From Paraburkholderia largidicola (GTDB lineage: Bacteria; Pseudomonadota; Gammaproteobacteria; Burkholderiales; Burkholderiaceae): a DNA stretch of 64,000 nt. Position numbers and translations under genes: made by a program. Within the stretch, counting starts at the first letter, position 1; the number at the start of each line of letters is the position of its first letter. Below the pieces are notes generated by a model that worked only from the letters and a program-made list of their open reading frames with translations, searched no databases and was not told the DNA's origin. Below are positions 1-64,000 of this stretch, one piece after another. The stretch spans positions 1,178,001 through 1,242,000 of the forward strand of contig NZ_AP023175.1 of NCBI RefSeq assembly GCF_013426895.1, written 5' to 3'.

Positions 1-408
1 TCGACGCCCGTCTGGCTCGCGCAGCCCGACGCCGTGCTCGGCTCCGCGTTGCGCTTTCACACGGGCGCGCCGCTCGTCGACGAACCGCAAGACGCCGCCT
101 TCGCCTATGTCCACGACGCGAGCACGTTGCCGCCGCTGTCGTGCTTCGCGCTCGGCGAGCCGGAAACGCCGGAACAATCGGTGACGCTGATCGTGCGCGT
201 CGATTCCTTGACGCAAGGTTCGCCTGTCGTGTTGCGCGGTCCCGGCATCGAACACACGCACACGATCGCGCCCGCCGGACTGCCCGAGCGCTTCTGGCGC
301 GAACGCGCCGAACTCGCGCCGCTCTTTCCGTGCGGCATCGACTGTTATCTCGTCTGCGGCGACACGTTGATCGGCTTGCCGCGCACAACCCACGTGGAGC
401 TCAACTAA
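1..408 (+). CDS. phnH: C-P lyase subunit PhnH (5' end outside window)
   Basis: C-terminal part of PhnH, a PLP-transferase-fold subunit of the C-P lyase core complex (PhnGHIJ), which attaches phosphonates to ribose before the C-P bond is cut. The reading frame is open from base 1 and ends in a TAA. A GTG at 34 exists but lies inside the conserved domain and is not the start. The TAA overlaps the phnI ATG by one base (TAATG), so the genes are translationally coupled. The visible 135 residues match the C-terminal two thirds of the usual length of about 190-200. Identification rests on sequence character and on position ahead of phnIJKLM. Confidence 0.93.
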   Translation, partial: STPVWLAQPDAVLGSALRFHTGAPLVDEPQDAAFAYVHDASTLPPLSCFALGEPETPEQSVTLIVRVDSLTQGSPVVLRGPGIEHTHTIAPAGLPERFWRERAELAPLFPCGIDCYLVCGDTLIGLPRTTHVELN

Positions 409-1523
409 TGTACGTTGCCGTCAAAGGTGGAGAGCGCGCGATCGAAGCATCGTGGCGCCTGCTCGACAAGGCACGCCGCGGCGACACGCAGTTCGCCGAA
501 TTGAGCGTTGCGCAGATTCGTACGCAGCTGCGGCTCGCCGTCGCGCGCGTGATGACGGAAGGCTCCGTCTACGACGAAGAGCTTGCGGCGCTGGCGATCA
601 AGCAGGCCGCGGGCGATCTCGTCGAGGCGATCTTCCTGTTGCGCGCGTATCGCACGACGCTGCCGCGCTTCGGCTACACGCAGCCCGTCGATACGGAAGA
701 CATGCGGATCGAACGGCGCATCTCCGCGACCTTCAAGGATGTGCCCGGCGGACAGATGCTCGGCGCGACCTACGACTACACACAGCGTCTGCTCGACTTC
801 ACGCTGCTGGCCGAAGGTGACGGCGAAAGCGCGCTGAACGTCAAGCGCACCGAACCCGCCGCGCAGGACGCCATGCCACGCGTCGTCTCGCTGCTCGACA
901 AGGAAGGCCTGATCGAACAGGAGCGCGTATCGGAAGACGCGCCCGAACCCGGCGACCTGTCGCGCGAGCCGTTGTCGTTTCCTGCCAGCCGCGCGACGCG
1001 CCTGCAAAACCTCGCGCGCGGCGATGAAGGCTTCCTGCTCGCAATGGGCTACGCGACGCAACGCGGTTACGCGCACTCGCATCCGTTCGCGGGCGAAATC
1101 CGCTTCGGCACGGTCGCGGTCGAAATGGAACCCGACGAACTGGGCGTTGCCGTCGAGATCGGCGAAATCGACGTCACCGAATGCCAGATGATCAACCAGT
1201 TCGCGGGCAGCAGCGAAGTGCCGCCGACCTTCACGCAAGGCTATGGTCTCGCGTTCGGTCATTCCGAGCGCAAGGCAATGGCGATGGCACTCGTCGATCG
1301 CGCCTTGCGTGCGGAAGAACTCGGCGAAACGATCGGCTCGCCGACGCAGGACGTCGAATTCATGCTGTCGCATAGCGACAACGTCGAAGCGTCGGGCTTC
1401 GTGCAGCATCTGAAACTGCCGCATTACGTCGACTTCCAGTCCGAACTCGAACTCGTGCGACGCTTGCGCGCCAAGCATGCTGCACGCGACGACGACAACG
1501 ATCAACAGGAGCAAGCGGCATGA
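408..1523 (+). CDS. phnI: C-P lyase subunit PhnI
   Basis: PhnI is the nucleosidase of the C-P lyase pathway. With PhnG, PhnH and PhnL it replaces the adenine of ATP by the phosphonate, giving ribose 1-phosphonate 5-triphosphate. The product is 371 residues, the usual family length, beginning MYVAVKGGE. I chose the ATG at 408, which overlaps the phnH stop by one base, rather than an upstream in-frame GTG/TTG that would run back through phnH. The 3' end overlaps phnJ by 4 nt (ATGA). It sits in the uninterrupted phnHIJKLM series, cytoplasmic. Confidence is high from length, neighbours and conserved sequence. Confidence 0.95.
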   Translation: MYVAVKGGERAIEASWRLLDKARRGDTQFAELSVAQIRTQLRLAVARVMTEGSVYDEELAALAIKQAAGDLVEAIFLLRAYRTTLPRFGYTQPVDTEDMRIERRISATFKDVPGGQMLGATYDYTQRLLDFTLLAEGDGESALNVKRTEPAAQDAMPRVVSLLDKEGLIEQERVSEDAPEPGDLSREPLSFPASRATRLQNLARGDEGFLLAMGYATQRGYAHSHPFAGEIRFGTVAVEMEPDELGVAVEIGEIDVTECQMINQFAGSSEVPPTFTQGYGLAFGHSERKAMAMALVDRALRAEELGETIGSPTQDVEFMLSHSDNVEASGFVQHLKLPHYVDFQSELELVRRLRAKHAARDDDNDQQEQAA

Positions 1524-2428
1524 ACGCGCCCGACACGACGATGCAAACGGCCGCGCACGACAGCGCCGCCGAAGGCTACAACTTCGCCTACCTCGACGAA
1601 CAGACCAAGCGCATGATCCGCCGCGCGCTGTTGAAAGCCGTGGCCGTGCCTGGCTATCAGGTGCCGTTCGCGTCGCGCGAAATGCCGTTGCCGTATGGTT
1701 GGGGAACGGGCGGCATTCAGGTGACGGCGTCGATCATCGGGCGCGACGACACGCTCAAGGTGATAGACCAGGGCTCCGACGAAACGACCAACGCGGTCAA
1801 CATTCGCCGCTTCTTCGCGCGTACGACAGGCGTCAACACCACGCGCAAGACGAGCGAAGCGACCATCGTGCAGACGCGTCACCGCATCCCCGAAACGCCG
1901 CTCACCGACAAGCAGATTCTCGTCTATCAGGTGCCGATGCCCGAGCCGCTGTATCGGCTGGAGCCGCGCACGGCCGAATGCAAGAAGCTGCACGCGCTTG
2001 CTGACTATGGCCTCATCAGCGTGAAGTTGTATGAAGACATCGTGCATCACGGCAGCATCGCGACGACGTACGACTACCCGGTGATCGTCAACGGGCGCTA
2101 CCTCGCGTCGCCGTCGCCGATTCCGAAGTACGACAACCCGAAGATGCATATGAACCCCGCACTGCAACTGTTCGGCGCGGGACGCGAGCAGCGCATCCAC
2201 GCGATTCCGCCTTTTACGCCGGTAAAAAGCCTCGATTTCGACGACCATCCGTTCGAAGTGCAGCGCTGGGATCATGCCTGCGCGTTGTGCGGATCGACGG
2301 AAAGCTTCCTCGACGAAATGATCGTCGACGATGCGGGCAAGCGCATGTTCGTCTGCTCCGACAGCGACTATTGCCACGACCGCCGCGAACAGCAAGGCAC
2401 TGAAAACAGCGAAGGAGAGAGCGCATGA
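1520..2428 (+). CDS. phnJ: Carbon-phosphorus lyase PhnJ (radical SAM)
   Basis: PhnJ is the radical-SAM enzyme that breaks the C-P bond of ribose 1-alkylphosphonate 5-phosphate, releasing the alkane and the cyclic phosphate. The product is 302 residues. Four cysteines sit near the C-terminus at C254, C257, C279 and C285 with spacing C-x2-C-x21-C-x5-C. This is the exact pattern of E. coli PhnJ, where the first three hold the 4Fe-4S cluster and the last is the catalytic thiyl residue. The ATG overlaps the phnI stop by 4 nt and the gene overlaps phnK by 4 nt. All active-site cysteines are present, so the enzyme should work. Confidence 0.97.
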   Translation: MNAPDTTMQTAAHDSAAEGYNFAYLDEQTKRMIRRALLKAVAVPGYQVPFASREMPLPYGWGTGGIQVTASIIGRDDTLKVIDQGSDETTNAVNIRRFFARTTGVNTTRKTSEATIVQTRHRIPETPLTDKQILVYQVPMPEPLYRLEPRTAECKKLHALADYGLISVKLYEDIVHHGSIATTYDYPVIVNGRYLASPSPIPKYDNPKMHMNPALQLFGAGREQRIHAIPPFTPVKSLDFDDHPFEVQRWDHACALCGSTESFLDEMIVDDAGKRMFVCSDSDYCHDRREQQGTENSEGESA

Positions 2429-3195
2429 CGCCGCTTCTGAGCGCACGCGCGCTCACCAAACAGTACGGCGGCCGCAACGGTTGCCGCAATGTCAGCTTCG
2501 ATCTGTATCCGGGCGAAGTGCTGTGCATCGTCGGCGAATCGGGTTCGGGCAAAACGACGCTGCTTAACACGCTCGCGCTCCGTAATACCGCCGATTCCGG
2601 CACGCTGCACTATGCGAGCGCGCACGGCGAGACGCTCGATCTGCTTGCCTTGTCCGAGCCGCGCAAGCGTCTTCTGATGCGCACCGAGTGGGGTTTCGTG
2701 CAGCAGAATCCGCGCGACGGGCTGCGCAACGGCGTGTCGGCGGGCGCGAATATCGGCGAGCCGTTGATGGCTGTCGGCGCGCGCCATTACGGCAAGATTC
2801 GTGACACGGCCACGCAATGGATGGCGCGCGTCGAACTCGATGCATCGCGTATCGACGAATTGCCTTCCGCGTTTTCGGGCGGCATGCAGCAGCGTCTGCA
2901 GATCGCCCGCAATCTCGTCACGGGGCCGCGTCTCGTGTTCATGGACGAACCCACCGCGGGTCTCGATGTGTCCGTGCAGGCGCGTCTGCTCGATCTGCTG
3001 CGCACGTTGACATCGACGCTGCATCTGTCCGTGCTGATCGTCACGCACGATATCGGCGTCGCGCGCCTGCTCGCGCACCGGCTGATGGTGATGCAAGGCG
3101 GCGAAGTGGTCGAGGCCGGTCTCACCGATCAGGTGCTCGACGACCCGCAGCATCCGTACACGCAGACGCTGGTTTCCTCCGTTCTCCCCGTTTGA
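2425..3195 (+). CDS. phnK: C-P lyase ABC-type ATPase PhnK
   Basis: 256-residue ABC ATPase of the dipeptide/oligopeptide transporter type. In C-P lyase it binds the PhnGHIJ core rather than a membrane permease. Walker A (GESGSGKT) lies at about residues 37-44, the signature SGGMQQRLQIARN near the middle, and Walker B VFMDEP follows. No permease gene is adjacent, which fits a catalytic-complex role rather than transport. It overlaps phnJ by 4 nt. Eleven bases separate it from phnL. Confidence 0.94.
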   Translation: MTPLLSARALTKQYGGRNGCRNVSFDLYPGEVLCIVGESGSGKTTLLNTLALRNTADSGTLHYASAHGETLDLLALSEPRKRLLMRTEWGFVQQNPRDGLRNGVSAGANIGEPLMAVGARHYGKIRDTATQWMARVELDASRIDELPSAFSGGMQQRLQIARNLVTGPRLVFMDEPTAGLDVSVQARLLDLLRTLTSTLHLSVLIVTHDIGVARLLAHRLMVMQGGEVVEAGLTDQVLDDPQHPYTQTLVSSVLPV

Positions 3196-3206
3196 GGTCT
3201 CACGCG

Positions 3207-3962
3207 ATGACAACGTCCATCGAAACATCGTTCATCGACAACGACGCGCTGATGCTGCGCGCCGTCGGTATCGGCAAGACCTTCACGCTACACGGCCAGG
3301 GTGGCGTGCAGATCGACGCGCTCGCGGGCGTGTCGCTCGACGTCGAACGCGGCGAGTGCGTCGTGCTGGTCGGGCCGTCGGGCGCGGGCAAGAGCACGTT
3401 CTTGCGCTGCCTGTACGGCAACTATCTGGCGAGTGCGGGCACGATCGCGATTCGCGACGACGCGCAGCAAGCTAAACATTTGCGGATCACGGGCGCCGAA
3501 CCGCGCGACGTGCTGCATTTGCGGCGCGGCGTGGTCGGCTACGTGAGCCAGTTTCTGCGCGTGATTCCTCGCGTGAGCACGCTCGATCTCGTCGCCGAGC
3601 CTTTGGTTTCGCGCGGCGTCGATGAAGACGAAGCACATGCGCGCGCCGCCGCCTTGCTCGCGCGGCTCAACGTGCCCGAACGGTTGTGGCCGCTTGCGCC
3701 CGCAACGTTTTCGGGCGGCGAGCAACAGCGCGTGAACATTGCGCGCGGGCTGATCGCCGGGCATCCCGTGTTGCTGCTCGATGAGCCGACCGCTTCGCTC
3801 GATGCGGAAAACCGCGACATCGTCGCCGATCTGATCGTCGAGGCGCGCGGGCGCGGCGCGGCGATCGTCGGCATCTTCCACGATGAAGACACGCGCGCGA
3901 AGGTCGCCACACGCAGGCTGGAATTGACGCCACCGCTGCGTCACGCAACGGCATTACACTGA
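3207..3962 (+). CDS. phnL: C-P lyase ABC-type ATPase PhnL
   Basis: 251-residue ABC ATPase related to LolD-type proteins. PhnL is needed with PhnGHI for the purine-displacement step and docks on PhnK in the complex. Walker A (GPSGAGKST) is at residues 56-64. The signature SGGEQQRVNIARG and the Walker B LLLDEPTAS are intact. I chose the ATG at 3207, the first in frame after the phnK stop. An upstream frame extension would run through phnK and is not credible. phnM follows after 25 bases. Confidence 0.94.
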   Translation: MTTSIETSFIDNDALMLRAVGIGKTFTLHGQGGVQIDALAGVSLDVERGECVVLVGPSGAGKSTFLRCLYGNYLASAGTIAIRDDAQQAKHLRITGAEPRDVLHLRRGVVGYVSQFLRVIPRVSTLDLVAEPLVSRGVDEDEAHARAAALLARLNVPERLWPLAPATFSGGEQQRVNIARGLIAGHPVLLLDEPTASLDAENRDIVADLIVEARGRGAAIVGIFHDEDTRAKVATRRLELTPPLRHATALH

Positions 3963-3987
3963 TATCGATCCGCTACGGAGCATCGAC

Positions 3988-5121
3988 ATGTTGATCAAGA
4001 ACGCCCGCGTCGTTACGCGGGACGAAGTATTCACAGGCGTCGTGCGCGTCGAGGACGGCGTGATTCGCGACGTCGCGCGCGGCACGACGTCGGCTGCGGA
4101 CGCGCAGGACTGGGAGGGCGACTATCTGCTGCCGGGCCTGATCGAACTGCACACGGACAATCTGGAGAAGCATCTGTTGCCGCGGCCGGGCGTCGAATGG
4201 AATACGGATGCCGCGTTCGTGATTCACGACGCACAGGTCGCCGCTGCAGGCATCACGACCGTGTTCGACGCGCTCGCAATCGGCTCGCGCTCGAACGTCG
4301 GCTTGCGCCGCGCCGATACGCAAACGCGCTGCGCCGAAGCGCTGCAGCGTTTCTCCGAGCGCAAGCTGCTGCGCGCCGAGCACTTTCTGCATCTGCGCTG
4401 CGAAATCGCAACGGCCGATGTCGTCGAACTGTTCGATGCGCTCAAGGGCCATCCGCTGCTGCGTCTCGCGTCGGTGATGGATCACACGCCCGGACAGCGC
4501 CAGTGGCATGACCGCGAGCAGTGGCGCCGCTTCCAGGAGCGCCACGGCAAGATGACGGACGAGCACATGGCCGCGACGCTCGTCGAACTCGAAGACGAAC
4601 AGCAGCGTTTCGCGGATGCGCACCGCCGCGAGATCGTCGAGCGCTGCAAGGCGCTGGGCGTGCCCGTCGCGAGCCACGACGATACGCTCGTCGAGCACGT
4701 GCAGCAGGCCGCCGAAGAAGGCATCGTGCTCGCCGAATTCCCGACCACGCGCATCGCCGCCGAAGCCGCGCATCGCCACGGCATCGCGACCATCATGGGT
4801 GCGCCGAACATCGTGCGCGGCGGCTCGCATTCGGGCAACGTGTCGGCGCTGGAACTGGCCAAGGCGGATCTGCTCGACATCCTGTCGTCGGACTATGTGC
4901 CGTCCAGTCTGCTGACGGCCGCGTTCGAACTCGTCGAAAAAGCCGGCTGGAGCCTGCCTCGCGCGATGGCGACCGTGTCGGCGGAACCGGCGCGCACAGC
5001 TGGGCTGCACGACCGCGGCGCGATCGAAGCCGGGCTGCGCGCGGATTTCGTGCGCGTCACCATGCTCGACGCATTGCCGGTGCCGCGCGCGACCTATCGC
5101 GGCGGCGAGCGGATCGTCTGA
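3988..5121 (+). CDS. phnM: Ribose 1-methylphosphonate 5-triphosphate diphosphohydrolase PhnM
   Basis: 377-residue amidohydrolase-superfamily enzyme that removes pyrophosphate from alpha-D-ribose 1-methylphosphonate 5-triphosphate to make the PhnJ substrate. The N-terminal beta-sandwich is followed by the metal-binding H55-T-D57 motif. Later histidines, including one in a SHDD motif, complete the binuclear site. A GGAG ribosome site precedes the ATG. It is the last gene of the run: phnN and phnP are not downstream, so ribose 1,5-bisphosphate and cyclic-phosphate processing must be encoded elsewhere. Confidence 0.94.
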   Translation: MLIKNARVVTRDEVFTGVVRVEDGVIRDVARGTTSAADAQDWEGDYLLPGLIELHTDNLEKHLLPRPGVEWNTDAAFVIHDAQVAAAGITTVFDALAIGSRSNVGLRRADTQTRCAEALQRFSERKLLRAEHFLHLRCEIATADVVELFDALKGHPLLRLASVMDHTPGQRQWHDREQWRRFQERHGKMTDEHMAATLVELEDEQQRFADAHRREIVERCKALGVPVASHDDTLVEHVQQAAEEGIVLAEFPTTRIAAEAAHRHGIATIMGAPNIVRGGSHSGNVSALELAKADLLDILSSDYVPSSLLTAAFELVEKAGWSLPRAMATVSAEPARTAGLHDRGAIEAGLRADFVRVTMLDALPVPRATYRGGERIV

Positions 5122-5165
5122 TCGCCGCCTTCACCTCGTCGACGACCTAAGCGCTTGAACGAAAA

Positions 5166-5199
5166 GCGTTTGCCGCACTGCCGCATGGGCGGCAAACGC
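5166..5199 (+). terminator. Hairpin after the phn operon
   Basis: Perfect 11-bp stem GCGTTTGCCGC (5166-5176) with GCGGCAAACGC (5189-5199), 12-base loop, 44 bases after the phnM stop. The following tract is T-rich but interrupted, so termination strength is uncertain. Confidence 0.6.
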
Positions 5200-5465
5200 C
5201 TGTTTCGCCTTCTGTTCGCCTTCGTTTTGCTTTCAGAACGACCTTCCTGCCCCATATCACAAAACCGCCCGTTAGAGGCAATACTCCTGTGCCATCCGGT
5301 GTTTCACTAGCACCGCAAATATTTTGATTTGTTAAGCTTGGCGCGCGTTGCTGGCTGGGCCAGCCGGCAACCACATAGAGACAAGCCCGGCACAACGGCC
5401 GGGCAACGTCGCGCAGCGGCACAACCGCATGCGGGACACTTTGAACCACTCCCGGGAGTACATCA
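5200..5465 (+). promoter_or_regulatory. Upstream region of the binding-protein gene
   Basis: Gene-free stretch between the phn hairpin and the binding-protein gene. It contains a locally AT-rich segment around 5318-5338 that is the likely promoter. Downstream, at 5347-5371, a nearly complete hairpin is formed by GTTGC/GCAAC outside GGCTGG/CCAGCC. The hairpin would lie in the mRNA leader. I see no riboswitch consensus. A clear ribosome site (GGGAG) precedes the GTG start at 5466. Confidence 0.35.
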
Positions 5466-6248
5466 GTGAAGAAACTGCTTGCGGCTTTGACGGTTGCCCT
5501 GCTCGCCACCGTATCGATCGGCGCACACGCCAAAGATTGGACCACCATCCGCTTCGGCGTCGACGCCAGCTACCCGCCGTTCGAATCGAAGGGTTCTGAC
5601 GGCAAGCTGGTCGGCTTCGATATCGACCTCGGCAATGAAATCTGCACGCGCCTGAAAGCGAAGTGCGTGTGGGTCGAAAACGACTTCGACGGCATGATCC
5701 CGGCACTGAAGGCGAAGAAGTTCGACGGCGTGCTGTCGTCGATGTCGATGACGCCGCAACGCGCTGAACAGATCGCTTTCTCGTCGAAGCTGTTCAACAC
5801 GCCGACGCGCCTCGTCGCCAAGAAGGGCTCGAACATCCTGCCGACGGCGGAATCGCTGTCGGGCAAGTCGGTCGGCGTCGAACAGGGCACGATCCAGGAA
5901 ACCTACGCGAAGACCTACTGGGAACCGAAGGGCGCGAAGGTCGTGCCTTACCAGAACCAGGACCAGGTCTATGCCGACCTGATCTCGGGCCGTCTGGACG
6001 CAGCACTGCAAGACGCTGTGCAGGCTGACATCGGCTTCCTGAAGACGCCGCGCGGCGCGGGCTTCCAGTTCGTCGGCAAGGATCTCGAAGACAAGAAGAT
6101 CCTCGGCGAAGGCGCAGGCATCGGCATGCGCAAGGAAGATACGGACCTGAAGGCGGCCGTCGACAAGGCGATCGCCGAGATCATCAAGGACGGCACGTAC
6201 AAGAAGATCGAGAAGAAGTACTTCACGTTCGACGTGTACGGCGGCTGA
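5466..6248 (+). CDS. Periplasmic lysine/arginine/ornithine-type binding protein
   Basis: 260-residue periplasmic solute-binding protein family 3 (ArgT/HisJ type) for polar amino acids. The N-terminus MKKLLAALTVALLATVSIG with AHA before residue 23 is a Sec signal peptide. The mature part begins with the typical IRFGVDASYPPFES core, followed by GFDIDLGNEIC. The start is GTG with a GGGAG site upstream. No permease or ATPase genes are adjacent, so it must dock to a transporter encoded elsewhere. A strong terminator follows, making it monocistronic. The exact ligand cannot be read from the sequence. Confidence 0.88.
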   Translation: MKKLLAALTVALLATVSIGAHAKDWTTIRFGVDASYPPFESKGSDGKLVGFDIDLGNEICTRLKAKCVWVENDFDGMIPALKAKKFDGVLSSMSMTPQRAEQIAFSSKLFNTPTRLVAKKGSNILPTAESLSGKSVGVEQGTIQETYAKTYWEPKGAKVVPYQNQDQVYADLISGRLDAALQDAVQADIGFLKTPRGAGFQFVGKDLEDKKILGEGAGIGMRKEDTDLKAAVDKAIAEIIKDGTYKKIEKKYFTFDVYGG

Positions 6249-6300
6249 TCGACACGGCAGTGCGTAGCGCGGTTCACCCGCGCGACGCGCCGGTATGCAG

Positions 6301-6331
6301 ACGGGCTCCATTCGGAGCCCGTTTTGCTTTT
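6301..6331 (+). terminator. Rho-independent terminator of the binding-protein gene
   Basis: Stem ACGGGCTCC (6301-6309) with GGAGCCCGT (6314-6322), tetraloop ATTC, then a T-rich tail (TTTTGCTTTT). It lies 52 bases after the stop codon. Confidence 0.88.
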
Positions 6332-6513
6332 GACGCCGAGACAGGAGGCGAGTCCATGCAGCGGCACAGCGTCGCCCGCGCTGCGCAAATGGGCTAAGAT
6401 CGAACGATTCACGGCGCAGCCGTTGCGCGCGCCACCGTTTTCAGCAGTCAATCCGAAGTCATACCTCTGCAACTATAGGGCGCCCGCGCATTGCTGGCGG
6501 CGCCACACCAATC

Positions 6514-7629
6514 ATGCAAACCCTCAATCATCCGCTGATTTCCCCGACCCTCGGCACCGCTCGCAGCCTGACGAGCTTCCACTACGGTCCGAGCGGTGGA
6601 CAGAAGGTCTATATCCAGTCATCGCTGCACGCTGACGAACTGCCCGGCATGCTGGTGTCGTGGGCGCTGCGCCGCAAGCTCGAAGCGCTCGAAGCTGCCG
6701 GCAAGCTGCGCGGCGAAGTCGTGATCGTGCCCGTCGCGAACCCCATCGGCCTGAACCAGCATGTGCTCGGCCTGCTCGCTGGCCGCTTCGAAACGAACAC
6801 CGCGCAGAACTTCAACCGCAACTTCTACAACCTGTTCGACCTGATCGAGCCCGTGATCGAAGCGCGTCTGACGACGGACGCCGACCAGAACCGCACGATC
6901 ATCCGTCAGGCCATGGGCGAAGCGCTCGACGCGCAAAAGCCGCGCACCGAGATCGAATCGCAACGCCTCGCGCTGCAACAGCTGTCGTACGACGCGGACG
7001 TCGTGCTCGATCTGCATTGCGACTGGGAAGCGGCCCTGCATCTGTATACGAACCCGGACCTGTGGCCCGATGTCGAGCCGCTTGCGCGCTATCTGGATTC
7101 GAAGGCTTCGCTGCTCGCGGTGGATTCCGTCGGCAATCCGTTCGACGAGATTCACAGCTTCTGCTGGTCGGAATTGCGCACGCGCGTCGGCGACCGTTTC
7201 CCGATCCCGAACGGCTCGATCTCGGTGACCGTCGAGTTGCGCAGCCAGCGCGACGTGTCGTATGAGTTCGCGGAGCACGACGCGCAGGGCATCATCGAAT
7301 ATCTGACGCATCGCGGCGTGATTGCCGGCGAAGCCGCGCCGATGCCGCCGCTCGAATTCGCCGCGACGCCGCTCGCCGGCACCGAGCCGATCGTGACGCC
7401 CGTGAGCGGTATCGTCGTGTATCGCCAGGAAGTGGGCAAGTGGATCGATGCCGGCGAGCCCATCGCCGATATCATCGATCCGCTGACCGATCAGGTCATT
7501 ACGTTGAAGTCGACGGTGGCGGGCGTGATGTATGCGCGCCATCTGTCGCGCTTCGCGCAGGCGGGCATGGAGATCGTGCGGATTGCGGGCGCGAAGGCGT
7601 TCCGCACAGGGCAGTTGCTGTCGGCCTGA
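6514..7629 (+). CDS. Succinylglutamate desuccinylase/aspartoacylase family zinc hydrolase
   Basis: 371-residue member of the AstE/AspA zinc carboxypeptidase-like family, which hydrolyses N-acyl amino acids. Zinc-binding candidates are H39 and E42 (LHADE) and H168 (DLHCD). The NRNF motif at 101-104 carries the conserved substrate arginine R102, and VTVELRSQ near residue 240 carries the probable catalytic glutamate. The C-terminal 90 residues form a small beta-rich, biotinyl-like domain (VTPVSGIVVYRQEVGKW). Its position behind an arginine/lysine-type binding protein suggests amino-acid catabolism, but no ast genes are present. It has its own terminator. Confidence 0.85.
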   Translation: MQTLNHPLISPTLGTARSLTSFHYGPSGGQKVYIQSSLHADELPGMLVSWALRRKLEALEAAGKLRGEVVIVPVANPIGLNQHVLGLLAGRFETNTAQNFNRNFYNLFDLIEPVIEARLTTDADQNRTIIRQAMGEALDAQKPRTEIESQRLALQQLSYDADVVLDLHCDWEAALHLYTNPDLWPDVEPLARYLDSKASLLAVDSVGNPFDEIHSFCWSELRTRVGDRFPIPNGSISVTVELRSQRDVSYEFAEHDAQGIIEYLTHRGVIAGEAAPMPPLEFAATPLAGTEPIVTPVSGIVVYRQEVGKWIDAGEPIADIIDPLTDQVITLKSTVAGVMYARHLSRFAQAGMEIVRIAGAKAFRTGQLLSA

Positions 7630-7667
7630 CGACATTCGCGGCGTGCACACTGCGTCGCATCGAATGA

Positions 7668-7697
7668 AAAACGCCCGCTTTATGCGGGCGTTTTCTT
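7668..7697 (+). terminator. Rho-independent terminator
   Basis: Stem AAAACGCCCGC (7668-7678) with GCGGGCGTTTT (7684-7694) and loop TTTAT, followed by CTTT. The A-rich 5' arm makes it potentially bidirectional. It closes the desuccinylase-like gene. Confidence 0.9.
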
Positions 7698-7759
7698 TGG
7701 CTCTGAATTCATGCATAACGACATTTGTTTCGTGACGGGCACTAAACAAACCTGCTCGT

Positions 7760-7900
7760 GACTCGCGTGGCGACGCGGCAAATATGAAGCATATGCACAG
7801 ATTTGCGCACGAGCCTTTTGCGCGCAAAGCAATCGCTGTCGTATTTGTACTACATATTTAGCAAAAACATTTGCTGTCATATTCCTTTCCTTTCTCCTCG
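7760..7900 (+). promoter_or_regulatory. Porin upstream region with repeated GCAAA/TTTGC dyads
   Basis: The AT-rich leader of the porin gene holds three dyads built on one word. GCAAAT (7778) pairs with ATTTGC (7801). A perfect 12-bp palindrome TTTGCGCGCAAA lies at 7817-7828. AGCAAA (7860) pairs with TTTGCT (7870-7875) across a 4-base loop. This looks like a binding region for a porin regulator or a structured leader. Which protein binds cannot be told from sequence. Confidence 0.45.
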
Positions 7901-7974
7901 TTACATTTGCGCCCGTCGCGCGACCTGCCGCAGAGTCTGGCTCGCGATCGCCATTTTTCAATTCGGAGAAAGCT

Positions 7975-9147
7975 TTGAACAAGAAAGTACTTACCACCGC
8001 TCTACTCGCCTCGGCATTTGCAGGGACCGCGCACGCACAAAGCAGCGTCACGCTGTACGGCATCATCGATGCAGGTATCAGCTACGCAAACCACTCGAAG
8101 AACGCAGCAGGCGGCAGCGACAAGCTGTTCAAGTATGACGACGGCGTGGCGCAAGGCAGCCGTTGGGGCCTGCGCGGCACGGAAGACCTGGGCGGCGGCC
8201 TGAAGGCACTGTTCGTGCTCGAAAGCGGCTTCAACAGCGGCAACGGCACGTCGGGCCAGGGCGGCGCACTGTTCGGCCGTCAGGCGTTCGTGGGTCTGTC
8301 GAAGGACGGCATCGGCTCGCTGACGTTCGGTCGTCAATACGCGTTCACGACCGACTATCTGGGCAGCAACTATTCGACGGGTGGCCTGACGGTCGCTGGT
8401 AACTACGCTTACCACATCAACGACGTCGACCAGCTCACGTCGAGCCGTATCAACAATGCGGTCAAGTTCAGCAGCGCGAACTACGCAGGTCTCACGTTCG
8501 GTGCGATGTATGGCTTCTCGAACCAGGCTGGCGCATTCGGCGGCGCACCGACCGTCGGCACGGCGACGGGCTCGTCGCGCGCTTACAGCTTCGGCGTGAA
8601 CTACGCGAACGGCCCGATCGGCCTGGGCGCAGCGTACACGGACATCCGTTTCCCGAGCCTGGCAACGCCGGCATTCTCGACGTCGATCGCCAACGTGAAC
8701 ACGAGCGCCACGACCACCACCGTGCGCGACCTGCGTACGTTCGGTCTGGGCGGCCGTTACATCATCGGACCGGCAACGCTGTACGCGCTGTGGACGAACA
8801 CGCACTTCGAGCCGATCACGGGCGCGTCGACGACGTTCAACAACTTCGAAGGCGGCGCGAAGTATGCGTTCACGCCGGCGCTGACGACGGGCCTCGGCTA
8901 CACGTACTCGCGTCTGACGGGCGCGACGACGGGCCACTTCAACCAGGTGGACGCAAGCGTCGACTACGCGCTGTCGAAGCGTACCGACGTCTACGGCCTG
9001 GTGATCTATCAGGACGCGTCGGGCAAGACGGCTTCGGGCGCACCGATCCAGGCTCAGATCGGTTCGTCGACGTCGTACTTCAACACGTCGGGTTCGGGCT
9101 CGCAGAACCAGCTCGCGTTCCGCGTCGGCATGCGTCACAAGTTCTAA
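7975..9147 (+). CDS. Gram-negative trimeric porin (Burkholderia OpcP/OmpC type)
   Basis: 390-residue outer-membrane porin. The signal peptide MNKKVLTTALLASAFAGTAHA is followed by QSSVTLYGIIDAGISY, the hallmark N-terminal strand of Burkholderia porins. The protein ends in KF, the C-terminal phenylalanine recognised by the BAM machinery. The start codon is TTG with a GGAGAA ribosome site; there is no better ATG because the signal peptide begins exactly there. It is expected to form a 16-stranded barrel for small solutes. Strong codon bias suggests high expression. It is flanked by terminators. Confidence 0.95.
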   Translation: MNKKVLTTALLASAFAGTAHAQSSVTLYGIIDAGISYANHSKNAAGGSDKLFKYDDGVAQGSRWGLRGTEDLGGGLKALFVLESGFNSGNGTSGQGGALFGRQAFVGLSKDGIGSLTFGRQYAFTTDYLGSNYSTGGLTVAGNYAYHINDVDQLTSSRINNAVKFSSANYAGLTFGAMYGFSNQAGAFGGAPTVGTATGSSRAYSFGVNYANGPIGLGAAYTDIRFPSLATPAFSTSIANVNTSATTTTVRDLRTFGLGGRYIIGPATLYALWTNTHFEPITGASTTFNNFEGGAKYAFTPALTTGLGYTYSRLTGATTGHFNQVDASVDYALSKRTDVYGLVIYQDASGKTASGAPIQAQIGSSTSYFNTSGSGSQNQLAFRVGMRHKF

Positions 9148-9207
9148 GCTGTGTTGTCGGGCGAAGCGCTTGCGGGCGCTTTGCCTGAACGCTTGCAGAT
9201 GGACTGG

Positions 9208-9235
9208 AAACGCCCCGCTTTTGTGGGGCGTTTTT
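9208..9235 (+). terminator. Rho-independent terminator of the porin gene
   Basis: Stem AAACGCCCC (9208-9216) with GGGGCGTTT (9225-9233), 8-base loop and a run of five T. Confidence 0.9.
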
Positions 9236-9263
9236 GTTGGTGGTGATAGGTGAAAAGTGAAAC

Positions 9264-9587
9264 TCAGGCTGCCAGCTTCATGCTGACGAGCCGGTTCAGG
9301 CTCACGCCCTGCTCGGCCGCCTGCATCGCCAGCGCGCGATGTTGCTCAGGTGGAATGCGTACTCTGAACTCGCCGCTATAGCGCTTCTCCGCGAGCGGCT
9401 CAGGTACGGCTTCACCTTGTTCGATCATGTCGGCGATGGCTTCCGCGACAGCAGCGCGTATTCCCTTGAGCGCGGCGTCGGGCGAACGGGCAAGCCACGA
9501 AAGGGATGGAAACTCCGCGCACAGCCCCACATGTTCGCCGTCTTCCGGCGACCAGGTGACGCGGTAGGTGTAGTGATCAGCGGGCAC
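9264..9587 (-). CDS. hicB: HicB antitoxin
   Basis: 107-residue HicB family antitoxin. The N-terminal degenerate RNase-H-like fold (YRVTWSPEDGEHVGLCAEFPSLS) binds and neutralises HicA. The C-terminal part (GEFRVRIPPEQHRALAMQAAEQ) is a ribbon-helix-helix-like DNA-binding segment that would bind the operator at 9834-9857. It begins at a GTG with a strong AAGGAG site and overlaps the end of hicA by 11 bases, so the antitoxin is translated second but with the better ribosome site. This should favour excess antitoxin. Confidence 0.88.
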   Translation of the reverse strand: MPADHYTYRVTWSPEDGEHVGLCAEFPSLSWLARSPDAALKGIRAAVAEAIADMIEQGEAVPEPLAEKRYSGEFRVRIPPEQHRALAMQAAEQGVSLNRLVSMKLAA

Positions 9588-9828
9588 GTTGACTCTCCTT
9601 CAGCTTATCGATGGCCTGCAGCACCTGGCGAACCTGGTATGCCTTGGCCTTTCCTTTTTCGTTTTGAATATTGACGCGTGGATCGCCCATCCAGGGCATG
9701 CGGAAAACTGCGTGACTCGAACCCGATTGACGCGGCTTTCCGAAATACTCCTCGCAGACCTTGAACAATGCCGTGTAACGGACGTTCGCGGGTTCACGAC
9801 GCATTTGTTCAAGGATTTTTTCTGTCAT
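9577..9828 (-). CDS. hicA: HicA-like mRNA interferase toxin
   Basis: 83-residue HicA toxin, a small double-stranded-RNA-binding-fold ribonuclease that cleaves mRNA. The motif GSSHAVFRMP carries the catalytic histidine of the family (G-S-x-H). The N-terminal helix MTEKILEQMRREP and the C-terminal KAYQVRQVLQAIDKL helix fit the fold. The ATG is only 5 bases from the tandem operator and no good Shine-Dalgarno sequence is visible, consistent with low toxin translation. It is the first gene of the operon. Confidence 0.85.
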   Translation of the reverse strand: MTEKILEQMRREPANVRYTALFKVCEEYFGKPRQSGSSHAVFRMPWMGDPRVNIQNEKGKAKAYQVRQVLQAIDKLKESQRAR

Positions 9829-9833
9829 GCACG

Positions 9834-9857
9834 AATGGTACCATTAATGGCACCATT
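9834..9857 (-). promoter_or_regulatory. Tandem hicAB operator
   Basis: Two adjoining 12-bp units, AATGGTACCATT (9834-9845) and AATGGCACCATT (9846-9857). The first is a perfect palindrome and the second differs from it at one base. The pair lies directly upstream of the hicA start, the expected place for HicB autorepression. Confidence 0.7.
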
Positions 9858-9896
9858 CGGTCGGCGCGGCCGTGATGTACGGGTAACAGATCTACA

Positions 9897-10121
9897 CTAA
9901 TCCGGCGACACAAAAATCCGCACTTCCCCGTCCGCCGTCGGCATCGTGAAGTCATTGATGCGGTCCGCGCGGACGTCGAAGAGCAGGCGTTCCAGGCGCT
10001 CGAGCCGTGCCGCCTTTTCGCCGGCGTTCAACGATAGCGTGTCCGAATCCTTCATCAGCGCCATACGCGCGGCCATGATGCGCGCGACTGCGCTCGATCT
10101 CGATGTGAAAACCTCTTCCAT
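9897..10121 (-). CDS. Small protein of unknown function
   Basis: 74 residues, no family recognised. The ATG is preceded by GGAAGGA about 10 bases upstream, a plausible ribosome site. The N-terminal half is helical and alanine/arginine-rich; the middle is leucine/arginine-rich (EKAARLERLERLLFDV), suggesting a short amphipathic helix; the C-terminus is probably a beta-hairpin (GEVRIFVSPD). There is no signal peptide or membrane segment. It lies upstream of hicA on the same strand with 68 bases between, but the hicAB operator in that gap argues for separate transcription. Confidence 0.5.
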   Translation of the reverse strand: MEEVFTSRSSAVARIMAARMALMKDSDTLSLNAGEKAARLERLERLLFDVRADRINDFTMPTADGEVRIFVSPD

Positions 10122-10310
10122 GTCGGGTACTTCCTTCCCGCTGCGGCCACATGGAAAGCGTCATTTCGCATGCCGCGCCAGCTATGTTCGTCAAAAAGTG
10201 GCGCCCGCGTAGCCGGGCGCGCGACGATTCTATGAGCTTGCGCAAATTCTTGCCGCGCCGTTGACATGCACCTCGCCGTCCCCGTTCGGGCAATATCAAT
10301 CAATCATTGC

Positions 10311-10344
10311 TTATGATAAATATAAAAAACATTAACTATCATAA
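10311..10344 (+). promoter_or_regulatory. AT-rich inverted repeat upstream of a small gene
   Basis: A strikingly AT-rich patch in an otherwise GC-rich, gene-free 313-base gap. Arms TTATGATA (10311-10318) and TATCATAA (10337-10344) are perfect inverted repeats with an 18-base A/T spacer. It lies about 90 bases before the ATG at 10435 and could be an operator with promoter. The rest of the gap (10122-10310) shows nothing recognisable. Confidence 0.4.
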
Positions 10345-10434
10345 ATGAATCGATGATCCTACTCTTCAGTTCATCCCACGGCATCGTGCGCAAGCAGCGA
10401 TGCGAAACACCGGGATGAGCAACAGGAGTGGATC

Positions 10435-10686
10435 ATGAACACCGCCGCCCAATCGCTGCACTCTCAGGTCGAAAAGTGGCTCGCCCCCGGACCACTGGGG
10501 CAGATTCGGGTCGTGCGGTTCGGTCATCGGCGCAGGGACGGAACGAGATACGCGCACGTCGAGGCATCGACGACGCGCGGCGCGCGGGCAATCTTCTTCT
10601 TTCGTCATCACGACGGCGGCTGGTGCGTCTTTCCGCCTCAAGCAGGCGGACCGTCGATGTCAGCGCATCTCGGCGTGTACTGCTAG
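10435..10686 (+). CDS. Small unknown protein
   Basis: 83 residues, no recognised family. A good AGGAG ribosome site 6 bases upstream supports the ATG. The sequence has an N-terminal helix, an arginine-rich strand region (RVVRFGHRRRDG) and aromatic runs (IFFFRHHDGGWCVFPP), suggesting a compact alpha/beta domain. There is no signal peptide. The upstream AT-rich inverted repeat suggests it is regulated on its own. It converges with the PLP dehydratase, the two stops lying 26 bases apart. Confidence 0.55.
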   Translation: MNTAAQSLHSQVEKWLAPGPLGQIRVVRFGHRRRDGTRYAHVEASTTRGARAIFFFRHHDGGWCVFPPQAGGPSMSAHLGVYC

Positions 10687-10712
10687 TCCCGTCGCCAGAG
10701 CGCCGATCGACT

Positions 10713-11678
10713 TCAACTCGCCGAGACCAGCTCCGCGAACTTTTGCACATCGACATTGCCGCCGCTGATCAACACGCCGATCCGCTTGCCCTTGAGCTTG
10801 TCCTTCATCTGGCGTGCGGCGGCGAAGCCCAGACAACCGGTCGGCTCCACGACGATCTTCATCCGGGCCGCAAGGAAACGCATGCAATCGATGAGTTCCG
10901 CGTCGCTCGCCGTGAGCACATCGGTGACATCGCGCTGGATGATCGGGAACGTGTACTGGCCGAGATGCTGCGTTTGCGCGCCGTCGGCGATCGTCTTCGG
11001 CGTCTCGATGTGAACGATCTTGCCTGAGCGGAAAGACTGCTGCCCATCGTTGCCCGCTTCCGGTTCTACCGCGTAGAGCGCGCAGTCCGGCGACAGCGCG
11101 CGCGTCGACAGCGCCGAGCCCGACAGCAATCCGCCGCCGCCGAGCGGCACGAAGAACGCGTCGAGCGGCCCGACTTCGTCGAACAGTTCTTTCGCCGCCG
11201 TACCCTGCCCGGCCATCACATCGGGGTGATCGTAGGGCGGAATCAGTGTCAGGCCGTGCTTCTGCGCGAGGTCGCGGCCAATCTGCTCGCGGTCTTCCTT
11301 GTAGCGGTCGTAAATGACGACGTTGCCGCCGTAGCCTTTGGTCGCCTCGACTTTCATGTGCGGCGCGTCGTGCGGCATCACGATCGTTGCGGGCATGCCG
11401 AGCAGACGCGCGGACAGCGCCACGGCCTGCGCGTGATTACCCGACGAAAACGCGACCACGCCCTGACGGCGCTGCTGCTCATCGAACTTCGACAACGCGT
11501 TGAACGCGCCGCGAAACTTGAACGCGCCCATGCGCTGGAAGTTTTCGCATTTGAAGAACACTTCGGCGCCGAACATGTCGTTGACGGTCCGCGAAGTCAG
11601 AACGGGCGTGCGGTGCGCGACGCCTTCGAGCCGCCTGGATGCGGCAACGACGTCGTCATAAGTGGGCAGAGTGAGCAT
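10713..11678 (-). CDS. PLP-dependent threonine/3-hydroxyaspartate dehydratase-like enzyme
   Basis: 321-residue fold-type-II PLP enzyme of the serine racemase/threonine dehydratase group, without the C-terminal ACT domain of biosynthetic IlvA. The PLP lysine is K54 in GAFKFRGA. SSGNHAQA and the GGGGLLSG phosphate-binding loop follow. The sequence pattern (CENFQRMGAFKFRGA, MPHDAPHMKVEATKGYG) is most like eukaryotic-type serine racemase and threo-3-hydroxyaspartate ammonia-lyase. I chose the ATG at 11678, which gives the normal N-terminus; an upstream extension to 11744 looks non-coding. Nearby D-hydroxy-amino-acid genes support a hydroxyaspartate or serine/threonine catabolic role. Confidence 0.85.
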   Translation of the reverse strand: MLTLPTYDDVVAASRRLEGVAHRTPVLTSRTVNDMFGAEVFFKCENFQRMGAFKFRGAFNALSKFDEQQRRQGVVAFSSGNHAQAVALSARLLGMPATIVMPHDAPHMKVEATKGYGGNVVIYDRYKEDREQIGRDLAQKHGLTLIPPYDHPDVMAGQGTAAKELFDEVGPLDAFFVPLGGGGLLSGSALSTRALSPDCALYAVEPEAGNDGQQSFRSGKIVHIETPKTIADGAQTQHLGQYTFPIIQRDVTDVLTASDAELIDCMRFLAARMKIVVEPTGCLGFAAARQMKDKLKGKRIGVLISGGNVDVQKFAELVSAS

Positions 11679-11826
11679 GGTGGTCCGGGAGACAGGGTGT
11701 TGAGCGACGCGGGCGTGGAACGCGCGAGCTACAGCGACGCGCAATTATCCCGCTGGATTGATCGAATTGTGATTAGACATATTGTCTATGTCAATACATT
11801 TTGTAAATCGACGCCGCCGTGCAGTG

Positions 11827-12747
11827 CTATTTGCGCCATGGAGGCGGATCCATCGCGGCCCGCGCCGCGTCGAGAAAGAGCCGCACGCGGGCAGGCACGC
11901 CCTTTCGCGTCGGCACGAGCGCGACGATGGGCGCTGGCGCCAGCCGCCATTGGGGCAGCAAACGCTTGAGCTTTCCGCTTGCGATCAGCGCGCCCGCGTC
12001 CCATTCGGATCGCATCATGATGCCGAGCCCGCGCATTGCCCAATCACCGATCACACCGCCATCGTTCGACGACAGCGCGCCCGTCACGCGCACCGTCACC
12101 GCCTTGCCCTGTTTCGCCTGTTTGCCTGACGCCTGCTCGAAACGCCAGCGCGATACATCCTCGTCGTTCTCGCGCAGGCACAGACAAGGCAGATGCGTGA
12201 GTTCATGAGGATGTTCGAGCGCGGCAAGACTGGCCGCCAGTCGCGGGCTCGCGCACAGATAACGCTCGTTCGGCGCGAGCACATGCGCGACCCACGATGA
12301 ATCCTTCATTTCGCCGATATGGATCACGATATCCGCGCCCGCGCTGTCAGCAAGCGGGTTATCAGAGAGAGTCAGGCTTGCCTTCACGTTCGGGTACATC
12401 AGGTGAAAGTCCCTGAGAACGGGCGCCACGTGAACGCGTCCGAAACCCAGCGGCGCGACGATGCGCAAGCTCCCCGATACCGACTGATGTTCCGCGGCGA
12501 TCCGCTCAGGCAGCGTTTCGAGACGTTCGAGCAGATCGATTGCTTCGAGCATCAGACGCGTGCCTTCGTCCGTGAGCGAGATGCCGCGCGCCTCGCGCAC
12601 GGCGAGATGCACGCCGAGGCGCTCTTCGAGCTTCTGCAGCCGCACGGTGAGCGCGGGCGGCGTGACGTCGAGCAGTCGTGCGGCACCCGCAAGCGAATGC
12701 GTCGTGCCGAGCGCCCTGAACATGCGCATGTCGTCGAGATCGATCAT
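11827..12747 (-). CDS. LysR family regulator
   Basis: 306-residue LysR-type regulator: N-terminal winged helix (residues about 4-62, SLAGAARLLDVTPPALTVRLQKLEERLG) and a C-terminal periplasmic-binding-like inducer domain. The ATG at 12747 (MIDLDDMRMF) fits the family N-terminus; a TTG 9 bases upstream is less likely. It is divergent from the fold-III PLP gene at 12845, and the 97-base intergenic space contains an imperfect dyad at 12767-12785. This is the classic layout for activation of the divergent gene. Confidence 0.9.
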   Translation of the reverse strand: MIDLDDMRMFRALGTTHSLAGAARLLDVTPPALTVRLQKLEERLGVHLAVREARGISLTDEGTRLMLEAIDLLERLETLPERIAAEHQSVSGSLRIVAPLGFGRVHVAPVLRDFHLMYPNVKASLTLSDNPLADSAGADIVIHIGEMKDSSWVAHVLAPNERYLCASPRLAASLAALEHPHELTHLPCLCLRENDEDVSRWRFEQASGKQAKQGKAVTVRVTGALSSNDGGVIGDWAMRGLGIMMRSEWDAGALIASGKLKRLLPQWRLAPAPIVALVPTRKGVPARVRLFLDAARAAMDPPPWRK

Positions 12748-12766
12748 TAAACTCAATTAAATGGAA

Positions 12767-12785
12767 GGTTGATGGATCATTAACC
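12767..12785. promoter_or_regulatory. Imperfect dyad in the LysR divergent promoter
   Basis: GGTTGATGGATCATTAACC: the outer GGTT/AACC and inner AT/AT positions are symmetric. It lies between the divergent LysR gene and the gene starting at 12845, with a TATAGC-like -10 element just downstream (about 12790). Likely a LysR recognition site. Confidence 0.45.
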
Positions 12786-12844
12786 ACACTATAGCCCAAC
12801 GGCTCTACAGTCAATGCGCGCACACTTGCCACAAGGAAAGCACC

Positions 12845-13975
12845 GTGAGTCTCGCCTCGCTCAATACGCCCGCTGCCATCGTCGATGTCGACGTCATGAC
12901 GCGCAACATCCAGCGCATGCAAACGCGGATGGACGCACTCGGCGTCAGGTTCCGACCGCACGTCAAGACGACCAAGTGCGAGCAGGTCGTGCGCGCGCAG
13001 CTTGCCGCCGGCGCGCAAGGCATCACCGTTTCGACGCTGAAGGAGGCGGAACAATTCTTCGCTGCAGGCATAGACGATATCGTCTATGCCGTGGCCATGG
13101 CGCCCGGCAAACTCGAACAGGCACTACAACTGCTCCGCCGTGGCTGTCGCCTGAAGATCATCACGGACAGCGTCCATTCGGCGCAGGCCATCGTGGCGTT
13201 CGGCAATGCTCATGCGGCGACCTTCGAGGTGTGGATCGAAGTCGACGTCGACGGACATCGCTCGGGCATCGCGCCGGATGACGATCTGCTGCTCGAAGTC
13301 GGGCGCATTCTGCACGAAGGAAAAATGAAGCTGGGCGGCGTGCTCGCGCACGCGGGCTCGAGCTACGACTACAGCACGTCGGCAGAGCTCGAGCGGATTG
13401 CGGAACAGGAGCGCGCCGGCTGCGCGCATGCGGCCGAACGGCTGCGCGCGGCGGGTCTACCTTGCGACACGGTCAGCATCGGCTCGACACCCACCGCGCT
13501 CGCCGCGCGGCATCCAGACGGCGTGACGGAAGTGCGCGCGGGCGTCTACGTATTCTTTGATCTCGTGATGCACAACGTGACCGTGTGCGGCATCGACGAA
13601 ATCGCGCTCAGCGTGCTGACCACGGTGATCGGTCATCAGGAGAGCAAAGGCTGGGCAATCGTCGACGCGGGCTGGATGGCGATGAGCCGCGACCGCGGCA
13701 CGCAGCGCCAGAAGCAGGACTTCGGCTACGGGCTCGTCTGCACCGAAGACGGCGTGCCTGTCGAAGGCTTCGTGATGAGCGCCGCGAATCAGGAGCATGG
13801 CATCGTCTCGCAAGCCGGCGTACCGGACACGTCGATCGCGCAGCGTTTCCCGGTTGGCACGCGATTGCGTATTTTGCCCAACCACGCATGTGCGACGGGC
13901 GCTCAACATCCCGAGTATCACGCGCTGTCACGCGACGGCAGTGTGTCGGCGTGGCCGCGATTTTATGGCTGGTGA
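12845..13975 (+). CDS. D-threonine aldolase / D-threo-3-hydroxyaspartate dehydratase family enzyme
   Basis: 376-residue fold-type-III PLP enzyme (alanine racemase N-terminal barrel plus D-serine dehydratase-like C-terminal domain). The PLP lysine is K41 in RPHVKTTK. The metal-binding pair H347 and C349 in PNHACAT marks the metal-dependent D-serine dehydratase/D-threonine aldolase/D-threo-hydroxyaspartate dehydratase family. The start is GTG after an AAGGAAAG site. Which of these D-hydroxy-amino acids is used cannot be decided by sequence alone. It is divergent from the LysR gene and convergent with a YheO/DauR regulator. Confidence 0.85.
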   Translation: MSLASLNTPAAIVDVDVMTRNIQRMQTRMDALGVRFRPHVKTTKCEQVVRAQLAAGAQGITVSTLKEAEQFFAAGIDDIVYAVAMAPGKLEQALQLLRRGCRLKIITDSVHSAQAIVAFGNAHAATFEVWIEVDVDGHRSGIAPDDDLLLEVGRILHEGKMKLGGVLAHAGSSYDYSTSAELERIAEQERAGCAHAAERLRAAGLPCDTVSIGSTPTALAARHPDGVTEVRAGVYVFFDLVMHNVTVCGIDEIALSVLTTVIGHQESKGWAIVDAGWMAMSRDRGTQRQKQDFGYGLVCTEDGVPVEGFVMSAANQEHGIVSQAGVPDTSIAQRFPVGTRLRILPNHACATGAQHPEYHALSRDGSVSAWPRFYGW

Positions 13976-13999
13976 GCGGGCGGGAATAACAACGCCGCG

Positions 14000-14632
14000 T
14001 CACTTCGCATCGTTGTACACCGTCGCTCGCGATACGCCCAGGTGCGCCGCAATGATTTCCATCGACTTGCGCACCTCCAGAAAACCCGCCTGCTTCAACT
14101 CCTGCATCAACGCGCGCCGATGCTCCGTCTTCAGCGCCTGCGGCGTGGTGGACAGCGACATCGCGTACTGGTCGATGCGCTCCCTGATCGCCTCGGCATT
14201 TGCCGGATCGAGCGATTCCTTTACGCCTGCGCCCGAAGCCGTACAAAACTGCTCCAGCACATTCTGGATACCGCGAAACAGATTCAGATCGACGTTCAGA
14301 CACAACGCGGCGACATAGCGTCCCGACGAATCCTTGATCCCGACCGACGTGCTCTTCGCGCGGCGGCCGTCGCCGAACTGGTTCGGATAGTTGGTCAGCA
14401 ACTGCGGGTAGTCTTCGTCCGCGATCCGCGCGAGTCCGAGTTCCGTTGCCGGGTCGCCGACAGCGCGCCCAGACAGGTTGTTGTGTATCGCGAGAATCGC
14501 ATGCCCCGGGTCGCGCAGATCGTGGACGACGACTTCGCAAAATGGGGCGAACGTCTGCCCCAGACCGTCGGCGATCTGCTTCACCTGATCGAGAAGCGAC
14601 TCGTGCTCCCGCGCCAACGCGCTTTTTTTCAT
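14000..14632 (-). CDS. YheO/DauR-type PAS-like transcriptional regulator
   Basis: 210-residue regulator: N-terminal YheO-like PAS domain (about 15-125) and a C-terminal helix-turn-helix (IIAAHLGVSRATVYNDAK). DauR, the characterised relative, represses D-arginine catabolism, so a D-amino-acid link fits the neighbouring fold-III PLP enzyme, whose stop is 24 bases away. The ATG at 14632 has no clear Shine-Dalgarno sequence. The upstream sequence is AT-rich, with a TTGACT -35 element and TTAGAT at a 17-base spacing, so the leader would be very short. Confidence 0.87.
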   Translation of the reverse strand: MKKSALAREHESLLDQVKQIADGLGQTFAPFCEVVVHDLRDPGHAILAIHNNLSGRAVGDPATELGLARIADEDYPQLLTNYPNQFGDGRRAKSTSVGIKDSSGRYVAALCLNVDLNLFRGIQNVLEQFCTASGAGVKESLDPANAEAIRERIDQYAMSLSTTPQALKTEHRRALMQELKQAGFLEVRKSMEIIAAHLGVSRATVYNDAK

Positions 14633-14822
14633 GATAGACGTTTCATCTAATATTACTCATATTGTACAGTCAATTGCGGTCGCATCCGTAGCGAACCGAA
14701 GTGTCGTGCGGTTTCATTTCTCTTGAACGCGATCCGGCATCGCCTATATTTCGACTCATGCATGCCGCATCGAACGCAGCGCCTCGAGTCGTAACGACGT
14801 TGCTAAACGAGTGAGGCCGCTC

Positions 14823-15569
14823 ATGTGCAATACGTATGAATATCCACGGCAGTACAAAGGCTCGGGCCGCCGGCAATTTCTCAGGTTGACGAGTGCTGCG
14901 GCCGTCGCGGGCTTTGCCCAGATCACGTTCCTGTCCGGCGTGGCACGCGCCGATGCGCTGACCCGGGCGCAGCGCGACCGGATGTCGCCGCAAGACATCA
15001 TCGACGACATGAAAAAGGGCAACGCGCGCTTCCAGAAAGGCGAGCGAAAACCACGCAACTATCTGCGCGAGCAACGCGCAAGCGCAGCGGGGCAATATCC
15101 GGCCGCCGTGCTGCTGAGCTGCATCGATTCGCGCGCACCCGCCGAGGTCATCATGGACCTCGGTATTGGCGACATCTTCAACTGCCGCGTTGCGGGCAAC
15201 GTCGAGAACACCGACATCCTCGGCAGCATGGAGTTTGCGTGCAAGCTGTCGGGCGCGAAGGTCGTCGTCGTGATGGGCCACACGGCCTGCGGCGCGATCA
15301 AGGGCGCCATTGCGAACGCCGAGCTGGGCAATCTCACCGCATTGCTCGACAAGATCAAACCCGCTGTCCAGGCGACCGAGTACACCGGCGAGCGCTCCGC
15401 GACCAACTATGAGTTCGTGAATGCCGTGGCGCGCAAGAACGTCGAACTGACGATCGGCAACATACGCCGCGATAGCCCTGTGCTGGCCGACATGGAGCAG
15501 CAAGGCGCGATCAAGATCGTCGGCGCGATGTACAACCTGAGCACGGGCGCGCTGGCGTTTTTCCCCTGA
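14823..15569 (+). CDS. Tat-exported beta-carbonic anhydrase
   Basis: 248-residue beta-class carbonic anhydrase interconverting CO2 and bicarbonate. Zinc ligands are C100, H153 and C156 with the D102-R104 dyad (SCIDSR, MGHTACG). The N-terminus carries a twin-arginine signal: SGRRQFLRL with R16-R17, then a hydrophobic stretch ending in ARA near 41-43. The enzyme is therefore exported folded to the periplasm. I chose the ATG at 14823; a GTG four codons earlier is also possible. It is monocistronic. Confidence 0.9.
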   Translation: MCNTYEYPRQYKGSGRRQFLRLTSAAAVAGFAQITFLSGVARADALTRAQRDRMSPQDIIDDMKKGNARFQKGERKPRNYLREQRASAAGQYPAAVLLSCIDSRAPAEVIMDLGIGDIFNCRVAGNVENTDILGSMEFACKLSGAKVVVVMGHTACGAIKGAIANAELGNLTALLDKIKPAVQATEYTGERSATNYEFVNAVARKNVELTIGNIRRDSPVLADMEQQGAIKIVGAMYNLSTGALAFFP

Positions 15570-15662
15570 TCGGCGGGTTGACGGGCGGGTTGATGTGCAT
15601 CTGACAGGGCGATTGAATATTCTGTTACCCTGCGCCCTTTCTCCCAGCTTGAACCCGTATAG

Positions 15663-16067
15663 ATGGATACCCCTTTCAACGAACGCGGCGTGTCGGTCAC
15701 GCGCAATGCGCTGTCGGCGGCCGGCCAGGTCTTTCCGTTGCGCGAGATCAAAGACGTGCGCGTCGTTACCGTGCAGAAGAACAGGCTCGTGCCCTGGGCG
15801 ATTTCGCTGGTCGGCGCCGTGGCCGCGGTAGTCGGCGGCGTGTTTGCGTCGCCGGCGGGTGTGGTGGTTGGCGTGATGCTGATCGTCGTCGGCTGGCTCA
15901 CGTGGATTACGCAGGACGTCACGCATCGCCTGATGGTCCAGACAGCGGGCAGCGAACGCGAAGCCCTGTCGAGCATCGATCTGTCGTTCGTCGAACGCGT
16001 CGCGCAAACGGTCCGTGACGCGCTCGCCTCGGCCGGCGCCGCTGCCGCCGCGCCGAAGAACCAATAA
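15663..16067 (+). CDS. DUF6232-like small membrane protein
   Basis: 134 residues. A short N-terminal beta-rich segment (GVSVTRNALSAAGQVFPLREIKDVRV) precedes two closely spaced hydrophobic helices (about 46-63 and 66-83) forming a membrane hairpin. A soluble C-terminal helix ends in an alanine-rich tail. The architecture matches the DUF6232 group of proteins of unknown function. Function is not known. It stands alone, 93 bases after the carbonic anhydrase gene. Confidence 0.7.
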   Translation: MDTPFNERGVSVTRNALSAAGQVFPLREIKDVRVVTVQKNRLVPWAISLVGAVAAVVGGVFASPAGVVVGVMLIVVGWLTWITQDVTHRLMVQTAGSEREALSSIDLSFVERVAQTVRDALASAGAAAAAPKNQ

Positions 16068-16205
16068 AACTCGCGCGCCGCCTCGCCGTCTTTACACAAA
16101 ATTGACGGCGCACGTAGTCTTTTTTTGCATCGGGTTGAGATGCAGCCCGCTACAGTGAATGCGTCTCCACAGCCGCGCCGCCCACTTCGAGGCGGCGCAT
16201 CGACG

Positions 16206-16544
16206 ATGCATACCGCTTTCGCTTCATCGCGCACGCTGCCGCGCCGCGCGCCCGCCATCGACCGCTCCACACAACCCGCCCTGTCGCTCGTGACGCTCGA
16301 CGTGACCGTGCCCGGCACTTCGTCGGCAGCGGGCCGCCGCGCGCTGCTCGCGGCGCTCGGCGAAGGCTCGCGTCTGTTCGTGATGACGGTCGACAAACGC
16401 AACGACGCCATCACGTTTCGCGTCGATGTGATGGCGCGCAGTGTCGGCGATGTGGTCGGCGCACTCGCGGGCGTGCTGCGCCGCGCGACGATTGGCCGCG
16501 TGCGCTCGATCGCGCTCGCGCATCAGGTCGTGCCGCAGCACTGA
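16206..16544 (+). CDS. Unknown protein with ACT-like beta-alpha-beta core
   Basis: 112 residues if the ATG at 16206 is used; in-frame ATG (16140) and TTG (16125) codons could extend it. After a basic low-complexity N-terminus, the conserved-looking core SLVTLDVTVPGTSSAAGRRALLAALGEGSRLFVMTVDKRNDAITFRVDVMAR resembles a beta-alpha-beta ACT-like or small regulatory fold, but I cannot assign a family. No signal peptide is evident. The start site is the main uncertainty. Confidence 0.5.
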   Translation: MHTAFASSRTLPRRAPAIDRSTQPALSLVTLDVTVPGTSSAAGRRALLAALGEGSRLFVMTVDKRNDAITFRVDVMARSVGDVVGALAGVLRRATIGRVRSIALAHQVVPQH

Positions 16545-16735
16545 AGCAAGGCCACACCTTCACACATTTTTGCAGGTCGCGATGCTCGCGCGCGTAGAGT
16601 CGGCGCTCCTGTCATCTCGCGTGTCCTCGCGCCAGGCCCGCGCACACCGTCGGGCCGGATCGACTGCACCCGCCGACGCCTGAACGGCTCGCACGGCTGG
16701 CATCGGAGGTCACGCACTTCTGCAAGGTGTGTGCG

Positions 16736-17803
16736 ATGTCTGTCCATTTCTTCCGGCGCCTCGCCGGCTTTGCGGGCGCGTCGATCGTGCTCGCGCTCGC
16801 GGCCTCGCTCTCGGCCTGTTCAACGCCGATTTCCACGCCCGTCCCGCCCGCGACGAAAGCAAGCCTCATCAACGAAGGACGCGACGGCCTGCTCGTGCTG
16901 CTGTCCGCGGAACGCAGCGACACGCGCGGCCGCGCGTCGATCGGCTTGCCCGTGCAGATGGACGGCAAGGCTGTCTATCTGATGCTCGATACGGGCACGA
17001 CGGGCGTGCGCGTGCTGTCGAAGGTCTTGCCGCGTTCGAGCTATCCCGTTGCGGGCACGCGGACCTCGTACACGTTCGCCACGGACGCGCAGGTTTCCGG
17101 CGCAACCGTCACCGTGCCGTTCAGCATCGCCGGCACGAAGCCCGTCGATCTCGCCGTGCAAGCCGTCGACGAAGTCAGCTGTCTGAAGATCAACAAGCGC
17201 TGCGTTGCGCAGGATGGATACACGGGCGAGTTCGGCTGGGCGTTCTCGGGCATTCTCGGTATCGGCGCCGACGATCCGCGCGATGCCTGCTGCACGCAGC
17301 CGCTGCGCGCGCTGCCTGCGAACATCGGCCAGCGCTATCTGGTGCGCGCCAATCTCGATCGTCCGTTGCTCGTGTTGAGTCCATCGAATGCGCTGACGAA
17401 AGACTTCACGCTCGTCCCGCTCACGATGGGCAAGGACGGCTCCGCGCAATGGCCGGTCGGCTGCGTGCAGGTCGGCAGCAAGATGCGCTTCTGCGCGCCC
17501 GTGGTGTTTTCGACGGGCGGCACCGACATGATCCGAGTCGAAACCGACAAGGCACCCGACTGGGCCGACGACGTCGACGAACACAAGCCGTTCGCGCAAG
17601 GCAACTACGACGTGGTGCTGGGCGTAGGCGACTGGGCACACCGCTTCAACGACGCGCAAACCATCATCGCGAAGGCCGCGCGCGGCGGGAACCGCATCGT
17701 GATCGGGCTGATGGCGCTGCAGAACATCGACTTGTACTTCGACTTCGCGCATGGCCAGCTCGGACTGCGCGCGCCGCGCAACATCGAGCGCATGGGCAAC
17801 TGA
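16736..17803 (+). CDS. Lipoprotein with aspartic-protease-like domain
   Basis: 355 residues. The signal peptide ends in the lipobox LSAC with the lipidated cysteine at C28. The mature protein has a pepsin/retropepsin-like motif, LMLDTGTTGVRVL (D85-T86-G87), followed by a psi-loop-like region. A second lobe-like motif FSTGGTDMIRV near 258-268 has serine (S259) where a paired aspartic protease would have its second aspartate. It may be inactive, monolobed or a binding protein. The ATG at 16736 follows an AAGGTG site with 6-base spacing; an upstream GTG is less likely. Confidence 0.75.
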   Translation: MSVHFFRRLAGFAGASIVLALAASLSACSTPISTPVPPATKASLINEGRDGLLVLLSAERSDTRGRASIGLPVQMDGKAVYLMLDTGTTGVRVLSKVLPRSSYPVAGTRTSYTFATDAQVSGATVTVPFSIAGTKPVDLAVQAVDEVSCLKINKRCVAQDGYTGEFGWAFSGILGIGADDPRDACCTQPLRALPANIGQRYLVRANLDRPLLVLSPSNALTKDFTLVPLTMGKDGSAQWPVGCVQVGSKMRFCAPVVFSTGGTDMIRVETDKAPDWADDVDEHKPFAQGNYDVVLGVGDWAHRFNDAQTIIAKAARGGNRIVIGLMALQNIDLYFDFAHGQLGLRAPRNIERMGN

Positions 17804-17830
17804 CGCAAGTTCCACTCAGACTGCAAACAG

Positions 17831-17868
17831 AAAGCCGCCGCGCGATGCTCAATCGCGCGGCGGCTTTT
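17831..17868. terminator. Bidirectional terminator between convergent genes
   Basis: Long stem AAAGCCGCCGCGCGAT paired with ATCGCGCGGCGGCTTT around a small loop near 17847-17850. T-tracts lie on both strands (TTTTT on the plus side, AAAG mirrored). It sits between the convergent lipoprotein gene and glgP and would serve both. Confidence 0.88.
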
Positions 17869-17891
17869 TATCATGCACACATCACGTCGCG

Positions 17892-20345
17892 TCATTCGAG
17901 TTCGAGCGGCTTCACCTTCCAGATATCGCGTGCGTACTCGGCGATGGTGCGGTCCGACGAAAACTGCCCCATGCCCGCGACATTCTCGATCGCGCTCTTG
18001 GTCCAACTGCGCCGGTCGAGATAGCGCTTGTCGACTTCGTCCTGCGCCTTCGCGAACGCCGCGAAATCGGCGAGCACCATGTAGTGATCGCCCCAATCGA
18101 CCAGCGTATGGAAGATGTCAGAGAAGCGCAGTGGATCGTCCGGCGAGAAGAAGCCCGTGCGAATCTGGTCGAGCGCGACCTTCAGTTCCGGATTGTGCTC
18201 GTAGATTTCGCGCGGACGATACCCCGTCGCGCGCAACTCATCGACCTGATCCGCCGTGTGCCCGAAGATGAAAATGTTCTCGCGCCCCACTGCATCGCAG
18301 ATCTCGATGTTCGCGCCGTCCATCGTGCCGATGGTCAGCGCGCCGTTCAGCGCGAGCTTCATGTTGCCCGTGCCCGACGCTTCCGTGCCCGCCATCGAAA
18401 TCTGCTCCGACAGATCGGCGGCAGGAATGATCAGCTCGGCCACGCTCACGCCGTAGTTCGGCACGAACACGACCTTCAGTTTGTCGCCGATGATGGGATC
18501 TTCATTCACCGCCTTGCTGACGTCGCCGATCAGCTTGATGATCGTCTTCGCCATCCGGTACGCGGACGCCGCCTTGCCCGCGAACATCACGACGCGCGGC
18601 ACCCACTCACGCTCCGGGTTCGCACGAATCTGGTTGTAGCGCACGATCACATGCAGCACGTTCAGCAATTGCCGCTTGTATTCATGAATGCGCTTGACCT
18701 GCAGATCGAACAGCGCATCGGGATCGAACGTCATCTTCGTGTGCTGCTGCAGGCGCTGGATCAGACGCAGCTTGTTCTGCCGCTTCGCTTCATGAAACGC
18801 GTGGATGAACGACGGGTCGTCGCGCAGATCGCGTAGCTTGCCAAGCTCGAACAGATCGCGCCGCCAGTGCGTGCCGATCTGCTCGTCGATCAGATGCGAC
18901 ATCGATGTGCTCGACTGCGCAAGCCAGCGCCTTGGCGTCACGCCGTTCGTGACATTAGTGAAGCGCTCGGGCCAGATCTTTGCGAAGTCCGAGAAGATGT
19001 CGCGCGTCATCAGTTGCGAGTGCAGCTTCGACACGCCGTTGACCTTCTGGCTCGCGACGATCGCCAGATGCGCCATGCGCACGCGGCGCTGTCCATACTC
19101 GTCGACGAGCGAAATGCGCCGGATCATGTCGACGTCATGGCCCGAATGCTCGCTGACGTGCTTCAGAAACTCGGCGTTGATCTCGAAGATGATTTCGAGG
19201 TGGCGCGGCAACAGGCGCGCGAGCGTTTCGACGTCCCATGTCTCGAGCGCCTCGGGCATCAGCGTGTGGTTCGTGTACGAGAACATCTGCTGGATGTCTT
19301 TCCACGCTTTCGCCCACGGCACATGATGCACATCGACGAGTAGACGCATCAGCTCGGGAATCGCGAGCACCGGGTGCGTGTCGTTCAGGTGCACCGCGAC
19401 CTTCTCCGCAAAGCGGCCGAACGTGCTGTGCGTGCGCTGATAGCGGCGGATCAGGTCCTGCATCGTCGCCGACACGAAGAAGTACTCCTGGCGCAGACGC
19501 AGTTCGCGGCCGGCAGGCGTCGAATCGTCGGGATACAGCAGACGCGAGACATTCTCCGACATGTTCTTCGCATCGACGGCACGACGATAGTCGCCCTTAT
19601 TGAACGCAGACAGGTCGAGTTCTTCCGTCGCGCGCGCGGACCACAGACGCAGCGTATTCGTCGCGCTCGTCGCGAAGCCGGGAATCACGGTGTCGTACGC
19701 CATCGCGTTCACGTGCTGCGTTTCGATCCATTCGACATGACCGTCACGCTGTACCGTGCGCCCGCCGAAATGCACGATGTATTGCACTTCAGGACGCGGA
19801 AATTCCCATGGGTTGCCGGCACGCAGCCAGTAGTCGGGCGTTTCGAGTTGCTCGCCGTCGACGATCTGCTGCCTGAACATCCCGTACTCATAGCGGATGC
19901 CGTAGCCGAAGCCCGGAATGCCGAGCGTCGCCATCGAATCCAGAAAACATGCGGCAAGGCGCCCGAGGCCGCCGTTGCCGAGCGCGGCATCGGGCTCGAG
20001 ATCGGTGAGCGCTTCCATATCGACGCCGAGGCCCGACAGCGCCTCCTTCATCTGATCGTAGATGCCGAGCGCGAGCAGCGCGTTGGTGAACGTGCGCCCG
20101 ATCAGGAATTCCATCGACAGGTAATACACGCGCTTCACATCCTGCTCGTACTGCAGGCGCGTGGTCTTCATCCAGCGCGCGACGAGCCGGTCGCGCACGG
20201 CGAGCGCCGCGGCGTGCAGCCAGTCCTGCGGACGCGCCGTCACAGCGTCCTTGCCGACGCCGTACATCATGCGGTTGGAAATCGAGCGCCGCAGCGCATC
20301 GACGGTACTGTTGAGCTGGTCGAATTCCAGATCCACCGCTGTCAT
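17892..20345 (-). CDS. glgP: Glycogen/starch/alpha-glucan phosphorylase
   Basis: 817-residue GT35 phosphorylase that releases glucose 1-phosphate from glycogen or maltodextrin. The PLP lysine is K663 in [22 protein letters not shown], the family signature. [15 protein letters not shown] near the N-terminus is the conserved substrate/phosphate loop. Length is standard. The ATG has a CGGAGG ribosome site. No other glg gene is adjacent. It shares the terminator with the convergent lipoprotein gene. Confidence 0.96.
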
Positions 20346-20725
20346 CGAAGCCTCCGGTAGAACGACGCGGCGCGCGCTGAATGGCTTGCGTATCGGGTGC
20401 GGGCGGCGCGAGCCGGTCTGGTGGATAAATAAGCAGAGTAGGACATTTTGCGTAATCCCGCGTCTGCGGCCATTGCGTTATCGAAAACCCGCTAATCCAA
20501 GCAGACAACACCTACCGCCGCGCAGTTCCGTGACTGCCGGGTTGGATTTTGCCTGGCTTAACGCTGAAGTCCTTGCGACTAGCACGATGCCGGTGCAGAC
20601 GGCTCTGTTCCTTGCACTAGTATGGATGAGTAACAAGGCGGATCGGAGACAGTATCGCCGTGCCGCGTCCCGCCGGGTCCTGCTGTAAAAGCCGCTAGCG
20701 TCGTCGTGCTCCGACGGAGGTCGAA
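20346..20725. other. Gene-free stretch between glgP and a small gene
   Basis: 380 bases separating divergent genes. It must hold the promoter of glgP and that of the small gene at 20726. An AT-richer patch at about 20425-20455 is the best place for the glgP promoter. No operator, repeat or RNA structure stands out, and the short open frames here lack coding character. Confidence 0.3.
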
Positions 20726-20953
20726 ATGAACGCACAATCCGTGCTCGGTATCATCCATGCGCAGGAACTGCTCATTGTGTCGCTGATCCGCGCGCTTCCG
20801 CCCGGCGAACGGCGCAAAGTGTCCGACGAGTTCCAGGATCAGGTCGAACTGGCCGAGGCTCCGCATCTGAGCGCCGGTCACGACCGAGAAATGACCGACG
20901 CATTCAAGGCGCATATCCGCAAGCTGTCGATTCTGCTGGCGTCGTGTAACTGA
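20726..20953 (+). CDS. Small cytoplasmic protein of unknown function
   Basis: 75 residues, predicted all-helical and acidic in the middle (EFQDQVELAEAPHLSAGHDREM). A strong GGAGG ribosome site precedes the ATG, the main support for it being real. There is no signal peptide and no recognised domain. Similar short helical proteins are common in Burkholderiaceae, but I cannot name a function. Confidence 0.6.
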   Translation: MNAQSVLGIIHAQELLIVSLIRALPPGERRKVSDEFQDQVELAEAPHLSAGHDREMTDAFKAHIRKLSILLASCN

Positions 20954-21140
20954 CGTCGTGTCGCCGTCGGCGCATTTTGTCCTGTTGGCGCGCTCGGGTG
21001 TCGACAGTTAGTTGCGACGACGGCGTGGGGGGCTGAGCTTCCAGGCAGCTTTCAGAAGGCCCATTTTTGGGCGGCTCCCAGCACGATCCGCGCCGCTCTG
21101 TAACAATCGCTTCATTCGCTTCGAGCACGCGCGTCGCCCC

Positions 21141-22622
21141 ATGATGTGGCCGATGCCGATATGCGCCCCGCTCAGTCCTCTGCAGAGCCTGTCCTTGTCC
21201 GAGAACACACCCAATCCGGCCCGCGTCGCCGACGTGCCGATGTCCGCCGGTCACCGTTTCGCGATGGCGGCGATCATGCTGTCGGTCGCCCTCGCCTCAC
21301 TCGATACCGCCATCGCCAACACTGCGCTGCCCGCAATGGCCGCGGATCTGCACGCGCGGCCCGCCGCGTCGGTATGGATCATCAACGCCTATCAGCTGGC
21401 GATGGTCGCGACGCTGCTACCGCTCGCGGCACTCGGCGATATCGTCGGGCATCGGCGCATTTACATCAGCGGGATCATCGTGTTCACGGCGGCCTCGCTG
21501 GCCTGCGCGCTATCACCGACGCTGCCATGGCTGGCTGGCGCGCGCGTCGTGCAGGGCCTCGGCGCGGCGGCGATCATGAGCGTGAACACCGCGCTCATCA
21601 AGCACCTGTATCCGCCACATCGGCTGGGCGCGGGCGTCGGGCTGAATGCGTTGGTGGTGGGCGTGTCGTTTGCCGTGGGGCCGACGGTGGCGTCGCTGAT
21701 CCTGTCGGTGGCAAGCTGGCCGTGGCTGTTTGCCGTCAATGTGCCGCTCGGCGTGCTGGCGCTGTCGTTCGCGTTGCCGGGACTGCCGCGCACGCCGCGC
21801 GGCACGCATCACTTCGACCGGGTTGCGGCGTTGCTCAACGTGATCACGTTCGCCGCGCTGGTGTTCGCGCTCGGCGAAGCGGCGCAGCGCGCGTCGGCTG
21901 CCGTCGTGCTCGGTGCCGCGGCTGTCGCGATCGTATTCGGCGCGCTGCTGATGCGCCGCGAGTCCGGTCACCCCGCACCGATGCTGCCCGTCGATCTGTT
22001 CAAGCTGCCGGTGTTCGCGTTGTCGGCGGTAACGGCCGTGTGCTCGTTCGCTGCGCAAGGGCTCGCGTTCGTGTCGCTGCCGTTCTATTTCGAGGACGTC
22101 TTGCATCGCAGCCAGGTCGAAACGGGTTTCCTGATGACGCCTTGGCCTGTGATCGTCGCGCTGGCGGCGCCGTTCGCGGGACGGTTGTCGGATCGCTATC
22201 CGCCTGGACTACTCGGCGCAATCGGCCTTGCGATTCTGTGCGCCGGCATGGCGGCGCTCGCGATGCTGCCGCCGCATCCGAGCGTGATCGACATCTCGAT
22301 CCGTATGGCGATCTGCGGCGCAGGCTTCGGATTTTTCCAGTCACCGAATCTGAAGGCGCTGATGGCGAGCGCGCCGCCCAATCGTAGTGGCGGCGCGAGT
22401 GGGATCATCGCGACGTCGCGGCTGATCGGGCAAACGACGGGCGCAGCGCTGGTTGCGTTGAGCTTCAGCATTGCCGGACGTCATGGCCCGACGCTTTCGC
22501 TGGCGACGGGCGCGGTGTTCGCGGGGGCCGCGAGTATTGCCAGCGGGTTGCGGCTGTTTGCGCCGTCGCATCGGGGGCAGGCAAGCGTGACGGTTACGAC
22601 GGTTGCGGCAGAAGAGCAGTAG
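21141..22622 (+). CDS. MFS drug transporter, 14-TM DHA2 family
   Basis: 493-residue proton-driven efflux pump of the EmrB/QacA type. The hydrophobic profile gives about 14 helices. SVALASLDTAIANTALPAMAADL in TM1 carries the D-T motif of DHA2 transporters, ALGDIVGHRR is the loop 2-3 signature, and the antiporter motif C occurs around GLNALVVGVSFAVGPTVA. I chose the ATG at 21141; a later ATG at 21240 would still keep TM1. No membrane-fusion partner is adjacent, so it probably acts alone in the inner membrane. Substrate unknown. Confidence 0.85.
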   Translation: MMWPMPICAPLSPLQSLSLSENTPNPARVADVPMSAGHRFAMAAIMLSVALASLDTAIANTALPAMAADLHARPAASVWIINAYQLAMVATLLPLAALGDIVGHRRIYISGIIVFTAASLACALSPTLPWLAGARVVQGLGAAAIMSVNTALIKHLYPPHRLGAGVGLNALVVGVSFAVGPTVASLILSVASWPWLFAVNVPLGVLALSFALPGLPRTPRGTHHFDRVAALLNVITFAALVFALGEAAQRASAAVVLGAAAVAIVFGALLMRRESGHPAPMLPVDLFKLPVFALSAVTAVCSFAAQGLAFVSLPFYFEDVLHRSQVETGFLMTPWPVIVALAAPFAGRLSDRYPPGLLGAIGLAILCAGMAALAMLPPHPSVIDISIRMAICGAGFGFFQSPNLKALMASAPPNRSGGASGIIATSRLIGQTTGAALVALSFSIAGRHGPTLSLATGAVFAGAASIASGLRLFAPSHRGQASVTVTTVAAEEQ

Positions 22623-22654
22623 CTAGCAAGGGCGAGTATTGCGCTCGCCGCCAC

Positions 22655-22685
22655 CGCACTTCACGCGAGAAGCGTGAAGTGCGGC
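22655..22685. terminator. Perfect 13-bp hairpin between convergent genes
   Basis: CCGCACTTCACGC (22655-22667) and GCGTGAAGTGCGG (22673-22685) with loop GAGAA. It lies between the convergent MFS and ltaE genes. There is no clear T-tract on either side, so it may be a Rho-assisted or barrier hairpin. Confidence 0.5.
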
Positions 22686-22692
22686 CCCTCAC

Positions 22693-23697
22693 TTACCGCG
22701 CAAAATACTCCTTCACCGCCGTCACAAACGTATCGATATCCGCACGCGACACATCCATGTGCGTAACGAACCGCGACGCGTACAACATCTGCGTCAGGAT
22801 ACCCCGCTCCTTGAGCCACGTCTCAAGCGGCGCGCAATGCTCTTGCGGGAACTGCGCGAACACCATATTGGTGGCCTGCGACTGCACCTTTACCTGATCG
22901 ATCTGCGCAAGTCCCGCCGCGAGATGCGCGGCATTGTCGTGATCTTCAGCAAGCCGTTCGACGTTGTGATCGAGCGCATACAGACACGCAGCCGCCAGCA
23001 CGCCCGCCTGGCGCATGCCGCCGCCGAGCACCTTGCGCCAGCGGTGCGCAACGTCGACTAGCGCCTTGCTACCCACCAGCACCGATCCCACAGGCGCGCC
23101 GAGCCCTTTCGAAAAGCAGATCGAAACTGTATCGAAAGGCGCACACAACGCTTCGACAGGCTGCTTCGACGCGACGGCCGCATTGCATACACGCGCGCCG
23201 TCGAGGTGTGTCGACAGCCCGCGATCGCGCGCCAGCTGCGTGGCCTCGGCGACATAGCCCGCCAGCAGCACCTTGCCGCCGATCGTGTTTTCCAGCGCAA
23301 GCAGGCGCGTGCGCGCGAAGTGATTGTCGATGGGTTTGATCGCGGCGGCGATCTTGTCGAGGGGAATCGAGCCGTCGAGCGCATTCTCGATGGGCTGCGG
23401 CTGGATGCTGCCCAGCACGGCCGCGCCGCCGCCTTCGTATTTGTACGTGTGCGCCGCCTGGCCGACGATGTACTCGTCGCCGCGCGCGCAGTGTGCCATC
23501 AGCGCGGCGAGATTGCTCTGCGTGCCGCTCGGGAAGAACAGCCCGGCCTCCTTGCCCGCGCGCTCGGCGACGGTGGCTTGCAGCCGCAGGACCGTCGGAT
23601 CGTCGCCCCAGACGTCGTCGCCGACTTCGGCGGCTGTCATTGCCGCGAGCATGTTCTTGGTCGGACGGGTCACGGTATCGCTGCGCAAATCGATCAT
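22693..23697 (-). CDS. ltaE: Low-specificity L-threonine aldolase
   Basis: 334-residue fold-type-I PLP aldolase cleaving L-threonine/L-allo-threonine to glycine and acetaldehyde. The N-terminus MIDLRSDTVTRPT is the family signature, SGTQSNLAAL and the HLDGAR motif bind PLP, and K197 in CFSKGLGAP is the Schiff-base lysine. I chose the ATG at 23697, which has an AAGGAA site; the frame continues upstream to 23781 without conserved sequence. It lies just downstream of the cyclic-di-GMP gene (91 bases between). Confidence 0.93.
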   Translation of the reverse strand: MIDLRSDTVTRPTKNMLAAMTAAEVGDDVWGDDPTVLRLQATVAERAGKEAGLFFPSGTQSNLAALMAHCARGDEYIVGQAAHTYKYEGGGAAVLGSIQPQPIENALDGSIPLDKIAAAIKPIDNHFARTRLLALENTIGGKVLLAGYVAEATQLARDRGLSTHLDGARVCNAAVASKQPVEALCAPFDTVSICFSKGLGAPVGSVLVGSKALVDVAHRWRKVLGGGMRQAGVLAAACLYALDHNVERLAEDHDNAAHLAAGLAQIDQVKVQSQATNMVFAQFPQEHCAPLETWLKERGILTQMLYASRFVTHMDVSRADIDTFVTAVKEYFAR

Positions 23698-23788
23698 GTG
23701 CTTTTCCTTGAGGATGACGGGGCGCCCCACGTACAACGGCACGACGCGTGAAGCGCGCGATTGAATCCGCAAGTTTAACAACTCCGTC

Positions 23789-26536
23789 TCAAGGCGTCTC
23801 CAGCGCCCACTCCTTCGAATCGAAGGTATCCGCGAACACCTCGAAGTCCTCGATCGGCAACGGCCGGCAGAACAGATAGCCCTGATACGCCTGACACCCC
23901 GCGTCGGCCAGGAACTGCCACTGCGCTTCCGTCTCCACGCCTTCCGCGATCACGCCCAGACCGAGACTCTGTGCGAGCGTAACGATCGCGCGCGCGATCA
24001 CGGCATCGTTCGGATCGTCGAGCACGTCGCGCACGAACGACCTGTCGATCTTCAGTTGCCCCAGCGGCAGCCGCTTCAGATACGACAGCGACGAATACCC
24101 GACGCCGAAATCATCGAGCGAAAACACGACGCCTTTCGTGCGCAGCAACATCATCTTGCCGATGATGTCCTCGACATTGTCGACCAGCACGCTCTCCGTC
24201 AGTTCGAGCTTCAGACGGCTCGGTTCGGCGCCCGTGCGCGCGAGCGCGTCGAGCACGGTGGCGACGAAATTTTCCTCGCGTAGCTGCTGCGCGCTCACGT
24301 TGACGGCGATCGACAGATGCGCCCGGTCGGCGCGCTGTGCCCACTGCGCGAGCTGCCGGCAGGCCGTATCGAGCACCTTGTCGCCAACGGAGAGAATCAG
24401 TCCCGTCTCTTCGGCCAGCGGAATGAATTCGGCAGGCGGCACGAGGCCATGCTCGGGATGCTGCCATCGCACCAGCGCCTCGGCGCCCGTCACGCGGTTG
24501 CCGTTGAACACCTGCGCCTGGTAATGCACGAGCAACTGGTCTTCATCGATCGCGCGGCGCAGCGCCGCTTCCAGCGCTGCGCGCTCCATCACCACCGTCT
24601 GCATCGCCGGATCGAAGAAGCAGATCGCGTTGCGCCCGCTTTCCTTCGACTTGTACATCGCCAGATCCGACTGCTTCAGCAACTCGTCGATCGACGTCTC
24701 GTGGCCCGTGAACAGCGTCGCGCCGATGCTCGCGGTCGTGCGGAAATCCGTGCCTTCGAGGTAGTAAGGGCTCGACAGCGCGGCCAGCACTTTTTCGGCG
24801 GCGCCCTCGGTCTCGCTGGCCGCTTCTTCGCGGATACGGCTCAGGTCGCCCAGCACGACCACGAACTCGTCGCCGCCCATGCGCGCCACCGTGTCGCCCT
24901 CGCGCACGCTCGCGAGCAGGCGTCGCGCGACCTGGCTCAGGAGCAGATCGCCCTTGTCGTGACCGAGCGTGTCGTTGAGCGTCTTGAAGTTGTCGAGATC
25001 GACGAACAGCAGCGCGCCGTGCGTATGGTTCTGCGCGCTCAACGCGATCACCTGCCTGAGCCGGTCGCGCAGCAGCGTGCGGTTCGGCAGATGCGTGAGC
25101 GCGTCGAAGAACGCCAGTTCCTTGATCTGCTCTTCCGCGAGCTTGCGCTCGGTAATGTCGTAGTGCGTGCCGACATAGTGCGTGACGCGCCCGTCGTCCG
25201 CCTTCACGGCCGTGATGGTCAGCCACTTCGGATAGATCTCGCCGTTCTTGCGGCGGTCCCAGATTTCGCCCTGCCAGCCGCCCACGCGCCGGATCGTCTC
25301 CCACATATCGCGAAAGAACGCGGCATCGTGACGGCCCGAGCTGAGGATGCGCGGGTTCCTGCCGATCACGTCTTCGGCCGTGTAGCCGGTGCATTTGGTG
25401 AACGCCGAGTTGACGCGCAGGATCGTGCCGTCGGCGTCTGTCACCATCATGCCTTCGAGCGAATCGAACGCAACGGCGGCGATGCGCAGTTCGGCCTCGC
25501 TCTCGCGCACTTCGGCCGTCATCTTCGACGCGAGCCGCATCGCGCGGCTGCGCCCGCTCGCGAGGCTCCATGCGAGCAGCGCGAGCAGCAAGCTCAGGCC
25601 CGCGCCCGTGAAGGCGATCAGCAGCTTCGCGTTGCGGCCGAAGCGCGCCTTGAAGTCGGGCTGTGCCGTCATCGACAGCGTCCAGTCGTGTCCGCCCACC
25701 ACCAGGTATTCGTTCGCGGAGATCACCTCGCGATTCTTCGGCTCCGACGAGCGGTACAGCAGCGCTTCGGACGACGGCTGCGTGCCGTCGAAGATCGACA
25801 GATAGAGGCCGGGCGGCTGCTCGCCGTAGAGGGTCGCCAGCACGTCGCGCATGCGGAACGCCGCGTACACCCAGCCGAGCAGATGCGCGCGGCGGTCCTC
25901 GACGTTGTCCTGCGGCTCGCCACGCGCGTAGATGGGCAGATACATCACGAAGCCGGCGACGGGCGGCGCCCCCGCATCCGACGCCAGTTGCACCTTGCCC
26001 GATACGACGGCAAGGCCGGAATCGCGCGATTTTTCCATCGCCAACCGGCGCACGGGACTTGCCCACGAGTCGAAGCCGAGCAGCGCATTGCCTGCGCCGT
26101 TGATCGGCTCGCGCGCGATCAACGGCGCGTAGCCGTTGCGCTCGCCGGGCGGATCGATCGCGTAGCGGCGGCCCGTGCGAATACGCATGTCGGCCATGTG
26201 TGCGTCCCGCCGGTCTGCGGGCACCCATTGCACGACGCCGATCGCCTGGACGCCCGCGAAGTTCGCGTCCGCGTTGATCGCGCCGAGGTAGCCGTGAAAC
26301 GCGTCGAGATCGAGCGCGCCGCGCGCCGCGAACATGCCCTGCACGCCGCGCAGCATCTGCTCGTAGGTGGCCATGCGCTGCTCGATGCGGCTGACGGCGT
26401 CGCCCAGTGCGAAATTGAACTCGGAAAGCAACTCGCGCCGCGCGGCCTGGCGCTCGTGATCCCACACTGACCAGGTGATGCTCAACCCGGTCAGGAGAAT
26501 CAGCAGCGGCAACAGGACGAGGCGCGCGCGGTTCAT
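23789..26536 (-). CDS. Membrane CHASE-PAS-GGDEF-EAL cyclic-di-GMP enzyme
   Basis: 915-residue inner-membrane signalling protein. TM1 is at about 7-24. A periplasmic CHASE sensor spans about 70-290, TM2 is at 303-327, and a PAS domain with PAC motif covers about 345-465. The GGDEF domain has an intact active site (554-558) and an RxxD inhibitory site (R545, D548). The EAL domain has EAL at 686-688, DDFGVGYSS at 808-816 and EGVET at 865-869. Both catalytic halves look competent, so it could make or degrade cyclic di-GMP. Its ATG overlaps the stop of the upstream periplasmic binding protein by 4 nt, suggesting the two act together. Confidence 0.93.
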   Translation of the reverse strand: MNRARLVLLPLLILLTGLSITWSVWDHERQAARRELLSEFNFALGDAVSRIEQRMATYEQMLRGVQGMFAARGALDLDAFHGYLGAINADANFAGVQAIGVVQWVPADRRDAHMADMRIRTGRRYAIDPPGERNGYAPLIAREPINGAGNALLGFDSWASPVRRLAMEKSRDSGLAVVSGKVQLASDAGAPPVAGFVMYLPIYARGEPQDNVEDRRAHLLGWVYAAFRMRDVLATLYGEQPPGLYLSIFDGTQPSSEALLYRSSEPKNREVISANEYLVVGGHDWTLSMTAQPDFKARFGRNAKLLIAFTGAGLSLLLALLAWSLASGRSRAMRLASKMTAEVRESEAELRIAAVAFDSLEGMMVTDADGTILRVNSAFTKCTGYTAEDVIGRNPRILSSGRHDAAFFRDMWETIRRVGGWQGEIWDRRKNGEIYPKWLTITAVKADDGRVTHYVGTHYDITERKLAEEQIKELAFFDALTHLPNRTLLRDRLRQVIALSAQNHTHGALLFVDLDNFKTLNDTLGHDKGDLLLSQVARRLLASVREGDTVARMGGDEFVVVLGDLSRIREEAASETEGAAEKVLAALSSPYYLEGTDFRTTASIGATLFTGHETSIDELLKQSDLAMYKSKESGRNAICFFDPAMQTVVMERAALEAALRRAIDEDQLLVHYQAQVFNGNRVTGAEALVRWQHPEHGLVPPAEFIPLAEETGLILSVGDKVLDTACRQLAQWAQRADRAHLSIAVNVSAQQLREENFVATVLDALARTGAEPSRLKLELTESVLVDNVEDIIGKMMLLRTKGVVFSLDDFGVGYSSLSYLKRLPLGQLKIDRSFVRDVLDDPNDAVIARAIVTLAQSLGLGVIAEGVETEAQWQFLADAGCQAYQGYLFCRPLPIEDFEVFADTFDSKEWALETP

Positions 26537-27339
26537 CGCGGTAGCGTGACGTCGACCATCGAGTCCGCGAGTTCAGGTTTGAAGTACTTCCTGAAAATGC
26601 GGCGCACCGTGCCGTCCGTGCGCATCTCCTCGACGAGGGCGCGCCATTTCTCCCGCTCCTGCGGCGACAGCGCCCGCTTCGACATGATGAGACCGTGCGG
26701 CACGGAGGCGTCGTTGAATTCGATGATGGTGGTGATGTCGCGGATGCGCTTCTCATCCAGCGCCGGATAGTCGAACGGCTCGATGATCATCCCCTGAATG
26801 GTGCCGCGCATCAGCGCCTGGTAGAGCGGCTCCAGGCCGCCTGCCTGACTGACGCGATTGGCTGCGGCGAGCGTATCGACCAGTTCGTTGGCCGACTGAC
26901 TATACCGGAAGCTTCTTATGACGCCGAGTTGAAACTGGTCGTTGTGTTCGAAATCGGACAACTGCCGGATGCCGGCGTCCTTGCGCACGAGCAGATAGAA
27001 CTTGTCGCTGAAGTACCACGCGAATTGCGCGTAGCCGTCGCGCTCGTCGTTGGTGATGCCGGACAGGCTGAAGTCGAGCGCGCCGGACTCGATCAGCTTC
27101 CAGATGCGCGCCCGCGACATCAGGCTCACACGAATGTCGCAGCCGCTGCGGCGGGTCAGTTCGTCGGCGAAATCCTTGTCGATGCCCGCGTTGGTGTCCT
27201 GCGAATACAGCAGGCCATGGTCGTGCAGCGCGAGTGTGAATGGCCGCGTGCAATCGGGGCCGCCCGCCAGTGCAGGCGTGCTGGTGGCGCCCAGTGTCGC
27301 GAGCACGACTAGCAAGCCTATGAGTCCGCGGTGAATCAC
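26533..27339 (-). CDS. Periplasmic family-3 solute-binding protein coupled to a cyclic-di-GMP enzyme
   Basis: 268-residue secreted solute-binding protein (family 3 type) with an N-terminal signal peptide ending near ALA-GG. The start is GTG behind GGGGAG. Its fold resembles amino-acid binding proteins, but no ABC permease is near. Instead it overlaps the CHASE-PAS-GGDEF-EAL gene by ATGA, so it is translated with it. The likely role is to present a ligand to the periplasmic CHASE domain, an inference from context. C30 and C67 could form a disulfide. Confidence 0.82.
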   Translation of the reverse strand: MIHRGLIGLLVVLATLGATSTPALAGGPDCTRPFTLALHDHGLLYSQDTNAGIDKDFADELTRRSGCDIRVSLMSRARIWKLIESGALDFSLSGITNDERDGYAQFAWYFSDKFYLLVRKDAGIRQLSDFEHNDQFQLGVIRSFRYSQSANELVDTLAAANRVSQAGGLEPLYQALMRGTIQGMIIEPFDYPALDEKRIRDITTIIEFNDASVPHGLIMSKRALSPQEREKWRALVEEMRTDGTVRRIFRKYFKPELADSMVDVTLPR

Positions 27340-27755
27340 GCTGATGCTCCCCGTTGTTCAGTGGTGACTGGATGGACGCTCGCTGGACGATGGCGAGCCT
27401 ACGCGAAAACGGACCATTCGGGTTAACGGCAAAAAGACAGCTGACTTGACCTGGGGTTTGTCTGGTGTTTTGCCTCGCGCTTGCGAGGATAACTGAACGG
27501 CTCGACAACGCAGATTCGTCTGCCTGCAAATTTCATTTCGCTAACGGCGTACGCACCCGGTCATTGGCACTTCACGTCGACTGCGGACAGTGCTGCTGCA
27601 TTGTCGTTGATCGTGCAATGACGGCCAGTCTCGACGGTATGGAGCGTGACATACGAACGTTTCAACTCTTCGCGCGTGCCATTCGGGTTTGCGAAGCGCA
27701 TCGGCAAGTGCTTTTTGATCGACATCATGTTCAGGTCACGCGGTGAATGTGGCGC
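27340..27755. other. Gene-free stretch upstream of the binding-protein operon
   Basis: 416 bases. The right-hand part lies downstream of the membrane-protein gene at 27756, and the left-hand part should carry the promoter of the signalling operon (an A-rich patch lies at about 27427-27440). A 93-codon frame at 27465-27746 has no good ribosome site and untypical composition. I see no repeat or operator. Confidence 0.3.
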
Positions 27756-28217
27756 CTAGGTCGACAGCACGCCTGAGTGACTATGTGCAGGGCGAGGCGC
27801 CAGCTTCGTTGGGCCGCCCTCGGACGCGCCCGACGACACGGTCACGCCTTGCAGCATCAGGCACAGCACGAAGCCAAGCACTTGCATGAATCGGGCGAGA
27901 GAAAAGAAGCTCGCGTTGACATCGACGCGATAACGGATCGCCGAGCCGTTCGCCAGATTGCCTGTCGCGTAGACCGTATTGCCGGGCAGACGAAACAGCG
28001 CTGAAAGCGCACTCGCGACGAAGCGCGCGATCAGCAACGCGCCGAACACGGCCGAGCCGACGTGCAGATCGAACATCCAGGCCGGCTGACTGGGCATGCC
28101 GGGCGATATCGCACCCGATAGATTGGCGAACGCCGATGCGCCCCCACACGCGGCCGCGAACAGAAACGAAATAAGCCAGGACCGTGGCGTCCCGGCGGCT
28201 CTCAGATAGTTGTACAT
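27756..28217 (-). CDS. Small inner-membrane protein of unknown function
   Basis: 153 residues with three or four hydrophobic segments (about 14-32, 50-74 and 104-125). A loop rich in small residues lies between the first two, and a polar C-terminal tail follows. It resembles the uncharacterised small multi-pass proteins common in Burkholderiaceae. No motif allows assignment. It stands alone, flanked by gene-free stretches. Confidence 0.65.
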   Translation of the reverse strand: MYNYLRAAGTPRSWLISFLFAAACGGASAFANLSGAISPGMPSQPAWMFDLHVGSAVFGALLIARFVASALSALFRLPGNTVYATGNLANGSAIRYRVDVNASFFSLARFMQVLGFVLCLMLQGVTVSSGASEGGPTKLAPRPAHSHSGVLST

Positions 28218-28391
28218 GACTCTTGTCTCGCAGGATCCGTCTGGCGATGCGTGGCGCTAGCCATCACGCGCAAAAACGGCATGTCGCTCGAACATGCTTA
28301 CGGCAATGAGTCACGAAACTTTAGTCGTGCGAGAACGGGGTTATCGGTTGACGAGGCATTTGACAATTCGAATGCAAAAACTCAAAAGCGA

Positions 28392-28422
28392 CGCGCCCAC
28401 GATCTCGATGATCGTGGGCGCG
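28392..28422 (-). terminator. Rho-independent terminator of the aromatic-acid-type MFS gene
   Basis: Stem CGCGCCCACGAT (28392-28403) with ATCGTGGGCGCG (28411-28422), 7-base loop. Read on the minus strand it is followed by GCTTTTGAGTTTTT, a T-rich tail. It lies 43 bases after the transporter stop. Confidence 0.8.
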
Positions 28423-28465
28423 AAACGAATCCCGATACCGCTTTGAAAGAAGGAATTCCGCGTGA

Positions 28466-29824
28466 TCAGTGGCCCAGCGACTCCAGCTTCGCGCCCGCCA
28501 CTTCGCTGACCTGCGGCCTCGCCATCTGCTTGATCAGCAGTGCGACGCACGCAACCAGACCGGCAATCGCGATCGTCGCGAACACACCGGAAAACGTGAA
28601 ATGCCGGCGCGTCAGTTCAGCGACGAGGAACGAGCCGGCAATGCCGCCAAAGCGCCCAACGCCGAGCATCCACGCGACACCCGTGCCGCGCCCTTCCGTC
28701 GGATAGAACGCAGCCGCGAGCGCGGGCATCGACGATTGCGCGGTGTTCATCAGCACGCCGGCGATGAACACGATCGCCACGAGCGCGCCGACATTGCCCG
28801 CCGCCTGCCCGATGCAGTACACGGTGACGGCCGTCAGCGCGTAGCACACGGCGATCACGCGATTCGCGTTGAAGCGATCCATCAGCACGCCCGCCAGCAC
28901 CGCGCCGACGCCGCCGAGCGGGAACAGCGCCGAGATCAGCGTCGCGCTCTTCGGCGTGAGGCCCGCGTCTTTCAGCAGAATCGGCATCCAGTTGATCGAC
29001 GCATAGAAGATCACGAGGCCCATGAAATACGTGAGCCACAGCATCACCGAGCCGACGATATACGAGCGCGACAGCACGACGCCGAGGCCCTTACTGCCCG
29101 TTTGCGGCGCCGTTTCCGTCATCACGAACGAACCGGCGTTCATGGCCTGCGACGAGATGCGCGCGAGCGTCGCCCGAATCCGTTCGACGGGCTGACTGCT
29201 CGCCACCATGAAGCGCACCGACTCGGGCATCTTGATCAGCAGCACGACGCCGAGCAGCAACGGCGTGATGCCGCCGAGCATCAGCACGCTGCGCCAGCCG
29301 AAATGCGGGATCATCCACGCGGCGAGAAAGCCGCCGAATGCCGCACCCAGCGGAAAGCCGCAGAACATCAGGTTGATCACCGTCGCGCGCCGGCGGTCCG
29401 GGCAGAACTCGCCCATCATCGTGACGGCGTTGGGCATCGCGGCGCCGAGGCCGACGCCCGTGATGAAGCGCAGCACGGTCAATTGCCCGATGCTCGACGA
29501 AAACGCCGACGCGAGACACGCAATGCCGAACAGGAAGACGGATGTGAGCAGCAGCGAGCGGCGTCCGAGCCGGTCGGACAGCGGGCCCGAGACGAGCGCG
29601 CCGCACGCGAGGCCGAACAGCGCGGCGCTCAGCACGGGCGCCAGATCGGGCCGCGACAGGCCCCACTCGGTCAGCAATGATGGCGCGATGAAGCCGATCG
29701 CCGCCGTGTCGAAACCGTCCAGCAGGACGATCACGAAGCACATGAAAAACACGAGCCATTGAAAGCGGCCGAATGGCTGCTCGTTGATGAACGTCTGGAC
29801 GTTCACGACGGAAGTGCGGTTCAT
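28466..29824 (-). CDS. MFS transporter, aromatic acid:H+ symporter family (PcaK/BenK-like)
   Basis: 452-residue, 12-TM symporter. The first helix carries FVIVLLDGFDTAAIGFIAPSL, the D-G-F-D signature of the AAHS family that imports 4-hydroxybenzoate, protocatechuate or benzoate-type acids. GPLSDRLGRR is the loop 2-3 motif. I chose the ATG at 29824 with an AGGAG site; the frame extends to 29872 without support. A PcaR-like dyad at 29952-29985 lies upstream, strengthening the aromatic-acid reading. No catabolic genes are adjacent, so the exact substrate is unknown. Confidence 0.85.
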   Translation of the reverse strand: MNRTSVVNVQTFINEQPFGRFQWLVFFMCFVIVLLDGFDTAAIGFIAPSLLTEWGLSRPDLAPVLSAALFGLACGALVSGPLSDRLGRRSLLLTSVFLFGIACLASAFSSSIGQLTVLRFITGVGLGAAMPNAVTMMGEFCPDRRRATVINLMFCGFPLGAAFGGFLAAWMIPHFGWRSVLMLGGITPLLLGVVLLIKMPESVRFMVASSQPVERIRATLARISSQAMNAGSFVMTETAPQTGSKGLGVVLSRSYIVGSVMLWLTYFMGLVIFYASINWMPILLKDAGLTPKSATLISALFPLGGVGAVLAGVLMDRFNANRVIAVCYALTAVTVYCIGQAAGNVGALVAIVFIAGVLMNTAQSSMPALAAAFYPTEGRGTGVAWMLGVGRFGGIAGSFLVAELTRRHFTFSGVFATIAIAGLVACVALLIKQMARPQVSEVAGAKLESLGH

Positions 29825-29951
29825 CGCCTGTCTCCTGCTACGCACGACGCAGTGTTGCGCCTTTGATTCCATATTGCCTCAGAAACGAGGCGCGATACCC
29901 ATGCTCATGACGAACACGCTGCGCGACATGACGAAGACGCCACGCGACGTT

Positions 29952-29985
29952 GTTCGTATATCGCACAATCTTTCAGATTGCGAAC
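29952..29985 (-). promoter_or_regulatory. IclR-type (PcaR-like) operator candidate
   Basis: Inverted repeat GTTCG (29952-29956) and CGAAC (29981-29985). The left part reads GTTCGTATATCGCAC, which from memory agrees at 12 of 15 positions with the PcaR recognition sequence of Pseudomonas. It lies about 130 bases upstream of the aromatic-acid-type transporter start. Confidence 0.45.
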
Positions 29986-30388
29986 ACTTTAGCGTTTTGC
30001 ATCGGCGAGCGTCAATGAAGGGTTATTACTGATGGATCAGTATCCGGATGGCAGATGCGGCATGTCCGACACGTTACGGCCATGCAGGAGCTTCGATTGA
30101 CTTCGCGTTCGCCTTAAACACGATCTGTGACATTTCAGGCTGGAAAACAAGGCAAAAACCGAAACGACAACAGATTCGGATGACTTATCAAATATGTTTT
30201 CACGTCACCAAAATGGACCGAAAAATCACCTTCACATGCCACGGCAGAAGATCTCGCCGCAAGCCGAACCTTCGAGGGTGGAGCTCGGTCGTTGACCGTT
30301 TTCGACTCCAAATCGACACGTTCCACCCCGCCTATTACTTACAAACAAAAAACTTTCCTTACTTTTTACTTTCATATATAACAGCAGG

Positions 30389-30457
30389 GCATGTCGCGAA
30401 CACGCCTGTCTCGCACATGTCCTCAGCCCACCCGTGCTAGCCGGTGGGCTTTTTTTT
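30389..30457 (+). ncRNA. Candidate small RNA with intrinsic terminator
   Basis: In an 893-base gene-free, AT-rich stretch (29825-30717) lies an orphan terminator: AGCCCACC (30425-30432) pairs with GGTGGGCT (30443-30450) and runs into eight T. No plus-strand gene precedes it. Directly upstream is a second hairpin: CATGT-GCGA (30390-30399, one bulged C) with TCGCACATG (30411-30419). A TATATA/TATAAC -10 box sits at 30375-30382, which would start a transcript of about 70 nt. It could be a stand-alone sRNA or a terminated leader of the OxlT-like gene 260 bases downstream. The rest of the stretch shows nothing else recognisable. Confidence 0.5.
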
Positions 30458-30717
30458 GGTGTATTCGCTTAATCGCAGGCTACATACAAATTCCTTTCAT
30501 CAGTCCATACACCTCGGTGAAAACCCCCTCTCTCTTTCACTTGACTTACTTGATATATCACATATCGTATGGAATCTATCAGCGTCGCATTTTTAGCGCC
30601 GATGATCGGAAGAGCCGCTCAGGCCCCCGCAAAACTCAACAGGCAAGTTTCGCAACTATCGTGCACGCGACGTGAGCGGCGCCCAGGCGCCGACTCCCGT
30701 CGTCAAAGGAGACAGCG

Positions 30718-32067
30718 ATGAAGACAGAGCATCAGGAAGGCCCGTCGTCGTGGTACGCATCACCGTGGGTGCAGCTCGTATTCGGCGTGGTCTGCATGGC
30801 GATGATCGCCAACATGCAGTACGGCTGGACCCTGTTCGTCAACCCGATCGACGAGAAGTATCACTGGGGCCGCGCGGCCATTCAGGTTGCGTTCACAATC
30901 TTCGTCGTGACGGAAACATGGCTCGTGCCGATTGAAGGCTACCTCGTCGACAAGTACGGGCCCAAGCCTGTGGTGGTCGGCGGCGGCCTGCTGTGCGCCG
31001 TCGCCTGGGTGATCAACTCGATGGCATCGTCGCTGCCGCTGCTGTACCTCGCGGCCGCTATCGGCGGGATCGGCGCAGGCGCTGTCTACGGCACGTGCGT
31101 CGGCAATGCGCTGAAGTGGTTTCCGACTCGCCGCGGGCTCGCCGCCGGGATCACGGCAGCCGGCTTCGGCGCGGGTTCCGCGGCGACCGTCGTGCCGATC
31201 GCCAACATGATCAAGAGCAGCGGTTACGAGGCGACCTTCCTGTGGTTCGGCCTCGGCCAGGGCATCGTCGTGTTCCTGCTGGGCATGTTCCTGCTCGCGC
31301 CGTCCGCCAGCGTGCTGGCGTCCGCGAAGAGCGCGCTGTCCAGTGCCAGGCGCCTCGTGCACAACGCGACGCCGCGCGAAGTGATTTCCGCGCCCGTCTT
31401 CTGGGTCATGTACCTGATGTTCGTGATGATGGCGGCCGGCGGCCTGATGGCGACGGCGCAGCTCGGTCCGATCGCAAAGGACTTCGGCTTGCACGACTCG
31501 CCCGTTTCGCTGCTCGGCCTGACCTTGCCCGCGCTGACCTTTGCACTGACGATCGACCGTGTGCTCAACGGCCTGACGCGTCCGTTCTTCGGCTGGATCT
31601 CGGATCGCATCGGTCGCGAAAACACGATGTTCATCGCGTTCGCGATCGAGGCAGTCGGCATTCTCGCGCTGTCGAAGTTCGGCCAGAGCCCGGTGGCGTT
31701 CGTCGTGCTGACGGGCATCGTGTTCTTCGCATGGGGCGAAATCTACAGCCTGTTCCCCGCCACCTGCGGCGACACGTTCGGACCGAAGTTCGCGGCCACC
31801 AACGCCGGCCTGCTGTACACCGCGAAAGGCACGGCAGCGCTGCTGGTGCCGTTCACGAGCATCGTCACGGCGGCGACGGGCAGCTGGCACGCCGTGTTCA
31901 TGCTCGCGTCGGGCATGGCCGCCGTCGCAGCGTTTCTGGCGCTCTTCGTGCTCAAGCCGATGCGCCGCGCTTATACGCTCCAGCATTCGGAAGCGGCGCT
32001 GGACACGCCATACGGTTCGTCGACCCGCATCAGCGACTCGGCGCGTATTTCGGCTGAAGGAGGCTGA
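30718..32067 (+). CDS. oxlT: Oxalate/formate antiporter-like MFS transporter
   Basis: 449-residue MFS permease of the OxlT family (12 TM). The N-terminal helices have the typical NMQYGWTLFVNPI and loop 2-3 DKYGPKPVVV sequences, and the second half has GRPFFG-like LTRPFFGWISDRIGRENTM. OxlT exchanges oxalate for formate; close relatives in proteobacteria carry other small carboxylates, so the substrate is only likely. AGGAGA gives a strong ribosome site. The gene is preceded by an AT-rich leader with a candidate sRNA or attenuator. No frc or oxc genes are in the window. Confidence 0.75.
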   Translation: MKTEHQEGPSSWYASPWVQLVFGVVCMAMIANMQYGWTLFVNPIDEKYHWGRAAIQVAFTIFVVTETWLVPIEGYLVDKYGPKPVVVGGGLLCAVAWVINSMASSLPLLYLAAAIGGIGAGAVYGTCVGNALKWFPTRRGLAAGITAAGFGAGSAATVVPIANMIKSSGYEATFLWFGLGQGIVVFLLGMFLLAPSASVLASAKSALSSARRLVHNATPREVISAPVFWVMYLMFVMMAAGGLMATAQLGPIAKDFGLHDSPVSLLGLTLPALTFALTIDRVLNGLTRPFFGWISDRIGRENTMFIAFAIEAVGILALSKFGQSPVAFVVLTGIVFFAWGEIYSLFPATCGDTFGPKFAATNAGLLYTAKGTAALLVPFTSIVTAATGSWHAVFMLASGMAAVAAFLALFVLKPMRRAYTLQHSEAALDTPYGSSTRISDSARISAEGG

Positions 32068-32094
32068 TCGGCAGCACGTGTCCTGAGGTTGTCA

Positions 32095-32127
32095 GGATGC
32101 CCGTCTGCCAGCGCGCGACGGGCATCC
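32095..32127 (+). terminator. Perfect 11-bp hairpin after the OxlT-like gene
   Basis: GGATGCCCGTC (32095-32105) and GACGGGCATCC (32117-32127), 28 bases after the stop. No T-run follows, so it is at best a weak intrinsic terminator. The remainder of the 331-base gap to the MoxR gene holds no other recognisable element. Confidence 0.5.
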
Positions 32128-32398
32128 GTCGTTCCGGAAGCGTTTGAACTTACCGCTCTCGCACGCCATTCCTGGCGCACTCTGTAGCAGCGGGCGTGAC
32201 AGACTGCCCTCATCCCGCCGCCAGCTGTCCACTTCCCGCGCCGCTCGCCCAACCCTGCACCAATCTGGCACGAACCGTGCGCGCTACGCAGTCGCCGATA
32301 CGCACGCCGCTCCAGCAACGCTTCGCCGCCGCCATCCGTCGACTCCGCGGGCGTACGTGTCGCCCTTCCGACACTGGCCGACTGCAGAGGCGAATCCG

Positions 32399-33418
32399 AT
32401 GGACCGCGAAGAGCTACTCGAAGACTGGCGCACGCTCGCGCTCGATATCGAGCATCAGGTGGAAAACGCCGTCATCGGGCAGCCCGAGACCATCCGGCTG
32501 ATCAACGTCGCGCTGTTCGCGCGCGGCCACGTGCTGCTCGAAGGCGGTGTCGGCGTCGGCAAGACGACGGTCCTGCGCGCGTTCGCACGGGCGATCGGCG
32601 GGGATTTCGAGCGTGTCGAAGGCACGATCGACCTGATGCCGGGCGATCTCGTCTATCACACGTATGTCGATGCCGAGGGCAAGCCGCGCATCGAGCCCGG
32701 GCCGCTCATCAAACACGGCGAACGGCTCGCCACCTTCTTTTTCAACGAGATCAACCGCGCGCGGCCGCAGGTGCAATCGCTGCTGTTGCGCGCGATGGCC
32801 GAGCGCTCGGTGTTCGCCTTCGATCGCGAATACCGCTTTCCTTATATGACCGTGTTCGCCGACCGCAACAAGGTCGAGAAGGAAGAAACGTTCGAACTCG
32901 CGGCAGCGGCACGCGATCGTTTCATGTTCGAATTGAATATGTCGACGCCGGACGACGCGACCGCACGGCGCGCGCTCGTCTTCGATCCCGACTTTCACGA
33001 CACGGAAGCGCTGCTCGCGCGCGTGACGACCGACGTGCTGCCGTGGCAACGACTGAACGCGATCGGCGCGAGCATTCAACGGACGATCCACGCGAGCGAA
33101 GCGATCGAACGCTACGCGCTCGACATCTGGCGCGCCACCGAAAACCCGCTGCAATTCGACATCACGCTCGACGACGTGGACATGCAGCGCCTGATTCTCG
33201 CCGGCGCGAGCCCGCGCGGCATGAGCGCGCTGCTGCGCGCCGCGCGTGTGGTCGCGTGGCTCGACGGGCGCACGTACCTGATGCCCGAGGACATCCACCG
33301 CGTGCTGCTGCCGACGCTCGGGCATCGCGTGTACTTCACACCCATCTACGAGTTGCGCCGCCAGGAACTCTCCGATGCGCTGATGACGCAGATCGTTTCG
33401 AGGATCGCGGCGCCGTGA
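32399..33418 (+). CDS. moxR: MoxR family AAA+ ATPase (MxaR-like)
   Basis: 339-residue MoxR ATPase, a chaperone-like AAA+ protein that helps metal insertion and complex assembly. Walker A GGVGVGKTT is at 49-57, Walker B FFFNEINRARP follows, then the sensor region and the C-terminal lid (ASPRGMSALLRAARVVAWLDGR). The ATG at 32399 follows AGAGG. It is the first of six genes each overlapping the next by 4 nt, in the order of mxaR-S-A-C-K-L, the genes for calcium insertion into PQQ methanol dehydrogenase. Confidence 0.93.
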   Translation: MDREELLEDWRTLALDIEHQVENAVIGQPETIRLINVALFARGHVLLEGGVGVGKTTVLRAFARAIGGDFERVEGTIDLMPGDLVYHTYVDAEGKPRIEPGPLIKHGERLATFFFNEINRARPQVQSLLLRAMAERSVFAFDREYRFPYMTVFADRNKVEKEETFELAAAARDRFMFELNMSTPDDATARRALVFDPDFHDTEALLARVTTDVLPWQRLNAIGASIQRTIHASEAIERYALDIWRATENPLQFDITLDDVDMQRLILAGASPRGMSALLRAARVVAWLDGRTYLMPEDIHRVLLPTLGHRVYFTPIYELRRQELSDALMTQIVSRIAAP

Positions 33419-34281
33419 ACACGTTTGCGGAGTTCCAGTACCGGCTGCCCGTGCGGGTGTCGGGGGCGCGGCCCGGCGGGCATCGCGGGTCGAGCGTCGG
33501 CATCGGCCAGGAGTTCGCCGCGCACACGCGGCTGTTCAATCATCCCGATCCGCGCCGGATCGATGTACGCGCAAGCATTCGCAGCGTGCAGCGCGAATGG
33601 CTCGTGCGCGTGCACCGGCAGCGCGTGGCCGTGCCCGTGCATGCCGTCGTCGATGTATCCGCGTCGATGCGCTTCGGCGCCGCGAACACGAAGCTGGATG
33701 TGGCCGCGGCCTTCGTCGAAGCGCTCGGGCATAGCGCGTTTCGCATCGGCGACCCGGTCGGCATGCTGGCCTTCGACGACGAAGCGCGCGAGGATCTGTT
33801 CGTGCCCACGCGACACGCGCGCGGCATGGGCCCGCTGATGGCAGAGCTGTTGCGCGACTGCACGCCGCGGCAAACGCGCGCGCCGTCGCGTGAGCGCGGC
33901 CTGCGCGATATCGCCACGCGCCTTGCTGGCCGCGCCTGTCTCGTCTTTCTCGTGTCTGATTTTCATTGGCCGCTCGCCGCGCTGCCGGGACTGCTCGACA
34001 CGCTGACTCACGCGTGGATCGTGCCCGTCGTGCTGTGGGATCGCGCGGAAGTCGAGCCGCCGTCGCACAACGGCTGGATGTCGCTCGTCGATATCGAATC
34101 GGGCGAAATGCGTTCGATGTGGATGCGCGATTCCGTCCGCGAGCGCTGGCGCAGCGCCGTCACGGAACGTCGCGCGCAGATCAACGCGCTGTTCGCGCGA
34201 CACGGCATCCGTCCGTTCTTCAATCAAGGCACGTTCGAGCCCGAAGCGCTCAGCCGCTACTTTCTCGAGATGACGGCATGA
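33415..34281 (+). CDS. DUF58 protein (MxaS-like)
   Basis: 288-residue DUF58 protein with a von Willebrand A-like fold. The MIDAS-type motif DVSAS is at residues 80-84, and VSDFHWPL gives a second conserved acidic turn. Such proteins always accompany MoxR ATPases; the MxaS member serves methanol dehydrogenase maturation. The start is GTG, overlapping the moxR stop as GTGA. No membrane helix or signal is present, so it is cytoplasmic. Confidence 0.9.
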   Translation: MNTFAEFQYRLPVRVSGARPGGHRGSSVGIGQEFAAHTRLFNHPDPRRIDVRASIRSVQREWLVRVHRQRVAVPVHAVVDVSASMRFGAANTKLDVAAAFVEALGHSAFRIGDPVGMLAFDDEAREDLFVPTRHARGMGPLMAELLRDCTPRQTRAPSRERGLRDIATRLAGRACLVFLVSDFHWPLAALPGLLDTLTHAWIVPVVLWDRAEVEPPSHNGWMSLVDIESGEMRSMWMRDSVRERWRSAVTERRAQINALFARHGIRPFFNQGTFEPEALSRYFLEMTA

Positions 34282-35156
34282 TGCGCACCGGCACCTGTGC
34301 GACAGCGCTCGCATGCGCCTTGATGACCGCGAGCACTGTCGCGAATGCAGAACAGGCGATCGTGCAGCAACCGCGCGCCTTCGGTCATGTGCTCGGCGAC
34401 ATCGTGACGCAACAGGTGCTGCTCGGCCCGGACGATCGCGCCGCCGAGCTATCCGCGATGCCATCGACGGGCCGCGTCAACGCATGGCTCGAACGCCGGC
34501 CGCCGTCCATCAGCACGGATGCCGACGGCCGCCGCTGGCTCGTGCTCGACTATCAGGTGATGAACTCGCCGCGCGCGCCGGCCGTGACGTCGACGCCGCC
34601 GCTGCAATTGCGGCTCGCGTCGGGCAAGACACTCGATGTTGCGGCCAGCCCGCTGTCGATCGGTCCGCTCGCGCCCTTGGGTCTCGCCGATGCCGGACGC
34701 CTCGCGGGGCTTCAGCCCGACCGGCTGCTCGCGCCCGAATCGACAGCGCCGCTGCGGCGCGCGCTGACCGTGTGGATCGTGCTCGCCGTGGCGGTGATGA
34801 TCGCGTGGCTCGGCTGGTGGCTATGGCGTAACCAGCGCGATGCGCATCAGCTTCCGTTCGCGAAGGCGTGGTCGCGCTTCGGCCGGCAGGACGACGCCGC
34901 GCTCGACGCCAATCCCGATGCGTGGCGCGGTCTGCATCGCGCGCTCGACGAAGCGGCGGGACGCGTCGTGCTGGCCGGATCGGTGCCCGACCTGACCGAG
35001 AAAGCGCCTCATCTGCGCGAACTTCAGCCGCAGCTCGAACAGTTCTTCCAGCGTTCGTCGAACCGGTTTTTCAGTCCGTTGCCAGTGGCCTCGCCGTTTT
35101 CATTGCGCGAGTTGTATCGCGCGCTGTATCGCGCGGAAAAGCGCCATCACCGATGA
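34278..35156 (+). CDS. MxaA-like calcium-insertion protein
   Basis: 292 residues. A signal peptide (ending near VANA) leads to a periplasmic domain of about 130 residues, a single membrane helix (about 158-176, LTVWIVLAVAVMIAWLGWW) and a cytoplasmic C-terminal domain. Size, topology and position between DUF58 and VWA genes match MxaA, needed for calcium incorporation in methanol dehydrogenase. Sequence conservation in this family is low, so the name rests mostly on synteny and topology. It overlaps both neighbours by 4 nt. Confidence 0.75.
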   Translation: MMRTGTCATALACALMTASTVANAEQAIVQQPRAFGHVLGDIVTQQVLLGPDDRAAELSAMPSTGRVNAWLERRPPSISTDADGRRWLVLDYQVMNSPRAPAVTSTPPLQLRLASGKTLDVAASPLSIGPLAPLGLADAGRLAGLQPDRLLAPESTAPLRRALTVWIVLAVAVMIAWLGWWLWRNQRDAHQLPFAKAWSRFGRQDDAALDANPDAWRGLHRALDEAAGRVVLAGSVPDLTEKAPHLRELQPQLEQFFQRSSNRFFSPLPVASPFSLRELYRALYRAEKRHHR

Positions 35157-36151
35157 GCACGCCGCCCGACTTCCTCTATCCGTGGGCACTCGTTCTGCTG
35201 CCGCTCGCCGCGTTGCCGCTGCTGCGTCGGAGCATCGATACGCTGCCGTATTCGTGGGTCGCATGGCTGCCGCGCGACCGCGCGGGCCGCGTCGTCGCGT
35301 TCATCTGGCGCGCCGCCGCGATGGTCGCGCTCGCGGCGGTAATCGTCGGGCTTGCGGGGCCGGGCTGGTCCGGCGAGCAGACGCGCATCACGGGAACGGG
35401 CGCGGAGATCCTGATTCTGATGGACGGCAGCGGCAGTATGAACCAGCCGATCAGCAGCGGCTCGATGAATGTCGCCGATGCGCCCACGGCCGGCGAAACC
35501 AAAAACCAGATGGCGCGCGATGCAATCACCGCGTTCGTCGCGCAGCGCGTGAACGATCGCTTCGCGTTCATGCTGTTCGGCACGCATCCGATGCTGGCCG
35601 TGCCCTTCACGCGCGACCGCACCGTGATCGACGCCGCGATTGCCGCGACGGGCATCGGACGCGGCACGCCGGACACCTTGCTCGACCGCGGCATCCAGTA
35701 TGCCGTCGAACTGTTCGATGGCCGCGCGCGCATGAGCAGCCGCGCGATCGTGCTGGTCTCGGACGGCGGCGCGCGACTCGACGACGTGGCGCGCGAGCAC
35801 ATCCGCGCGGGGCTGTCGCGTAACGGCGTCGCGTTCTACTTCGTCTATCTGCGCAGCGGCATTTACAGTCCTGATCTGCACGTGCGCCCCGCCGATACAG
35901 ACCATTCGCCCGAAGCCGAACTGCACCGCTTCTTCCTGTCGCTGCCGACGCCCTATCGTCTCTATCAGGCCGACAGTCCGCAACAGGTTGCGCGCGCGAT
36001 GAGCGATATCGCGCGCAATGAAAACGCGCCTGTGTCGTTCATCGAGCGTCTGCCGAGACAGGATCGCAGCGCCTGGTGTTACGCGACGGCGCTCATCTGC
36101 TGCGCGCTGCTGATCGGCGTGTGGTTCATGCAAAAGCGGAGCCTGCGATGA
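35153..36151 (+). CDS. VWA-domain membrane protein (MxaC/BatA-like)
   Basis: 332 residues. An N-terminal hydrophobic segment (about 10-24) and a second (about 52-70) are followed by a von Willebrand A domain with the MIDAS motif D91-G-S-G-S95, then a C-terminal membrane helix (about 310-326). This is the BatA/MxaC architecture of proteins working with MoxR ATPases at the inner membrane. The intact metal-ion site suggests ligand binding. It overlaps the MxaA-like and MxaK-like genes by ATGA. Confidence 0.85.
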   Translation: MSTPPDFLYPWALVLLPLAALPLLRRSIDTLPYSWVAWLPRDRAGRVVAFIWRAAAMVALAAVIVGLAGPGWSGEQTRITGTGAEILILMDGSGSMNQPISSGSMNVADAPTAGETKNQMARDAITAFVAQRVNDRFAFMLFGTHPMLAVPFTRDRTVIDAAIAATGIGRGTPDTLLDRGIQYAVELFDGRARMSSRAIVLVSDGGARLDDVAREHIRAGLSRNGVAFYFVYLRSGIYSPDLHVRPADTDHSPEAELHRFFLSLPTPYRLYQADSPQQVARAMSDIARNENAPVSFIERLPRQDRSAWCYATALICCALLIGVWFMQKRSLR

Positions 36152-36708
36152 AGCGGCTGCCCATCCATCTGATGTTCGGCGCAGCGACGCTGTGCTGTAT
36201 CGGCGTCGCCGGTTACTATGCGGTGCGTCTTCAGCATGTCGTGCAGGCGAACGCCGAGATCGCCGCAATCGACACGCAAAAACGCGAACAATGGAGCCCG
36301 TCCGCGACGAACAGCAACGCACCTGCCGTGCGGCTCGCGCAAGCCGTCGCGCTCGCGCGCGCCGGGCAGCATGCGGAGGCGGGCAAGCTCTACTACGACC
36401 TGTCGCGGCTCGCGCCTTCGAGCGAAACGGGCCGGCTCGCGCTCTACGATCTCGCCAACATGTATCTGCGCGAAGCTGCGGGCGATAGCGCACAAGGCCC
36501 CGTGCGCTCGCCGCCGATGCTCGAAACCGCGAAGGCGCGCTATCGGGACCTGTTGCGGCTCGAACCCGGCAACTGGGATGCGCGCTACAACCTCGAGCGC
36601 GCGCTGCGCCTCGCACCCGAAGCGCAAGACACCGCCGACGACATCAACGATGTGAAAGAGCAGCACAACATCAACGTGCGCGGCGCGGCGCCGGAGGAAC
36701 TGCCGTGA
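36148..36708 (+). CDS. MxaK-like TPR protein
   Basis: 186 residues. One N-terminal membrane helix (about 8-26) is followed by a periplasmic, helix-rich tetratricopeptide-like region with the repeat-like stretch VALARAGQHAEAGKLYYDLSRLAP and a second PGNWDARYNLERALRLAP. Size and position between two VWA genes match MxaK. The function of MxaK in methanol dehydrogenase maturation is known genetically but not biochemically. Confidence 0.75.
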   Translation: MKRLPIHLMFGAATLCCIGVAGYYAVRLQHVVQANAEIAAIDTQKREQWSPSATNSNAPAVRLAQAVALARAGQHAEAGKLYYDLSRLAPSSETGRLALYDLANMYLREAAGDSAQGPVRSPPMLETAKARYRDLLRLEPGNWDARYNLERALRLAPEAQDTADDINDVKEQHNINVRGAAPEELP

Positions 36709-37709
36709 AGCGCGACGCGCGGCCATGGATGCGCTATGTTCGCGGACGCTGGTGGCAGCTTCCGCTTGCGGCGCTGCTGCTCGCGGCGGCCATCCTGATG
36801 CCGCCCATCGAATTCAAACGCCCCGTGTTCCGCTATGTCGTCACGTTCGATATCACGCAAAGCATGGACGTCGAGGACGTTGCAATCGGCGGCAAGCCCG
36901 TGAGCCGGATCGACTTGGCGAAGGCCGCCATGAGCGACGTGTTGCAGCATCTGCCATGCGGGTCGGAAATCGGCTGGAGTGTGTTCACGAATCAGCGCTC
37001 GCTGCTACTGGTCGCACCCGTCGAGGTGTGCAGCAACTACGATGCGCTGCTTTCGTCGCTCGATCAGATCAGCGGGAAAATGCGCTGGGTCAACAGCAGC
37101 GTGATCGCGCAAGGCGGCATCTATTCGGCTGTCCGCGCGGCCACCGATCTGGGTCACAACACCGACGTCGTATTCATCACCGACGGCCAGGAAGCGCCGC
37201 CCGTCGCGCCGAACGAAACGACGGTGCGCGACATTCCGCAAGGGCTCGTGCATGGCTGGCTGATCGGTGTCGGCGGCGATCAGCCGGCGCCGATCCCGAA
37301 GACCAACGCCGACGGTGTGCGCACCGGTTTCTGGCAAGCGGATGAAGTGAGGCAGGTGCGGCCCGAGCCCGGTGCACCCGCAGTCGCCGAGAGTCACGAA
37401 GAACTGTCGCAACTCAGAGAGACGTATCTGGAAGCTCTGGCCGGCCATCTCGGCTTCGGCTACAGGCGGCTCGTCGGCCCGACTTCACTGCGCGCGCCGC
37501 TGATGGATGCACGTTACGCGCACCCGATACCCGTTGCGACCGATATCCGCTGGGCGCCCGCGCTGCTCGCGCTGGTGTTGCTCGTATGGCGTTTTCTGCC
37601 GGCACGACGGATCGCACAAGCGGACAAACTCGCCAGCACATCAATCACCACGACTCGCGCACGCAGTGCTTCACACAGTACGTCCGCTACCGCTGAATCG
37701 TTGCAGTGA
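36705..37709 (+). CDS. VWA-domain protein (MxaL-like)
   Basis: 334 residues. The N-terminal membrane helix (about 18-33) is followed by a VWA domain whose MIDAS motif has the MxaL-type form FDITQSMDVED (D49, T51, S53). A late hydrophobic segment (about 284-299) is followed by a basic, serine/threonine-rich tail. The start is GTG, overlapping the previous stop (GTGA). It ends the six-gene block; no mxaD or mxaF follows. Confidence 0.8.
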   Translation: MKRDARPWMRYVRGRWWQLPLAALLLAAAILMPPIEFKRPVFRYVVTFDITQSMDVEDVAIGGKPVSRIDLAKAAMSDVLQHLPCGSEIGWSVFTNQRSLLLVAPVEVCSNYDALLSSLDQISGKMRWVNSSVIAQGGIYSAVRAATDLGHNTDVVFITDGQEAPPVAPNETTVRDIPQGLVHGWLIGVGGDQPAPIPKTNADGVRTGFWQADEVRQVRPEPGAPAVAESHEELSQLRETYLEALAGHLGFGYRRLVGPTSLRAPLMDARYAHPIPVATDIRWAPALLALVLLVWRFLPARRIAQADKLASTSITTTRARSASHSTSATAESLQ

Positions 37710-37809
37710 CTTCATCGCGCCGCGCGTACGATTACCCGGCACGCGCTTAAAGAAACACGCCAGGCACGCCGACTGCTCCTTTGTCATCACTTCGTAAGGA
37801 CAACCGGCC

Positions 37810-38133
37810 ATGCACTCGACTCTTATTTCATCCGTCTCTCGCCGCCTGCTTTCGTCAACGGGCCTATTCTGCGCAGCGATGTCGCTATCCGCATTAGCCG
37901 ACGCGCAGATCCCTGCGCCAAGCGGCTCGGGCTCGCAGGAAAACCGCAGCGCGCCAATGGGGACGAAGGCCGATCCGCCGCCGGCGCAGATGCACGAATC
38001 AAACACGCCGCAAGCAGCCGAAGCCAAGCCTGCGCAACGCAGCGCGTCAAAAGGCAAGCCTGGCCACAAGCCTGAAGGCGCAGGCGGTTTCGACAACGGT
38101 CTGTATGGCACAGGCGCGGGCAGCAACAAATAA
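37810..38133 (+). CDS. Small secreted proline/glycine-rich protein
   Basis: 107 residues. The signal peptide (about 1-32, cleavage near ADA) is followed by an apparently disordered mature chain rich in P, S, G, A and K, ending GGFDNGLYGTGAGSNK. AAGGA lies upstream of the ATG, though spaced a little far. It follows the Mxa-like block by 100 bases on the same strand and may be read through from it. No family recognised. Confidence 0.6.
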   Translation: MHSTLISSVSRRLLSSTGLFCAAMSLSALADAQIPAPSGSGSQENRSAPMGTKADPPPAQMHESNTPQAAEAKPAQRSASKGKPGHKPEGAGGFDNGLYGTGAGSNK

Positions 38134-38147
38134 CCCTTAAGCTTCCC

Positions 38148-38522
38148 TCACGATTCTCCGACGCGATTCATGTTCTTTTGAATCGCGTCCTCTTTATTCA
38201 TGTTCTTTTCTTCGGACCATTTGAGCAACGAATCGAGCGCGGGACACAGTGCCTGTCCCCACTCGGTCATCCGGTACTCGACCTTGGGCGGCACCTGTGG
38301 ATATTGCTTTCGCTCGACGATGCCGTCCGCCTCCAGTTGCCGCAACTGTTGAGCGAGCATCTTTTGCGAAATACCGGGGATCAGCTTTTCGAGGTCCGAG
38401 AAGCGCTGCACCTGGCCGCCAAAGAGATGAAAAAGAATCACGAGTTTCCAGCGTCCTTCGAGCAAACGAAAAACGGCTTCGACATCGGCGGCGGCCGTTG
38501 CGGCCGTATAAACCTTCCTCAT
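38148..38522 (-). CDS. HxlR family regulator
   Basis: 124-residue winged-helix regulator of the HxlR/YodB type, typically sensing reactive electrophiles or oxidants. [52 protein letters not shown] is the family core. The single cysteine is in ALCPAL, not at the N-terminal position used by YodB. It is divergent from a short-chain dehydrogenase, with a 13-bp palindrome two bases upstream of its start codon. Confidence 0.9.
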
Positions 38523-38524
38523 AG

Positions 38525-38537
38525 GTAAGTCACTTAC
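38525..38537. promoter_or_regulatory. HxlR operator candidate
   Basis: Perfect palindrome GTAAGT-C-ACTTAC overlapping the ribosome-binding position of hxlR and lying in the hxlR/dehydrogenase intergenic region. This is the form expected for an HxlR dimer site. Confidence 0.65.
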
Positions 38538-38613
38538 TTTTTCGTGCGTTCTTGTGGAACAGGTTGTGGATAGCGAGAATGAATGTATCGCAATTCACGA
38601 CTTCATATCGGAT

Positions 38614-39396
38614 ATGGCATTGAACGCATTGAATCTCGCAGGCATGCGAACGCTCGTCACGGCAGGCACCAAAGGGATCGGCAAAGCGGTCGTCGAGCGC
38701 TTCGTCGAACTGGGCGCAACGGTGTTGACCACGGCGCGCACGCACGCTCCAGATATCGACGCACGACACTTCGTGGCCGCGGATCTGAGCAACGAAGAAG
38801 GTTGCGCAAGCGTCGCGCGTGCGGTTCAGGAAAAACTTGGCGGTCTCGATGCGATCGTGCACGTGCTCGGCGGTTCATCCGCGCCCGCCGGAGGCTTTGC
38901 CGCGCTAGGCGACGACGAATGGCAGAAGGAACTCGACCTCAATCTCTTTCCCGCAGTGCGGCTCGATCGTGCGCTGTTGCCGGCCATGATTGCGCAGGGA
39001 ACAGGCGTCGTGATTCATGTGACGTCGATTCAGAACCGTCTGCCGTTGCCCGAATCGACAACGGCTTATGCGGCCGCGAAGGCTGCGCTATCGGCGTATA
39101 GCAAATCGCTGTCGAAGGAAGTGACGCCCAAAGGCATCCGCGTCGTACGCGTGTCGCCTGGCTGGGTCGAAACAGAAGCGGCCGTCGCATTCGCGGAACG
39201 TCTCGCCGCGGAAGCAGGCACCGACTATGAAGGCGGCAAGTCGATCATCATGAAGTCGCTCGGCGGTATTCCGCTCGGTCGTCCGGCGAAGCCTGCGGAA
39301 GTCGCGGATCTGATCGCGTTTCTGGCTTCGCCGCTTGCGTCGGCGATCAGCGGAACCGAGTATGTGATCGATGGGGGAACGGTGCCGACGGTGTAG
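38614..39396 (+). CDS. Short-chain dehydrogenase/reductase
   Basis: 260-residue classical SDR. The coenzyme motif TAGTKGIG is near residue 17-24, the catalytic serine lies in VIHVTSIQ and the Y-x3-K in AYAAAKAAL. The usual NNAG is replaced by VLGG, common in one SDR subgroup. I chose the ATG at 38614; the frame extends to 38554 but the extra residues are not SDR-like. Its divergent HxlR neighbour suggests induction by a toxic carbonyl or oxidant. Substrate unknown. Confidence 0.88.
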
Positions 39397-39449
39397 GCGC
39401 GCAGCCTCTCCAGGCACCTGAAGCAAACCGTCTTGAGACATACATTGCG

Positions 39450-40379
39450 CTAGCGCACCCACCCCCGCTCGATCAACGGCACGTCCCATCCGGGCTCCGT
39501 GCCGAGCCAATCCGCCAGAAACTCGACCAGCGCCTTCACCTTGAGCGCCTGGCGCTGCGTGGCCGGGTACACGGCCGCGAAGTTCAAAGGCGATAGCGCA
39601 TAGTCGGCCAGAACGGGCACCAGCGAGCCGTCGAGCAGCGGCGCGCTCGCCACCAGCGTGGGCAAACACACGACACCGCCGCCCGTCAGCGCATAGTCGC
39701 GCAACAGATGCACGGAGTTCGAACGGATCATGCCGGGCAGTTCCATTTCGAAGACCTCGTCGCCGCGCGTCATCGTCCAGTGATTGCGCGACGGGTAGCC
39801 CGAATAGAGCGCCGTCGTGTGCTGCAGCAACTCGCGAGGGTGCTGCGGCGTACCGTGCTTTTCGAGGTACGACGGCGCCGCGCAAAAGAGCCGCCTCACG
39901 GTAAAGAGCCGCCGCTCGATCAACGACTCCGAGATGGCCGGAAAGATCTGGAATGCGACATCGAAGCCTTCTTCGATGGGATCGACGACCCGGTCGTTCA
40001 CGATGATGTCGAGCTGGATGCCGGGATAGCGTCGATTGAATTCCCCTAACACCGCGCCGAAATGACCCAGCGCGAAACCAGGCAGCATCTGGATACGCAG
40101 CCGCCCGGTAGGCGTAGCGCGCAATTCGCGCATCTGGTCGGTGAGGTCATTGACGCGTCCCACCACCTCCGCACATTCACGATAGAACGCCTCGCCGACT
40201 TCGGAGAGGCGCACATGCCGCGTGCTGCGGTGGAACAACGGCGCGTTGACGAAGCGCTCCAGTTGCTGGATGCGGTTCGTCACGACCGAACTCGTCACGC
40301 CGAGTTGTCGTGCTGCCTCGGCGAAGCTGCTCGTTTCGGCAACCCGCACGAAAGCCTCGATACTCAGAAAACGATCCAT
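39450..40379 (-). CDS. LysR family regulator
   Basis: 309-residue LysR-type regulator of the CrgA/DsdC-like group: N-terminal winged helix (1-60, SFAEAARQLGVTSSVVTNRIQQLERFV), then the effector domain (about 90-295). It lies downstream of an MFS gene on the same strand (162 bases between) and convergent to the dehydrogenase. It could regulate either. No divergent partner exists, as the MFS stop lies upstream of its promoter. Confidence 0.9.
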   Translation of the reverse strand: MDRFLSIEAFVRVAETSSFAEAARQLGVTSSVVTNRIQQLERFVNAPLFHRSTRHVRLSEVGEAFYRECAEVVGRVNDLTDQMRELRATPTGRLRIQMLPGFALGHFGAVLGEFNRRYPGIQLDIIVNDRVVDPIEEGFDVAFQIFPAISESLIERRLFTVRRLFCAAPSYLEKHGTPQHPRELLQHTTALYSGYPSRNHWTMTRGDEVFEMELPGMIRSNSVHLLRDYALTGGGVVCLPTLVASAPLLDGSLVPVLADYALSPLNFAAVYPATQRQALKVKALVEFLADWLGTEPGWDVPLIERGWVR

Positions 40380-40476
40380 GCCGCTTCCCTGTCATCGTGT
40401 ACAGCACGTCAGTTTATACGCGCTGACGCCGGTGACAGTGGCATGCGTGACCGTCGGCCCGGGTACGCATGAAAGC

Positions 40477-40519
40477 GCGCACGGCGTGCCGTTTCTTCTC
40501 GAAGCAGCACGCCGTGCGC
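40477..40519 (-). terminator. 13-bp hairpin after the MFS gene
   Basis: GCGCACGGCGTGC (40477-40489) and GCACGCCGTGCGC (40507-40519), perfect arms with a 17-base loop, 22 bases past the MFS stop on the minus strand. The minus-strand tail is GCTTTCATG, only weakly T-rich. Confidence 0.5.
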
Positions 40520-40541
40520 ATAGACGCCAGTATCGGCGGCG

Positions 40542-41822
40542 TTATTCGAATTGTTCGGCCGCGGGAAATTCACCCGTCGATGCATTGCTCCGGCGCAATT
40601 TAGCAGGCGCCGTCTCCTTGAGCAGCAAGCTCACGCCGACGCCGAGCACCACTGCGCAGATCGGCAGCCACAGGATATTCTGAATGCCAAAGCGAGTCGC
40701 GACGAAGCCAGCAAGCGCAGGCGCCACCCCGCCGCCGAAGATCTCGCCCGCGCCAACCACGATCCCGATTGCCGTCGAGACCATGCCGACAGGCGCCGCC
40801 TCCGTCGCGACCGGGCCGGAGAGCAGCGAAACGAGACCCAGCGTGAAAAACGCCACCACGAACAGCACCGCGAACAAGGCGACCGGCTGCGCGCCGAGTC
40901 CGCGAAACACGTACAGCATCACCGCCGTCCCCGCGAAACCGACGACGCTCGCAAAGCGCCGACCCACCAGATCAGAAAGCCCCGGCAAGCCGAACTGGCC
41001 GACGAATCCACCGAAGCCGATCGCCGAGACCACGATGCCCATGCGCTGTGTGTCGAGCGCCAGGTACTCGGTGAGATAGAGAGGCAACATCGCCCCCAGC
41101 ACGAAGACGCCCGTCATCGCGCAGAACAGCGCGACCATCGCGACACGGATGTTCCCGCTCTTCAGCACGTCGCGCCAGTTGCCGCGTCCGGCTTGCGCCA
41201 CCGCCGACGTCGACGACTCGGACACCGTCGATACGGGCGTGGTCTTGGGCTCGCGAATCACGCGGAACATCAGCAAGCCGAGGATCAGCCCGGGAATGGA
41301 GACCAACGCGAACACCCAGCGCCACGACATCACGTTCAGCAACTGCGTGGCGATGATCGGCGAGAGCGCCAGTCCGAACAGCGCGAATCCGCTTTGCTGG
41401 AGTCCAAGATTGAAGCCACGGCGTTTCGGATGCGAGGCGTCGGCGGTCGCGGCGAAACTCGTCGGGCAGAACGAGCCTTCGGCGACGCCCATCAGGGCCC
41501 GCACGGCCATCAGACTCGCCAGTCCGCCCGCCACACCCGAGAATCCCGACAACAACGAGAACACGATGATCGCGGGAATCAGGACCTTGCGGCGTCCGAA
41601 CCGGTCGGAAATGCCGCCCATCAGCGCCGCGAAGATACCCCATGAAAGACCGAGGATGCCGATACAGTTGCCGACGTCCTGGGCCGTCAGATGCAGGTCC
41701 TTCATGATGGACGGAAAGAGCGGCGCGATCAGCCATCGGTCGAGGCCCACCAGCCCGAATCCGAGCGCAAGCAGCGTCACCGCTTTCCATTCGTAGGACA
41801 CGTCCCACTGGTTCGATCTCAT
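40542..41822 (-). CDS. MFS transporter of unknown substrate
   Basis: 426-residue 12-TM permease with the loop 2-3 motif GGISDRFGRRKVL and a matching one in the second half (GLSDLVGRRFA). The first helix LLALGFGLVGLDRWLIAPLFPSI resembles transporters of organic or sugar acids. I chose the ATG at 41822 with GGAGACAAGG upstream. It lies next to a LysR gene and upstream of the sugar island, transcribed the same way as dhaL. Confidence 0.82.
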   Translation of the reverse strand: MRSNQWDVSYEWKAVTLLALGFGLVGLDRWLIAPLFPSIMKDLHLTAQDVGNCIGILGLSWGIFAALMGGISDRFGRRKVLIPAIIVFSLLSGFSGVAGGLASLMAVRALMGVAEGSFCPTSFAATADASHPKRRGFNLGLQQSGFALFGLALSPIIATQLLNVMSWRWVFALVSIPGLILGLLMFRVIREPKTTPVSTVSESSTSAVAQAGRGNWRDVLKSGNIRVAMVALFCAMTGVFVLGAMLPLYLTEYLALDTQRMGIVVSAIGFGGFVGQFGLPGLSDLVGRRFASVVGFAGTAVMLYVFRGLGAQPVALFAVLFVVAFFTLGLVSLLSGPVATEAAPVGMVSTAIGIVVGAGEIFGGGVAPALAGFVATRFGIQNILWLPICAVVLGVGVSLLLKETAPAKLRRSNASTGEFPAAEQFE

Positions 41823-42196
41823 CCTTGTCTCCTGTAGCAGATTCGACGGCGACCGCACGCAGTGCAAGCAGCCCACGGCGTACACAGCGCCGATGAGAGA
41901 AGGATGATCCAGGTGCTATGGCGAAAGAATGCGACGACGACCGAATACGTCATTCGCGAAATGCAAACAATGTCTGCGACACGCCCCGCGAGGCGCGCCG
42001 GACAAGGATTTGGGCTGAAAACAAAGGCGCCGACACCGCGCTTTTGGCGCACCCCAGGGCTACTCCGGGTAGACGCACGCGCGATGTGGCGGCGGTCTGA
42101 TGCCAGCACGCAGGACTTCGCCGGTGCTGCGCTGGAGAGTCAGTTACCTCGGGTCAGACGCCCGCCGGCCTGCCCGATCCTGTGATTCGTCGTTTC
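41823..42196. other. Gene-free stretch upstream of the MFS gene
   Basis: 374 bases between the dhaL stop and the MFS start, both on the minus strand. It should hold the dhaL operon end and the MFS promoter, yet no clear terminator, operator or repeat is visible. Several overlapping short frames here lack coding signals. Confidence 0.3.
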
Positions 42197-42820
42197 TCAA
42201 CCAAGCGCTGCCATCAGCGCTTCCAGAAACCGCACATACGCCGTTGCCCCCGGATCGGCGTGACCGATGCTGCGCTCTTGCACCCACGCCGCACGCCCCT
42301 TCTGCGATTGCAGCGCGGCCGTCGTTTCCACCTGCCGCCGCGCGGTCGCAATCATCTCAGCGAGAATCTCACGCGCGCTCCCGGTCGACGCCTCGAGCAC
42401 ATCGAGGCTCGGCACCAGCGCATCGAGCACGGTCTTGTCGCCGACCTTGCTCTTGCCGCGTTCGACGATGCGCGCCGCTATCGCGCGCCCAATCGTGAGC
42501 ACGTCGTCCTTGCCGACTTCATGTTTATCCACCATCGTCTTCGCCGCCGCCAACAGGCCGCCGCCCGTCAACGCCGCGAACGTCGACGGATTGGCCGCCG
42601 AAAAGGCCTGACCGGCGGCACGCAACATGTCGCTCATCGCTGGGTCATCGGGTAAAGCGGCGAGCGCTTTCACGACAGCTGCCGATCCCGCCTTCACCGT
42701 GATGCCGAGATCGCCGTCGCCGAGCGCCGCATCGAGGTCGCGCAATTCGTCGGTGTGCGCGGGCAGCGCATCCAGCGTGCGTATCAGCAGCGCACGGACT
42801 TCATTGGATGACAGGCTCAT
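42197..42820 (-). CDS. dhaL: DhaL-like kinase ADP/ATP-binding subunit
   Basis: 207-residue nucleotide-binding subunit of a dihydroxyacetone-kinase-type enzyme. Magnesium-binding aspartates D30, D35 and D37 (LDAALGDGDLG) coincide with those of E. coli DhaL. The glycine loop differs: canonical GGASGPLYG is replaced by TGGGLLAAA. There is no DhaM phosphotransferase gene, so the phosphate donor is unclear (ATP or a distant PTS protein). It ends a long minus-strand gene series and follows dhaK by 13 bases. Confidence 0.87.
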   Translation of the reverse strand: MSLSSNEVRALLIRTLDALPAHTDELRDLDAALGDGDLGITVKAGSAAVVKALAALPDDPAMSDMLRAAGQAFSAANPSTFAALTGGGLLAAAKTMVDKHEVGKDDVLTIGRAIAARIVERGKSKVGDKTVLDALVPSLDVLEASTGSAREILAEMIATARRQVETTAALQSQKGRAAWVQERSIGHADPGATAYVRFLEALMAALG

Positions 42821-42833
42821 GATGTGCGCTCCA

Positions 42834-43844
42834 TCAGACCAGCAGCCAGTCGCGGTATAGCGGCGAACGCGCGGGCGCGGCGAGCAGCGTTTCGAGTTCG
42901 TCGTCGAGCAGCATCACGGTGATCGACGCCCCCGCCATTTCGAGGCTCGTCACGTATTCGCCGACATACGAGCGTGCAATCGACAAGCCGTGATCCCCAA
43001 TCACTTTCGCCGCGCGCCTGAACAGCAGATACAGTTCTTCGAGCGGCGTCGCGCCGAGTCCGTTGATCAGCACGGCGAGCCGCGCCCCCTTCGGTGCCTG
43101 CAGATCGCCAAGAATCTGACCCATCAGACGATCCGCAATCGCATCGGCGGATTCCAGCTTGCCACGATGCGTGCCGGGTTCGCCATGAATTCCGATGCCG
43201 ATCTCCATCTCGCCATCGGGCAGCGTGAACGTGGGTTTGCCCGCAGCGGGCAGAATGGTCGGCGACAGCCCGACACCCATGGTGCGGCAATGATCGTTCG
43301 CCTTCGCGCAGATGCGCGCGACTTCGTCGAGCGAATCGCCGCGCTCCGCCGCGGCGCCCGTGCACTTGAAAACGAACGCCATGCCGGCCACGCCGCGCCG
43401 CTCGCTCGCGCGCTCCGCTGGCGCCGACGCGACATCGTCGGTCAGCAGTACCGTTTTGATGTCGATGCCTTCGGGTTCCGCGAGATCGGCGGCGAGATCG
43501 AAGTTGAAGACGTCGCCGCCGTAGTTGCCGTACACGTACAGCACGCCCGCTCCGCCGTTCACGGCTTTCGTGGCCTCGAAAATCTGTTCTGCCGACGGCG
43601 ACGAGAACACGTTGCCTACCGCGACGCCGCTGCACAGCCCTTCGCCGACATAGCCGAGAAATCCCGGCATGTGCCCCGAGCCGCCACCCGTGACGATGCC
43701 GACATGCCCTGCTTTCGGCGCATCGGCACGCACGAGCGCGCGACGGTCGGCTGTCGCGGCCTTGATCCAGCCTGGGTGCGCGATCAACAGCGCATCAATC
43801 ACTTCGTCGACGAAATCATCTGGCTGGTTGATGATCTTTTTCAC
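42834..43844 (-). CDS. dhaK: DhaK-like ketose kinase subunit
   Basis: 336-residue substrate-binding subunit of a dihydroxyacetone-type kinase. H220 in GIGIHGEPGTH is the residue that forms the covalent hemiaminal with the keto substrate. The GGGSGH motif (53-58) is present, but the following residues are MPGFLGYVG instead of the usual EPxHxGYIG, a change next to the substrate pocket. The substrate may be a related ketose such as erythrulose rather than dihydroxyacetone. GTG start with AAGGAG. It lies 19 bases from the ribose-type permease gene. Confidence 0.87.
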   Translation of the reverse strand: MKKIINQPDDFVDEVIDALLIAHPGWIKAATADRRALVRADAPKAGHVGIVTGGGSGHMPGFLGYVGEGLCSGVAVGNVFSSPSAEQIFEATKAVNGGAGVLYVYGNYGGDVFNFDLAADLAEPEGIDIKTVLLTDDVASAPAERASERRGVAGMAFVFKCTGAAAERGDSLDEVARICAKANDHCRTMGVGLSPTILPAAGKPTFTLPDGEMEIGIGIHGEPGTHRGKLESADAIADRLMGQILGDLQAPKGARLAVLINGLGATPLEELYLLFRRAAKVIGDHGLSIARSYVGEYVTSLEMAGASITVMLLDDELETLLAAPARSPLYRDWLLV

Positions 43845-43863
43845 GTGATTCTCCTTGTGATGA

Positions 43864-44865
43864 TCAGTTCTTGCGCCGTTGGCTGAGCGCGTCGAGCATG
43901 ACGGCGGCGAAGATGACGCCGCCCTGAATGAACTGGGTCCAGAATGGATTGACGCCGAGCAGCGACAGACCGACGTTGATGACGCCGATCAGCACCACGC
44001 CGATAAACGTGCCGATGATCGAGCCGCGCCCGCCCGCCAGCGATGTCCCGCCGATCACGACGCCCGCGATCACCTGCAATTCGAGCCCGTTGGCGGCCGA
44101 AGGCAACGCCGAATTGAGCCGTCCCGCGAGCACGATCCCCGCAATCGCCGCCGTCACGCCCGCGAGCGTATAGGTCAGAAAGATCACGCGACGCACAGGA
44201 ATACCCGCCAGCCGCGCCGCTTCCTGATTGCCGCCGACCGCGAACACCTGATGTCCGAACGTCGTCTTGCGCAGCAGCACGTGGCCGATCACGAACACGA
44301 TCAGCATCACGATCATTGGCGCGGGCAAGCCGGCGAACGTCTTCGCGCCGAACAGCGTGAACGCGTTCGGAAAATCGAACTTGGTGCGGCCATCGGAAAT
44401 GGCGAGCGTGAGGCCACGGCCCATCGCCATCATCGCGAGTGTCACGATGAACGGCACAAGTCGCAGCCATGTCACCGACAAGCCGTTCAGCGCACCGACG
44501 AGCGCGCCGACCGCGAGCGCTATCGCGAGACCGGCAATGCCGACTCCGACGGCGTCGGGTGTCGAGCCCGCCATGAAGGTCGCGGCAACCATCCCGCTCA
44601 ACGCGACCAGCGAGCCGACCGACAGATCGATGCCCGACGTGATGATCACGAATGTGCCGCCCACCGCCGCGATCCCGACCACCGACGTCTGCACGAGGAT
44701 GTTGGTCAGCGTGCTCGTGGTGAGAAACTCCGGCGACGCGATCGACAGCACGACGCAGATGACGATCAGCGCGGCCAGCAAGGGACCGACACCGCTGCGC
44801 AATTGCCGGATCACGCGACTCGAAAGCGCTTCCGGGTCAGTCTGTTTCGCTGCCGTCGAAGTCAT
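43864..44865 (-). CDS. Ribose-type ABC transporter permease (RbsC family)
   Basis: 333-residue inner-membrane permease with about 8-10 helices, of the RbsC/AraH type that works as a homodimer. VIITSGIDLSVGSLVALSGM is the family signature, and the EAA-like loop GGNQEAARLAGIPV contacts the ATPase. The ATG at 44865 overlaps the ATPase stop (ATGA) and has AGGAG, so I preferred it over an in-frame ATG at 44889. Part of a complete importer with the ATPase and binding-protein genes upstream. Confidence 0.92.
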   Translation of the reverse strand: MTSTAAKQTDPEALSSRVIRQLRSGVGPLLAALIVICVVLSIASPEFLTTSTLTNILVQTSVVGIAAVGGTFVIITSGIDLSVGSLVALSGMVAATFMAGSTPDAVGVGIAGLAIALAVGALVGALNGLSVTWLRLVPFIVTLAMMAMGRGLTLAISDGRTKFDFPNAFTLFGAKTFAGLPAPMIVMLIVFVIGHVLLRKTTFGHQVFAVGGNQEAARLAGIPVRRVIFLTYTLAGVTAAIAGIVLAGRLNSALPSAANGLELQVIAGVVIGGTSLAGGRGSIIGTFIGVVLIGVINVGLSLLGVNPFWTQFIQGGVIFAAVMLDALSQRRKN

Positions 44866-46424
44866 GCTCGTGCTCCTGTTGTCGCCCATTGAATCACCGT
44901 CTCCGAATCGGCTTCGTCGCGGGGCAGTTCCGCAACGATCCTGCCGCGATACATCACCAGCACCCGGTCGGACATGCCGAGCAGTTCCGGCAACTCCGAA
45001 CTGACCATCACCACGGCTGCGCCCGCGCGTGCCATCGCCACCATATGCGCGTAGATTTCCGTCTTCGCGCCGACATCGATGCCGCGCGTCGGTTCGTCGA
45101 GCATGATCACGGCGGGCTGCGTGGCCGTCGCGCGCCCGAGAATGACCTTCTGCTGATTGCCGCCCGACAGATTGCCCGTGATCTGCACGACGCTCGACGC
45201 CCGCACGCCGAAGCGCGCACTCGCCTTCTGCGCGAGCGCACGCTTTCGCGCACTACGCACGAAGCCGCCCGTCGCGATTGCCTTGAGGCTCGACAGCACG
45301 ATGTTTTCTTCGATACTCGCTTCGAGCACGAGTCCTTCGAGCTTGCGATCTTCGGCGGTGTAGACGAGACCCTGGCGCACGCCATCGGCGGGCGAGCGGA
45401 CCACGGTCTTGTTGCCGCGAATGAAGATGTCGCCTTCGGTCACCTTCTGTGCACCGAAGATCGCCTTCAGCAACTCCGTGCGGCCCGCGCCCGCAATACC
45501 CGCAATCCCTACGATCTCGCCCGCGCGCACCTTGAAGCTCGCGTGCCGCACGATGGGCGGACTCGCAAGATCGCGCACTTCGAGCACGACCGGTCCGTAA
45601 TCGCGCGGCTCCCACGGGTAGAAGGAATCGAGATTTCGCGCGACCATCGCCTGCACCAGATCCTGTTCGGTCCACGCCGACATCGGGCGCTCGCTGACCG
45701 TCGCGCCATCGCGCATCACGACGGCCGAATCGGCCAGCTCGAACACTTCTTCCAGATGGTGCGAAATGAAAATGATGCCCATGCCCGCTGCGCGCAACCG
45801 TTTCACGACCGCATACAGATGCGAGATGTCGTCGCGCTGCAAAGCGGCCGTCGGTTCGTCCATCACCAGAATGCGTGCGTCGCGTGCAACGGCTTTTGCG
45901 ACTTCGATCAGTTGCCGCTTGTTGAGCGGCAGATCGCCGAGCCGCATGGAGGGCGACACGCCGTCGAGGCCCACTTGCGCGAGCGCCTGTCGCGCATTCT
46001 GATCGGCCTCGCGCCGCTGGACGAAGCCGTTTCGTGCCGGCATGCGACCAAGAAACAGGTTTTCCGCCACCGTCATGTCGTTGACGAGCGACAGCTCCTG
46101 ATAAATCACCGCGACGCCCGCATCGATTGCCGCGTGCGTACCGCGGCCAAGCGGCACGCCGTTGATCTCGATCGTGCCTTCGTCCGGTTCGTAAGCGCCC
46201 GACAATGTCTTGATCAGCGACGACTTCCCCGCGCCGTTTTCGCCGACGATGGCCAGCACCCGGCCCGCCTCCAGCGTCAGACTGACGCCGCGCAGCGCCT
46301 TCACACCCGGAAAGCTCTTGACGATGCCCGCCATGCGCAGCAACGGCGGCACATGGCTGTCGGCACCCGCTTGCGGGTGTGATTGCACGTTGTCTTGCGA
46401 CTGCGAACTCGTCCCGGCGCTCAT
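44862..46424 (-). CDS. Ribose-type ABC transporter double ATPase (RbsA family)
   Basis: 520-residue fused ATPase with two nucleotide-binding domains. The first has Walker A GENGAGKSSLIKTLSG and Walker B ARILVMDEPTAAL. The second has the degenerate Walker A GIAGAGRTELLKAIFG and signature LSGGNQQKV. This asymmetry is normal for RbsA/MglA. The ATG at 46424 follows GCGGAA; two earlier in-frame ATGs look less likely. It pairs with the adjoining permease. Confidence 0.92.
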   Translation of the reverse strand: MSAGTSSQSQDNVQSHPQAGADSHVPPLLRMAGIVKSFPGVKALRGVSLTLEAGRVLAIVGENGAGKSSLIKTLSGAYEPDEGTIEINGVPLGRGTHAAIDAGVAVIYQELSLVNDMTVAENLFLGRMPARNGFVQRREADQNARQALAQVGLDGVSPSMRLGDLPLNKRQLIEVAKAVARDARILVMDEPTAALQRDDISHLYAVVKRLRAAGMGIIFISHHLEEVFELADSAVVMRDGATVSERPMSAWTEQDLVQAMVARNLDSFYPWEPRDYGPVVLEVRDLASPPIVRHASFKVRAGEIVGIAGIAGAGRTELLKAIFGAQKVTEGDIFIRGNKTVVRSPADGVRQGLVYTAEDRKLEGLVLEASIEENIVLSSLKAIATGGFVRSARKRALAQKASARFGVRASSVVQITGNLSGGNQQKVILGRATATQPAVIMLDEPTRGIDVGAKTEIYAHMVAMARAGAAVVMVSSELPELLGMSDRVLVMYRGRIVAELPRDEADSETVIQWATTGARA

Positions 46425-46493
46425 GTGCTGATTCCGCATTCGATGACGGGTCCGCGCCTCGCACACGGTGCCCGTCGAAGTGACATCGATACG

Positions 46494-47600
46494 TTACTGG
46501 CTCACCTGCAGCGACCACAGACCGTATTTTTTCGTTTCGTCCGAATCGATATTCGACTTGTCGATCAGGAACGTCGGCCATGCGTAGGTGGCGGGCACGG
46601 ACTTGCCCGCCGCGTTGTCGGCGATGAAGTTGAGCGACTTCGCCGCCATTTCGATCGGGTTCTGCGAGATCGTCGCGTCCTGCTTGCCTGCGCGGATCGC
46701 CGACAAGGCCTGCGCCGTGCCATCCGCGCCGATCACGAGAATGTGTGCCTTGTCGTCGAGCGGCTTGTAGCGGCCCGCGTTGTCGATGGCTTTTTCCGCG
46801 CCCACCGTGTTGTCGTCGTTGGCTCCGAACACCGCGTCGATCTGCGGGAATTTCTGCAGGATGTTGGTCATCGCGTTCAGCGACTTCTCCTGATCGAAAG
46901 CTCCTTCCTGACGCGCTACGACCTTGATGTCCGGGTACTTGGCGATCTCGTCGCTAAAGCCCTTTTCACGATCGGTGGCGGCTGTCGTGCCGACCAGGCC
47001 GATCAGGTCGACGACATTGCCTTTCGCCGAGCCGTAGCGTTTGGTCAACTGATCGGCAATCCATTTCGCGCCTGTTGCGCCGAGCGCAACGTTATCCGAC
47101 GCGACGAACGACGTGACCTTGCCGCCGTCCGATCCGCGATCGAGCGTAAAGACGGGGATGTTCATCTGATTCGCTTTCTGCACCACGGGGATGATCGCCT
47201 TCGAATCGATCGGGTTCAGAACGAGCGCGGTGATGCCTTGGCTCAGCAGATTGTTGGCGTCGTTGACCTGTTGCTGCGCATCGCCGTTCGCATTGGTCTG
47301 TACCAGTTCGAACGACTCGGCTTTCGAGCCCTTCTCGACGCCGAGCTTCAAGCCAACGAAGAACGCATTGTTCAACGTCGCAATGGAGAAGCCGATCTTG
47401 GTCTTGCCTGCGGGAGCCGACGCCGGCGCAGCGCTCGCGACTGCGGCGCCGCTTGCGCTGGCATCGCTCGCCGCGGTTCCCGTCGACGGCGACTCGCTCT
47501 TCGAGCAGCCGCTCAACGCAGCGGCGACGCACAACAGTCCAGCACCCGCCGGCGCGGCGAGTGAACTCCATCCGTTAAACCGTGCTGAATTCCAGGCCAT
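46494..47600 (-). CDS. Ribose-type periplasmic sugar-binding protein
   Basis: 368-residue RbsB-like sugar-binding protein. The N-terminus has a lipobox-like LSGC (C32), then an alanine/serine-rich linker of about 35 residues before the mature domain (KTKIGFSIATLNNAFFVGLKLG). The two-lobed fold ends VSQ. The long linker and possible lipidation are unusual for RbsB, which is normally a free periplasmic protein. It is followed by its ATPase and permease. The ligand could be a pentose, deoxy-pentose or tetritol. Confidence 0.88.
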   Translation of the reverse strand: MAWNSARFNGWSSLAAPAGAGLLCVAAALSGCSKSESPSTGTAASDASASGAAVASAAPASAPAGKTKIGFSIATLNNAFFVGLKLGVEKGSKAESFELVQTNANGDAQQQVNDANNLLSQGITALVLNPIDSKAIIPVVQKANQMNIPVFTLDRGSDGGKVTSFVASDNVALGATGAKWIADQLTKRYGSAKGNVVDLIGLVGTTAATDREKGFSDEIAKYPDIKVVARQEGAFDQEKSLNAMTNILQKFPQIDAVFGANDDNTVGAEKAIDNAGRYKPLDDKAHILVIGADGTAQALSAIRAGKQDATISQNPIEMAAKSLNFIADNAAGKSVPATYAWPTFLIDKSNIDSDETKKYGLWSLQVSQ

Positions 47601-47693
47601 GAGCGTCTCCGTTATTCAAATAGTCAGTTATCAGATACCGGGAGTCGATGTACGCGGATGCGCACCGACGGGTCAGACTCGACACACTGCACA

Positions 47694-48374
47694 CTACGGG
47701 CGTTTGCGTCGCACGCCATATTGACTAAACCTGTCCACCACCTCGGCCATCTGCTCGTCCGACAGCACGGGCGGCGCGCCGAGCGTCGCCGCGAGCAGAT
47801 ACTGCTGTGCCAGTACTTCGACTTCATTCGCGAGCCACAAGGCCCGCGCGAGATCGGGTCCAAGCGCGATCACGCCATGATGCGCAAGCAAACATGCTGT
47901 GCGGTCTTGCAGCGCAGCCAGCGCGTGATCCGATAGCGCCTGACTGCCGAAGGTCGCATAAGGCGCGCAACGAATCGAATTGCCGCCCGCAGCGGCGACC
48001 ATGTAGTGATGCGCGGGAATATCGCGGCCGTGAATCGACATCGCCGTGGCCGCGTTCGAATGGGTGTGGACCACCGCGCCGATTTCGGGCCGTGCGTGGA
48101 GAATGTCGCGATGAAAGCGCCATTCCGTCGACGGCCGCTTTTCGTCGAACACGGGCGCAGTCGCTTCGATATCGAGCGGCAACCAGACGATCGTGTCCGT
48201 ATCCAGTTGCGCCGCCGGCACGCCGCTCGGCGTAATCAGAAAGCCGTCGCGCCAGCGCGTGCTCACGTTGCCCGACGTGCCCTGATTGATGCCCAACCGC
48301 ACCATCTCCTGCATCGTGTTCACGATGTCGGCACGCAATGCGTCTTCCGTCGCTGGCTGGTTGCTCACGCTCAC
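47694..48374 (-). CDS. Class II (zinc) aldolase, fuculose-1-phosphate aldolase family
   Basis: 226-residue FucA/AraD-family aldolase. Zinc ligands H103 and H105 (VHTHS) and H165 or H166 (LAHHGV) are present, with the catalytic glutamate candidate E84. Such enzymes split sugar 1-phosphates into DHAP and an aldehyde. The GTG start overlaps the isomerase stop, and together with the kinase and isomerase upstream it completes a DHAP-shunt module. A GTG two codons downstream is an alternative start. Confidence 0.88.
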   Translation of the reverse strand: MSVSNQPATEDALRADIVNTMQEMVRLGINQGTSGNVSTRWRDGFLITPSGVPAAQLDTDTIVWLPLDIEATAPVFDEKRPSTEWRFHRDILHARPEIGAVVHTHSNAATAMSIHGRDIPAHHYMVAAAGGNSIRCAPYATFGSQALSDHALAALQDRTACLLAHHGVIALGPDLARALWLANEVEVLAQQYLLAATLGAPPVLSDEQMAEVVDRFSQYGVRRKRP

Positions 48375-49459
48375 GATGCCGTACTCGCAGCGGGCGCTTC
48401 GGCCTGAAACAAGGCGGCGAGGTTGGCTTCGAACGGTTTGGCGATGATGCCTCGTTCCGTGATGTAACCCGTCACGAGATCGTGCGGCGTGACGTCGAAT
48501 GCGGGATTCAACACCTTGATACCAGCAGGCGCGATCTGCTGGCCACCGAGATGGGTCACTTCGTCGCCGTGCCGCTCTTCGATGACGATCGTGCTGCCAT
48601 CGGGTGTCTGCAGATCGAGTGTGGACGACGGGCACGCAACATAAAACGGTACGCCGAAATGACGCGATGCAATGGCGAGACTCAGCGTGCCGATCTTGTT
48701 CGCAAAGTCGCCATTCGCCGCCACGCGGTCCGCGCCGACGATCACGACATCCACCTTGCGCCGCGCCATCAGCGACGCCGCTGTGCCATCGGTGATCAAC
48801 GTGACGTCGACATTGGCCTGACGCAATTCATACGCCGTCAACCGCGCGCCTTGCAGCAGTGGTCGCGTTTCATCCGCATACACGCGAAACGCGATGCCTT
48901 CCTGATGCGCCATATAGATCGGTGCGGTCGCGGTGCCGAGTCCGGTCGTCGCCAGTGCGCCGGCGTTGCAATGCGTCAGGACACCACAGCCCGCGGTAAT
49001 GAGCGGCATGCCGTGCAAGCCGATCTGTTCGCACAACAACTGGTCTTCGCGATGAATCTGCATCGCCTCTTCGACCAGCGCGCGATACAGCGATGCGGAA
49101 TCGCTCGCGCCCGAACGATCGGCGGCGCGCAACATGCGCTTGAGGCTCCAGTTGAGATTCACCGCCGTTGGCCGCGCGCTGTCGAGATACGCGGCCTGCT
49201 CGATCAAGGCGGCGCGGAAGCCATCGAGCGGCAGGTCACGCGAAGCCTGCATCGACACACACAACCCATAGGCGGCCGCGACGCCGATTGCGGGTGCGCC
49301 GCGTATCCGAAGTTCGTGAATGGCCCGCCACACTTCGAAAGCCGTCGTTAGCGCTTCGATCACGGTTTCGCGCGGCAAGCGTGTCTGATCGATGATTCGC
49401 AGACTGTCGTCTTCCCACGTGAGCGTCGCCGGCAGACTTTCGAAGATTGGCAAAACCAT
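48371..49459 (-). CDS. mtnA: S-methyl-5-thioribose-1-phosphate isomerase homologue
   Basis: 362-residue aldose-ketose isomerase of the MtnA/eIF2B-like family, converting 5-substituted ribose 1-phosphates to the ribulose 1-phosphates. Catalytic C164 (LTHCNAG) and D244 (GADRV) match C160 and D240 of B. subtilis MtnA with a constant offset of 4, and RGAPAIG at 53-59 binds phosphate. The ATG at 49459 has GGAG; the upstream extension lacks conservation. It lies between MtnK-like and aldolase genes. None of the remaining methionine-salvage genes (mtnB, C, D) is present here. Confidence 0.92.
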   Translation of the reverse strand: MVLPIFESLPATLTWEDDSLRIIDQTRLPRETVIEALTTAFEVWRAIHELRIRGAPAIGVAAAYGLCVSMQASRDLPLDGFRAALIEQAAYLDSARPTAVNLNWSLKRMLRAADRSGASDSASLYRALVEEAMQIHREDQLLCEQIGLHGMPLITAGCGVLTHCNAGALATTGLGTATAPIYMAHQEGIAFRVYADETRPLLQGARLTAYELRQANVDVTLITDGTAASLMARRKVDVVIVGADRVAANGDFANKIGTLSLAIASRHFGVPFYVACPSSTLDLQTPDGSTIVIEERHGDEVTHLGGQQIAPAGIKVLNPAFDVTPHDLVTGYITERGIIAKPFEANLAALFQAEAPAASTAS

Positions 49460-49502
49460 AGTCACTCCACGGCAATTTGATGTGTGCCCGACTGCGTCCC
49501 GT

Positions 49503-50771
49503 TCAGTGCAACCGATGCTCGCGGTCCTGCACATCGCGCGCCAGTTCCACGACCTCCTCGATCGATCCAAACGCATGACGCTCGATCAGCAGACGCTCGG
49601 CACACTGCACGCATTTCACTTCGACGGACGCGCGAATCGCATCGTCTGAAATGCTGGTGATGTCCGCGACCTTCGCCATGCCGACTATCCGGCGAATCAT
49701 CTTGCATCCCGCAAAGCCCAGCGAATTCGCCAGCAAGCGCTGCATGAAACGCGCGCGATAGGCTTCCGCGCAGTGTCCGCCCGGATCGCCGCCGATAAAG
49801 TGACTTTTCCGGCGGCTCTCATGCTCGCGCCACAGCAGCGTGAATTTATTCGCGAACTCCGTCCAGATGCCCGTGATCTGACCGAGCAGCCACTCGCGAT
49901 AGTCGTCGGACCGTTGTCCTGTGCGACGGTCATGCCAGTCGCGCGAGAAATAGGCGAGCAACAGATTCGCCAGCACCGCGCCGACATCGAATCCCATGGG
50001 TCCGTAGAACGCGAACTCGGGATCGATGACGTAGGTTTCGTCCTCGTTCACCATGATCGACCCCGTATGCAGGTCACCATGCACCAGGGTCTCCGTATCG
50101 TTCATGAACGACCATTTCATCTCGGCCACAGCCACGCGCAGCGCGGGCGTTCGCCGGATGCGCTCGATCATCTGTTTCGGGAACGCGTTGCTGTAGACGT
50201 TGGATGGGTGATCTTCGAACGGGAAGGTGAACACGAGGTCTTCGGTGATCTTGCAGAGCTCGGTGTTGATTGCCGCGCCCACCGCCTGCTTTTTGACTTC
50301 GGGTGCAAGAAAGAGATCGGAGCCGTAGAACAGCGTATGCGCAAGATAGGTCGACAGATGGTCGATGAGCTTCGGATAGACATGACCCTCCATCAGCTTC
50401 TGCCGCAGGATCGCGTGCGACGACAGCCGCTGCATCACCATCAGATACAACTCGGTATCGGCGTGATACACGCGCGGCACGTGTTGCGGACACAGTTCGC
50501 CGAAGCGGCGCAGCGCCGCCACTTCCCGGATCATCCGGTGCCGCGTCAACGGCCACGTCTTGCCCACGAGCCGCAGAAACGGCGGGGCCTGTTTGACGAC
50601 GACACTTTTTTCCGGCGTCCGCGCGTTGCTGACGAAGTAGACGTAGTTGAGATTGCCGTCACCCACTTCCGCGATGTCGAGTTCGCCCGGTTGATTGAGC
50701 AACGCATACACGGATGGCACGCCTCGCAGATAAGCGGCCAGCTCCGAAGAACTCAATGCTTCGAATTCCAT
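49503..50771 (-). CDS. mtnK: 5-methylthioribose kinase homologue
   Basis: 422-residue protein-kinase-like small-molecule kinase. HGDLHTGS (231-238) holds the catalytic aspartate D233, and DPEFAFYGPMGFD (250-262) the metal site, both the MtnK signature. It should phosphorylate the 1-position of 5-methylthioribose or a related 5-deoxy-pentose. The ATG at 50771 follows GGAGGAG. It is the first enzyme of the kinase-isomerase-aldolase module. Context with a dedicated sugar importer suggests the substrate is taken from outside. Confidence 0.92.
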   Translation of the reverse strand: MEFEALSSSELAAYLRGVPSVYALLNQPGELDIAEVGDGNLNYVYFVSNARTPEKSVVVKQAPPFLRLVGKTWPLTRHRMIREVAALRRFGELCPQHVPRVYHADTELYLMVMQRLSSHAILRQKLMEGHVYPKLIDHLSTYLAHTLFYGSDLFLAPEVKKQAVGAAINTELCKITEDLVFTFPFEDHPSNVYSNAFPKQMIERIRRTPALRVAVAEMKWSFMNDTETLVHGDLHTGSIMVNEDETYVIDPEFAFYGPMGFDVGAVLANLLLAYFSRDWHDRRTGQRSDDYREWLLGQITGIWTEFANKFTLLWREHESRRKSHFIGGDPGGHCAEAYRARFMQRLLANSLGFAGCKMIRRIVGMAKVADITSISDDAIRASVEVKCVQCAERLLIERHAFGSIEEVVELARDVQDREHRLH

Positions 50772-50799
50772 CAACGTCTCCTCCGCGATCGATCCGGTA

Positions 50800-51519
50800 T
50801 CAGCGTTTCTTGCGAACCAGATCGAACTTGAAGATGCTCGTGTTGTAGTAGTCGTTGCTGTAACAGATCGGCTCGCCGCTTTGATCGAAATCGACTTCGT
50901 CGAGCAACAGAAACAGACCGAATCCGTCGCCGAGTTCCGGCAGATCGCGCGGCGTCAGAATGGTCGGCTGGATCGATGTGTGTGTATGTGACAGCCGGCG
51001 ACCCGTGCGCGCGAACATCGCGAATAGCGACTCGCCGAGTTCGCCATTTGCCGCATCGAATACATGCTTCGGCACCGTGTCGATGCAATACGCGGCGATT
51101 GCATCGTCAGCGCATCGCACCCGTTCGATGCGTACACAATCGGCGCCGACGCCTAACCGCAGTTTCGCGGCGAGGTTCTCCGACGCCTTGATCTGATCGA
51201 TCCGCAGCCGGCACGTGGTTGGAACCGCACCGACACTCCGGATCATGTCCGTCACAGACATCAGATCATCGAGCCCGCCTTCGAGCTTCAGTGAAATTTG
51301 TCTGATGAAGGTACCGCGTCCCTGCACGCGAGACAGCAAGCCATGTGAAATCATCTGCGCAACCGCCTCGCGCAGACTGGAACGTCCTACGCCCAGCAGC
51401 TCACATAGCTCTATTTCCGTGGGGATCTGATCACCTGGCTTGAGCGCGCGCTCCCGGATCATCGACGTCAACGACTCCTGGATCTTGTCACTCATCGAAC
51501 GTTCGACACTCAGGCGCAT
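50800..51519 (-). CDS. GntR/HutC-type regulator
   Basis: 239-residue GntR regulator: N-terminal winged helix (about 12-72, GDQIPTEIELCELLGVGRSSLREAVAQM) and a UTRA effector domain (about 85-230) that binds a small sugar-like ligand. It lies inside the sugar operon, 28 bases before the MtnK-like gene. A perfect 14-bp palindrome 36 bases upstream is the likely binding site. ATG at 51519; an ATG at 51495 is an alternative start. Confidence 0.9.
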   Translation of the reverse strand: MRLSVERSMSDKIQESLTSMIRERALKPGDQIPTEIELCELLGVGRSSLREAVAQMISHGLLSRVQGRGTFIRQISLKLEGGLDDLMSVTDMIRSVGAVPTTCRLRIDQIKASENLAAKLRLGVGADCVRIERVRCADDAIAAYCIDTVPKHVFDAANGELGESLFAMFARTGRRLSHTHTSIQPTILTPRDLPELGDGFGLFLLLDEVDFDQSGEPICYSNDYYNTSIFKFDLVRKKR

Positions 51520-51554
51520 GCGCGAACCCAGTATTGAAAGTAGATGAAATATAG

Positions 51555-51568
51555 ATCAGACGTCTGAT
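51555..51568. promoter_or_regulatory. GntR operator candidate
   Basis: Perfect palindrome ATCAGACGTCTGAT, just upstream of a TATATT -10-like box on the minus strand, placing the operator between -35 and -10 of the gntR-mtnK promoter. Confidence 0.65.
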
Positions 51569-51629
51569 GTTTTTATCGGTGTTTACCCGCGCGGAGAGGG
51601 TGGCCCTTGGTTGGGACCGATAGAACCGG

Positions 51630-52505
51630 TTACCTGTGCTGCTTCGCTTTTGCAGCAGCATTGAGTCCGCCAGCGATGAACCCGCGAGCGTGTGTCGCAA
51701 GGTCCATGCTGTCGTCCCACAAATTTCGCCAGATGGCCAGCGCATTGGACAACTGTTCGTTGACGACGGCAGATGAAAAGCTCTCGAAGGTGATCACGCC
51801 TTTGTAGTCGATCATCGCCAGTGCATGGAAGAACTGTGCGAAATCGATCGTGCCGGAGCCAAGGTATCCACGGTTGCTCTCGCCGATATGGACATAGCCG
51901 AGACGCGCGCCGCACTGCAGCACCGGCTGCATGAAGTCGCACTCTTCGATGTTCATGTGGTAGGTATCCAGATGCACCACCACGTTTGGCGCCCCGATCT
52001 CGTCCAGCATGCCAAGCGCTTGCGACGCCGTATTGAGCAGATTGCTTTCGTAGCGATTGACCACTTCCAGACCGAGCGTCACCTTCTTCTTCAACGCAAG
52101 CTCTGCAATCCGCTTTAGCGATTCCACTGCGTTTCGACGCCCCTTTGCGGTAATGGGCGCCTGGTATTTGCCCATCGCACTGTACAAAATACCGCCAAAG
52201 TAAGCCCCGCCGAGTTCCGCGGTAATCCTGACGCCCTCCTCCAGCAATACCATGCCGCGCGCAACCACTGCGGGGTCTTCGCTGGAAATGTCGGCGTCGA
52301 AAGTCAGGCCGCGCGAGCAGCCAATATCAAGGTTGTGCTCCTGCAGCAAGTCACGCGTCAGCGAAAGGTCCATGACCTTAGGACCGTGCAAGGAGAGTTC
52401 GATCAGGTCGAAACCCGCCGCTTTCGTCTGGGTGATGACCTTACGCGTCGACTCCCGCGACAGATCTCCCGCCCATACCAACGCGTGGACGCCTAGTTTG
52501 TTCAT
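51630..52505 (-). CDS. Ketose 3-epimerase (D-tagatose/D-psicose 3-epimerase family)
   Basis: 291-residue TIM-barrel isomerase. Metal-binding E147 (LEVVNRYESNLLNT), D180 (HLDTYHMNIEE), H206 (HIGESNRG) and E241 (TFESF) match the E152/D185/H211/E246 site of D-tagatose 3-epimerase with a constant offset of 5. It should epimerise a free ketose at C3. It lies between the MalK-type ATPase and GntR genes on the same strand. Pentulose, hexulose and tetrulose epimerases share this fold, so the substrate is open. Confidence 0.88.
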   Translation of the reverse strand: MNKLGVHALVWAGDLSRESTRKVITQTKAAGFDLIELSLHGPKVMDLSLTRDLLQEHNLDIGCSRGLTFDADISSEDPAVVARGMVLLEEGVRITAELGGAYFGGILYSAMGKYQAPITAKGRRNAVESLKRIAELALKKKVTLGLEVVNRYESNLLNTASQALGMLDEIGAPNVVVHLDTYHMNIEECDFMQPVLQCGARLGYVHIGESNRGYLGSGTIDFAQFFHALAMIDYKGVITFESFSSAVVNEQLSNALAIWRNLWDDSMDLATHARGFIAGGLNAAAKAKQHR

Positions 52506-52559
52506 TGCGCTGCGCCTCCCGTCGAGAAGACCAGATCAGTCAACTACCCGAGTTCGCGT

Positions 52560-53684
<1,125 letters not shown>

Positions 53685-53845
53685 GCGTGTCTCCTGTCCC
53701 ATGCAAGGTCGTACGGCGTCTTGCGCTGGTCTCATGCAAAGCAGTGGCTGCGTCGTGACGGGTGCACAACGTCGCGCGGCGAATCTGCGGCGAACTCGAA
53801 TCGCACATGCCGCGGCGCACCATGCAGCACTTGACGATTTTCTTC

Positions 53846-53898
53846 TTGACAACAGGTGCGCGTCAAAATATACATTTGTAAAACGCAAATTACAAGTG
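53846..53898 (+). promoter_or_regulatory. Sigma-70 promoter with overlapping operator, polyol operon
   Basis: TTGACA (53846-53851), 17-base spacer, TATACA (53869-53874): a near-consensus promoter reading toward the binding protein at 54010. An imperfect palindrome, CATTTGTA (53873-53880) with TACAAGTG (53891-53898), overlaps the -10 and predicted start. It is suited to the SorC regulator encoded downstream. The remainder of the 325-base gap (53685-54009) shows no other clear element. Confidence 0.65.
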
Positions 53899-54009
53899 AA
53901 ACGACGAGGGCACGCCGTACGTTTTGCGACGCGTTGATACGCGTCGCCGCAATGACGATGAACGCCGCGGCATTTGCCGATGGTTCAAGAACAATCAAGG
54001 AGACGAACG

Positions 54010-55362
54010 ATGAAGAAGCGCTTTCTGCAGCCTGCTGCCATAGCCTTGTCGCTTGCCACGGTATCGCTGCTCAGCGCTGCCAACGCGGGTGCATGGACAC
54101 TGAAAGAGGCCGCGCAGCCGTACTCGGGCACCACCATCAAGGCGATCTTTCTCGATCGCCCCGGCTACAAGGCCGCGCAGAAACTCATTCCGCAGTTCGA
54201 AAAGGAAACGGGCATCAACGTGAAGTGGGAAGTGATCCCGTACGAGAACACGCGCGAGAAGGAAGTGCTCAACTTCGTCGGCGGCGGCGATCAGGACGTG
54301 GTGCTCGTCGACGTCGTGTGGATCGGTGAATTTGCAAGCAACAAGTGGCTCGTGCCCATCAAGACCTTCACCGACAACCCGAAGCTCGCCGATCCGAAGC
54401 TGAACCTGCCCGGCTTCTTCCCGATTCTGCTCGACTCGTTCGGCTCATGGGACAAGGTGACGTACGGCTTGCCGTTCGATAACTACTCGGGCCTGATGTT
54501 CTACAACAAATGCATGTTGAAGGACGCCGGCTTCAACGAGCCGCCGAAGACCTGGGATGAACTGCTCAACACCTATGCGCCAAAGCTGACGCAGGCCAGC
54601 AAGAACCAGTTCGCGTTCGCGCTGCAATCGCGGCGCGGCGAAACGCAGTCCGCGGACAGTTTCATGCGCGTGCTGTGGCCGAACGGCGGCTCGCTGCTCG
54701 ACGCCAAATTCAAGTCGAACCTGATGTCGCCGCAATCGCAGGCGGGCCTCGAATACCGGCAGAAGCTGATGAAGTACATGCCGCCCGGCATCGTGGATTT
54801 CGATCACGCCGAAGCCGTCAACGCGCTCGCGCAAGGCCAGGTCGCGATGATCACCGAATGGTCCGCGTTCTATCCGACACTCACCGATCCCGCCAAATCG
54901 AAGATCGGCAACTGCCTTGCGATCACCACGGAACCGAAGGGTCCCGCCGGTCTGAAGCCCGCGCTCGGCGGTTTCTCGCTGGCCGTCAACGCGAAGTCGA
55001 ATGCGAAGAAGCAGGCGGCCGCTTGGCTCTTCATCCAGTGGATCACGTCCGAAGAAATGGCCAAGCCCTATCTGGAAGCGGGCGGCGTCCCCGCGCGCAC
55101 AGCCGTGTACCAGGACAAGGCGGTGCAGGACAAGTATCCGTTCGTGAAGCCGATGGTCGAGTCGTGGCAAGGCGGCGTGCCTGACTATCGTCCGCGCTTC
55201 CCGGAATGGCCGGCTGTGTCGGAAGTGATCGGCGAATGGGGCACCAAGATCATGCTGGGCCAGGTGTCGGTGAAAGACGGTGCGCAAACCATCGGCTCGA
55301 AGACAGAAGAGATATTGAACAAGGCGGGCTATTACAGCGGCAAGAAGCCTTTGCTGAAGTAA
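54010..55362 (+). CDS. Polyol/sugar ABC transporter binding protein (SmoE-like)
   Basis: 450-residue family-1 solute-binding protein with a signal peptide ending near NAG-A (residue about 27). The mature part has the typical two-lobed MalE-like sequence, with [16 protein letters not shown] and [20 protein letters not shown] precedes the ATG at 54010; an upstream in-frame ATG adds unneeded residues. It starts the plus-strand arm of the divergent island. Polyol specificity is inferred from the dehydrogenases downstream. Confidence 0.9.
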
Positions 55363-55387
55363 CGGCAACGCACCGAAGGGAGCATCG

Positions 55388-56323
55388 ATGTTGAACAGCA
55401 CTGCTCGACCCGGTAACGGCATGACACCGGCAAGACCCCGCTCGCGGGTCCGCTTGCCGGGTTCGGCCGCGTTCTGGTTTCTGATTCCTGCGATCTTCAC
55501 GCTGGCGGCAATCGGCATCTATCCGCTGCTGCTCGCGTTGTACAACTCGTTTCACCAGTACAAGCTCGCGGATCTGGCCTCGGGCACGCCGTTCATCTGG
55601 TTCGACAACTACATCGCGACGCTGAGCGACCCGTCGTTCTGGGGCGCGCTCGGCCGCACGGCGCTGTTCCTGTGCGTGACATTGCCGATTGAAGTTGCGC
55701 TCGGCCTGTTCGCCGCGCTGATGCTCCATCGCACGACGCTGCCGTGGATGCGCGCCATCGCGCGTGTCAGCCTGGTCATTCCGATGGCGACGACGTATGC
55801 CGTCGTCGGTCTGATCGGGCGGCTCATCTTCAACCGGCAGTTCGGCGTCGCGAACTATATCGGCGGTCTGGTCGGCATGCCACCGCAGGACTGGCTCGCC
55901 GATCCGACGCTTGCGTTCGTCTCGGTGATGATCATGGACATCTGGCAATGGACGCCGTTCTGCGCGCTGATTCTGCTGGCCGGCCTGACGATGGTGCCCA
56001 AAGAAGCCGAAGAAGCCGCGCGCCTCGAAACGCCCAGGTGGAGCAAGATCCTGTGGCATCTGCAACGGCCCTATCTGCTGCCCGGTCTCACGGCAATCCT
56101 GATCCTGCGTTCCGCCGACATGCTGAAGATGTTCGATGCCGTCTTCACCATGACGCGCGGCGGCCCAGGCACCGCGACGGAGTTCATCAGCGTGTATATC
56201 CAGCGCGTCGGTTTCCGCCTGTTCGATCAAGGCATGGCGTCCGCGCAGGCGATCCTGCTGCTGATCCTGACCATCGTGCTGTCGCGGCTCTATATCCGTT
56301 TCGTTTATCGGGAGGCCGCGTGA
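55388..56323 (+). CDS. Sugar ABC transporter permease (MalF/SmoF-like)
   Basis: 311-residue inner-membrane permease with six helices. The EAA loop EAEEAARLETPRWSKILWHL contacts the ATPase. A GGGAG ribosome site precedes the ATG. The stop overlaps the next permease start (GTGA). It forms a heterodimer with it and uses the divergently encoded MalK-type ATPase. Confidence 0.92.
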   Translation: MLNSTARPGNGMTPARPRSRVRLPGSAAFWFLIPAIFTLAAIGIYPLLLALYNSFHQYKLADLASGTPFIWFDNYIATLSDPSFWGALGRTALFLCVTLPIEVALGLFAALMLHRTTLPWMRAIARVSLVIPMATTYAVVGLIGRLIFNRQFGVANYIGGLVGMPPQDWLADPTLAFVSVMIMDIWQWTPFCALILLAGLTMVPKEAEEAARLETPRWSKILWHLQRPYLLPGLTAILILRSADMLKMFDAVFTMTRGGPGTATEFISVYIQRVGFRLFDQGMASAQAILLLILTIVLSRLYIRFVYREAA

Positions 56324-57225
56324 ACGCACCTTCGACGCAACGCGCGAGCGGCGACGCCGCGCTGCCCGGCAACTCCGGCTTGACGGCGCGCGCACGCCGC
56401 GCTCGCGCGGCGCGGCGCACGGCGACCGGCTGGCATTTTCTGGGGCTGCTGGTCGTATTCCTGTCGTCCGTGTTTCCGTTCTACTGGATGGTGACGACGA
56501 GCCTGAAGAGCCAGGCGGAGGCGCTCGCCTATCCGCCCGTGTGGCTCTTCAAGCCGACCTTCGCGCATTACGTGGAAGCGCTGTTCACGCATGAAGTGGG
56601 CGGCAGCCTGATCAACTCGCTGATCATCGCCAGCAGCACGACGGTGCTGTCGATCCTGCTCGGCACGCCCGCCGCGTATGCGCTCGCGCGCTATGAATTC
56701 CGCGGCAAGGAAGACCTGTGGTTCTGGTTCATCTCGAACCGTATGGTCAGTCCTGTCGTCCTCGCCGTGCCCTTCTTCCTGATCGCGACCAAGCTCGATA
56801 TCGTCGATACGCACATCGTGCTGATCCTGCTGTACATCACGTTTTCGCTGCCTATCGTGATCTGGATCTGCACGGACCAGTTTCGCAATATCCCCGTCGA
56901 ACTCGACGAAGCTGCGCGGCTCGACGGCGCTTCGCCGTGGCGGATTTTCTGGCGCATCAATCTGCCGCTGGCGATGCCGGGTATCGTCGTGTCGGCGATC
57001 TTCGCTTTCATCTTTTCCTGGAACGACCTGCTCTACGCACTGGTGCTGACGCGCACCGACGCGATCACGTCGCCCGTCGCAGCCACCAGCTACATGAGCG
57101 GCTATGAGTTGCCGTGGGGCGAAATCATGGCGACGGGTACGCTGATCGTCCTGCCGATGGTCGTGTTCGCGTTGCTGGTTTCGGGCCGACTCGTGCAAGG
57201 GCTGACGATGGGCGCAGTGAAGTGA
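56320..57225 (+). CDS. Sugar ABC transporter permease (MalG/SmoG-like)
   Basis: 301-residue permease with six helices and the EAA loop ELDEAARLDGASPWRIFWRINLPLAMPG. The GTG start overlaps the previous stop. The N-terminal 35 residues are a basic, arginine/alanine-rich cytoplasmic tail. The frame extends far upstream through the first permease, but coding clearly begins at 56320. Confidence 0.92.
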   Translation: MNAPSTQRASGDAALPGNSGLTARARRARAARRTATGWHFLGLLVVFLSSVFPFYWMVTTSLKSQAEALAYPPVWLFKPTFAHYVEALFTHEVGGSLINSLIIASSTTVLSILLGTPAAYALARYEFRGKEDLWFWFISNRMVSPVVLAVPFFLIATKLDIVDTHIVLILLYITFSLPIVIWICTDQFRNIPVELDEAARLDGASPWRIFWRINLPLAMPGIVVSAIFAFIFSWNDLLYALVLTRTDAITSPVAATSYMSGYELPWGEIMATGTLIVLPMVVFALLVSGRLVQGLTMGAVK

Positions 57226-57274
57226 CGCTCTGGTATAACCGCGTGTTGCTTTTCACTCGAACACAAAACGATAC

Positions 57275-58255
57275 ATGACCAAGACCGCCCCACCCGTCAC
57301 GATGCCGGACGCCGATGTTGCCGTCGACGCCGAAGAAGAATTGCAGGCGCGCGTCGCCTGGCATTACTACATCGGCAACATGACGCAGCAGGAAATCGCG
57401 CATCGCATCGGCAGTAACCGCGTGCGCGTGAACCGGCTGCTCGCCGCGGGGCGCGAATCGGGCCTCGTGCAGATTACGATCAATAGCCGGATCGCGCCGT
57501 GCGTTGCGCTGGAGCAAGAGCTGGTCGAACGCTTCGAACTCGAATCCGCCGTGGTCGTGCCGACGGGCATCAACCCCGAGGCGAACATGGCCGCGCTCGG
57601 GATCGGCGCGGCGGGTTGCCTCGTCAAACGCATCACGGAAGCCGCGACGGTCGGCATCGGCTGGGGCCGCACGATACGCGCGGTGCTGCGCGCCATGCCG
57701 CAGCGCGCGTACGGCGCCCTCAACGCCGTGTCGCTGCAAGGCGGTCTGTCGCATTGCCCGAGCATCAACACGTTCGACATCGTCTCGGACTTCGCGAATC
57801 TCTGCCACGCCGACGGCTATCTCTTCGCGGCGCCCATTTACGTCGGCAGTCAGAAGGCGCGCGATCTGATCCTCCAGGAAGAAACCGTGCGCAGCACCTA
57901 TGAGCTCGCGCGCAATGCCGATCTCGCGCTGCTGACCTGCGGCGACCTGACGGAATCGCTCGTCGTCACGTACGGCATCTCGAAGCCCGACGATCTGCGA
58001 ACCTTGCGCAAGGCAGGCGCGATCGGCGACATGCTTGGCCATTTCATGGATGCGAACGGCGATCCCATCGATCATCCACTCAACCGCCGCACGGTCGCGA
58101 TCTCGCTAGACGACCTGCGCAAGATCGAAGACGTGGTGCTGGTATCGGGTGGCACGAAGAAGTTTCATGTGACGCGCGCCGCCTTGCGAGGCCGCTATGC
58201 GTCGGTGCTCGTGACGGACGAAGACACGGCGCGCCGTCTGTGCGACGAACCTTAG
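57275..58255 (+). CDS. SorC/DeoR-type sugar-responsive regulator
   Basis: 326 residues: N-terminal helix-turn-helix (about 25-65, NMTQQEIAHRIGSNRVRVNRLL) and a SorC sugar-phosphate-binding domain (about 75-320, VVPTGINPE, GWGRTIRAVL, VSGGTKK). These proteins respond to phosphorylated sugars or polyols. It lies 49 bases after the permease, within the polyol operon, and is the best candidate to bind the operator at 53873-53898. The ATG lacks a good Shine-Dalgarno sequence. Confidence 0.92.
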   Translation: MTKTAPPVTMPDADVAVDAEEELQARVAWHYYIGNMTQQEIAHRIGSNRVRVNRLLAAGRESGLVQITINSRIAPCVALEQELVERFELESAVVVPTGINPEANMAALGIGAAGCLVKRITEAATVGIGWGRTIRAVLRAMPQRAYGALNAVSLQGGLSHCPSINTFDIVSDFANLCHADGYLFAAPIYVGSQKARDLILQEETVRSTYELARNADLALLTCGDLTESLVVTYGISKPDDLRTLRKAGAIGDMLGHFMDANGDPIDHPLNRRTVAISLDDLRKIEDVVLVSGGTKKFHVTRAALRGRYASVLVTDEDTARRLCDEP

Positions 58256-58264
58256 GAAGCCGCC

Positions 58265-59011
58265 ATGTCCACGCACGACGACTCTCGGCAATTCGACGGC
58301 AAGACGGTGCTCATCACCGGCGCGGGCAAAGGCATTGGCCGCGCGACGGCGCAACTGCTGGCACAGCGGGGCGCACGCGTGATTGCGCTGAGCCGCTCGG
58401 CCGACGACCTGCGAACGCTCGAAGACGAGATCGGCTGCACGACGCTATGCGCCGATCTCGCCGATGCAAGTGCGGCACGCAGCGCGGCGGACGCGGCGCA
58501 ACCCGTCGATCTGCTAGTCAACTGCGCGGGCGTCGTCGAACTGCAACCGTTTCTCGACACGACCGTCGATGCCTTCGACACCATCATGGCCGTCAACGTG
58601 CGCGCCGCGATGATCGTCGCGCAGCAATGCGCGCGCAGCATGATCGGGCGCGGCGTGGCCGGCTCGATCGTCAATGTGTCGAGCCTGTCGGCGACTGTCG
58701 GCTTGCCGCTGCACGCGGCCTATTGCGCGTCGAAAGCCGCGCTCGACGGCCTCACGCGCGTGATGGCCGTCGAACTGGGTCCGCGCGGCATTCGCGTGAA
58801 CACGGTCAACCCGGTCGTCACGATGACGCCGATGGCCGAGAAAGCATGGAGCGACCCACAGAAGTCCGCGCCGATGCTCGCGCGCATTCCGCTCGAGCGC
58901 TTCGTGCAGCCGCTCGAAGTGGCGCGCACGATCGCTTATCTGCTCAGTGACGAGTCGGCCATGGTGAACGGCGTGAGCCTCGCCGTGGACGGCGGTTTTC
59001 AGGCGGGCTGA
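58265..59011 (+). CDS. L-xylulose reductase-like short-chain dehydrogenase
   Basis: 248-residue [11 protein letters not shown] (18-25) binds the cofactor; N111, S140, Y153 and K157 form the catalytic tetrad. Stretches such as [17 protein letters not shown] and [15 protein letters not shown] closely resemble animal dicarbonyl/L-xylulose reductase, which interconverts L-xylulose and xylitol. It lies 9 bases after the SorC regulator, in a polyol operon. A different ketose cannot be excluded. Confidence 0.87.
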
Positions 59012-59063
59012 GCACGCCGGGCAGGTTGCGCAGATCAATCTCTCTCTTGCGAAAGGAACGACG

Positions 59064-60098
59064 ATGGAAGCATTGGTACTCGAAGGCGCACAACGCATCA
59101 GCCTGCGCCCGTTCAGCCTGCCGCAGACAGTCGGGCCGCGCGACGTGCGCATCCGCATCCATACGGTCGGCATTTGCGGCAGCGACATCCACTACTATCA
59201 GCACGGCCGCATCGGTCCGTTCGTCGTCAACGAGCCGATGGTGCTCGGGCACGAGGCGGCGGGCACTGTCGTGCAGGTCGGCGACGAAGTGACCCATCTG
59301 AAACCGGGTGATCGGGTCTGCATGGAACCCGGCGTGCCCGACATGGATTCGCGCGCATCGCGTGAAGGGCTCTACAACCTCGACCCGAAAGTGCGCTTCT
59401 GGGCGACGCCGCCCGTGCACGGCTGTCTCGCACCGTTCGTCGTGCATCCCGCTGCGTTCACTTTCAAGTTGCCCGACAACGTGAGCTTTGCCGAAGGCGC
59501 GATTGTCGAGCCGCTGTCGATCGGTCTGCAGGCCGCGAAGAAAGCGGCCATCAAGCCGGGCGACGTCGCTGTCGTGCTGGGCGCCGGCACGATCGGCATG
59601 ATGTGCGTGCTCGCGGCGCTGGCGGGCGGATGCAGCCGCGTGATCGTCTGCGACATGGTGCCGGAGAAGCTCGCGTTGATAGGCGGCACGCCGGGTGTGA
59701 CGGCCGTCAATATCCGCGAAGCGTCCGTGAAGGAAGTCGTACGGCGCGCGACGGACGACTGGGGCGCGAACATCGTGTTCGAAGCGAGCGGCAGCGAGAA
59801 GGCGTTCGATGGCATCGTCGATCTGCTGTGCCCCGGCGGCTGCCTGGTGCTGGTCGGCATGCCGCAGCATCCCGTGCCGATCGATATCGTCGCGTTGCAG
59901 ATCAAGGAAGCGCGCGTCGAGTCCGTGTTCCGGTACGCGAATATCTTTCCGCGCGCGATTCAACTGATCGCGTCGGGACGCATCGACGTCAAGCCGTTCA
60001 TTTCACGCTCGTTTGCTTTCGCAGACGGCATCAAGGCATTCGAAGAAGCGGCAAGCGGCAATCCGAACGACGTGAAGGTGCAGATCGTGATGGAGTGA
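59064..60098 (+). CDS. Zinc-dependent polyol dehydrogenase (xylitol/sorbitol dehydrogenase type)
   Basis: 344-residue MDR-family dehydrogenase. Catalytic-zinc ligands are C38, H63 and E64 with E149. The structural-zinc cysteine cluster is absent, and [14 protein letters not shown] stands in its place, as in sorbitol and xylitol dehydrogenases. [11 protein letters not shown] is the NAD-binding loop. A GAAAGGAA site precedes the ATG. It likely oxidises xylitol (or another polyol) to the 2-ketose. Confidence 0.88.
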
Positions 60099-60153
60099 TG
60101 GTGCAAACGATGCGGCTTGCGCGTTTGCCAACGAAACCAGCGTGAGGTGCAGC

Positions 60154-61245
60154 ATGAACGCGACCGAAGATGCAGCGTCGACCATGACGGCGATCGTTTG
60201 CCGTGCGCCGAAGGACTATCGCGTCGAACAGGTGGCGCGCCCGCGCGCCGGGCGTAACGAACTGGTGATACGCATTGCCGCGTGTGGCATTTGCGCGAGC
60301 GACTGCAAATGCTGGTCGGGCGCCAAGATGTTCTGGGGCGGCCCGAACCCGTGGGTCAAGGCGCCCGTCATTCCGGGCCACGAGTTCTTCGGCTATGTCG
60401 AGGAACTCGGTGAAGGCGCGGCGGAGCATTTCAATGTGCAGTTGGGCGACCGCGTGATCGCCGAACAGATCGTGCCCTGCGAGAAGTGCCGCTATTGCAG
60501 ATCGGGCCAGTACTGGATGTGCGAGGTGCACAACATCTTCGGCTTCCAGCGGGAAGTCGCCGACGGCGGCATGGCCCAGTACATGCGCTTTCCGCCGACG
60601 GCCATCGTGCACAAGATCCCGCTTGGCGTATCGCTGGAAGATGCGGCCATCATCGAACCGCTCGCCTGCGCGATACACACCGTCAATCGCGGCGACATCC
60701 AGCTCGACGATGTCGTCGTGATCGCGGGCGCGGGACCGCTGGGCCTGATGATGGTGCAGGTCGCGCATCTGAAAACCCCGAAGAAACTGGTGGTGATCGA
60801 TCTGGTCGACGAGCGTCTCGCGCTCGCGCGCGAATACGGCGCGGACGTGACGATCAATCCGAAGTCAGACGATGCACTCGGTGTTATCCGGTCATTGACC
60901 GATCAGTATGGCTGCGATGTGTATATCGAAACGACGGGCTCGCCGTCGGGCGTCACGCAAGGGCTGGATCTGATCCGCAAACTCGGGCGCTTCGTCGAAT
61001 TCTCCGTATTCGGCAGCGACACGACGACGGACTGGTCGATCATCGGCGACCGCAAGGAACTCGACGTGCGCGGCGCGCATCTCGGCCCGTATTGCTACCC
61101 GATTGCCATTGATCTGCTCGCGCGTGGGCTCGTCACATCGAAAGGAATCGTCACGCATGGGTTTTCGCTGGAGCAATGGGACGAGGCGATCAAGGTCGCG
61201 AATTCGCTCGATTCGATCAAGGTTCTGATGAAGCCGAAGACCTGA
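60154..61245 (+). CDS. Zinc-dependent polyol/alcohol dehydrogenase
   Basis: 363-residue MDR dehydrogenase, different from its neighbour. It has both catalytic zinc (C47, H76, E77) and a structural zinc cluster (C109, C112, C115, C123 in CEKCRYCRSGQYWMC). VVIAGAGPLGLMM binds NAD. The ATG at 60154 follows GAGGTG; an ATG 12 bases upstream is less likely. It is the last gene of the polyol operon, 55 bases after the previous dehydrogenase. Possible substrates include L-arabitol, erythritol or threitol; none can be chosen from sequence. Confidence 0.85.
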   Translation: MNATEDAASTMTAIVCRAPKDYRVEQVARPRAGRNELVIRIAACGICASDCKCWSGAKMFWGGPNPWVKAPVIPGHEFFGYVEELGEGAAEHFNVQLGDRVIAEQIVPCEKCRYCRSGQYWMCEVHNIFGFQREVADGGMAQYMRFPPTAIVHKIPLGVSLEDAAIIEPLACAIHTVNRGDIQLDDVVVIAGAGPLGLMMVQVAHLKTPKKLVVIDLVDERLALAREYGADVTINPKSDDALGVIRSLTDQYGCDVYIETTGSPSGVTQGLDLIRKLGRFVEFSVFGSDTTTDWSIIGDRKELDVRGAHLGPYCYPIAIDLLARGLVTSKGIVTHGFSLEQWDEAIKVANSLDSIKVLMKPKT

Positions 61246-61376
61246 CATTCCGGGTGAGCGCAATGTGTTGCGCCTTCCTGGAACCCGCGGCGGCCAAAAG
61301 CATAGGTGTGTGATAGCGTTGACCCGAAAAGGACCGGGTAACGCGGGCTACGTCGATTCGCCCATTGGAAGATCAC

Positions 61377-61682
61377 ATGAAGAATTTGCAGATCCGTGCG
61401 TCACTGCCAGCGTTGGCGCTTTTGCTCGCTGGCTGTGCCGCAGGCGGCATGCCGGGAGGCGCAACGCATCTGAGCGCCAACCAGTGCCGCGACCTGACCG
61501 AGCTTCGAAACAATGCGCCCCTCAATCGCGAGCGCAACCTCAGCGAACTGGCCGCGCTCAGGCAGGCGGGTTACGACCCGTCACGGTGGTTCGATCCGTA
61601 CTATCCGGAAGATCTGCAGGCTGCACAGGCCCAGGTCGATCGCTGGTATCACGATGAATGCCAACAGGCTCAAATGAAGTGA
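61377..61682 (+). CDS. DUF4148-type lipoprotein
   Basis: 101 residues. The signal ends in the lipobox LLAGC (C20), and the mature part is helical with the pattern LTREQVRAEL replaced by LSELAALRQAGYDPSRW, typical of the DUF4148 family abundant in Burkholderiaceae. ATG at 61377 with GGAAG. It ends WYHDECQQAQMK. Function unknown; probably periplasmic, attached to a membrane. Confidence 0.75.
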   Translation: MKNLQIRASLPALALLLAGCAAGGMPGGATHLSANQCRDLTELRNNAPLNRERNLSELAALRQAGYDPSRWFDPYYPEDLQAAQAQVDRWYHDECQQAQMK

Positions 61683-61747
61683 TGACCGGTGCGGGAACCG
61701 CGCCAACTGACGCAGAGCATCGAAGCTGCGGTTTGCATTCAGGGCGA

Positions 61748-63286
61748 CTACCGGGTACCTGACACCGCGTGACGAGGCTTTCGTTTGCCTGCTTTTCTTT
61801 GCCGCGGCGTACTCGCGATGACCGCCGCCAGGCGTCGAGCAGCGGCTCTCATCTGCTCGCTGCTGAACCCGCCAAAGCCAAGGACAAGGCCGGGACGTCC
61901 CGTCTGCGGTGCGAACATCGGCGACACCGCACGTACCGCGACGCCCTCCCTGGCGGCGCGCTCGACAACCTCCCGGTCGTCCAGCCCTTCTGCGAGCCAG
62001 AGTACGAGGTGCATCCCCTGATCGCCAGGCTCGATCCACGCGAGATCAGCGGGGAGCAACGCTTCGATCGTATCGATCAGTTGACGCCGATGTTCGGCGT
62101 AGACATTTCGAACCTTGCGTATGTGGCGCTCCAGATGTCCTTCCGCCATGAAGGCAGCGAGCACGTGCTGATCGGCAGTGGGCGGGTGGCGATCCATCAG
62201 CACGCGCGCACCGCAGAACGCATCGACGAGATTGCGCGGGACGATCAGATAGCCCAGTCTGAGGGACGGAAACAGAATCTTGCTGAACGTACCCAGATAG
62301 ACCACGCGGTCAGGCGCCAATCCTTGAAGGGCTGGAAACGGATAGCCCTCGTAGCGTAGCTCGCTATCGTAATCGTCCTCGACGACCCAGGCATTGTTGC
62401 CGCGCGCCCACGCGAGCAGGGCCGTGCGCCGCGCCATGCTCAAGGGCATCCCCAAAGGATACTGATGGGACGGCGTCACGAATGCCGCGCGTGCATGCGG
62501 GGCCATGTTTATGCCAGCCTCGACATCGAGACCCTCGGCGTCGACAGGCACGCGGATCACGCTCTCGCGATAGCCTATGTTTTCCAGTATCGCGGTGACG
62601 CCGCGGTAAGCGGGGTTCTCCACCCATACCTGATCGCCCGGACCAAGCAGGACCTGACTCGCGAGAAAAAGCCCCTGTTGGGTGCCGCTGGTCACGATGA
62701 CCTGGTCCGACTCACATCGCACGGAGCGAGACCTTCGCACATAGGCGGCGATCGCTTCGCGCAAGGGTAACGCGCCCGATGGATCGGCGTATCCCGTGGG
62801 CGCGCCCGGGCCTCTTGCGCGCACGCGGTTACCCAGGCGACGCCAGATATCGCCGGGTGCGGTCAAACCGACCGGGACAGATATCGCGAAGGGTATCGGC
62901 TCGAGCGGACGGAACTCGCGTGCAATCCGGGCGAGCGCCTGGGCGCGCTCGGGCAGCCCGGACTTCGTTGCCGGCTCCGGTATCGCCTCGGGCGCGCTGA
63001 CCGACCGCGACTCCGTCAGCGCTTGCGCGACATGGGTTCCTGCTCCCGCTTTCGATTCCAGAAAGCCCTCGGCAAGCAATTGCTCGTAGGCCTCGATCAC
63101 CGTTCCTCTTGCAACGTGAAGCGAAGCAGCGAGTGAACGCGATGACGGCAATGCGTCTCCGGCCCGGATGTGGCCCTTGCGCACCGCCTCCCGCAGCGCC
63201 TCGGCAATTTGACGGCTCAGATTGCCCGCCGTGCGATCAAGCGCTCCGAGGGAGGGCATGTCCGCGGCTCGCGCAGTTCTCGCCAT
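61748..63286 (-). CDS. MocR/PdxR-type regulator
   Basis: 512 residues: an N-terminal GntR winged helix (about 20-90), a proline/serine linker, then a fold-type-I aminotransferase-like domain. The PLP lysine is in TFSKILFPSLRLGY, and the aspartate motif VVEDDYDSELRY is intact. MocR proteins sense PLP or an amino-acid aldimine. It is divergent from the FMN-binding protein gene, with direct repeats in the space between. Confidence 0.93.
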   Translation of the reverse strand: MARTARAADMPSLGALDRTAGNLSRQIAEALREAVRKGHIRAGDALPSSRSLAASLHVARGTVIEAYEQLLAEGFLESKAGAGTHVAQALTESRSVSAPEAIPEPATKSGLPERAQALARIAREFRPLEPIPFAISVPVGLTAPGDIWRRLGNRVRARGPGAPTGYADPSGALPLREAIAAYVRRSRSVRCESDQVIVTSGTQQGLFLASQVLLGPGDQVWVENPAYRGVTAILENIGYRESVIRVPVDAEGLDVEAGINMAPHARAAFVTPSHQYPLGMPLSMARRTALLAWARGNNAWVVEDDYDSELRYEGYPFPALQGLAPDRVVYLGTFSKILFPSLRLGYLIVPRNLVDAFCGARVLMDRHPPTADQHVLAAFMAEGHLERHIRKVRNVYAEHRRQLIDTIEALLPADLAWIEPGDQGMHLVLWLAEGLDDREVVERAAREGVAVRAVSPMFAPQTGRPGLVLGFGGFSSEQMRAAARRLAAVIASTPRQRKAGKRKPRHAVSGTR

Positions 63287-63311
63287 AATTCTGGTTCACT
63301 ATAAATTAAAT

Positions 63312-63354
63312 AAACTGGTCCTTTAGGATAAACCACTTTTACAGCAAACTGGAC
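63312..63354. promoter_or_regulatory. Direct repeats in the mocR/PaiB divergent promoter
   Basis: AAACTGGTC (63312-63320) and AAACTGGAC (63346-63354), start-to-start 34 bases, about three helical turns, so both lie on one DNA face. Direct repeats are the usual MocR-binding arrangement. Confidence 0.5.
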
Positions 63355-63402
63355 GGATTGCAGTGACTCCAACCCATCGCCCCTAGCAGCCAGAGACAGC
63401 GT

Positions 63403-64000
63403 ATGTACGTACCAGCCCACTTTGCCGAAACCCGAAAGGACGTTTTACATGCACGCATTGTCGAACACCCGTTTGGTACGTTGATCACCCACGGGAGCAG
63501 CGGACTAGACGCGAATCACATCCCGTTTGAACTTGCAGCAGAGGACGGTGAACTGGGTGTGCTGCGCGCGCATGTGGCGCGGGCCAACCCGGTGTGGCAG
63601 GAGGTCGCGAACGGCGACGAGGTGCTGGTCGTCTTCCATGCGGGCGACGCCTATATTTCTCCAAACTGGTATCCGAGCAAGCACGAACTGCACAAACAGG
63701 TGCCGACGTGGAATTACATGGTCGTGCATGCGCACGGCCGCATTACGATTCTCGATGATGAGCGCTACGTGCGAGGCGTAGTGGGACGACTCACGCGCAC
63801 CCATGAGGCATCGGAACCGAAACCCTGGAAGATGGGCGACGCTCCGAAGGACTACGTGGATACGATGGTGAAAGCGATCGTCGGTATTCAGATCGAGGTC
63901 ACGCGCCTCGTGGGCAAGAGCAAGCTCAGTCAGAACAAGGAGGCCCGGGATATCCAGGGCGCCGCCGAAGCTCTCAGGTCGAGTGGCGAATCCCAGCTTG
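63403..64000 (+). CDS. PaiB-like FMN-binding protein (3' end outside window)
   Basis: The first 199 codons of a PaiB/FMN-binding split-barrel protein (usual length about 205-215). MYVPAHFAETRKDVLHARIVEHPFGTLITHG, HIPFELAAEDG and the SPNWYPSKHELHKQVPTWNYMVVHAHGR motif are the family signature. Relatives are flavin-binding proteins once described as negative regulators of sporulation and degradative enzymes in Bacillus. The reading frame is still open at base 64000. Divergent from the MocR gene, which probably controls it. Confidence 0.9.
   Translation, partial: MYVPAHFAETRKDVLHARIVEHPFGTLITHGSSGLDANHIPFELAAEDGELGVLRAHVARANPVWQEVANGDEVLVVFHAGDAYISPNWYPSKHELHKQVPTWNYMVVHAHGRITILDDERYVRGVVGRLTRTHEASEPKPWKMGDAPKDYVDTMVKAIVGIQIEVTRLVGKSKLSQNKEARDIQGAAEALRSSGESQL

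Follow-up and report, generated by a model that had tools for sequence, protein, structure and literature searches.

The window, a stretch of 64,000 nucleotides of Paraburkholderia largidicola (contig NZ_AP023175.1), contains a nine-gene operon on the reverse strand, in the order GntR-MtnK-MtnA-aldolase-SBP-RbsA-RbsC-DhaK-DhaL. For comparison, 80 loci were fetched, comprising 57 near-relative loci and 23 distant MtnK loci. All nine genes were matched at 47 of the 57 near-relative loci, with differing flanks, while the remaining loci were either cut by contig ends (five) or carried only the genes for MtnK, MtnA and the aldolase (five). As this trio or more was present at 57/57 near-relative loci, its clustering is not due to chance. 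The preliminary description had recognised the trio followed by an RbsB-RbsA-RbsC importer, which was confirmed, but had overlooked GntR, DhaK, DhaL and a palindrome upstream; the gene set that it proposed to look for in other genomes was present there as given above.

The MtnK-like 5-methylthioribose/5-deoxyribose 1-kinase (49503..50771, ATG start) scored 506.8 bits with TIGR01767 in the profile search (cut-off 275). It has D233 within HGDLHTGS, as well as D250, and an alignment with B. subtilis MtnK (2olc) covered HGDLHTGS and DPEF. The MtnA-like aldose-1-phosphate/ketose-1-phosphate isomerase (48371..49459) scored 430.9 bits with TIGR00512 (cut-off 279), could be aligned with 2yrf and has its catalytic cysteine and aspartate as C164 and D244. 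The FucA-type class II ketose-1-phosphate aldolase (47694..48374; PF00596, 168 bits), whose gene overlaps that of MtnA by 4 bases, contains the active-site residues E84, H103, H105 and H166. Its top model was FucA NF005984 with 255.9 bits, slightly below the cut-off of 264, and the MtnB model gave 68.2 bits, far below its cut-off of 137.05. With the 221-aa aldolase as query, 226.8 bits were obtained for FucA (1fua) and 126.9 bits for B. thuringiensis DrdA (6btd). The profile scores and the residues D233, C164 and D244 bore out the earlier assignment of a contiguous kinase, isomerase and aldolase, and the overlap of the last two genes was likewise correct. The gene content is that of a DHAP shunt or drd cluster, i.e. 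an MtnK-type entry enzyme, an MtnA-type isomerase and a clustered class II aldolase replacing MtnB. The trio is predicted to turn 5-deoxyribose or 5-methylthioribose (MTR) into DHAP and an aldehyde. One gene of the MtnA family was found in the genome. Genome-wide searches yielded 12 matches to MtnB, all below the cut-off, and no MtnD (ARD), in agreement with the absence of mtnB and mtnD noted before; canonical methionine salvage was rejected on these grounds. The genome also encodes the MTA/SAH nucleosidase MtnN (NF004079, 303.9 bits, cut-off 169), so that 5-methylthioribose and 5-deoxyribose would arise inside the cell.

The importer genes encode a ribose-type substrate-binding protein (SBP; 46494..47600; PF13407, 198.7 bits), an RbsA-type double ATPase (44862..46466; PF00005 in two stretches, start codon uncertain) and an RbsC-type permease (43864..44889; PF02653, 149.6 bits). 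With the start used for RbsA, its gene overlaps that of RbsC by 28 bases. All three proteins fell short of the ribose equivalog cut-offs: the SBP reached 184.1 bits with the RbsB model (cut-off 337) and RbsC 248.9 bits with the ribose permease model (cut-off 398), while the best model for RbsA was that of L-arabinose AraG (554.3 bits, cut-off 689). The SBP could be aligned with the ribose-binding proteins 2ioy and 1dbp. It retains 13 positions that we take to form the pocket of E. coli RBP, presumably leaving the ribose pocket nearly whole, and its ligand is for this reason possibly an ordinary ribo-sugar. In the alignment of the SBP of the window with those of 52 further loci (53 sequences), F214 was replaced by A, M193 by N and E192 by D in 53/53, and R139 by T in 52/53. 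A ribokinase was not found in the cassette. A separate D-ribose locus lies at C2:393-399 kb of the same genome, where the genes for an RbsB scoring 341.3 bits (cut-off 337) and for a ribokinase scoring 310.5 bits (cut-off 299.65; one of three above cut-off genome-wide) are about 3 kb apart. The pair typical of a canonical D-ribose operon, a high-scoring RbsB with a neighbouring ribokinase, thus occurs at this locus and not in the cassette. Excerpts from the study of B. thuringiensis DrdK describe activity on 5-deoxyribose and 5-methylthioribose, but none on 5-deoxyribulose or ribose (PMC6079011). Both the separate ribose locus and the inactivity of this characterised homologue on ribose disfavour D-ribose as substrate of the cassette.

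The last two genes encode a DhaK-family kinase subunit (42834..43844; PF02733, 389.5 bits), the proposed ketose kinase, and a DhaL-family ATP-binding kinase subunit (42197..42820; PF02734, 122 bits), which scored 128 bits with TIGR02365 and did not reach the cut-off of 138.3. The cassette DhaK showed the motifs GGGSGHMPGFLGYVG and YGNYGGD in place of GGGSGHEPxH and KNY(T/S)GD; it carries GGGSGHMPGF and retains the His of GIHGEPG. GGGSGH(L/M)P.FLGYVG and YGNYGGD were present at all 49 near-relative loci at which DhaK was read. HEPxH and KNY(T/S)GD, also the motif pair of E. coli DhaK, were found in the two other DhaK genes of the genome. With TIGR02363 (cut-off 406.25), the cassette DhaK scored 381.1 bits, the stand-alone DhaK with canonical motifs 438.6 and the fused one 386.5; the cut-off is a weak discriminator, as one of the two canonical-motif genes also misses it. 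In an unrooted tree of 28 hand-chosen rows, some of them long-branched, the cassette DhaK fell outside both groups holding the other two DhaK genes of the genome and grouped with DhaK genes from other sugar operons (branch 100/96), apart from canonical DhaK. Motifs and tree disfavour a reading of DhaKL as a dihydroxyacetone (DHA) kinase, the TIGR02363 score being undecisive. Close DhaK homologues also occur in Actinomycetota.

Two YGNY-class relatives were found in other contexts. One, in Rhizobium (L192), adjoins a gene for D-erythrulose-4-phosphate isomerase (NF051858, 254.1 bits, cut-off 240), and the other (L210) lies in an isomerase-transketolase operon, which we take to be apiose-like. 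We assume that these two are ketose kinases, belonging to pathways for erythritol/threitol and for apiose, and that the altered DhaK residues have a functional role. L192 was rejected as a second MtnK-DhaKL cassette, its DhaKL adjoining the erythrulose-phosphate isomerase and a TpiA gene. On account of the DhaK motifs and these two genomic contexts, the DhaKL of the cassette would be a ketose kinase, perhaps a 1-kinase for an imported 5-deoxy-ketose that supplies the same aldolase. For the plain route from 5-deoxyribose to DHAP and acetaldehyde, DhaKL is superfluous.

A GntR/UTRA transcriptional regulator (50800..51519; PF07702, 81.1 bits; PF00392, 62 bits) is encoded upstream of MtnK, as at 52/57 near-relative loci. 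The perfect 14-bp palindrome ATCAGACGTCTGAT (51555..51568) had no other match in the window when up to three mismatches were allowed. Allowing at most one mismatch, 53/57 near-relative loci had it within 1100 bases upstream of MtnK, and none of the 57 had it in a stretch of the same size beginning at the MtnK start. Genome searches with ATCAGAYRTCTGAT gave a single site, located at the mtnK locus, in 9/9 MtnK-bearing genomes and no site in three genomes without MtnK. The palindrome is likely the GntR operator, at which GntR would bind and repress the operon. Scans for promoters and terminators revealed no excess over shuffled sequences.

The tree showed two independent losses of GntR, SBP, RbsA, RbsC and DhaKL with retention of MtnK, MtnA and the aldolase. 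Of the five trio-only loci, L081, L084 and L095 still carried remnants of GntR. In the four of the five trio-only genomes that were searchable, neither an SBP match at 1e-40 nor a cassette-type DhaK was found, and the five DhaK matches all had HEPxH and KNY(T/S)GD. Since the trio was retained after loss of the importer in two lineages, it has a role without this importer. The joint loss of DhaKL and importer, seen in two events only, could reflect one deletion across adjacent genes and not a shared function. Among the 23 distant MtnK loci, a single one, from a Brevibacillus MAG (L108), had the same set of enzymes, importer and DhaKL, with a DeoR-type regulator and a different SBP. Among 36 MtnK regions of other Pseudomonadota, only one had the cassette. 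An epimerase gene (51630-52505) was rejected as a member of the system, as it had no match in the 80 loci as fetched or in the clusters compared.

The reading that we prefer, which falls a little short of being probable, is that of a nine-gene operon under a single regulator, through which 5-deoxy- or 5-alkylthio-pentoses from outside would be taken up and cleaved. Its basis is the gene content, the conservation, the palindrome, the motif class of DhaK and the joint loss of importer, regulator and DhaKL; the substrates, the ketose-kinase activity and the binding and repression by GntR are what we infer. The SBP-RbsA-RbsC importer would bring the sugar into the cell, MtnK would phosphorylate the aldose (5-deoxyribose, 5-methylthioribose) at C1 and MtnA would then isomerise the product to the 5-substituted ribulose 1-phosphate, which the aldolase would split into DHAP and a two-carbon aldehyde. 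DhaK-DhaL would be a ketose 1-kinase and not a dihydroxyacetone kinase, converting an imported 5-deoxy-ketose (e.g. 5-deoxyribulose) directly to the same aldolase substrate; the route would thus have a second entry, at which neither MtnK nor MtnA is needed. GntR would repress the operon via the one palindrome. The literature passages covered contained no report of external 5-deoxyribulose as a sugar. The trio, its own importer, the local regulator and the separate ribose locus support the earlier proposal in so far as an imported sugar would serve as carbon source. Its further claim, which set aside the recycling of a by-product made inside the cell, was not supported, since MtnN is encoded and two lineages kept the trio after losing the importer.

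It is unlikely that DhaKL is instead a triose kinase, i.e. that the importer takes up a sugar exceeding a 5-deoxypentose in length, such as a branched or hexofuranose-like aldose, that the aldolase frees glyceraldehyde or dihydroxyacetone beside DHAP and that DhaKL sends this triose into glycolysis. Such a function would account for an enzyme of the DHA-kinase family at the operon end and for its loss with the importer, and the characterised aldolase DrdA takes various aldehydes (passages of PMC6079011). The cassette DhaK, however, lacks HEPxH and KNY(T/S)GD and lies outside the groups of the other DhaK genes of the genome, MtnK is far over its equivalog cut-off, and the homologue that has been characterised showed no activity with the hexoses tested (PMC6079011). 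More doubtful is that DhaKL acts on another sugar brought in by the importer, either a tetrulose or a branched ketose, sharing only importer and regulator with the trio, with a product that bypasses the aldolase. The conserved unit contains no isomerase but MtnA and no transketolase to process such a product, and the combination recurs in Brevibacillus under a different SBP and regulator, although the erythrulose-type and isomerase-transketolase contexts of the YGNY-class relatives, and the loss of DhaKL with the importer and not with the trio, agree with it. In R. rubrum and B. thuringiensis, the shunt is used to salvage sulfur or to remove 5-deoxyribose (PMC12632272), and three enzymes suffice for the B. 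thuringiensis pathway (PMC6079011, in part). That the trio here, too, only recycles internal MTR and 5-deoxyribose from MtnN, the importer recapturing leaked sugar, is improbable: MtnN over its cut-off and the trio kept after importer loss would fit, but a one-site local regulator, a full importer and DhaKL, present at 47/57 loci, exceed the needs of disposal. Use of an ordinary pentose (D-ribose or D-ribulose) via ribulose 1-phosphate to DHAP and glycolaldehyde is very improbable, for although FucA-type aldolases cleave ribulose 1-phosphate and the SBP retains what we take to be the ribose contacts of E. coli RBP, the genome has its canonical RbsB and ribokinase at C2:393-399 kb, the kinase homologue is inactive on ribose as described above, and F214 is alanine in all 53 cassette SBPs.

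Almost all cells produce 5-deoxyribose and 5-methylthioribose as waste. If the preferred operon model is correct and deoxy-sugars are imported and cleaved, this waste would become a shared carbon source in soil; excretion of 5-deoxyribose by a cyanobacterium is described in part of PMC8102628. DhaKL is a candidate for phosphorylation of 5-deoxyribulose, an activity absent from the characterised shunt kinase, and may open a new entry into the known three-enzyme route. Tentatively, and with less confidence than in the operon model itself, DhaK-DhaL may be a novel enzyme that phosphorylates 5-deoxy-ketoses at C1, be it 5-deoxyribulose, 5-methylthioribulose or even 7-deoxysedoheptulose, an inhibitor that is excreted. 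The operon may likewise be a two-entry DHAP shunt scavenging deoxy-sugars that other organisms excrete from radical-SAM waste. The split in DhaK motifs may also help to recognise ketose kinases among the numerous genes that bear the annotation dihydroxyacetone kinase.

The cassette shares its first two enzymes, both above equivalog cut-offs, with the methionine salvage pathway MtnK-MtnA-MtnB-MtnC-MtnD, but the aldolase would perform the next step, and the genome has no MtnB over the cut-off and no MtnD. The importer resembles RbsBAC in its families and in the presumed ribose contacts of the SBP, whereas the cassette proteins score below the ribose equivalog cut-offs. With the DhaK-family kinases of L192 and L210, DhaK shares YGNYxGD, the F replacing H after GGGSGHxPx and the tree branch; its neighbours, however, are MtnK-MtnA-aldolase and a ribose-type importer, theirs TpiA/RpiB-type isomerases or a transketolase. 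The mtnK-mtnA-ald2-permease operon of E. coli, which includes a gene for a putative transporter, likewise combines these three reactions in a regulated route of carbon use (PMC10986504, PMC12632272). It has one putative permease and the DeoR-family repressor MtnR, whereas the cassette has an ABC importer, a local GntR and DhaKL; identity to an E. coli trio, that of strain KE47 and not of ATCC 25922 as used in the published work, was 37, 44 and 43%. The trio as such, also beside sugar transporters, has been published, and use of external 5-deoxyribose by transporter-linked clusters was proposed there (PMC6079011, in part). A literature search of mostly non-subscription sources, at the level of titles and beginnings of abstracts, found no description of MtnK or a DHAP shunt combined with DhaKL and an ABC importer. 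In drdK-drdI-drdA of Bacillus thuringiensis, as in the cassette, a kinase, an isomerase and a class II aldolase are clustered, and four of the clusters drawn in the excerpted study have sugar transporter genes (PMC6079011). In contrast, the cassette aldolase is nearer to E. coli FucA than to DrdA, and the cassette adds a GntR with a conserved palindrome and DhaKL.

All nine genes of the cassette are encoded on the window's minus strand and follow one another in the order of transcription: a GntR/UTRA regulator (51519-50800), MtnK (50771-49503), MtnA (49459-48371), a FucA-type aldolase (48374-47694), a ribose-type substrate-binding protein (SBP; 47600-46494), RbsA (46466-44862), RbsC (44889-43864), DhaK (43844-42834) and DhaL (42820-42197). 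The widest intergenic gap was 93 bases, and overlaps occurred at two junctions. The preliminary description had proposed a kinase-isomerase-aldolase DHAP shunt beside its own ribose-type importer for an external 5-substituted pentose, and the catalytic residues it named, D233 in MtnK and C164 and D244 in MtnA, proved correct. The aldolase carried E84, H103, H105 and H166, each offset by +11 positions from the corresponding FucA residue. The host genome measures 9.47 Mb. Adjoining the cassette, a gene group at 51630-61245 (a D-psicose-epimerase-like gene, MalK, an SBP_bac_1 protein, a regulator with a sugar-binding domain, an SDR and two zinc dehydrogenases) looks like a polyol operon.

An MtnK scan confirmed 108 loci, of which the best 80 were analysed; the closest of these belonged to Paraburkholderia and Burkholderia species. 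The 80 comprised 57 near-relative loci with an MtnK identity of at least 64% and 23 distant loci with at most 45%. All nine genes were matched at 47 of the 57, counted as similarity matches (identity of at least 55%, same strand, near MtnK). Five of the 57 were truncated by a contig end (L061, L073, L088, L097 and L104), and five held the trio MtnK-MtnA-aldolase alone (L081, L084, L086, L089 and L095). Because the flanking genes varied between locus groups, the conserved unit is GntR to DhaL. MtnK exceeded the cut-off in eight of 59 genomes of relatives (own genome counted), all from the window's genus; seven, the window's and six others, had all nine genes and one, G017, only the trio. The truncated locus of Candidatus Paraburkholderia calva (L104:2915-9969) also looks damaged: the aldolase match was split in two pieces, the kinase and RbsA each lay in two reading frames, and no DhaK match was obtained up to the contig end.

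A perfect palindrome, ATCAGACGTCTGAT, was located 36-49 bases upstream of the GntR start. Allowing one mismatch, 53 of the 57 near-relative loci had it in the 1100 bases before MtnK (40 exact, 13 with one mismatch; L050, L051, L086 and L104 fell outside this limit); in a control of equal length from the MtnK start onward it was found at none of the 57. The form ATCAGAYRTCTGAT was present exactly once in each of the nine genomes with MtnK that were tested, always at the mtnK locus and also in G017, which has only the trio; three genomes lacking MtnK had no such site. The palindrome is probably bound by GntR, which would repress from there.

The cassette DhaK showed the motifs GGGSGH(L/M)P.FLGYVG and YGNYGGD (YGNY class) in all 49 near-relative loci with a readable DhaK, and a distant Brevibacillus MAG, L108, had the same pattern. 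In contrast, E. coli DhaK has GGGSGHEPMH and KNYTGD; the window's genome has two further DhaK genes, which carry GGGSGHEP(A/L)H and KNY(T/S)GD. In a tree of 28 rows of our own choice, some of them long-branched, the cassette DhaK fell into one branch (100/96) that also holds DhaK of other loci and excludes the canonical proteins. Within this branch, L192 adjoins a D-erythrulose-4-phosphate isomerase scoring over its cut-off, and L210 lies in an operon of a TIM-barrel protein, DhaKL and a two-part transketolase, an arrangement resembling the apiose pathway. Scores for the DHA-kinase equivalog (cut-off 406.25 bits) do not decide the class of the cassette DhaK (381.1): of the two canonical DhaK of the window's genome, the stand-alone one passed (438.6) and the fused one missed (386.5), and those of L192 and L211 also fell below. 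On Rhizobium rosettiformans plasmid p1 (L211:3251-11296), a YGNY-class DhaK-DhaL lies immediately after another sugar ABC importer and before an FGGY kinase; no MtnK was found in this stretch, which is a further sugar operon. DhaK proteins 71-73% identical to that of the cassette were also observed, and the five read (P0102, P0104, P0108, P0112 and P0115) all carried GGGSGH(L/I)P.FLGYVG and YGNYGGD; P0108 and P0115 are labelled Actinomycetes/Actinomycetota MAGs.

In the MtnK tree (62 rows), the five trio-only loci formed two groups kept apart by well-supported branches, and none of 200 bootstrap trees (0%) united them. Regulator remnants were detected by tblastn upstream of MtnK in L081, L084 and L095, and none in L086 and L089; the palindrome with at most one mismatch persisted at four of the five (not L086), and the flanking clusters of L081 and L089 were shared with the complete cassette locus L079. 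Both groups thus derive from a full cassette. Searches for SBP and DhaK covered four of the five genomes. None of the four gave an SBP match at 1e-40, and their five DhaK matches were 40-45% identical, all with canonical motifs; both cassette-bearing sister genomes had the SBP and a YGNY-class DhaK. Importer, regulator and DhaKL were thus lost together in two independent events, and the trio was kept. A single deletion per event could account for the loss from SBP to DhaL; GntR, on the opposite side of the trio, had decayed as well.

Thirteen positions of the E. coli ribose-binding protein (RBP) that contact ribose or line its pocket (N13, F15, F16, N64, D89, R90, S103, N105, R141, F164, N190, D215 and Q235) were kept in every SBP with a residue there among 53 aligned (window and 52 loci). 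Compared with RBP, F214 was replaced by alanine, M193 by asparagine and E192 by aspartate in all 53, and I132 by leucine and R139 by threonine in 52 each. This alignment, which does not name the ligand, would fit a ribo-configured sugar in an altered pocket. The window's genome has a separate RbsB and ribokinase locus for D-ribose.

The B. thuringiensis shunt kinase DrdK acts on 5-deoxyribose and 5-methylthioribose and leaves 5-deoxyribulose, ribose and the tested hexoses unphosphorylated (PMC6079011). An imported 5-deoxy-ketose would therefore go no further unless a second kinase were present. A ketose 1-kinase of the DhaK type would yield the aldolase substrate in one step. Internal by-products would arise as aldoses (MtnN is present in the genome), and a lineage no longer importing would therefore have no need of DhaKL. 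A ketose 1-kinase role would thus fit the loss of DhaKL with the importer.

Among the 23 distant loci (best 80 of 108), one, L108, had, on a single strand, a DeoR-type regulator, aldolase, MtnK, MtnA, SBP, RbsA, RbsC, DhaK and DhaL. At the threshold applied, its SBP did not match that of the window, and its regulator belongs to a family other than GntR; the same functional set thus exists with components that differ in part. Of 398 evenly sampled Pseudomonadota genomes, 37 had an MtnK above the cut-off, the window's own included. The cassette was found in one of the 36 other regions (L199), an importer with one of two other SBP types stood beside MtnK-MtnA in 14 (11 P_SBP, 3 B_SBP), and three further stretches held a distant relative (28-29%) of the window SBP. 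DhaKL was present in two of the 36 (L199 and L192); importers beside MtnK are therefore common and DhaKL is not. On Gemmatirosa kalamazoonensis plasmid 2 (L172:12001-16422), a bifunctional aldolase/short-chain dehydrogenase of 688 aa (NF006192, 1043.5 bits against a cut-off of 639) comes after MtnK and MtnA, which are 56% and 65% identical to those of the window; in this DHAP-shunt-like trio the aldolase has its own dehydrogenase. L192 also holds a protein akin to it in length and at the N-terminus, in the vicinity of MtnK-MtnA and an importer.

Earlier publications describe the trio, its clustering with transporter genes and the proposal that external 5-deoxyribose may be used (PMC6079011, PMC12632272, PMC10986504). 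The literature searched, available in part, gave no description of the trio with DhaKL, the GntR palindrome or the paired loss, and these three features are apparently new. On this basis, the cassette is regarded as a variant of the published trio system.
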